From: a virus
DNA length: 33,404 bases
IMG/VR virus record: IMGVR_UViG_3300034198_007536
Coordinates: 1-33,404 of that record
Direction: 5' to 3' (one strand)
The notes under the pieces were generated by a model. It saw only the letters and a program-made list of their open reading frames with translations. It made no database searches and was not told where the DNA came from. Numbering within the stretch: the stretch's first letter is position 1; every line of letters starts with the position of its first letter. The position numbers and the translations under genes were made by a program. Shown in pieces: positions 1 to 33,404 of the stretch.

Positions 1-162
1 ATCGAAGTTCGCTACCAGACCCCCTACAACGCCTGTGAATGGCGCTCCCAGTGGTTCCCCACCCTGGAGGAGGCTGAGCGTATGGTAGACTTTTACCGCT
101 CTTGCGGGTCTCCCTCCCACATCGCCCCCAGCAGTCTCGCCCAGTTTGCCCACCTGGCATAG
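1..162 (+). CDS. partial small protein, C-terminal 53 residues, unknown function
   Basis: An open frame enters from the left edge and ends with TAG at 160-162, leaving 53 residues, so the start lies outside the window. The visible part is rich in aromatic residues (Trp pair in EWRSQWFP) and continues LEEAERMVDFYRSCGSP. The segment looks like a folded small domain with an amphipathic helix. I recognise no catalytic motif and assign no function. Codons are GC-rich, with C or G in most third positions, like the next small genes and unlike the AT-rich structural genes further right. A G5C hairpin at 171-188 follows the stop. It could instead be a host gene if the left part is bacterial DNA. Confidence 0.7.
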   Translation: MEVRYQTPYNACEWRSQWFPTLEEAERMVDFYRSCGSPSHIAPSSLAQFAHLA

Positions 163-170
163 TGGCACAA

Positions 171-188
171 GGGGGCATCACAGCCCCC
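171..188 (+). terminator. GGGGGC/GCCCCC hairpin after the first small gene
   Basis: GGGGGC (171-176), loop ATCACA, GCCCCC (183-188): a perfect 6-bp GC stem 9 nt after the stop of the partial gene. There is no T-run, so termination is uncertain; it may be an attenuator or RNA-stability element. A nearly identical hairpin (loop ACCACA) occurs at 944-963. Confidence 0.5.
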
Positions 189-193
189 GCCTC

Positions 194-206
194 TAGGCTC
201 TATACT
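194..206 (+). promoter_or_regulatory. putative -10 element(s) upstream of the 235 gene
   Basis: TAGGCT (194-199) fits the TAnnnT -10 pattern of sigma-70 promoters, and TATACT (201-206) directly follows it. Either lies about 30-40 bp before the ATG at 235. TAGG(A/C)T recurs at 470-475, 569-574 and 928-933, upstream of the other small GC-rich genes. No convincing -35 box was seen. Confidence 0.35.
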
Positions 207-234
207 GATCAAGTCAACCAAGGGAACCGCCCCG

Positions 235-408
235 ATGTTCATCACCAACGAAGCTGCCCGCCAAGACCTCGCCTGCCAGCTCGCCATGGCATCCTTCGCC
301 CAACGCCTCCAAGCAGAGGAGACACACCGCCAAGCGATCCGCCAAGGTCTGGTCCCCGCCCCCCGATGGGGCACCGCCGACCGCTGGCACATCAGCGACC
401 GCCACTGA
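235..408 (+). CDS. 57-aa hypothetical protein, GC-rich block
   Basis: ATG at 235 to TGA at 406-408 gives 57 residues. The protein begins MFITNEAARQDLACQLAMAS and ends GTADRWHISDRH. It has a helical, Ala/Gln/Arg-rich N-terminal half and a Trp-containing, His-rich tail. No known family is recognised. Support for a real gene comes from its placement: a TAGGCT/TATACT promoter-like stretch lies upstream and an excellent hairpin-plus-T7 terminator starts 7 nt after the stop. There is no clear Shine-Dalgarno sequence (AAGGGAA lies about 12 nt before the ATG). The codon bias is GC-rich, matching its neighbours. Function unknown. Confidence 0.65.
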   Translation: MFITNEAARQDLACQLAMASFAQRLQAEETHRQAIRQGLVPAPRWGTADRWHISDRH

Positions 409-415
409 GGCACCT

Positions 416-438
416 GGGGGCAACTGCCCCCTTTTTTT
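416..438 (+). terminator. intrinsic terminator after the 57-aa gene
   Basis: GGGGGC (416-421), loop AACT, GCCCCC (426-431), then seven T (432-438). This is a textbook factor-independent terminator. Confidence 0.85.
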
Positions 439-469
439 GTGCCTAGGGATTCCCTCCCCTCCCGCCCTC

Positions 470-475
470 TAGGCT
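470..475 (+). promoter_or_regulatory. TAGGCT, putative -10 in a 217-bp gene-free stretch
   Basis: TAGGCT at 470-475 sits in CTCTAGGCTACAG, resembling CTCTAGGCTCTATAC upstream of the 235 gene. No convincing gene lies immediately downstream: 476-568 has only a weak Pro-rich reading frame. It may be a remnant promoter or start an unrecognised small RNA. Confidence 0.25.
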
Positions 476-568
476 ACAGACCCCCAGCCCCTCCAGCCGT
501 CGCCGTGTGCCAGTCTGTGAGGTGTCCCGATTCTGTCCCCAGACCCTCGACAGGCGCCCCCGATGCTG

Positions 569-574
569 TAGGAT
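569..574 (+). promoter_or_regulatory. TAGGAT, putative -10 for the 626 gene
   Basis: TAGGAT at 569-574, within GCTGTAGGATACG, lies 52 bp before the ATG at 626. It is the same hexamer found at 928-933 ahead of the 991 gene. Confidence 0.35.
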
Positions 575-625
575 ACGTTCAAGCGAGGGGAACAGACCTC
601 CACCACCCCCCGCCCCTCTAGAACC

Positions 626-922
626 ATGGTCAAGCTGATTCCCTCCTCCCGCTTCGCTGCCTTCCTGGGTGACGCCGAGCGGGTGGCTCAGATCCTGCTC
701 AACCGCCCCCAGGTGATCGGTGCCCACCGTGCCACCCTCCTGCTCAACCTCGCCCAGACCAGCTCCCAGGGTCGCCGTGCCCTCCAGGCATGTGCCAAGG
801 CTGCCAACCGCCACAGCGTCACCCACGCCGATGGCGCCATCACCCAGACTGATCGGGTGTTCTCCAAGGCGAGCACCAAGCGTTTGGCGATGTGGGCACA
901 GGATCGCAACAGCGCCCTGTGA
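626..922 (+). CDS. 98-aa basic hypothetical protein
   Basis: ATG at 626 to TGA at 920-922 gives 98 residues. The protein is Ala/Arg/Leu-rich and predicted helical, with segments such as RFAAFLGDAERVAQILLNR and QGRRALQACAKAANR and a basic net charge. This could be a small helical nucleic-acid- or protein-binding protein, but I recognise no family and assign no function. The start is chosen because it is the first ATG after the TAGGAT element; there is no obvious ribosome-binding site. The codon bias is strongly GC-rich. The reverse strand also has long open frames here, as expected for GC-rich DNA, but they lack promoters and continuity with neighbouring genes. Confidence 0.7.
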   Translation: MVKLIPSSRFAAFLGDAERVAQILLNRPQVIGAHRATLLLNLAQTSSQGRRALQACAKAANRHSVTHADGAITQTDRVFSKASTKRLAMWAQDRNSAL

Positions 923-927
923 TGTGG

Positions 928-963
928 TAGGATAGCGAGCAACGGGGGGCACCACAGCCCCCC
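928..963 (+). promoter_or_regulatory. TAGGAT -10-like box and G6C leader hairpin before the 991 gene
   Basis: TAGGAT at 928-933 is followed by a perfect 7-bp hairpin: GGGGGGC (944-950), loop ACCACA, GCCCCCC (957-963). The hairpin sits between the putative promoter and the ATG at 991. It could act as a 5' leader structure, or it could terminate the 626 gene, though no T-run follows. Confidence 0.4.
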
Positions 964-990
964 ACCCCAACCCATTCTCTTCTCAAACCC

Positions 991-1269
991 ATGACCAGCT
1001 TCGTTATCAACGCCGCTCCCATCTACCGCTCCTTCAGTGTTGACGAATCCAGCTCAATCGCCAACGTTGAGATTGACTCGAATTTCGTAGAAATCATCTT
1101 CCAGAGCAATACTGAAAAAGCCTATCTTTTCAAGGGCTCAGATAGACTAATTCCCTACCTGACTGAGGTGATTAAATCACCCGATCTCCTGGGTCAATCG
1201 CTGGGGGGTTTGTATCACAAATGGAGGAAATCTGGAGATCTTGAGGAGATCGTATTTTCTGAAGATTGA
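991..1269 (+). CDS. 92-aa protein, possibly KTSC-like
   Basis: ATG at 991 to TGA at 1267-1269 gives 92 residues. The layout resembles the short KTSC domain: a Ser-rich start (DESSSIANVEID), a central strand pair with an aromatic pair (AYLF, where the family usually has Y-x-Y), then a helix and a C-terminal LGGLYHKWRK segment. The Y-x-Y motif is not exact and the C-terminal region diverges, so this is tentative. GC content is intermediate between the preceding GC-rich genes and the AT-rich genes to the right. A strong terminator follows. The gene could be a regulatory or accessory phage protein; the sequence does not decide. Confidence 0.7.
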   Translation: MTSFVINAAPIYRSFSVDESSSIANVEIDSNFVEIIFQSNTEKAYLFKGSDRLIPYLTEVIKSPDLLGQSLGGLYHKWRKSGDLEEIVFSED

Positions 1270-1290
1270 AAAAATAAGAATACTTTCGAG

Positions 1291-1313
1291 GGGGCACATT
1301 CTGCCCCTTTTTT
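1291..1313 (+). terminator. intrinsic terminator after the KTSC-like gene
   Basis: GGGGCA (1291-1296), loop CATTC, TGCCCC (1302-1307), then six T (1308-1313). It closes the GC-rich gene block and shares the GGGGGCA core of the hairpins at 171, 416 and 944. Confidence 0.85.
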
Positions 1314-1560
1314 ATTTTGTCTTTTTTAGAGTTTGTTATACAACACCCCAAATGTGTGATTGTATTAATATACAGAAAACATAGGATTACAGGGTAATTA
1401 GAATTAACAGTTAATTGTAATTACAGATGTATTAGAATACACATACACATACGATTACACATGTATTACAATAATCATGTAATCTATGTTATTTGTTATT
1501 CTTTATATTCTCTAATAATTGTATAAACTGTAAATAATAGAATTTTAATAATATTAGACA
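1314..1560. other. AT-rich non-coding spacer
   Basis: There is no plausible gene here on either strand. The stretch is rich in ATTACA/TGTAAT-type words, for example ATTACAGATGTATTAG and ATTACACATGTATTAC, giving weak inverted symmetry. A degenerate copy of the downstream repeat begins at 1521 (GTATAAACTG). Confidence 0.6.
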
Positions 1561-1729
1561 GTATAAACAATTAACAGCTAATCACAATTACACAGTATAA
1601 AGAATAGACAGGTAATTACGATTAGATGTTGATTATAATAACAGTGTAATCGTAATTGCGGGTATAAAGAATAAACATCTAATTACGATTGCAAAGTATA
1701 AAGAATAAACAGTTAATCGTATGTTAACG
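1561..1729 (+). repeat. about five degenerate 34-bp tandem repeats
   Basis: Units start at 1561, 1595, 1629 (the most degenerate, 33 bp), 1662 and 1696. Four of them start GTATAAA; units 2, 4 and 5 start GTATAAAGAATA. The middle of the unit carries AATTACGATT: direct at 1614 and 1681, and as its exact reverse complement (TAATCGTAATT) at 1647-1657. TATAAAGA is one base away from the T4 late-promoter octamer. Iteron-like protein-binding sites or a degenerate promoter array are both possible. Confidence 0.75.
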
Positions 1730-1749
1730 TTAATAATAATTAACGTTAA
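1724..1749. promoter_or_regulatory. perfect 11-bp inverted repeat
   Basis: TTAACGTTAAT (1724-1734), spacer AATA, ATTAACGTTAA (1739-1749). Each arm also contains the palindrome TTAACGTTAA. It sits directly at the end of the 34-bp repeat array and upstream of the tail-tip operon. A dimeric-protein operator or an origin-like element is plausible. It is AT-rich and not followed by a T-run, so it is a poor terminator. Confidence 0.6.
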
Positions 1750-1892
1750 GCGTGTGCCAAAAAAGTACCTTCTTTCTAAGCTATAAACGTTTCCCAAAGC
1801 CCTCTAAATATTACAGGGAATTCCAAAAGTGGAATCCCCAAGAAATAAAAAAATTTCCCAGAAAATTTTTAGTAAAAAACCTTTTTTATACA

Positions 1893-2153
1893 ATGGACCA
1901 CAAAATTTCTTATAAGACCAAGGATGGAGTTATCAAGGAGCAAGTTTTTGATAATTTCAATGAATTTGCAGATACGATTGATATGCTTGCAGGAGAGCAT
2001 TATCTAGGGTCTGCTCCATCTAATATTAATGTAGAGACCATTTATGATGGCATTGTAAGGCAGGAGAAAGTTAGTTATGGATATGAATCAAATACAGGAG
2101 ACATTAATCTTCTTACAGAACAAGATAGAGGATTTAGAGAGGACAGTCAATAA
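1893..2153 (+). CDS. 86-aa hypothetical protein upstream of the tail-tip genes
   Basis: The frame is open from a GTG at 1752, but I prefer the ATG at 1893, because the extension encodes an unlikely Lys/Phe/Pro-rich leader and overlaps a structured AT-rich stretch. The protein starts MDHKISYKTKDGVIKEQVFD and contains the segment IDMLAGEHYLGSAPSNI. It appears to be a small alpha/beta protein; I recognise no family. There is no good ribosome-binding site before the ATG (CTTTTTTATACA precedes it). Its last 77 nt overlap the next gene in another frame, suggesting translational coupling in the tail-tip operon. Function unknown. Confidence 0.6.
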   Translation: MDHKISYKTKDGVIKEQVFDNFNEFADTIDMLAGEHYLGSAPSNINVETIYDGIVRQEKVSYGYESNTGDINLLTEQDRGFREDSQ

Positions 2154-2274
2154 TCTTTCAGAACCATTCGAATTAATGTACAGACCACCCGAGAGGGGAG
2201 ATCATGTAAATATTGTCGAATATCTGAACGAGATTGACAGTAGGATAAAAAAACTAGAAAATCAAGAGTTATGA
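2077..2274 (+). CDS. 65-aa coiled-coil protein
   Basis: ATG at 2077 to TGA at 2272-2274 gives 65 residues. AGGAG near 2062 supports the start; a second ATG six bases on is also possible. Heptad-like helices appear at both ends (QIQETLIFLQNKIEDLERTV and VEYLNEIDSRIKKLENQEL) around a central Pro-rich turn (MYRPPERGDH), suggesting a helical hairpin or oligomer. Small coiled-coil proteins beside tail-tip genes are common in T4-like cyanophages. The stop overlaps the start of the PAAR gene as ATGA, which indicates co-translation. A role in tail-tip assembly is inferred from position only. Confidence 0.7.
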   Translation: MDMNQIQETLIFLQNKIEDLERTVNNLSEPFELMYRPPERGDHVNIVEYLNEIDSRIKKLENQEL

Positions 2275-2594
2275 AAGGAGTAGCAATTTACATAGGTTCT
2301 GATAGTGGTGGTACAGGGGATTGTATTACTCCCCCCACCCCAGTTGGTGTTGGTCCTGAGAGATCTGTAAAGGTAAATGGAAAATCTGTGATGATTGCTG
2401 ATGATATTTTGGAACCAGCTCCTGGTAACACTCCTACAACACCACCATCGCCCTGCACAAGCCCCAGGAAGGTGGTTGCAAGTAACTCGAAGGTATTCGT
2501 CAATGGCAAGGCTCTTGCAGTCCAGGGAGACGTTCTCAGGGCGGAGACGAACATTCGAATTGCCACTGGATCTTCTACGGTTTTTGTGGTATAA
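2271..2594 (+). CDS. PAAR-like tail-spike tip protein
   Basis: 107 residues, starting at the ATG that overlaps the preceding stop. The sequence has the PAAR-type pattern of Gly/Val-rich beta hairpins: an N-terminal GVAIYIGSDSGG, then two related halves with a V-N-G-K motif (VKVNGKSVMIADD and VFVNGKALAVQGD) separated by a Pro-rich loop. PAAR proteins cap the membrane-piercing spike (gp5/gp5.4 in T4) and form a sharp metal-stabilised cone. This copy contains no histidine at all, only Cys18 and Cys62, so the usual three-His-plus-Cys metal site is not present in classic form. Its place just before the gp25-gp6 wedge genes fits a central-spike protein. Confidence 0.88.
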   Translation: MKGVAIYIGSDSGGTGDCITPPTPVGVGPERSVKVNGKSVMIADDILEPAPGNTPTTPPSPCTSPRKVVASNSKVFVNGKALAVQGDVLRAETNIRIATGSSTVFVV

Positions 2595-2621
2595 TACTGA
2601 GGTACATTGAGGTAATTAGAC

Positions 2622-2762
2622 ATGGCAAAGCGTCCTTCGCTAACTAGTAAAGTAGTAATTGAATCCAAACCCAAGAAAAGTCGTCAAGGGTGTGGAAAGC
2701 ACACAAAGTACTCTGCTTCAAGTCGTAATGGAGCACGTAAGAGGTATCGTGGGCAAGGTTAG
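2622..2762 (+). CDS. 46-aa highly basic protein
   Basis: ATG at 2622, preceded by TTGAGG, to TAG at 2760-2762 gives 46 residues. The product starts MAKRPSLTSKVVIESKPKKS and ends GARKRYRGQG, with about a third Lys/Arg. I recall very similar short Lys/Arg-rich proteins ending KRYRGQG in marine T4-like cyanophages at this locus, but their function is unknown to me. Charge suggests binding to nucleic acid or to an acidic virion surface; this is inference. The GC content and codon use are higher than in the wedge genes that follow. The strong terminator 13 nt downstream makes it the last gene of the tail-tip operon. Confidence 0.85.
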   Translation: MAKRPSLTSKVVIESKPKKSRQGCGKHTKYSASSRNGARKRYRGQG

Positions 2763-2775
2763 TAAATAATGTTAT

Positions 2776-2811
2776 GGCGGTATTCGAGTTTTTTCGAGTA
2801 TCGCCTTTTTT
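2776..2811 (+). terminator. strong intrinsic terminator between the tail-tip and wedge operons
   Basis: A 12-bp stem (2776-2787 with 2794-2805, closed by TCGA/TCGA and GGCG/CGCC and containing two G-T wobbles), a loop of six bases, then six T (2806-2811). Confidence 0.92.
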
Positions 2812-2843
2812 GTTAAATAGTGGTATCACATCTCTGAAGCAAT

Positions 2844-2859
2844 GGGGATAGAAACCCCC
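2844..2859 (+). other. short GGGG/CCCC hairpin in the leader of the 2900 gene
   Basis: GGGG (2844-2847), loop ATAGAAA, CCCC (2855-2858). A short stem about 40 nt before the 2900 start. It has no T-run and the role is unknown. Confidence 0.3.
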
Positions 2860-2899
2860 TCAAAAAGTTCTGTTTCCATTTTACAGGAGTTAAACAGAT

Positions 2900-3100
2900 A
2901 TGGCTATCAGTCCAGTAGATAAAAGTGATGAATTTAGAAGTTCTGGAATGACATTAATTACTGAGATATCATCCGAAGTTTTATTGCGTAAAAACAGAAA
3001 AAACAAACAGTATTCAATTCCAGAAAATCGTTTGGAAAGACAATGTGGTGGTAAAAATGGATTTGATGATTTTGTAGAAAGATTTGAAGAAGGAACATAA
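2900..3100 (+). CDS. 66-aa hypothetical protein
   Basis: ATG at 2900 has an excellent ribosome-binding site (ACAGGAG, then TTAAACAGAT). The 66-residue product ends at the TAA at 3098-3100. It is charged, with a Lys/Arg-rich middle (LLRKNRKNKQYSIPENRLER) and an acidic C-terminus (FDDFVERFEEGT). No family is recognised. It lies between a terminator and the gp25 late-promoter element, and the stop itself overlaps that element. Small charged proteins in this position may be assembly factors, but nothing in the sequence proves it. Confidence 0.75.
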   Translation: MAISPVDKSDEFRSSGMTLITEISSEVLLRKNRKNKQYSIPENRLERQCGGKNGFDDFVERFEEGT

Positions 3101-3103
3101 ATA
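3096..3103 (+). promoter_or_regulatory. late-promoter-like octamer before gp25
   Basis: CATAAATA (3096-3103) matches the T4-type late -10 TATAAATA at seven of eight positions. It lies 24 bp upstream of the gp25 start. A second AT-rich AAATAAAT follows. Confidence 0.5.
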
Positions 3104-3126
3104 ATTTTAAATAAATTAGGTTAAAT

Positions 3127-3519
3127 GTGTCGAATTTCAAATCTTTTAAAGATCTCAGTATAACATTTAAGCCTCATCCTGTTACAGGCGATTTAATTGT
3201 TGTTAAGAATGAGGCTGATGTTAAACAATCAATAGTCAATTTACTTCTTACAAATAAAGGAGAGAGATTCTTTAATTCTGATATTGGAAGTTCAATTACT
3301 GAACTTTTATTTGAAGCTTTGGATTACGGTACTGCATCATTAGTTCAATCTTATATTACCGATACATTAAATAGATACGAACCAAGAATTCGTATTTTAT
3401 CTTTAACAACATTACCAAATTTTGATGACAATGGTTTTGATGTAGATTTAGAATTTGAAATTGATGGTAGGGAAGATTTACCAGTAAATGTTAGTTTCTT
3501 TTTAGAGAGAACCCGCTAA
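3127..3519 (+). CDS. gp25: baseplate wedge protein gp25
   Basis: 130 residues. This is the GPW/gp25 family, a conserved inner-baseplate wedge protein that contacts sheath and gp6 and resembles the lysozyme-like protein of contractile systems. The family hallmark is at residues 45-63: GERFFNSDIGSSITELLFE, followed by a helix and strands (RYEPRIRILSL; FDVDLEFEIDG). Length is typical. The start is GTG at 3127, inferred because it gives the expected MSNFKSFKDLSITFKPHPVTG terminus; an ATG two bases earlier (3125) is in another frame and would not give this protein. Its stop abuts the gp6 ATG with no gap, so the two are probably translated together. Confidence 0.95.
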   Translation: MSNFKSFKDLSITFKPHPVTGDLIVVKNEADVKQSIVNLLLTNKGERFFNSDIGSSITELLFEALDYGTASLVQSYITDTLNRYEPRIRILSLTTLPNFDDNGFDVDLEFEIDGREDLPVNVSFFLERTR

Positions 3520-5319
3520 ATGGCTTATACACAGCTCACAAATCTGGATTTTACACAGATTAAAACGGCACTCAAAGATTATTTAAGATCACAATCTGAT
3601 TTTACTGGTTATGATTTTGAGGGATCTACGTGGAGTCATTTATTAGACGTTCTTGCATATAATACTTATTATACAGCATTTAACACCAATATGGTGGTAA
3701 ATGAATTATTTTTAGATTCAGCAACTTTAAGAGATAACGTTGTCACGATTGCCAAGCAGTTAGGTTATATTCCCAAATCAACTACAGCACCAAAAGCAAG
3801 TGTAGATTTTAATGCAAATTTTTCTTCATCATCACCAAGTACAATTACCTTAAAAAAAGGTTCTGGATTTGTAACCACATATGATGGGAAGATGTATAAT
3901 TATGTGGTAATTACAGATTATAAACAAGTTGTGAATGGGGGAGTTGCTCAATTTAGAAATGTTCCAATTTATGAAGGTACTTTAATAACAAATTCTTATG
4001 TAGTTGATACCTCATTAAATTTTCAAAGATTTATTATAGATAACCCATCAGTTGATACAAATACGATTGTAGTAAAAGTATTTCCATCACAAGGATCAAC
4101 TAGTTATGTTTTATATGATGCTGCTAAAAATATTTTAACCGCAACACCAGATTCAAATATCTATTATATCAATGAAATTGAAGATGAAAGATATGAAATT
4201 GTATTTGGTGATGGTATTTTAGGAAGAAAATTAGTTCATAATGAATATATTGAAGTATCTTATTTAATTACAAGTGGTCCTGAAACAAATGGTTCAAGAG
4301 TTTTTACGTTTAGTGGTATTTTAGAAGACGACCAAGGAAATTCTAATTACTCTGTTTCAATTACTAATCTACAGACAATTAGTGCTTCTGATGGTGGTGA
4401 AGACATAGAGACAGTTTCAAGTATTAAATATAATGCTCCTCTTAATTATGGTGCTCAAAATCGAGCAGTAACTTCATCTGATTACAGTGTGATTATTCGA
4501 AATATATATCCAGCTATAGCTGATATTATTGTTTATGGCGGGGAAGAGGCATCACCACCTGAATATGGAAAAGTAAAGATAGTTATAAAACCAAAAAATA
4601 GCAATAGACTATCAAATTTTACAAAACAGGATATAGTTAAAAAATTAAAACCATATATGGTCGGTTCTGTAACATGTGACATTATAGATCCTTCAATTGT
4701 TTATATTGAAGCTGTAAGTTCAATATTTTATGATACAAAAGTAACCACATTAACTCCGATTGAAATAAAATCTAGAGTACTACAATCTATACAAGATTAT
4801 ATAAGTTTATCGGAAACGGAAAAATTTAACGGAAAATTCAGATATAGTAAATTTGTTTCTGTTGTTGATGGTGCAGATCATTCTATAAAATCAAATCGAA
4901 CTAAAATAACATTAAGAAAAGATTTTTATCCATTATTAAATACATCAACTTATTACGAATTGTGTTTTCAAAATGAATTTGATGTAAATTGTGATATACC
5001 TAGCGTAACATCAACTGGGTTTGTTGTTAGTGAGCACCCAAGTTATACGTCATATTTGGAAGATCGTAATGGTAAAATGGTACTATATAGAATAGATTCG
5101 GGACTTAACGAAAAAATAGTATTAAATAATTTTGTGGGTACAGTAGATTATATGAAAGGCGAAATAAAATTAAATAATCTCACAATTATTAAAGGATCTT
5201 TTGAAGATAATAAAATACAAGTAAGAGTAAGACCTAAATTTAATGATATTATTGCATCAAGAAATGTTTATTTAGATGTTGATATTCAAAATAGCAATTT
5301 TACTGCATATCCAGAGTAA
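3520..5319 (+). CDS. gp6: baseplate wedge protein gp6
   Basis: 599 residues, a little shorter than T4 gp6 (660). gp6 dimerises to form the inner ring that ties the wedges together around the tail tube and drives baseplate opening. Recognisable features: the N-terminal segment SDFTGYDFEGSTWSHLLDVL, then AYNTYYTAFNTNMVVNELFL and ATLRDNVVTIAKQLGYIP (residues 25-90), typical of the gp6/gpJ family, followed by beta-rich domains and GDGILGRKLVHNEYIEVSYL. The ATG follows the gp25 stop immediately, so there is no independent leader. The protein is Asn/Ser/Ile-rich in keeping with the low GC. Position between gp25 and the large wedge gene agrees with T4-like order. Confidence 0.93.
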   Translation: MAYTQLTNLDFTQIKTALKDYLRSQSDFTGYDFEGSTWSHLLDVLAYNTYYTAFNTNMVVNELFLDSATLRDNVVTIAKQLGYIPKSTTAPKASVDFNANFSSSSPSTITLKKGSGFVTTYDGKMYNYVVITDYKQVVNGGVAQFRNVPIYEGTLITNSYVVDTSLNFQRFIIDNPSVDTNTIVVKVFPSQGSTSYVLYDAAKNILTATPDSNIYYINEIEDERYEIVFGDGILGRKLVHNEYIEVSYLITSGPETNGSRVFTFSGILEDDQGNSNYSVSITNLQTISASDGGEDIETVSSIKYNAPLNYGAQNRAVTSSDYSVIIRNIYPAIADIIVYGGEEASPPEYGKVKIVIKPKNSNRLSNFTKQDIVKKLKPYMVGSVTCDIIDPSIVYIEAVSSIFYDTKVTTLTPIEIKSRVLQSIQDYISLSETEKFNGKFRYSKFVSVVDGADHSIKSNRTKITLRKDFYPLLNTSTYYELCFQNEFDVNCDIPSVTSTGFVVSEHPSYTSYLEDRNGKMVLYRIDSGLNEKIVLNNFVGTVDYMKGEIKLNNLTIIKGSFEDNKIQVRVRPKFNDIIASRNVYLDVDIQNSNFTAYPE

Positions 5320-5324
5320 ATTAA

Positions 5325-8300
5325 ATGTATAGAACTAACAGAAAAATTTCAACCTTAATTGAATCTCAGTTACCAAGTTTTATTGCTTCTGAATATGAGT
5401 ATTTTTCTAAATTTTTAGAAAAATATTATCAACATTTAGAATCTACTGGAAATGTATTAGATATAATTAATAACATTATAACCTATAGTGACATAGATTT
5501 TTATGATAGTAGTGTATTTACTAAGTATACCACAGTATCTTCTAATTTTTCCTCTTCTGCCGATAGCATTACTGTAGAAGATGCTACATCATTTCCAGAA
5601 GAAAATGGATACATAAAAATTGATGACGAAATTTGTTTTTATCAAAATAGAACAACTACTCAATTTTTAAATGTAAGTAGAGGTATTAGTGGTACTACAA
5701 AATTAGGAGATTTGTATGAAAGCTCTACTTTTATAACTACCAATTCTTCCTCTCATTTTTCTGGAGCAAAAGTATATAATTTAAGTAATTTGTTTTTATA
5801 TGCTATTGCCAAGCATTTTGAAAGCCAATATTTACAAAATTTTCCAGAAAAATATTTAAATGAAACGGTAAATAAAAAATCTTTAATTAAAAACATAAAG
5901 CAATTTTATCAGTCAAAAGGAACTGAATCATCAATTAAATTTATTTTTAATTCTATAATAGCAAAAACTCCCGATAATATTCCTGAAGTATTTTATCCAA
6001 AAGATAGTACACTAAAACTATCAACGTCAGATTGGAATAGCACAAATTCAATTAGAGTTAAAATAGTTTCAGGAGATCCTTTTGATTTAATTGGTCAAAA
6101 TATTACACAAAATGTAAATGGAATTATTTCTTCTGCTGTAGTTGATAATGTTTTGCAAAGAAATATATCTGGCAATTCTTTTTATGAATTGGTTTTAGCG
6201 CCAGATTCAATAGTTGGTGAATTCAAAATTGCGTCCAAAACTAAATTAAGAAAACAATTATCTAATATAGAAACAAATAGAATAAATGTAATTTCAACTT
6301 ATGGGTGGAATGAAAATGGTAGTTTATTAATTGGCAATGAAATTATTGATTATTCAGTTAAAAATATTACTCAGTTGTCAATAGTAACAAGATTAAATCC
6401 TGCACTACAACCTGTAGATTCTGATGTTTATAGTTTATCCGAACAAATAGTATTCAATGATGTAAAATTTATTGTATTTGGTGTTTTTTATAATTCCAAT
6501 AATATTAATAATGTTTTATATTCTTCAAAAAATGATGCAATACAATTTAATACATCTGGAATAACATCCAAGGACCCAATTATTTACAACAAAAAAACAA
6601 ATACAAATAGATGGATATTCAATAATACTAGCCCAAATGTACCCAGTAATCCAACAATACAACAAATAGTATCAAATTTTACAGTAGATACATCAGCAAT
6701 TTTTGAAAATTTTGAATATTATTATATTTGTTCTTCGGGTATCCCATCACATTCTATTTTAACAAGTGCAGTATCGATTGCACCTTCAGAACAAAAAATA
6801 CTAAGATTAATCAAAAAAACACCAGTAACAACAACAGAAATATATAAAACTCCTTCTAGAGATGTTGGTATTTTTGTAAATGGAGTTTTGGCGTATGGTT
6901 GTAAAGATGATCAGTATATTTCATATGGAAAAATTATTTCTTCTAAAATAATAGCTAGTGGTTCTGGTTATACTCAGCCACCATATGTTTTGATAAATGG
7001 AGAACCAAATAAAGCTATTTCAACCATAGCAGGAGGAGTTGTAGAAAAAATAGAAATTACATCCGATGAAATTTTTTCTTTTATACCTACTGTTGAGATA
7101 GTTTCTGGGAGAGGTGCTAAAGCAAAAGCTATAATTACTAAAGATAAAATTACTAGTATTAAAGTAATAAATGCGGGAGAATATTATTCAGCTCCGCCTA
7201 AAGTATTAATTTTGGATTCAACTGGGAAAGGAAAATTTGCCGAGTATAAAGCAGTTTTAAATAATTATGGTCAAGTAGTAAATTTTGTTCAAGTTAACGA
7301 AGGTAAATTTTATAGTAAAGGTAATGTTACTGTCGAATTGATAGAAGATGCTAGGAATACAGAAGCAAAAGCAGAAGTTGATATAAAAAAATGGCACAAA
7401 AATAGATATTTCATAAATTCAACAAAATTAGATTCTTCAAATGGATATCTATTCCAAGATTTTAATTCAGTAAATTTGCCAAATAAAACTTATGGTTATG
7501 GATATGTTGCAAATCCAAAACAGTTGCGTTATAGTCTTTCTGATAACATAGAATCTAATTTATCATCAGAAACTTCAATAAAAACTCATTCCCCGATATT
7601 GGGTTATGCATATGACGGCAATCCAATTTATGGTCCTTATGGTTATTCGAATCCATTAAATAATTCATCACAAATTGTTAGATTATCCAGTGGGTATTCT
7701 CAAAATAATTCAAGAACTTCTGGTCCTTCAATTACTGAATATCCTTTAGGATCGTTTACGGATGATTATACATGGATATCATCAGTAAATTCTGGAAAAA
7801 CTGTTTTAGATAGAAACAATGGAAGATTTTGTGTAACACCAGAATATCCTAGTGGCGTATACGCTTATTTTATAACTATTACAAATACAAATATTCCTGT
7901 TTTTCCTTATATTTTGGGAGAAAATTATTATTCTCTCCCAACAGAATTAAATTACACAACAAATATTTCTCAAGAAAATTTACCAAAAGACATAAAAAGA
8001 GTAAAAAATATTTCTAATATCAACGGAATTGGATCAAAAGCAGTAGTCGATGAAATATTTTCTGGTTCTGTTGATAAAGTAGATATTCAATATTCAACTG
8101 AATGCTTTAATGTAGGAAATTCTTTAATCATAGACAATAGTGATACTGGCGGGGAAGGTGCTCAGGCAATAGTTTCATCTATTAAAGGAAAACAAGTATC
8201 TTCAATAGAATCAGTTCAGACAAAAGCATTTTTATTAAATACAAAAAAACCTGTGTATTTTTATGATGGAGATATTATTACTCAGGATTCAACCAATGCA

Positions 8301-11300
8301 AATGGAACTATAGTTGGTAATGTTTTTGATACAAATACTGTTGTATTACGTAATGTCGAAGGATTATTCAATTCATCAGATCTAATATCTTCTTCCACAA
8401 ATGTAATAAAAATTATTACGAAAGATAATTGCACATTTAGTTCTGGAGAAACTTTATATTTAACTAATAACGATGGATCTACCATAGCCACTGGAATTAT
8501 TTTAAATTCAATAACTTTTCAAAACACAATTAAAGTAAAAGTATTGACTGGTCAGTTTTCAGTAGTTACTACACATTATTTGAAAAGTTCTAAATTAAAT
8601 GATAGTACTGGTATTTTCATATCTTCTATAGAATCCATAAGTCAAGATATAGAATTATTAAATGTAAATGAAAATATAGCTGTTGTATCTACTACAGAAC
8701 CTCACAATTTATCTGTTGGTGATTTAGTTGATATAGATATAAATCCAGATACTCAAACAACACAAACCACATATTATGTAAGAAAAAAATATTACCAAGA
8801 AATAAAATTAACACCTCCATCTATAAATTGTCAAATTGATAATACTGGTATAAGTAGGTATCAATATTTAAATGGAGGATTTGATTATGAAACAGGTCAA
8901 TATCTTGATGTAGAATTAATTTTTAATGATACCACAAAAATAAGATCCAATGTTGGTAATATAGGAAATGTTAATAATGCTAGAGCTAATATTACAGTAA
9001 ATAATATTAATGGTAGTGGAAGAGGTATTGCCAAAATTGATTCTATTTCTGTTCAAGGATTTGGTTATAAGAAAGGAGATATATTAACGGTAACAGATGA
9101 GTCATTAAATAGATTTCCAGGAAGCATTTCTACACAAAGATTATTATTTGTAGTGGATCATGTTGGATTTTCAAAAGAAGAAACATTATTAAAAGTAAAT
9201 AATGTAAATAATATTTCCATAGATGATGATATTATAATTGATGAAGAAATTTTAACAGTCACTAATGTAGATTCACCATCAAAAACATTAACTGTTATTC
9301 GCGGAACAAACAATACAGTTATAAAAGATCATTATAATGCATCTTTTGTCAATTTATATAATCCAAAATATAGATTTACACAAAATTCTAGACCAATCGG
9401 TGTATCGCAAAATAATCCATATATTTCGAAATTTGATAATAATAATTTAATATGTTTTTATGATTATAATGTTTCCAATCCTAATAGTATAACATTATCT
9501 TCTACGTTTAATGATGCAAGTACACCAGCAAAAAAAGTCACAATTAGTAGCGTAGAATCACCTTATTATCAATTTGAATTTTCGAAAAATAATACCCTCA
9601 ATTTTATAAATGATCCTGTCATTGAAATTACAAATAATTATCAATATAAATTTGATACCAGCCATTCCTCTTTAGTTAATACATATTTCGATATATCTCC
9701 TGGTATTAACAATAATATTATATCAGTAGAAATGCTTTCGAATTCTATTGAGCCAGGATCTTCTGGGTCTTTTTCCATATTAAAAACAGGTTTTGTAACA
9801 AAATCTTATTTAAACAACAATTTGCAATATGTTAAATCTGATATTGTAAAATATTCAAAATATTATTATTACGATAAAAATAATAATATAAAATCAAATG
9901 GTTATTTAAATTTAATTTTGGATCCATTGCAAGGTCAAAAAACAATTATATACAAATCAAATGATAAATTTGTATATTCTTTATCAAAACTTCCAATTTT
10001 TGATGGTTCTGGTGTAATTTCATATACAACTACATCCAATTCAGCCATAGGTAATATTAATGATGTTTTTATTACAAATTATGGCAATAATTATGCAAAA
10101 ATTCCAATTGTTAAAGGTGTAGAAATAGCATCAAATTACGAAGCTAATGCTGAAGTTGTGTATGATTCTATAGAAAAAAATATAAATTCAGTTTTAATTT
10201 TAAATCAAGGCAGTAATTATGTAAAACCAATTGTTTTTGTTGAAGGAGATGGTTTTGGCGCTAAATTTGAAGTCATTACAAGTTATGGAAAAATAACAAA
10301 AATCAAAGTAATTGATAAAGGAAAAAATTATACAAAAAAACCAGTATTAAAAATCATAGAGTCAAATGTAAAAATATTTTTAGATTCTTCAAATATAGGA
10401 ATTCCTAAAAATATTAATATTATTGACAACGGGTACGAATATACTAATGATTATTCTACAATTAATGATTTAAAATTGCCTACTATTCTATTTTTATATA
10501 ATTTTGAATACGATTCTTTTTATTTGGGAGAACAAATATTCCAAACTGATATTATAAATGGACAAGAAGTAGAGATATGTTCAGGAGTTGTAACTGATGA
10601 TGGTTGGCGTTATGGTAGTAATATATTAAAATTAAAAAATATTATAGGAACTTTTGATGAAAATTTACCTATAAAAGGCAGAACAAATAATAAAACAGCT
10701 AATATAAAAAAAATAATTAATAATAATTTTTCTCCTATTGTAAAATCATACTATGATAACAATGGTCAATATAATTCAGATAAAGGAATACTAAATTCTT
10801 TTTCTCAAAATATAACAGATTCTTATTTTTACCAAGATTATTCTTATGTTATAAAATCAAAATCTCAACTAAAAGAGTGGAAAGATATAATTTTAAATAG
10901 TACACATCCAGCTGGATTTAAAGTATTTGGAGAATTATCAATAGAAAATGATTCTACAATTGGGATGGGTAATAACGTTTCTCCGTTTAAATCAATTACA
11001 TTTATAAATGCAGCTGTTAAAAATGTCAAAGTTGTTGAAACTCCTAGAATTTCAATAACAGAAACAGTTTTAAATTATGATGATATTAATATAGAAAAAG
11101 GATTTGGATCTATTTCTATTGATACATTTAACAATACAGAAACATTATCTAATGAATTAATTCTTTCTCCAAAATTTGATGGCAAATATGATGAATCAAC
11201 TGGAAATTTAGTTGGAACTAAAACATTTACTTTATTAGATAAAAAATCTAGACTTGCATTTTCTCCATATAATGAACAACAATTAATGATAAGTATTGAT

Positions 11301-13088
11301 GGTATTATACAAGAACCAAAAAAATCCTTTAAAATATCTGGCAATCAAATTACATTTGCTGAACCACCATTAGGAGAAAGAAAAGAAAAATTTGGGGCAA
11401 ATGACAACGAATATAAAATTATTCCTGCTCAAAATTTTTATTGCAAATCATTTAAATTTAAAGATAATAATTTAAATTCAAAATACTTGAAAAAAATAAA
11501 AAATATATCATTTGCTTTTGATGGAATACAAAATGAATTTGATTTATATTATGAAAATGGAAGTATAGTAAAAACAGATCCTCAAGAAAAATTAATAGTT
11601 TGTTTAAATGGTGTTTTACAAAAAGCAAAAAAATATTATAACGAACCATCTAAAAATTCTTATTATATCGAAAGAAATTCTGATTCTAATATTACTGATA
11701 AAATTATATTCAGTAGTGCTCCAATATCTTATGGTGATATATACGAAAATTCTAATAGTAGGGTGAATACTTTTGAAAAATGCTTTATTTATAGTATAGC
11801 ATCTTATGAGAGATTTACTATAGATAAATCTTTAATTCCATATAAAAAATCTGGACCATATTTAATTACAAATGAAATAACCGACAAAGTAACTCAAATT
11901 GATAATTCTCAATATCCACTGGTTTTTGTTGATGGGATTTTACAAAATAATAAAAAATCATATGAAATAGTTGGCGCAACTATAACTTTTAGTGAACCAT
12001 TAAATTATTACATTTCAGAATCAGGCGAAGAAATATATTCTGATGTTTCAATTATTTTACCATATGGTAGAGATTTAGAAAAATCATTAACTTTATATGA
12101 TTTCGAACCAGATACTTATTATAATACTATATTAATTACATTACAAGGTTCTGATATTTACAACACAGTTAATGCCTTATATAATGGATTAAATGATTAC
12201 GATAAAGTATTGGTATATCAAGGAAATAATTTATATGGTGAATTAAAAAATATTTCTGGATCTGGTGATAATGTCATATTAACTGCCATAAATTCTAAAA
12301 ATTTGATACGAGAAAATTTTGATAATTCTAGTAATATAAAATTAAATATAAATGGTTCTGATAGTACAATCACAGGAACATATAGTATAATTTTTGATTA
12401 CAAAAAAGATTCTGATGGAAATAAAATTTTGCAATATGGTGCTTATACTGGAAGATCTTTGTATGGAACAGCATACAAAGAAGAAATCGAAGAAAGAAGA
12501 AAATTAAAAAGAATTTGTAAAATTTATCCTGGAGATATGATAAAAATTGACGGGGAAGATGAATTTAGAAAAATACTTTCAATTTCTAATAATGTCCAAC
12601 CAAAAAATAACATTTCTGGCGAATATGCATCTTCTGAAATATTCACAACCGCATTAGCAACTAATTATAACGGTATTCAAAAGGGCGAAGGACTTAGTGT
12701 TTTTGCTAATATATCAAATGGGACTATAACAAATTTAACATGGAATAGAAAAGAATTAGAATTATTTTTTGAAAACGATATTTTACTACAACCAACTGCA
12801 TATCAATATTATACAAATCCTATTTTACAATTTATTCCTGTAGATGGTAATGGAGGCGGAGGTAAGGCAGAAGTTTTAGTTCACGATGGTCAAATTCTTG
12901 ATGTGATATTAATAAATGGTGGCAAAAATTATACAGATAATCCTATTGTAAAAGTTGCTAGGAATTTTTCTATAAAAAAACAAAATCCTAGAAAAATTAC
13001 TTGTAAAATACATACAGGATCAATAACGACATATTCAAATCAAACATTAGCAATAAGGATAGCCACTACATTTACTACAGAGGAATAA
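5325..13088 (+). CDS. giant baseplate-wedge-type structural protein with YHYH domain (position of T4 gp7)
   Basis: 2587 residues, about 2.5 times T4 gp7 (1032). The N-terminus (SQLPSFIASEYEYFSKFLEKYY, then NKKSLIKNIKQFYQSKGTES near residues 185-205) matches the opening of large T4-like cyanophage virion proteins that follow gp6. Residues about 755-875 are a YHYH domain (GYAYDGNPIYGPYGY; NGRFCVTPEYPSGVYAYF; FPYILGENYY). The rest is a string of small beta modules: 'E-ICFYQ...VSRG' modules near 79-140 and 1284-1345, G-x-G-Y-x-x-P-P repeats near 546, 620, 1627, 1665 and 2532, and three 'DGIIQ-P-K-SF' modules near 1980-2022, 2086-2142 and 2196-2248. Start ATG at 5325, 5 nt after the gp6 stop, without a clear ribosome-binding site. 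True homology to gp7 is not shown here; the assignment is positional. Confidence 0.82.
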   Translation: MYRTNRKISTLIESQLPSFIASEYEYFSKFLEKYYQHLESTGNVLDIINNIITYSDIDFYDSSVFTKYTTVSSNFSSSADSITVEDATSFPEENGYIKIDDEICFYQNRTTTQFLNVSRGISGTTKLGDLYESSTFITTNSSSHFSGAKVYNLSNLFLYAIAKHFESQYLQNFPEKYLNETVNKKSLIKNIKQFYQSKGTESSIKFIFNSIIAKTPDNIPEVFYPKDSTLKLSTSDWNSTNSIRVKIVSGDPFDLIGQNITQNVNGIISSAVVDNVLQRNISGNSFYELVLAPDSIVGEFKIASKTKLRKQLSNIETNRINVISTYGWNENGSLLIGNEIIDYSVKNITQLSIVTRLNPALQPVDSDVYSLSEQIVFNDVKFIVFGVFYNSNNINNVLYSSKNDAIQFNTSGITSKDPIIYNKKTNTNRWIFNNTSPNVPSNPTIQQIVSNFTVDTSAIFENFEYYYICSSGIPSHSILTSAVSIAPSEQKILRLIKKTPVTTTEIYKTPSRDVGIFVNGVLAYGCKDDQYISYGKIISSKIIASGSGYTQPPYVLINGEPNKAISTIAGGVVEKIEITSDEIFSFIPTVEIVSGRGAKAKAIITKDKITSIKVINAGEYYSAPPKVLILDSTGKGKFAEYKAVLNNYGQVVNFVQVNEGKFYSKGNVTVELIEDARNTEAKAEVDIKKWHKNRYFINSTKLDSSNGYLFQDFNSVNLPNKTYGYGYVANPKQLRYSLSDNIESNLSSETSIKTHSPILGYAYDGNPIYGPYGYSNPLNNSSQIVRLSSGYSQNNSRTSGPSITEYPLGSFTDDYTWISSVNSGKTVLDRNNGRFCVTPEYPSGVYAYFITITNTNIPVFPYILGENYYSLPTELNYTTNISQENLPKDIKRVKNISNINGIGSKAVVDEIFSGSVDKVDIQYSTECFNVGNSLIIDNSDTGGEGAQAIVSSIKGKQVSSIESVQTKAFLLNTKKPVYFYDGDIITQDSTNANGTIVGNVFDTNTVVLRNVEGLFNSSDLISSSTNVIKIITKDNCTFSSGETLYLTNNDGSTIATGIILNSITFQNTIKVKVLTGQFSVVTTHYLKSSKLNDSTGIFISSIESISQDIELLNVNENIAVVSTTEPHNLSVGDLVDIDINPDTQTTQTTYYVRKKYYQEIKLTPPSINCQIDNTGISRYQYLNGGFDYETGQYLDVELIFNDTTKIRSNVGNIGNVNNARANITVNNINGSGRGIAKIDSISVQGFGYKKGDILTVTDESLNRFPGSISTQRLLFVVDHVGFSKEETLLKVNNVNNISIDDDIIIDEEILTVTNVDSPSKTLTVIRGTNNTVIKDHYNASFVNLYNPKYRFTQNSRPIGVSQNNPYISKFDNNNLICFYDYNVSNPNSITLSSTFNDASTPAKKVTISSVESPYYQFEFSKNNTLNFINDPVIEITNNYQYKFDTSHSSLVNTYFDISPGINNNIISVEMLSNSIEPGSSGSFSILKTGFVTKSYLNNNLQYVKSDIVKYSKYYYYDKNNNIKSNGYLNLILDPLQGQKTIIYKSNDKFVYSLSKLPIFDGSGVISYTTTSNSAIGNINDVFITNYGNNYAKIPIVKGVEIASNYEANAEVVYDSIEKNINSVLILNQGSNYVKPIVFVEGDGFGAKFEVITSYGKITKIKVIDKGKNYTKKPVLKIIESNVKIFLDSSNIGIPKNINIIDNGYEYTNDYSTINDLKLPTILFLYNFEYDSFYLGEQIFQTDIINGQEVEICSGVVTDDGWRYGSNILKLKNIIGTFDENLPIKGRTNNKTANIKKIINNNFSPIVKSYYDNNGQYNSDKGILNSFSQNITDSYFYQDYSYVIKSKSQLKEWKDIILNSTHPAGFKVFGELSIENDSTIGMGNNVSPFKSITFINAAVKNVKVVETPRISITETVLNYDDINIEKGFGSISIDTFNNTETLSNELILSPKFDGKYDESTGNLVGTKTFTLLDKKSRLAFSPYNEQQLMISIDGIIQEPKKSFKISGNQITFAEPPLGERKEKFGANDNEYKIIPAQNFYCKSFKFKDNNLNSKYLKKIKNISFAFDGIQNEFDLYYENGSIVKTDPQEKLIVCLNGVLQKAKKYYNEPSKNSYYIERNSDSNITDKIIFSSAPISYGDIYENSNSRVNTFEKCFIYSIASYERFTIDKSLIPYKKSGPYLITNEITDKVTQIDNSQYPLVFVDGILQNNKKSYEIVGATITFSEPLNYYISESGEEIYSDVSIILPYGRDLEKSLTLYDFEPDTYYNTILITLQGSDIYNTVNALYNGLNDYDKVLVYQGNNLYGELKNISGSGDNVILTAINSKNLIRENFDNSSNIKLNINGSDSTITGTYSIIFDYKKDSDGNKILQYGAYTGRSLYGTAYKEEIEERRKLKRICKIYPGDMIKIDGEDEFRKILSISNNVQPKNNISGEYASSEIFTTALATNYNGIQKGEGLSVFANISNGTITNLTWNRKELELFFENDILLQPTAYQYYTNPILQFIPVDGNGGGGKAEVLVHDGQILDVILINGGKNYTDNPIVKVARNFSIKKQNPRKITCKIHTGSITTYSNQTLAIRIATTFTTEE

Positions 13089-13091
13089 AAA

Positions 13092-13625
13092 ATGCCAATA
13101 AAAAAATCTTTTTCTTCTTGTTATTATGGATTCAATAAAGAAAATAAAGAATTATTAATTTTTAGATTTTCTAGTGGATTAGTTCCACAAACAAAAATAT
13201 TTTTTGATAAATCATATAAATGTACAAATTTAAATACACAAAAAACATACGAAAATTTATTTTGTTCTAGTTATAATTATACCGTGAGTAATTTAAATTT
13301 TGATATATCAAATTCATTAAAATCATCATCTATTGTAGTAAATTTTCATAAAATTTCAGAATCATCCAATCACTTAACTCCAATTTACAATCAATCTTTG
13401 CATTGTTTTGGCACATATTTAGAATTACCTATGAATGAATCAGAAACAACAATATATGTTGGAGATACAACCAATTTTCCAGATACTGGAACACTTATTG
13501 TTGGGGGAGAAATAATTAATTATAATAAAAAATATTTTGATAGATTTACAAATTTAATTAGAGGATGTGATGGTTCCAAGCCAAAATCACACAATTCTGG
13601 TGAGTACGTAAGGACATTTTGTTAG
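13092..13625 (+). CDS. 177-aa virion-associated protein with C-terminal beta module
   Basis: ATG at 13092 lies 3 nt after the preceding stop, with GAGGAAT inside the end of the large gene as ribosome-binding site. The N-terminal 110 residues (SSCYYGFNKENKELLIFRFSS and following) are unfamiliar and unusually rich in Cys for this cluster. The C-terminal part (about 116-174: TTIYVGDTTNFPDTGTLIVG, then EIINY and LIRGCDG) is the same 'E-I-Y...RG' beta module seen twice in the upstream giant wedge protein. This suggests a structural partner that docks in the baseplate, but the function is unassigned. Late-promoter elements follow immediately. Confidence 0.85.
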   Translation: MPIKKSFSSCYYGFNKENKELLIFRFSSGLVPQTKIFFDKSYKCTNLNTQKTYENLFCSSYNYTVSNLNFDISNSLKSSSIVVNFHKISESSNHLTPIYNQSLHCFGTYLELPMNESETTIYVGDTTNFPDTGTLIVGGEIINYNKKYFDRFTNLIRGCDGSKPKSHNSGEYVRTFC

Positions 13626-13629
13626 AGGT

Positions 13630-13643
13630 TATAAATATAAATA
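13630..13643 (+). promoter_or_regulatory. tandem T4-type late promoters before gp8
   Basis: Two exact TATAAATA octamers overlap by two bases (13630-13637 and 13636-13643), 29 bp upstream of the gp8 ATG. The exact match and position suggest gp8 and downstream genes have their own late transcript. Confidence 0.8.
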
Positions 13644-13671
13644 ATACAGGAATTTTAAACGGGATCTTTAA

Positions 13672-15570
13672 ATGGCTGCTATAATTTCAGATAAATTTAG
13701 AATTTTAAATGCTCAGCAATTTTTAAATTCTCTTGGTGATGATTATATTAACGAAGCAAATTCAGCTATTGTTACTGGAGCTGGAGCTGAATTAGCTAAA
13801 ATGTATTTTTTCATTGGTAGACCTCAAGATTGGGATACTACATTAGAAATTTACAGCAAATCTTCAACTGCTTTTACTACTTCTGATGTAGTATATGTAG
13901 GTAGTAATTTGAATTCTGCAACTTTTAAAGCTAACGTAAGAAAAGTTAATGAAAATAGTTTAGTATTATATAATATAATTGGAAATGCAACTTTTTCTCT
14001 AGGTACTATTTTAAAAGCATCTAATGGCTCTGCCGATACAGGCGCAACTGCTTTAACTGGTGTTTACAGATTTTCTGATGAAAATGTTCCTGTAATTCCT
14101 GCAGATAATCAAAAAGAAAAATATGATATTTATAGTGATTTAATCGCAGCAAAAAGAATCACAACAAAATATTGTAGAACTGTAATTACAAGATACAATT
14201 GGAATTTGATTGCTCATCCAAAATTTGATATGTGGAAGCCTGATTATTTACAATCTTCATCTGGCTATCAAATTGGTAAATCTACAGCTACTGGAGCATC
14301 TTCGTTTTATGATTCAAAATATTACGTAGTAAATTCAAATTACGAAGTATTCAAATGTCTTTATAATGGTCAAAATCAAGCAAATCCAAACGGACAAAAT
14401 GCTACAAATGAACCTACTACCACTCCAGGTGGTGGACAAGGAAGTTATGATAGTTCAAGAAAAATATACACAGAACCAACTGGTACTGCTGAATATGTTT
14501 GGAAATATATGTACACTATTCCTACTGATGATGTATTAAAATTCCTATCAACTGATTTTATGCCGATTGTAGAAGCCACTAATGCTTCCAGATCTGCTGT
14601 TGTTAGTGCTGCTGTAGACGGAGCAATTGATGTTGCTTTAGTTGTCGATGGAGGTAGTGGATTTACTTCTGATGGTGATAAATATGCACCTATTATTGGA
14701 GATGGCACTGCTGGTGTAGTTAAATTAACTTTTTCTGGTGGAGTACTAACAAAAGCAGTTATTCACAATCCAGGTAAAAACTACACTTATGGAACTGTTT
14801 CGTTGGTAACTGGATCTGGTAGTGGATCTTCAGCAATTGGTTTGTGGAGTAATGTAAATATAACAGATCCAAATAATCCTGTATTTAGCACAAGCACTAC
14901 AGTTCCATCTGGAGCAAAAGCTTTTGTAGAACCTATTATTTCTCCCGAAGGAGGTCATGGTTCAAACCCAGAGAAAGAATTGAATGGAAAAAGAATTATG
15001 ATTAACGTGAGATTAACTTCAACAGAAGGTACTGCTGGTGGAGAAACTACTAAAGATTTCCCAGTAGATAATGATTTTAGAAGAATTGGTATAATCAAAG
15101 ATCCTGTTGTAAATGGGTCCACTGCAGTTGCAACCGCATCAACTTTAAACGGGTTGTATGCTTTAAAAATTAACAACGCAACAGCAAATTATCAAGTAGA
15201 CGAAATTATCGAACAAACAGTCACTGGTTCTAAAAAAGCATACGGAAGAGTTGTGTCTTGGGTTTTAGATTCTGGTAGCACAACATCAGGAGTATTAAAA
15301 TATATTCAAATTCCTTCGGAACATTCTTTTGAAGGAAAGGTAAGATCATTTGAGTCAAGTGCTAACGCAGTTAGTAGCGCATCAGCTTCTGGTGTTGTAA
15401 ACACAGGACTTGCCAACAATACTGTATTATTAGGTTGCACATTTACTGGTGGTTTAGCTTCTCCAGAGATTAAAAGAAACTCTGGAGATATCATATACAT
15501 AGAGAATAGAAAAAAAATTGTTAGATCTAATGATCAAATAGAAGATATTAAATTAGTAATAGAATTCTGA
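13672..15570 (+). CDS. gp8: baseplate wedge protein gp8
   Basis: 632 residues, larger than T4 gp8 (334) and in the range I expect for cyanophage gp8. gp8 is a dimeric wedge protein that links gp7-type and gp10-type subunits in T4. The N-terminal half shows SDKFRILNAQQFLNSL, KMYFFIGRPQDWD (near residues 43-56) and RYNWNLIAHPKFDMW, typical of gp8 of T4-like cyanophages, and later EYVWKYMYTIPTDDVLKF. Residues about 320-398 insert a Gly-rich G-x-G-F/Y repeat module shared with the neighbouring giant proteins. It has its own tandem late promoters upstream and GGGATC as a weak ribosome-binding site. Slightly less AT-rich and richer in Ala/Gly than the flanking giants. Confidence 0.92.
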   Translation: MAAIISDKFRILNAQQFLNSLGDDYINEANSAIVTGAGAELAKMYFFIGRPQDWDTTLEIYSKSSTAFTTSDVVYVGSNLNSATFKANVRKVNENSLVLYNIIGNATFSLGTILKASNGSADTGATALTGVYRFSDENVPVIPADNQKEKYDIYSDLIAAKRITTKYCRTVITRYNWNLIAHPKFDMWKPDYLQSSSGYQIGKSTATGASSFYDSKYYVVNSNYEVFKCLYNGQNQANPNGQNATNEPTTTPGGGQGSYDSSRKIYTEPTGTAEYVWKYMYTIPTDDVLKFLSTDFMPIVEATNASRSAVVSAAVDGAIDVALVVDGGSGFTSDGDKYAPIIGDGTAGVVKLTFSGGVLTKAVIHNPGKNYTYGTVSLVTGSGSGSSAIGLWSNVNITDPNNPVFSTSTTVPSGAKAFVEPIISPEGGHGSNPEKELNGKRIMINVRLTSTEGTAGGETTKDFPVDNDFRRIGIIKDPVVNGSTAVATASTLNGLYALKINNATANYQVDEIIEQTVTGSKKAYGRVVSWVLDSGSTTSGVLKYIQIPSEHSFEGKVRSFESSANAVSSASASGVVNTGLANNTVLLGCTFTGGLASPEIKRNSGDIIYIENRKKIVRSNDQIEDIKLVIEF

Positions 15571-15594
15571 TAATACACCCTCTAGAGTTGTAAA

Positions 15595-18500
15595 ATGCCA
15601 CAAAAAACAAACCTCAATGTACCCCCATATAACGATGATTTTTCTGTAGATAAAAATTTCTACAGAGTATTATTTAGACCAGGGTATTCAATTCAAGCGA
15701 GAGAATTGAATAATTTGCAATCAATATTGCAAAATCAAATTGAAAATTACGGCAAATTTCAATTTAAACAAGGTGATCTCGTAATCCCAGGTGAAGTTAA
15801 TTTAATTACAAAATTAAATTATGTAAAATTATCTTCTGTTTCTGAAGTGGCTGTAAACGAAAATAATGTTATAACATACAAAAAATATGATATTAAGCAA
15901 CTTATTGGTCAAAAGTTAGAGGGTATTAATTCTGGGGTAGTTGCAATAGTTGAAGAATCTTTGTATGGAGCTGAAACTGAATCTGATATTTTATATGTAA
16001 CATATACTAATAGCGGAAATTCTGGAACAGAAAAAACATTTAGGCAAGGAGAAACACTTTTTGTAGTTGATGGCGTAAATACTCCATTGCTTGTAGTTGG
16101 CACTGATGGCAGTGCTTTACCAACATCAATACAAATAGTAGATCCAGATACAAAAAAAATATCATTTATTGACAGTCCAGCTTTAGGTTATGCATCTGGA
16201 GTGAAAGTTCAAAATGGTGTTTACTTTGTAAATGGTACTTTTGTAAATAACAAAGAACAATTAATTATTATAGACAAATATTATGATAAACCATCTGTTA
16301 AAGTTGGATTTGAAATTTTAGAGTCTATAATAACTCCAGATCAAGATAGTTCTTTATATGACAATGCTAGAGGATTCTCTAATTATTCTTCACCTGGCGC
16401 ACATAGATTAAAAATTGATTTAATATTAAAATCTTTTGATTATAATTCTATATTGAATTCAAACTTTATTCAATTATTGACTGTCAAAAATGGAGAAATT
16501 CAAAAATTAATAAAACCTACAGATTATAGCCTTTTAGAAGATACTTTAGCTAGAAGAACATATGATGAATCTGGTGATTATGTAGTAAATCCTTTTAAAT
16601 TGGATGTTAGAGAATTTTATCACAAAAATAATAATTTTGGCATGTATGTCAAAGATGTTGATGGATTAGTAAATGGAATAGAAGAAAGTAAAGCAGACAG
16701 TCTACTAGTAGCTTCTATTGGATCTGGTAAAGCATACGTAAAAGGTTACGAAATCGTAAATAATGAAATAAAATATTTAAATATAGACAAAGCAAGAGAT
16801 TATATTGAGACGGATAATGTAACTATAAAATCTTCTGGATTAACAGATTTTAAAATTACAAATGTTTATGGATCCATCCCCCTAAGTGGCGGAGGTTCAG
16901 ATTTAACTTCGTATCCAACTTTATACTTTTATAATGTATTTGGTGATGGTAGTATAGGAACAAATTCTATAGGAAATGAAACATCATTCAAATCAACTCT
17001 TGATAGGAGAGGACTAAAGTATACACCTGATGATGGAATAAAAACAATTTATATAGAAGTTACTAACACAGAGTATCCAATAGGATATTTTAATGTAAAT
17101 AATTTTAAAGATAAATTACAAAAACTTTGGATAATTATATCAAGACAAGGTTCTACGCCTTCTGTTGTTGAATCATTTTCATTAATTTCTTTTTCTAAAG
17201 TATTGAGAAAAGAATACAGTACTGATATTCCATTGTTAGAACTTACTGTAATAGGAAAAAAAGAAATTTTAGACAATTATTTAAAAGAATATGATGCTGA
17301 TAGTAATGGTAAATTAAGACAAATATTTTTCTCATCAACAGGGGCATTTACAAACAATACTCAAGATATACTAGGAAAAGTAGTAGATTATAACGAAACT
17401 ATAACTCCAATTATTGGTATTGCCAAACCAAATAATTTAACATTACAAGAAATTGGCAGTGGATTTAATGAAAATACGGATATAGTTATTTCGAAAGGAC
17501 GAACTTCTTCAAGAAAAGATGGAGTACTTAAATTACGTATTTTAAATTCTGGTACAGCATATACAAATTCATCAAATATTTCTCCTCAATATATTTCTAC
17601 CACACAAACCACTATTGGAACGGGATTAAAAGTAAAAATAGTAACTTTTAATGGAAATGTTGTTGACGTTATACCAACAGATGCTGGTCAAAATTATAAA
17701 GAAGGGGAAGTTATTCTTATTCCTGGCGGAGATAATAATGCCACTGCAGTAGTAACTCAAATAAGTAGTGGAGTTTATAATAGTACCTTTAATTTATCAT
17801 ACTTCAATCCAGTATTTTTTACTAGATTAACACTAAATGATACTAAACCAGCAGATACTACTAAATTTGGTATTGGTCAATATATATTTGGCGGAAAAAG
17901 TAATGCTTATGGAGTTATAGAAGGAGATACTTCAAATTCTTATTCAAGTAATAATTTATTATTTGTAAAAACTTTATATGGTTCTTTCTTGCCAGGAGAA
18001 ACTATATTTGATGAATCAGGAAATTCTGTTAAGATAGCAGAAGAAAATACATTATCTCATTTTGTAGTTGTTACTAGAGGAACTGGTTATGTACTGCCAC
18101 AAATTGTGGTTGATGGCATAAAATACGACAATTCGCAAATAAAACTAGATTTAGACGGTTCTGGAATATATTCAGCTAAAATATTAGATAAAGATTCTGT
18201 AAATACCGTATACAAACAACCTCCAGTTATTTCTGCCACAACAGTAGGAAATATTGGCGTTGAATGTAAAATTATTCCAATTTTAAATAAAAATACAGTT
18301 TTAAATTATACGCCAGAAAATGTAAAATCTTTTTACTGTGAATATGGATCTGGAAATGTTAATAAATTTTCTGCAGATATAGAAACCGAAAAAAATCAAT
18401 ATTGTGATCTATTGCAAGTAGCAAATTCAAGCTTTTCTGGATTTGTTGGTAATAAATATTTAGAATGTGAAAGTTTTACTGGAGATGCATCAATAAATTT

Positions 18501-21500
18501 AGTACAAGGTGATATAATTATATACACAGATGAAGATGCAAATACATTAAAAAGTATTGTTCAATATGCAACACAACCAGAAGGAACCAAAAAATCAAGA
18601 ATTTATTTGGACAATTCTCTACAAAAAAATGTCGTAAATTCTACTGTATTAAGAGTTAGATCTAAAATATCAAATACAGCATCTTCTTCTTTAATTTATC
18701 CATGTGGTTCTACTGGTGTAAAAACTTTATCAAAATCTACAGAAGATTCTAAATTTAAATATTTAATAAGAAAAGATTTTGTTACTACAGGAGCTTCTAA
18801 TGGAAGTTTTATAACATTTTCTGCTCAATTAGATTATGGTACACAGCGTTTTACAACTTTTTCTAAAGATACATTTTTAGTATCAGTTTTAAATGGAGGA
18901 GATTCTCCATTAGTTTCTACAGGAGATATTTTATATATAGATTCGAAATATATTCAACAGCAACAACCAACCACTAGTTCAAATCGAATAACTACAGGAA
19001 GTTTTACTTTAAATTTACCTAGTGGATTTTTTGGTAATATTTCAACTAATTTTCCAAAATTAAAATTAAGTGCTACATTAGAAGTATCAAACGGAAAACC
19101 TAAATTAAAAACATCTGTAAAAAATAAAAGAATTGTTGTGAAATCTAGTGGCGATAGAATAATTCCACTTAGAGGTCAAGATTACGATTCTGAAGATGTA
19201 AATATTTTATCATATTCCGATGTATATAAAATATATTACATATATGAAGGATCTTTATCTTCTCCTCCTGTAGTAGATGCTTTTGGAAATTTAATTTCTG
19301 GTATAGATTTAACAGATTATTTTACATTTGATGATGGTCAAAGAGATACTTTATACGATGTATCAAGAATTGTATTAAAAGCAGGATATAATCCACCTTC
19401 AGGTCAACTTGTAATAGGATTTGATTATTTTGATCATTCTCAAGGTGATTATTGTACTGTAGATTCATATACCCACGAATCAGGTGTCGATGAAACCGAA
19501 ATTCCATATTTCAATTCTTCTGTTTACGGTAGTGTAAATTTAAGAGACATTATAGATTTCAGACCAAAAGTAGATTCATCAACATTAATAACAGGATTTC
19601 AAAATCAAACATTCATCGGCGTTCCGAATTATGTAAGTTTTTCAGGCGAAGGCGGATCTTTTTCTCCACCCCCTGCAACAGATAATAATTTAGAATATAC
19701 GGTTTCATTTAGTAAATCTCAATATTTAGATAGAATAGATAGTATCTTTTTGAATAAAACTGGCAATTTTATTATCAAAAAAGGGAACTCAGCTTTAAAT
19801 CCAGCAATTCCTGATTCTATCGACGACTCTATAAGAATATGTAATATTCATATTCCAGCGTTTACTTATTCAAGTAAAGATGTGAGAATTGTTCCTGTTG
19901 ATAATCGTAGATATACTATGAATGATATAGGCAAACTTGAAAAAAGAGTTGAGCGTTTAGAATATTATACTACATTAAGTATTTTAGAACAACAAGCATT
20001 AAATACTCAAATAAAAGATGATATTGGTTTAGAGAGATCTAAATCAGGTTTTATAGTAGATAATTTTGAAACTCATTACGTGGGAGATATATCTTCAAAT
20101 GATTACTTATGTTCTGTAGATACACAACAATCTGTATTGAGACCTCAAGTATCAGAAAATTCTTATAATTTAGTAGAAGTTTTTACAAGACAAGATGAAA
20201 GAACAAATGCAAATTATGTAAAAAATAATAATATCATTACTTTACCATATACAAATATAAAATTAATAGAAAATATATATTCAACAAAAACTATCAACCC
20301 AAATAATTTTACTGCTGTTCAAAATGTTGGGGATGTTAGTTTAAATCCTCCAGCAGATAGATGGTATAGTAAAAATGTAGTTCCTTTATTAGTAGACAAT
20401 AATACAAATTTATTTTCTATATTTTTATCACCAAGAAATATTAAAGATAAATTTGCATCTTTCTATAATTCCTTCTTAATTAATTGGATTGGAGTAAATC
20501 GTCCTTTTTATAATTTAAATTCATTATCCAATATAAATTCACAAGAAATATATTCTACAGTAACTTTAGCTTCTACTAATAGTTCATCTAACATAAGTCC
20601 ACAAAATAATGAAACTGCTAAGGGAGTTTCGACAACTACAAATAATGGAAATTCTGTAGTATCATCAATACAATATTTTATTAGATCTATACCAGTAAAA
20701 TTTTCTATTACTAGATTGAAGCCAAAAACTAAAATATATGTTTTTATGGATGGTAAAAACATATCCAGATGGGCAAATCCAGATTCTACTTTTACTGGAA
20801 TACCAGGAAATTCTTTGAGTTCTTTTGGATCTGATTTAATTACAGATCAAAACGGAAATCTCAGTGGTTTATTGCTAATACCAGAAGGAAAGCCACCAGT
20901 TATCGGTTCATCATGGACAGGTTCTGTAGAATTTGTAAATTATGACCAATCAGCTACTGAAGAATATTTCACCACAGGTATAAAAACAATATTATTTACT
21001 TCCAGCGATTTAAATGTAGATAAAAATAAAGTTGATACATATGCAGAAACAAAATATTATGCTACTGGAAATTTACCAGAAAATCCTTCAACTATAATTT
21101 CTACTGTACCAGCTTATTTTAAAGCGAACGAAGGAATTCAAATAGTAGACTCTAAATATCAAAATAAAGAAAAACCAAATCCTTTATGTCAAACTTTTAA
21201 AGTTCAAAATTTCGAGGGAGGAGTTTTTGTAACTGGTATTGATTTATATTTTGCTAAAAAAAGTTCCACGTTACCAATAAGAGTATATCTGTCTAACATG
21301 GATTTAAACAAACCAGGAAAATATATTGTTCCTGGTTCAGAATGCTCTTTAATACCAAATACTTTAATCAAAATATTGGTAAATGAATCATTAAATATTA
21401 AAATTGGCGAAATTGCGGAAGGTTCTAATAGTGGAGTCAAAGGAAAAATTATTTCAATTTTAGATAAAAATAATATAGAATTATTGCCAAATACAGAAAA

Positions 21501-23946
21501 TTTAGTTTCATTATCAAATAATCAAGTATATACTTTAGTATTAGACGAAATTGAAGGTTCTCTATCACAAGAATTTGGTATAACATTCTTAGAAAATGAA
21601 TACATAAAAACAAATTATTTGACTAATTACAACAATTCAAATAATAAAAATTCTACTATACTTATACCAAAATCTTCTGGAAAACTTGTCGATATTAAAA
21701 TCAAAAATTCTGGTATTAATTATACAACTGCTTTTGTTACAATAGAAAGCCCACAATTACCAGGAGGATCTACTGCGTCTGCTTCAATAAATGTATCTAA
21801 TGGAAAAATATATAACGCAGAATTAAGTACTTTTGGTAGTGGATATACAGAACCTCCAGCTATTGTTGTGAAAGGATCTGGATCTGGCGCATCTGGAGCT
21901 GTACTTGAATCTAAAATTGAAATAGATACTCCATCAGTTAGGATGGGAATTTCAACTGATTTGCAGAAGGGAAGTATTCCAACAAGATTTAATTTTGAAT
22001 ATCCAGTATATTTACAAAATGAATCAGAATATTCATTAGCAATAGAAACAGATAGTAATGAGTATTCTTTATGGGCATCTTCTTTAGCAGAAATTTCTTC
22101 TGTAGATGGACAGTCCACAAATCCAAACCCTTCTTTAGGTTCGGTTTACAAATCTCAAAACACTGATATTTGGACAGAAGATTTACTCGAAGATATTAAA
22201 TTTACATTATATAGAGCAGAATTTGATATTAATAAACAGTCTTATGTATTACTAACTAATCAAAATATTGGTTATGAAAAATTACGCACTAATCCTGTTG
22301 AAACATATTCATTATCAAATAGTGATGCCACATCATTGTTATTTAAAAATAATAACAGTATTATAAAAATATACCATAGAGATAATGGTTTTGAAGATAA
22401 TGGAAAATCTTATGTATTTTTCAAAGGTATACAAGATGTTGGTGGATTTACTTCTACAGTTATGAATTCATCATTATTTGAAATTTTAAACGTTGGTTTA
22501 GACAGTTATAATATAATAGGACCAACAAGAGCAAACGCAAATTCTTTTGGTGGTGGGCATAATGTATATGCTTCACACAATAAAAAATACGAAACAATAT
22601 TTTCTCAAATAAATTACATACAACCAGCAAATACTACGATTGATAGTTATATTAAAACAACTAATATAGTGCCAGTAGATTCTAAAACACAAAATTATAT
22701 TTCATATTCGCAAGATTTTGAATATCAAAAAACATTTTTAAATAAACAACATTATTTCACAAATCAAAAAGTAATTTGTTCTAGAATTAATCAACTATTA
22801 AATAATAATGAAAATTCTTTGGTATATAAATTAGATTTAAAGTCTGATAAGTCGTATTTATCTCCACTATTAGATTTAAGAACGGCATCCATAAAACTAT
22901 CTTCAAATAGAGTAGAAAACACTACAGGATATGAAAATAGATATGGAAGAAGAAATCAAATATTAAATTTTTATCCAGTATACAGTATAAAAATTACAGG
23001 GAATAGCACAACAGCAATTACAATCAATCAAAATGTCCAAGGGTCTGTGACTGGGGCGAAAGGAAAAGTATTGGGTTATACATCAAATCCAAATACAATG
23101 ATAGTAAAAGTTACTTCAACATCTAATTTCATTCAAAATGAATATCTAACATTTTCAGAACAATCATTGTCTAATGTAAGCATATTACCAGATGGCATAA
23201 TTAAACAACCATTTAATTTTACTCCAGGAGAATTTGTAGTTGCTTTCAATCCTTCTGATTTGACTGAAAAATATGATAACAAAATTGATGGTAAAATAGA
23301 ATATTGGGATTCAAATAATCAACAATTAATTATTTCTTCAAATAAAGCTCCAATTAATAATAATTATACAAATGCATCTATTTCTGGCAGTGTATATGCT
23401 AGGTATTCCGAAACAAATAATCAACCACCAGATATTTTTAGAGTTGGAGATTTTCTTTATTATGATGGCATAATTACTGGACATGAAAGATATGCTGAAA
23501 TTAGTTCTATAGATTATTCAACTGGCATTGATTATTCGGATGAAACTTCTTCTAAAAATACATCAGGAATATCAAAATATGTAACAAAAGAAGTTACAAT
23601 TAATAATCCTGGTACGGCTATAGATGTGAGATTAACAGTAAATGCTAGGGATATTTCAAATATCAAAGTTATGTACAAATATAAAATTATTTCATCTCAA
23701 TCAAATTTCAGTGACAATGGCTGGAATTATTTTAATATGGATGGAAGTCCTAATGAAACTGTTAGTTTTGTTCAATCTAATTTCTTATCAGGAGAATTTG
23801 AAAAACAAGATTTTTATAAAGAAATAAAATATAGCGTATCTAATTTAGAACAGTTTTCTTCGTTTGCTATAAAAATTGTTATGTTATCACAAGATCCTGT
23901 ATATGTTCCAAAAATTCAAGATATTAGAGCTATTGCTTCTTACTGA
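15595..23946 (+). CDS. giant DUF4815-type structural protein (baseplate/fibre connector)
   Basis: 2783 residues. The N-terminus (SVDKNFYRVLFRPGYSIQAR, then ELNNLQSILQNQIENYGKFQ, residues 17-57) is the signature of the DUF4815 virion proteins of cyanophages. The end of that region contains a coiled-coil segment at about 1445-1480 (DIGKLEKRVERLEYYTTLSI) and the following FIVDNFETHYVGDISSNDYL. The C-terminal third carries further conserved blocks (VYVFMDGKNISRWANP; QTFKVQNFEGGVFVTGIDLY) and ends FAIKIVMLSQDPVYVPKIQD. G-x-G-Y-x-x-P-P modules occur near 652, 828 and 2080. By position it corresponds to T4 gp9/gp10, which connect the wedge to the long and short fibres, but homology to these is not visible. 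Start ATG at 15595, 24 nt after gp8. Confidence 0.88.
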   Translation: MPQKTNLNVPPYNDDFSVDKNFYRVLFRPGYSIQARELNNLQSILQNQIENYGKFQFKQGDLVIPGEVNLITKLNYVKLSSVSEVAVNENNVITYKKYDIKQLIGQKLEGINSGVVAIVEESLYGAETESDILYVTYTNSGNSGTEKTFRQGETLFVVDGVNTPLLVVGTDGSALPTSIQIVDPDTKKISFIDSPALGYASGVKVQNGVYFVNGTFVNNKEQLIIIDKYYDKPSVKVGFEILESIITPDQDSSLYDNARGFSNYSSPGAHRLKIDLILKSFDYNSILNSNFIQLLTVKNGEIQKLIKPTDYSLLEDTLARRTYDESGDYVVNPFKLDVREFYHKNNNFGMYVKDVDGLVNGIEESKADSLLVASIGSGKAYVKGYEIVNNEIKYLNIDKARDYIETDNVTIKSSGLTDFKITNVYGSIPLSGGGSDLTSYPTLYFYNVFGDGSIGTNSIGNETSFKSTLDRRGLKYTPDDGIKTIYIEVTNTEYPIGYFNVNNFKDKLQKLWIIISRQGSTPSVVESFSLISFSKVLRKEYSTDIPLLELTVIGKKEILDNYLKEYDADSNGKLRQIFFSSTGAFTNNTQDILGKVVDYNETITPIIGIAKPNNLTLQEIGSGFNENTDIVISKGRTSSRKDGVLKLRILNSGTAYTNSSNISPQYISTTQTTIGTGLKVKIVTFNGNVVDVIPTDAGQNYKEGEVILIPGGDNNATAVVTQISSGVYNSTFNLSYFNPVFFTRLTLNDTKPADTTKFGIGQYIFGGKSNAYGVIEGDTSNSYSSNNLLFVKTLYGSFLPGETIFDESGNSVKIAEENTLSHFVVVTRGTGYVLPQIVVDGIKYDNSQIKLDLDGSGIYSAKILDKDSVNTVYKQPPVISATTVGNIGVECKIIPILNKNTVLNYTPENVKSFYCEYGSGNVNKFSADIETEKNQYCDLLQVANSSFSGFVGNKYLECESFTGDASINLVQGDIIIYTDEDANTLKSIVQYATQPEGTKKSRIYLDNSLQKNVVNSTVLRVRSKISNTASSSLIYPCGSTGVKTLSKSTEDSKFKYLIRKDFVTTGASNGSFITFSAQLDYGTQRFTTFSKDTFLVSVLNGGDSPLVSTGDILYIDSKYIQQQQPTTSSNRITTGSFTLNLPSGFFGNISTNFPKLKLSATLEVSNGKPKLKTSVKNKRIVVKSSGDRIIPLRGQDYDSEDVNILSYSDVYKIYYIYEGSLSSPPVVDAFGNLISGIDLTDYFTFDDGQRDTLYDVSRIVLKAGYNPPSGQLVIGFDYFDHSQGDYCTVDSYTHESGVDETEIPYFNSSVYGSVNLRDIIDFRPKVDSSTLITGFQNQTFIGVPNYVSFSGEGGSFSPPPATDNNLEYTVSFSKSQYLDRIDSIFLNKTGNFIIKKGNSALNPAIPDSIDDSIRICNIHIPAFTYSSKDVRIVPVDNRRYTMNDIGKLEKRVERLEYYTTLSILEQQALNTQIKDDIGLERSKSGFIVDNFETHYVGDISSNDYLCSVDTQQSVLRPQVSENSYNLVEVFTRQDERTNANYVKNNNIITLPYTNIKLIENIYSTKTINPNNFTAVQNVGDVSLNPPADRWYSKNVVPLLVDNNTNLFSIFLSPRNIKDKFASFYNSFLINWIGVNRPFYNLNSLSNINSQEIYSTVTLASTNSSSNISPQNNETAKGVSTTTNNGNSVVSSIQYFIRSIPVKFSITRLKPKTKIYVFMDGKNISRWANPDSTFTGIPGNSLSSFGSDLITDQNGNLSGLLLIPEGKPPVIGSSWTGSVEFVNYDQSATEEYFTTGIKTILFTSSDLNVDKNKVDTYAETKYYATGNLPENPSTIISTVPAYFKANEGIQIVDSKYQNKEKPNPLCQTFKVQNFEGGVFVTGIDLYFAKKSSTLPIRVYLSNMDLNKPGKYIVPGSECSLIPNTLIKILVNESLNIKIGEIAEGSNSGVKGKIISILDKNNIELLPNTENLVSLSNNQVYTLVLDEIEGSLSQEFGITFLENEYIKTNYLTNYNNSNNKNSTILIPKSSGKLVDIKIKNSGINYTTAFVTIESPQLPGGSTASASINVSNGKIYNAELSTFGSGYTEPPAIVVKGSGSGASGAVLESKIEIDTPSVRMGISTDLQKGSIPTRFNFEYPVYLQNESEYSLAIETDSNEYSLWASSLAEISSVDGQSTNPNPSLGSVYKSQNTDIWTEDLLEDIKFTLYRAEFDINKQSYVLLTNQNIGYEKLRTNPVETYSLSNSDATSLLFKNNNSIIKIYHRDNGFEDNGKSYVFFKGIQDVGGFTSTVMNSSLFEILNVGLDSYNIIGPTRANANSFGGGHNVYASHNKKYETIFSQINYIQPANTTIDSYIKTTNIVPVDSKTQNYISYSQDFEYQKTFLNKQHYFTNQKVICSRINQLLNNNENSLVYKLDLKSDKSYLSPLLDLRTASIKLSSNRVENTTGYENRYGRRNQILNFYPVYSIKITGNSTTAITINQNVQGSVTGAKGKVLGYTSNPNTMIVKVTSTSNFIQNEYLTFSEQSLSNVSILPDGIIKQPFNFTPGEFVVAFNPSDLTEKYDNKIDGKIEYWDSNNQQLIISSNKAPINNNYTNASISGSVYARYSETNNQPPDIFRVGDFLYYDGIITGHERYAEISSIDYSTGIDYSDETSSKNTSGISKYVTKEVTINNPGTAIDVRLTVNARDISNIKVMYKYKIISSQSNFSDNGWNYFNMDGSPNETVSFVQSNFLSGEFEKQDFYKEIKYSVSNLEQFSSFAIKIVMLSQDPVYVPKIQDIRAIASY

Positions 23947-23948
23947 TT

Positions 23949-24143
23949 ATGCCTTATTTGAAAGTAGAAGGTCACGAAAATTTGTATAGAGACGCTAGTA
24001 CAGGAGCTATAATCAATAAAGAAATTAAACAAAATAATCCAATTTCTACTAAAATACATGATATGGTTGATGATATAAATAATTTGAAGAACGAATTACA
24101 TGAAATAAAATCGTTGTTGAAATTATTAACTGAAAAATATTAA
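23949..24143 (+). CDS. 64-aa coiled-coil phage protein with EGH-RD-TGAI motif
   Basis: ATG at 23949, 2 nt after the DUF4815 stop, so probably coupled. The N-terminus KVEGHENLYRDASTGAIINK is a pattern I recall from many short T4-like phage proteins. The C-terminal half (IHDMVDDINNLKNELHEIKS and LLKLLTEKY) is a clear heptad coiled coil with Leu/Ile at a and d. This points to a small oligomeric structural or assembly protein. The function of the family is not known to me. Confidence 0.82.
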   Translation: MPYLKVEGHENLYRDASTGAIINKEIKQNNPISTKIHDMVDDINNLKNELHEIKSLLKLLTEKY

Positions 24144-24149
24144 TTTTTT

Positions 24150-25124
24150 ATGGAATGTTTTGTAAAATTTGTAGCCGAAAAAGGTGCTACTATTGCTCCG
24201 CTTGTAATACCACACGTAGATTTATCAGGTCCAGCATTAACTAATCCTTCTGTTTTAGTTATTGATGATAAAATATATGTCAATTTAAGAAATATTAACT
24301 ATACTTTATATCATTCAGAAATAAAAAAATACGAACATGTATGGGGTCCACTAGTTTATATTCATCCAGAAAATGAAGTTAAATTAAAAACAACAAATAT
24401 ACTTTGTGAACTGAATGAAGATTTAACTGTTAAAAATTATTCTACTATAGATACGTCATTATTAGATCAACCTCCATTGTGGGAGTTTGTTGGTCTAGAA
24501 GATGGCAGATTAATGAAATGGGATAATACATTATATTTGTGTGGAGTTCGTAGAGATACCACAACAAATGGTCAGGGTCGAATGGAATTGTCTGAAATAA
24601 TTTTTGAAAATTCTAAAGCAAAAGAGATATCAAGAGTTCGCATTCCAGCTCCAGGAGATGATACTTCATATTGCGAAAAAAATTGGATGCCAATATTAGA
24701 TAATCCATATCATTTCGTCAAATGGACAAATCCAACTGAAATTGTGGAGGTAGATAAGGATAATAGTACATGCACAACTATTTTACACAAAAATTATATT
24801 CCAGGTATGAATGACTGGCGAGGCAGTTCACAAGTTATTTCATGGAAAGACAAATATATTTGTTTAATACACGAAACTAATTTATTTCGTAGTGAATGTG
24901 GAAGAAAAGATGCTACATATAGGCATAGATTTGTTGTATGGGATAAAGATTGGAATATAGATAAGTGTTCGGAATTATTTTCATTTATGAATGGAGAAAT
25001 TGAATTTTGTTGTGGTATGGATAAATTAAATGATGATTTTTTGATTACATTTGGGTATCAAGATAATGCAGCTTATATTTTAAAAGTTTCGGAAAAAACA
25101 ATTGAGGAATTTATATATGGTTGA
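24150..25124 (+). CDS. GH130-like five-bladed beta-propeller protein
   Basis: 324 residues, close to the length of GH130 mannoside phosphorylases/hydrolases. Motifs in family order: DLSGPALTNPSVLVIDDKIY (blade 1), GLEDGRLMKW (residues 115-124, corresponding to the GLEDPR region that carries the catalytic acid in GH130, with Gly replacing Pro), CGVRRD (131-136), KNWMPI, then GSSQVISWKDKYICLIHE and a last blade FLITFGYQDNAAYILKV. This supports a sugar-active or sugar-binding propeller; enzymatic activity is not proven. There is no signal peptide. It overlaps the next gene and is likely co-translated with it. Position between baseplate and fibre genes suggests processing or recognition of virion or host glycans. 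A non-catalytic propeller is the alternative. Confidence 0.72.
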   Translation: MECFVKFVAEKGATIAPLVIPHVDLSGPALTNPSVLVIDDKIYVNLRNINYTLYHSEIKKYEHVWGPLVYIHPENEVKLKTTNILCELNEDLTVKNYSTIDTSLLDQPPLWEFVGLEDGRLMKWDNTLYLCGVRRDTTTNGQGRMELSEIIFENSKAKEISRVRIPAPGDDTSYCEKNWMPILDNPYHFVKWTNPTEIVEVDKDNSTCTTILHKNYIPGMNDWRGSSQVISWKDKYICLIHETNLFRSECGRKDATYRHRFVVWDKDWNIDKCSELFSFMNGEIEFCCGMDKLNDDFLITFGYQDNAAYILKVSEKTIEEFIYG

Positions 25125-26367
25125 ATCTCCAATTTTTAATTTTGTTTCAGATACAGAAAATCCAAAAGTAAATTTTGATTTTGGATATTGGTATGAAAGT
25201 CAATCGCATTATGCACCAGCTTTAACTTATTACTTGAGAGCAGCTGAAAGAACTGATGATATTAATTTTTCATATAAATGTTTAATTAGAGGATTTTATT
25301 GTTATCATAAGCAAAAAAATAGAGAAATTACAGCAAAAAGTTTATTATATCAAGCTATTTGTATATTACCAAAAAGACCAGAAGCATATTTTATTTTAAG
25401 TAAATATTACGAAGAAAAAGAAGATTGGATGCAAGCATATTCTTATGCTTCTATTGGTTTGGAATGTTCTGATTTTAATTTATCAAAAGATTTAGATATA
25501 CCAGAATATTCAGGAAAATACACTTTAATATTTCAAAAAGCTATTTGCGGATATTGGTGGGGTAAAGGTATGGAAACAAGACAATTATTACAAGATTTGG
25601 TAAATAACCATTGGGATGAAATGGAAGAATCTTATAAAATTATTGTTGAAAATAATATATTAAATTTAGGAGTTGGTCCATCCGAAATTGCTTTTGTTAA
25701 ATATAACAAACAAAAACATTCTAATTTAAAATTCAAATTCAATGAGTCTGAATTTATAGAAAATAATCATTCACAAGTATATCAAGATATATTTGTTCTT
25801 TCCATGACAAATGGGAAGAAAAATGGAACTTATTTGGAAATTGGTGGCGGTGACCCATATTGGGGGAATAATACTGCTTTATTAGAAAAAAATTATAATT
25901 GGTCTGGACTATCTATAGAGTATAAAAAAGAACTAGCGGATAAACACAAAAATCAAAGAAAAAATAAAATATTATGTACAGATGCATTAAAAATAAATTA
26001 TAAAAAATTATTGGATGAAAATTACTCCGATAAAAAAATCGATTATTTACAACTTGATTGCGAACCAGCAAGATCTACATTTGAAATTTTAATTTCTTTA
26101 CCATTAGATGAATATAAATTTTCTGTTATAACATATGAACATGATTATTCAGCTGACGTTACTAGATTGTATAGAGAAAAATCAAGAAGATATTTACAAT
26201 CAAATGGTTATGTATTAATTGCAAATGATATAGGACCAACAGATTGGTATAGTTTTGAAGATTGGTGGGTGCATCCAGAATTGATTGATTCAAGTATTAT
26301 AGATAAAATGAAATCTGTAGATTTGGAAAAATTTAATCAGGTTGAAAAATATATGTTTAATAACTAA
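25117..26367 (+). CDS. TPR-FkbM methyltransferase fusion
   Basis: 416 residues from the ATG at 25117 (GAGGAAT 8 nt upstream); it overlaps the preceding gene by 8 nt. A longer frame from a TTG at 25102 is less likely. Residues about 10-130 form TPR-like helices (FDFGYWYESQSHYAPALTYY; AICILPKRPEAYFILSKYYE), as found at the N-terminus of cyanophage TPR-glycosyltransferases. The C-terminal part is FkbM-type: YQDIFVLS, motif I GTYLEIGGGDP (237-247), NNTALLEKNYNWSGLSIE, and KIDYLQLDCE followed by YEHD. FkbM enzymes use SAM, usually to O-methylate sugars. Paired with the propeller gene it suggests glycan modification; the substrate is unknown. Confidence 0.86.
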   Translation: MVESPIFNFVSDTENPKVNFDFGYWYESQSHYAPALTYYLRAAERTDDINFSYKCLIRGFYCYHKQKNREITAKSLLYQAICILPKRPEAYFILSKYYEEKEDWMQAYSYASIGLECSDFNLSKDLDIPEYSGKYTLIFQKAICGYWWGKGMETRQLLQDLVNNHWDEMEESYKIIVENNILNLGVGPSEIAFVKYNKQKHSNLKFKFNESEFIENNHSQVYQDIFVLSMTNGKKNGTYLEIGGGDPYWGNNTALLEKNYNWSGLSIEYKKELADKHKNQRKNKILCTDALKINYKKLLDENYSDKKIDYLQLDCEPARSTFEILISLPLDEYKFSVITYEHDYSADVTRLYREKSRRYLQSNGYVLIANDIGPTDWYSFEDWWVHPELIDSSIIDKMKSVDLEKFNQVEKYMFNN

Positions 26368-26377
26368 ATTTAAAATT

Positions 26378-26566
26378 ATGGATATTATTAAAATAAAAGA
26401 AGATTTTATTAATCAATTACAAAAAACAAAAGAAAAAATTGCTGAATTAGAAGATGAGTTAGATAAAGCAAAAGAATATAAATTTAAACTAATTGGTGGA
26501 TTAGAAACATTAGAATTATTAGAAGACAAACAAGAACCAAATGAAATAAATACTATTAGTACATAA
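26378..26566 (+). CDS. 62-aa coiled-coil protein
   Basis: ATG at 26378 chosen over an upstream TTG at 26342 that would overlap the methyltransferase gene. The product is MDIIKIKEDFINQLQKTKEK, then IAELEDELDKAKEYKFKLIG and GLETLELLEDK: an almost continuous charged heptad helix of about 50 residues. Similar short coiled coils occur in T4-like cyanophages, with no assigned role that I know of. AT-rich DNA and a tail-promoter hairpin follow. It could act in fibre or baseplate assembly; this is inferred only from location. Confidence 0.75.
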   Translation: MDIIKIKEDFINQLQKTKEKIAELEDELDKAKEYKFKLIGGLETLELLEDKQEPNEINTIST

Positions 26567-26577
26567 TTTTTTATATT

Positions 26578-26605
26578 CCCCTTCTTATAAATACATGAGA
26601 AGGGG
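26578..26605 (+). promoter_or_regulatory. 8-bp hairpin enclosing an exact late promoter
   Basis: CCCCTTCT (26578-26585), then a 12-nt loop TATAAATACATG, then AGAAGGGG (26598-26605). The loop begins with the T4-type late octamer TATAAATA (26586-26593), placed 23 bp before the ATG at 26617. The hairpin could terminate upstream RNA weakly or regulate the fibre transcript; AGGGGG also supplies a ribosome-binding site. Confidence 0.78.
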
Positions 26606-26616
26606 GATTTCAGCGT

Positions 26617-26955
26617 ATGGCTGCCGTTAGAGTTAATTTACAAGTAGATCAAGGAGCAGATTTTTCTGCTATATTTAACTTAACAGATGGTGTTGTATTA
26701 TTAGATTTAAACAACTACACTGTAGAAGCTGTTTTTGGTTATAATTTTTCTACTACAAATAGAACTAGTTTTACTATTGATGTTTTAGATGCTATTAATG
26801 GTAAAGTAGAATTAAAATTATCATCTTCTCAAACTTCGGCATTAAAATTAGCACGATATGTTTACGATATTTTAGTTATTTCCTCAGAAGAATTGGGGGG
26901 AACAAAAACTAGAATTGTTGAAGGAATATTAGAAGTTTCTCCTGGAGTATCCTAA
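26617..26955 (+). CDS. 112-aa BppU-like fibre adaptor protein
   Basis: ATG at 26617 with AGGGGG upstream; the stop TAA overlaps the fibre start as TAATG. The sequence VRVNLQVDQGADFSAIFNLT, then a beta-rich middle, LARYVYDILVISS and TKTRIVEGILEVSPGVS at the C-terminus resembles the short all-beta protein that precedes tail fibres in cyanophages and is related to the BppU N-terminal (DUF2479) fold. BppU-type proteins attach receptor-binding fibres to the baseplate. The tight coupling to the fibre gene supports a paired structural role. The family link is from sequence pattern, so moderately secure. Confidence 0.78.
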   Translation: MAAVRVNLQVDQGADFSAIFNLTDGVVLLDLNNYTVEAVFGYNFSTTNRTSFTIDVLDAINGKVELKLSSSQTSALKLARYVYDILVISSEELGGTKTRIVEGILEVSPGVS

Positions 26956-29900
26956 TGGCAGAATATACAGTTCCCGTAAACACAGATCCTGGACAAGTAA
27001 CTACGTCTACAGGTGGAGATGTTCAATATGGAGCTACAGTTGCTGGAACTGGAGAAACAACAACTGGCACTGTATTACAAGGAACTCAAGGCACCCAAGG
27101 AACTCAAGGAACTCAAGGAATTCAAGGATTAAATGGTTCTCAAGGATTAAATGGCTTACAAGGTTTAACTGGTTTAATCGGAAATCAAGGTATTCAAGGT
27201 TCTCAAGGTTTAAGAGGATCTGTCGGAAGTCAAGGAATTCAAGGAGAAATTGGAGCGCAAGGAATACGTGGAACAACAGGTATTCAAGGTTTAGATGGTA
27301 TTCAAGGTCAACGAGGTCTTGTTGGTAATCCTGGCGTACAAGGATTGCAAGGTATTACTGGTTCACAAGGATCGCAAGGAATTAGAGGATCACAGGGAGA
27401 ACAAGGTCTTCAAGGAACTAGAGGACTTACTGGCAATCAAGGAACTCAAGGTATTCAGGGAGAAAAAGGTTCAACTGGATTCAAAGGAGAAACTGGTTCT
27501 CAAGGATCTCAAGGAATTTATGGTTCTCAGGGGTCTCAAGGATTACTTGGTTTACAAGGTTCTACTGGATCTGGAGCACAAGGTTCTCAAGGTATACTTG
27601 GAATTCAAGGTCCATATGGTATTCAAGGACCAGAGGGACAAATTGGAATTCAAGGAGAAATTGGAATTCAAGGTTTTAGAGGTTTAGTTGGCTCTATTGG
27701 TTCGCAGGGAATACAAGGTATAAAAGGATTAGTTGGAGAACCAGGATCTCAAGGTATTCAGGGTATTAGGGGACCAAGTGGTTTATTGGGAAGCCAAGGA
27801 ACCCAAGGTATTCAAGGTAGTAGAGGTATAGGCAGTCAAGGATCGCAAGGAATACAAGGAGATTTTGGAACTCAAGGATTTAAAGGATCTCAAGGTGTTC
27901 AAGGTGAAAAAGGACTTCAAGGCATTCAAGGTAATCAAGGAACTATTGGATCCCAGGGATCATATGGAGTACAAGGTTCTACTGGATCTGGAACACAAGG
28001 TTCCCAAGGAACAATAGGAATACAAGGTAATTTAGGTATTCAAGGATCTGTTGGAGAAAAGGGTGTCCAAGGAAGTGCTGGAATTATTGGTTCTCAAGGA
28101 ACACAAGGAATTTCTGGTACTCCTGGATCTTTAGGTATTCAAGGACCAAGAGGATTTGTTGGAAATACTGGAGTTCAAGGAATTCAGGGTTCTCAAGGAT
28201 TTGATGGCTCGCAAGGTATTCAAGGTGCAAAAGGTAATTTAGGAATTCAAGGTATTCAAGGTGAAAGGGGATTGCAAGGTTTTTATGGCAATCAAGGAAC
28301 TCAAGGTATTCAAGGCGAAAAAGGAGTAAAGGGAGATAATGGAACCCAAGGTATTTTTGGATCTCAAGGAACAAAAGGAGCCGTAGGTCTTCAGGGAACA
28401 GATGGTGCTCAAGGTCAACGCGGATTAGTAGGAAATCCTGGCGCACAAGGTAATCAAGGAACCCAAGGCATCCAAGGAAGACAAGGAACTCAGGGTAATC
28501 AAGGTATTCAAGGACCTCAAGGACTTCGAGGAGCACAAGGTCTTAGTGGTTTATTTGCTGGTCAAGGTATTCAAGGACCTCAAGGATCTCAAGGATTAGA
28601 AGGACTTCAAGGAGTACAAGGATTAGAAGGACTTCAAGGACTTCAAGGAACTCAAGGTATCCAAGGATCTCAAGGAACTCAGGGCATTCAAGGAAACCAA
28701 GGAACTCAAGGTATTCAAGGAACCCAAGGGATTCAAGGACCTCAAGGTGTTCAAGGAAGACAAGGATCTCAAGGTATTCAAGGAACCCAAGGAATTCAAG
28801 GCATTCAAGGTATTCAAGGAAGACAAGGAACTCAAGGTATCCAAGGAATTCAAGGAGAAAAAGGAATACAAGGTTTTTATGGCAATCAAGGAACTCAAGG
28901 TATTCAAGGAAGACAGGGTATTCAAGGAATCCAGGGATCTCAGGGCACACAAGGTAACCAAGGAATCCAAGGTATACAAGGAATTCAGGGTATACAAGGA
29001 AGACAAGGAACTCAGGGTACTCAAGGCACTCAAGGTATCCAAGGAACTCAAGGTATTCAAGGTGAAACTGGTATACAAGGTTTTTATGGAATTCAAGGAG
29101 CCACTGGTAGTTTTGGTGGTGCTACATTTGACTATACATTTTCAACAAATACAGAAAATACAAATCCAGGAAACGGAATATTAAAATTAAATAATATTAA
29201 TTTTAATTCTAGTTCTATACTTTATATAAGTGGAAAAGATGATGATTTAGATTCTATTTCTTCATTTTTACAAACTATTGATGATTCTACCTCATCCATA
29301 AAGGGACATTTTACAATAAGAAGTAAACAAAATCCTTCAATATTTTCTATATTTTCTATAGTAAATAATATTTCTTATGATGATGTAGATAATTATTTTG
29401 CAGTTCCCATAGCTTATTTGTCTGGTGAAACCTCATTTCAAAATAATTTAGATATATTAATAACATTTGCAAGAACTGGAGATATCGGTGATAGAGGACC
29501 ACAAGGAATTACAGGTATTCAAGGCAATGTTGGTATTCAAGGACCATTAGGAAATCAAGGTATTCAGGGGGTACAAGGACCACAAGGAACCACTGGTATT
29601 CAAGGTAATCAAGGTACTCAAGGATTAAGAGGTTTTACTGGTAATACAGGAACACAAGGCGCACAAGGAAATACTGGTGTTCAAGGATTTTATGGTATTC
29701 AAGGTACTCAAGGAATACAAGGTACACAAGGATTGCAAGGAGAAAGAGGAATACAAGGAAATCAAGGAATTCAGGGCATTCAAGGATCTCAAGGTATTCA
29801 AGGTATTCTAGGTATTCAAGGAAATCTTGGTATTCAAGGTTCTAGAGGTTTTACTGGAGATACAGGACCACAAGGAATTACTGGTTTAACTGGTATACAA

Positions 29901-32900
29901 GGTAATACAGGAATACAAGGTTTTCAAGGTATTCAAGGTATTCAAGGAAACAGAGGTATAATCGGAAGCATTAGTCATAATATTACTAATTATGGTGTAT
30001 CTGGATATTTGATTGATAATTCAGCTACTCTTAATCCAAAATTAATATTAGCTAGAGGTATAACTTATTTTATAAATGTTGACGTATCTGGTCATCCATT
30101 TTGGATCAAAACCACAAAAACAACTGGGGTTGACAATGTTTATTCGCAAGGAATAACAAATAATGGAATAGATTCTGGACTTATTATATTTGAAGTTCCA
30201 GATGATGCTCCAGATATTTTATATTATAATTGCCAAAACCATTCTACAATGGCTGGTACAATAGAAATTAATGATCTTGGAGAAATTGGACCACAAGGAG
30301 CACAAGGTATACAAGGTCTTCAAGGAGTTCAGGGAGTTCAGGGAGAAAAAGGAATACAAGGGGCACAAGGATATCAAGGACCACAGGGAACTCAAGGTAT
30401 AAGAGGTCAGCAAGGTATTCAAGGAAATGATGGTATTCAAGGTAACCAAGGAATCCAAGGAAGACAAGGTATTCAAGGATTGCAAGGATTTATAGGTATT
30501 CAAGGTTTTTATGGTATTCAAGGTGATCTCGGATTCCAAGGAACTCAAGGTATCCAAGGAATTCAAGGAATTCAAGGATTAGGTGGTGTTCAAGGTTTTT
30601 ATGGAATTCAAGGATTCACAGGTGAAGGTCTTCAAGGTATACAAGGTATTATTGGAGAACAGGGAATACAAGGAATTACAGGACAAGATGGAACAGGTAT
30701 AAGAATATTAGCTTCAGTTGAAGCTGTTACTGATTTGCCAGGATATCCAGATGCTTATACTGGAGATATAGGAGATGCTTTTATTGTTAGATCGATTGGC
30801 AATTTATATATTTGGAATGGTGTTTTTTGGGATGATCTTGGACAAATAGTAGGTCCTCAAGGTGCCACTGGTCCACAAGGATCTAGAGGTTTACAAGGTA
30901 TTGCTGGTTTATTTGCTGGTCAAGGTATTCAAGGACCACAAGGACCACAAGGAAGACAAGGGCCTCAAGGTGTACAAGGTCTTGATGGATTATTTGCTGC
31001 ACAAGGTATTCAAGGACCTCAGGGAATTATAGGTATTCAAGGTAATTTAGGTATTCAGGGTAATTTTGGATCACAAGGTATTCAGGGTATTCAGGGTATT
31101 CAAGGATTTCAGGGTACGACTGGAATACAAGGTCTTAGTGGATTATTTGCTGGTCAAGGTATTCAAGGTCCTCAAGGATCTCAAGGTATTCAAGGACAGC
31201 AGGGAATACAAGGTATCCAAGGCATCCAAGGAAGACAAGGAACTCAGGGTAATCAAGGTATTCAAGGACCTCAAGGACTTCAAGGAGCACAAGGTCTTAG
31301 TGGTTTATTTGCTGGTCAAGGTATTCAAGGACCTCAAGGTGTTCAAGGAAGACAAGGACCTCAAGGGGTACAAGGTCTTGATGGTTTATTTGCTGGTCAA
31401 GGTATTCAGGGATTACAAGGACCACAGGGACCACAAGGTATTCAAGGTAATACAGGTCCTGCATTTGAAATTAATTGGAATGTTGTAGATATAGGAACTG
31501 ACACATTTTCCATAAATGGGATGACATCTCTTGTTGGTGCTGGCAATCCAATAAGATTAGCTAAAGGATCAACTTACAAATTTAATGTAATTTCTATTGA
31601 TAATCCATTTTGGTTAAAATATTCTCCAGTAACTGGAATAGAACAAGCATTAACAGAAGCTGATGGTGTAACAAATAATGGCATAGAACAAGGAATAATT
31701 ACTTATAAAATTCCTAATGATGCCCCATCAACAATTTATTTTGTTTCTGAATTTTATTTACAATCAGCAGGTGAATTTAATATAGTTGATTTTGCTGAAA
31801 GAGGTATACAGGGAGTTCAAGGAACTAGAGGATTACAAGGATTTTTAGGAATTCAGGGTCTTCAAGGAAGACAAGGAACTCAGGGGGTACAAGGTCTTGA
31901 TGGTTTATTTGCTGGTCAAGGTATTCAAGGACCACAAGGTATTATAGGTCTGCAAGGATTGCAAGGTTTAACTGGTGGTTTTGGTGGAGCTTCATTTGAT
32001 TATACTTTTTCATCTATACTTACAAATTCTGACCCAGGTGTTGGAAAATTACAATTAAATAATACCAATTTATCTTCTGCTACAAGATTATATATTAATA
32101 AATTTGATGATTACTCAGTAGATATTTTTAATTATCTACAAACAATTGATGATTCAACTTCTTCTATAAAAGGACATTTTATTATTACTGATAAGTCAAA
32201 TATTAATAATAAAATATTATTTACTATAACAGATTATCACACTTATTATTCAGACTTAAATTATTTTTCAGTACCAATAAATTATGTTTCTGGACAAACT
32301 TCATTGTCGAATGATGCTGATATAATTATTACATTTGCTAGAACTGGGGATATAGGAGAAAGAGGTATTCAGGGACTTAGTGGCACCCAAGGAGTACAAG
32401 GAATTCAAGGTTTGCAGGGTATTAGTGGCCTATTTGCTGGGCAAGGTGCTCAAGGACCTCAAGGTACATATGGTATACAAGGAGGTCAAGGTTCACAAGG
32501 TCTTAGCGGGTTATTCGCTGGGCAAGGTGCTCAAGGACCTCAAGGTGCATATGGAATACAAGGTAATCAAGGTATTCAAGGATCTCAAGGACTTCAAGGA
32601 GCACAAGGTCTTAGTGGTTTATTTGCTGGTCAAGGTATTCAAGGTCCTCAAGGAACTACAGGCATTCAAGGAAATCAAGGAATACAGGGTATTCAAGGAG
32701 AAAGGGGCGTACAGGGTAGACAAGGGATTCAAGGACCTCAAGGTGTTCAAGGAATACAAGGACCTCAGGGGGTACAAGGTCTTCATGGTCTATTTGCTGG
32801 TCAAGGTATTCAAGGAACTCAAGGAGCAACTACAACTAGAACAACAAATAGAATTGTAGCCACAGAATTTGAAACTATTTTCTATGTAAATTATATTCCA

Positions 32901-33404
32901 AATTACGTCGATGTTTTCTTAAATGGTATTAAATTAGATTCCAGTGAATATACTGCTACTAATGGCACTAGTGTAATTTTATCTTCTGGTACTAGTGCGG
33001 GAGATATTTTAGAATTTGTTAGTTATGAATTATTAGTTTTGGGAATACAAGGTTCCCAAGGTACACTTGGAATTCAAGGTATTATAGGATTACAAGGAAT
33101 TTCTGGAACAGATGGAGTGGATGGAATTCAGGGGTTTGATGGTATTCAAGGATTTGATGGAATACAAGGTATTAAAGGATTGCAGGGAATTCAAGGACAT
33201 TATGGAATTCAGGGTAATCAAGGAACTCAAGGAGTTCAAGGTCTCCAAGGTCTTCATGGTCAATTTGCTGGTCAAGGTGTCCAAGGACCACAAGGAACTA
33301 CAGGTATTCAAGGAAACCAAGGAACTCAAGGTATTCAAGGAAACCAAGGAACTACAGGTATCCAAGGAAACCAAGGAACTACAGGTATCCAAGGAAACCA
33401 AGGA
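26955..33404 (+). CDS. giant collagen-like tail fibre, partial at the 3' end
   Basis: ATG at 26955 opens a frame with no stop to the window edge: 2150 residues so far. After an unusual Thr/Gly N-terminus ([20 protein letters not shown]) a Gly-X-Y region begins at residue 43, overwhelmingly G-x-Q (GIQ, GTQ, GPQ). Seven collagen-like blocks (about 1500 residues) alternate with globular inserts: A1 718-845, B1 1004-1111, C 1243-1300, B2 1503-1616, A2 1674-1802, D about 1958-2030. A1/A2 are homologous (FDYTF...[27 protein letters not shown]). B1/B2 are cupredoxin-like. D is a V-F-L-N-G fibre module. The N-terminus probably anchors through the preceding adaptor and the distal end, outside the window, would recognise the host. 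Confidence 0.95.
27081..29105 (+). repeat. collagen-like block 1, about 675 residues
   Basis: Nine-base units of the type GGx-NNN-CAA encode Gly-X-Gln. Three register slips with a two-residue glycine spacing occur: G-S-G in 'GSTGSGAQG' near 27560, G-I-G near 27822, and G-S-G again near 27970. The near-exact repetition makes this region prone to recombination and mis-assembly. Confidence 0.93.
29964..30285 (+). other. cupredoxin-like domain B1 with intact copper ligands
   Basis: Fibre residues 1004-1111. Strand pattern [19 protein letters not shown] then [21 protein letters not shown]. Candidate type-1 copper ligands: His1047, Cys1093, His1096, Met1099. The C-x2-H-x2-M spacing is that of amicyanin. 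Metal binding is inferred, not shown. Confidence 0.75.
31461..31800 (+). other. cupredoxin-like domain B2, ligands lost
   Basis: Fibre residues 1503-1616, homologous to B1 ([33 protein letters not shown]). The four aligned ligand positions are replaced: His to Asn1550, Cys to Ser1598, His to Tyr1601, Met to Ser1604. Confidence 0.75.
33294..33404 (+). repeat. 27-bp tandem repeats at the right edge
   Basis: Four 27-bp units start at 33294, 33321, 33348 and 33375, each encoding GT(T/Q)GIQGNQ. The last two are identical, and a fifth begins at 33402 where the window stops. Confidence 0.92.

Follow-up and report, generated by a model that had tools for sequence, protein, structure and literature searches.

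A noncoding element that occurs once per genome is conserved in the same gap of nearly all T4-like cyanophages tested, and in some lineages a phased 34-bp repeat array ending in a palindrome lies directly upstream of it. We tentatively read the region as a T4-type, transcription-linked replication origin in which the array would provide lineage-specific binding iterons, a reading that falls somewhat short of an even chance. That the element is the one conserved origin of the Kyanoviridae, to which some lineages added the iteron array and the terminal palindrome, is possible but less probable again. Kyanoviridae are the main T4-like phages of marine picocyanobacteria.

Genomic setting of the intergenic region

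The window, i.e., the whole stretch of DNA analysed, is a 33.4-kb IMG/VR fragment (33,404 nt; IMGVR_UViG_3300034198_007536) of a T4-like cyanophage (Kyanoviridae). The closest annotated DNA comes from phages of Synechococcus and Prochlorococcus, and the T4-like character proposed in the initial annotation holds, because gp25 and gp6 are clear and a PAAR protein is encoded upstream of both. Coordinates are collected in Table 1. The array, the palindrome and the conserved element share a single gap; the median intergenic length in the relative S-PM2d is 6 bp (PMC5931967). Comparison with Sf-FR1 places the start of the downstream gene at the ATG at 1893, and not at the GTG (1752) that opens the mechanical ORF. 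No ORF of at least 60 aa lies within 1270-1892 and only chance short frames appear there at a threshold of at least 20 aa, which rules out coding repeats.

The G+C content is ~65% at 1-990, in the small-ORF region that precedes the gap, versus ~30% at 2800-33404, the profiled part of the structural block. A strong G+C drop near the element is also seen in S-PM2, P-SSM2, S-CAM3 and S-RSM4, although not in every phage. At the far end, a giant open frame (26955-33404) carries very long CAAGGNNNN tandem repeats and runs past the window end.

Table 1. Features of the intergenic region and its flanks in the window.
Feature	Position	Strand	Basis
Intergenic region of 623 bp with array, palindrome and conserved element	1270-1892		ORF scan
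Terminator-like hairpin and T run of upstream gene ORF92	1288-1317	+	Same hairpin at the same place in L033, L119 and L107
Degenerate upstream repeats, 17-bp phased	1382-1552		TRF (1382-1438, period 17); repeat family D1
34-bp iteron-like array; unit of an AT block (GTATAAAGAATA) and a ACAnnTAATTACGATT block	1553-1718	+	TRF, shuffles, box scans, relatives
Reversed AATTACGATT box	1648-1657	-	Box scan
Terminal palindrome, 11-bp arms, 4-nt loop	1724-1749		Perfect inverted repeat; dyad conserved in relatives
Family-wide conserved single-copy element, model R1	1755-1815	+	BLAST, alignment, pattern and model searches
Universal core CTAAGCTATAAA; consensus CTAASCTAYAAA	1776-1787	+	One per genome in 7 complete genomes
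Late-promoter-like TAAATA stretch, imperfect in the window	1803-1812	+	Alignment columns +43 to +51; in most relatives, not all
A/T-rich leader with AAAAAAATTTCCCAG; first ATG at 1893	1816-1892	+	Sequence
First downstream small ORF, function not assigned	1893-2153	+	ORF list, Sf-FR1 comparison
PAAR protein (T4 5.4-like)	2271-2594	+	PF05488 E=5.9e-9; phrog_281
Baseplate genes gp25 and gp6	3127-5319	+	phrog_261 4.6e-51; phrog_219 2e-207

The tandem array and its terminal palindrome

TRF reports a tandem array with a 34-bp period, 4.9 copies, 66% matches and a score of 104. In 1000 dinucleotide shuffles of 1330-1753, the top score at any period of at least 10 was 74, and no array with a period of 30-38 was obtained. 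The autocorrelation peaks at lags 34 (0.55) and 101 (0.66), with a shuffle maximum of 0.519. The array of about five units described in the initial annotation is thus confirmed, together with the partial copy at 1521, and weaker repeats with 17-bp phasing extend back to 1382. The 34-bp unit itself consists of two 17-bp halves, partly reversed. The box AATTACGATT is found at 1614-1623 (+), 1648-1657 (-) and 1681-1690 (+), the second being the inverted copy that had been noticed at the outset; GTATAAAGAATA recurs at 1595, 1662 and 1696, and AATYACRATT occurs six times in the window against 1.4 expected. The array is therefore real, noncoding and, as described below, lineage-specific.

The inverted repeat said to close the array is perfect (TTAACGTTAAT-aata-ATTAACGTTAA). 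By itself it is poor evidence, because arms of at least 11 bp arose in 4 of 300 shuffles and are not rare in such AT-rich DNA; its significance derives from its conservation in relatives.

A single-copy element conserved downstream of the array

The initial annotation had missed the family-wide element that lies directly downstream of the array. A BLAST search with the gap returned short unannotated matches in several cyanophages, directly 3' of the array position. The aligned matches share the core AAAAAGTACCKTCTNTCTAASCTAYAAM, followed in most of them by TAAATA and the AAAAAAATTTCCCAG leader, and an exact-pattern scan of IMG/VR matched 114 stretches. Model R1 matches once in all 15 named Kyanoviridae records (14 named phages plus P-SSM4) apart from P-RSM6, which has an additional match no better than chance (E 0.046), and once in each IMG/VR record tested (4 + 100 records). 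In S-PM2, Syn9, P-SSM2 and others, the model matches only the 3' part of the element, core included. Two matches are weak: the one in P-SSM2 (E 0.012) was accepted because it is located in the expected gap, and the one in G102, the record of L136 (E 0.0057), was taken as chance. No R1 match was found in P-HM2, S-TIM5, S-CRM01, HTVC008M or T4.

Each of seven complete genomes (177-252 kb) contains a single copy of the 12-nt core CTAASCTAYAAA, co-oriented with the downstream genes, whereas the late motif NATAAATA occurs 37-61 times per genome in the same set. In the annotated genomes that were checked, the element occupies the gap that separates the small-ORF (early) cluster from the late structural block; gp25, where it comes next, lies a few kb downstream. 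The element is located at 53.5 kb in Syn9, 25.1 kb in S-PM2 and 69.1 kb in P-SSM2. The distance from the core to the ATG has a median of 127 nt (IQR 109-129; 112 loci). Structured RNA was ruled out, as the element has no conserved fold (consensus energy -0.19 kcal/mol, 0 covarying pairs) and no Rfam match.

At element columns 20 and 24 (window positions 1780 and 1784), two linked forms, AAGCTATAA and AACCTACAA, are found in approximately equal numbers (27 C/25 G and 27 C/25 T, respectively), which base pairing does not explain. In three loci of phages without the array (L039, L043 and L117), the DNA upstream of the element repeatedly shows near-palindromic CTAAGTGACACTTAG-like boxes. S-CAM7 has a direct repeat of 28 bp x 2.9 just upstream of the element (L018 3878-3956); it is unrelated to the array, so repeats have arisen at this site more than once.

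Distribution and drift of the array in relatives

Absence from close relatives, named in the initial annotation as a refuting observation, does not apply here: the array recurs in 17 other loci and is absent from many more, while the adjoining element is nearly always present. Upstream DNA was sufficient in 119 of the loci with the element; 18 of these (window included) carry at least two TTAYGATT-type boxes there and 99 carry none. Conversely, four of the five loci picked up through the repeat pattern alone have the element just downstream. L136, likewise retrieved through the repeat pattern, was discarded as a chance match, with no core beside its repeats and a weak model match (11.7 bits) elsewhere. 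The repeats occur in certain marine and lake viruses that infect photosynthetic bacteria, and the array is thus a lineage-specific extension of a family-wide site.

In most array loci the 33/34-bp period is retained, frequently along with its 17-bp half; the period in L102 is not significant on its own. The AT blocks vary between phages (GTATAAAGAATA, TAATTATAATTA, TATTATTAATA). A long terminal palindrome is present in 16 of the 18 array loci, and its two arms change together, as in the pairs CGTTAATTA/TAATTAACG and CGTTTATTA/TAATAAACG. Because phasing and dyad persist while the sequence drifts, the array is more likely to be bound by proteins than to be a mere product of slippage. The suggestion that the repeats are degenerate late promoters is not supported and was rejected: the TATAAAGAATA block becomes TAATTATAATTA or TATTATTAATA in relatives while the spacing and the other block persist, and NATAAATA has 0 matches in 1270-1892.

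Strand composition around the element

GC skew, proposed at the outset as a check for origin activity, shifts locally and not globally. Skew is positive nearly all round the seven genomes, without a genome-wide inversion, and global skew was consequently dropped as proof of an origin. At the element, all seven genomes show a local jump from G-poor to G-rich sequence, i.e., from lower to higher skew. The jump lies at percentiles 98.8, 99.8, 98.4, 89.8, 99.4, 94.8 and 96.0 when all positions are counted, and at 90.1, 98.2, 88.7, 98.9, 97.4, 98.4 and 93.8 at third codon positions of same-strand ORFs; the seven genomes are related, and hence these values are not independent. The low skew upstream spans a few kb only and could reflect the gene content of the hypervariable region. 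The leader and the array are A/T-rich, with an AT percentile near the element that ranges from 52 to 99 among genomes. In T4, three active origins are located near compositional shifts (PMC3016281).

Comparison with known origins

The setting resembles that of T4 oriE, which is located upstream of 5.1-5.4(PAAR)-6 (annotated at 79355 in T4), as the window site is located upstream of PAAR-gp25-gp6, with gp25 inserted between PAAR and gp6 in the window. Phased direct repeats are present in both. However, the sole strong array nearby in T4 consists of 24-nt coding repeats inside gene 5 (79402-79569), whereas the window array is intergenic and noncoding, has a period of 34 and lies outside gene 5; model R1, moreover, has no counterpart in T4. 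Homology to the T4 oriE repeats was rejected because those repeats form part of the gene 5 coding sequence. For the T4 iterons themselves, no role has been defined (PMC3016281). The 24-nt repeats at the gene 5 3' end (L219 2903-3070) may correspond to the published oriE iterons, in which case those iterons would belong to protein-coding sequence.

With respect to the R-loop origins oriF and oriG of T4, a promoter-like core followed by ~100 bp of A/T-rich transcribed sequence would fit the minimal plan (PMC3016281). A difference is that a MotA site is not expected here, cyanomyoviruses being devoid of motA (PMC2984593). Iteron-type plasmid origins such as R6K gamma share with the window the phased direct repeats, the AT-richness and the inverted repeat at one end, but no Rep initiator gene was recognised among the flanking ORFs scanned and 1270-1892 has no DnaA boxes, and the 34-bp unit of the array is built from two partly reversed 17-bp halves.

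Proposed function and alternatives

The iteron-plus-palindrome layout had been likened to a replication origin or a multi-site operator. That likeness fits and is strengthened by the conserved phasing, the dyad in relatives and the single-copy neighbour, and protein binding, unwinding, priming and replication are the steps that we infer. The region would act in cis as an initiation site where the small-ORF (early) cluster of Kyanoviridae phages meets the late structural block. Its obligatory part would be the element, with a unique promoter-like or protein-binding core and the A/T-rich transcribed leader next to it, and a transcript in this leader could prime leading-strand synthesis. The array and palindrome (1553-1749) would be a lineage-specific addition of AT-rich phased sites for a phage or host protein, which may help to open or load the site. 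We favour an origin because the element is found once per genome, against 37-61 copies of the late motif, in a constant gap and conserved without RNA structure; because most array loci keep phasing and palindrome, and four of five loci picked through the repeats carry the element; because skew jumps locally at the element in seven genomes; and because T4 oriE occupies a comparable gap, three active T4 origins lie near compositional shifts, and oriF and oriG consist of a promoter and an A/T-rich unwinding element (PMC3016281). The single origin predicted for Syn9 (PMC2984593) also counts toward this reading. Several observations count against it: 1270-1892 contains no DnaA boxes, no Rep gene or family was recognised among the flanking ORFs scanned, the skew does not invert genome-wide, R1 finds nothing in five phages, most relatives are devoid of the array, and the tight start-codon distance and same-strand orientation suit a promoter equally.

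The latter observations lead to a less probable competitor, a unique transcription control site without a role in replication. Transcription of the late structural block would start from the core as a one-off promoter or an activator or repressor site, and a phage regulator would use the array as its multi-site operator. The element always precedes the genes downstream and has their orientation, at a tightly kept distance from the ATG; a TAAATA late-promoter-like stretch comes next in most phages, and terminator-like hairpins close the upstream genes. A unique promoter fits this distance and co-orientation nearly as well as an origin does. Nevertheless, the downstream genes vary between phages, so the element has no fixed partner gene; phage promoter motifs recur, unlike the core with its one copy per genome; the + strand of the element has no sigma-70-type promoter; and the late stretch is not universal. 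Promoter and origin are in any case compatible, as T4 origins can be transcription-primed.

The array or element might also be a packaging-initiation (pac) site bound by the terminase, with the first headful cut close by, which we consider improbable. S-PM2 virion reads are 2-3-fold denser just downstream of the ORFanage (5,799-15,339), which the authors of that study ascribe to terminal redundancy (PMC4503421); this dense region favours a pac site, with the S-PM2 element at 25,140. We also examined contig ends in 104 IMG/VR contigs, window included, of which 53 are at least 20 kb; shorter ones are biased by viral hallmark genes downstream. Also in favour of a pac site, ends fall within 3 kb upstream of the element in 20 of the 53, against 3.9 expected, and downstream in one. 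These ends are scattered over 0-3 kb with no single position, which hypervariability explains, and were rejected as physical termini; the excess upstream may reflect the variable region, an assembly break or a packaging end. Besides, the window proteins scanned include no recognised terminase.

Least probable of all is a recombination or modular-exchange junction, i.e., a PeSL-like anchor that holds the variable small-ORF border, with the array having arisen incidentally through slippage in AT-rich DNA. Arbiol in 2010 and Comeau in 2014 reportedly worked on the PeSL cassettes of T4-type phages. The element does lie on the edge of a variable small-ORF region, with changes of gene content right beside it, and variable genes of cyanophages co-localise with recombination (PMC6722890). 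As portrayed in PMC4503421, PeSL cassettes resemble the region in being intergenic regulatory modules beside a stem-loop in a shuffling region, but they are multi-copy and dense in such regions, whereas the element is conserved across the family with one copy per genome. Slippage, furthermore, poorly explains a constant 33/34-bp phasing with changing sequence or a palindrome conserved through paired changes.

Significance for T4-like cyanophages

We found no earlier description of the element or the array in the open papers searched. Phage sites that act in cis in initiation or control and contain iterons are a known kind of structure; this form of it is new. T4-like cyanophages occur throughout the oceans (PMC3037559), and on the start of their replication the literature found is limited to the single-origin prediction for Syn9 (PMC2984593). 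A single-copy noncoding element, present at the same map junction in nearly all members tested, provides a precise, testable site, and the element and array together are a good candidate, open to direct test, for the start point of DNA copying. Should the region prove to be a master promoter or a packaging site instead, it would still be a shared cis element not found described in the papers searched. The array indicates that phased putative binding sites can be gained beside the element in some lineages and, if the single-origin reading is true, a T4-type transcription-primed origin would have acquired plasmid-like initiator sites.
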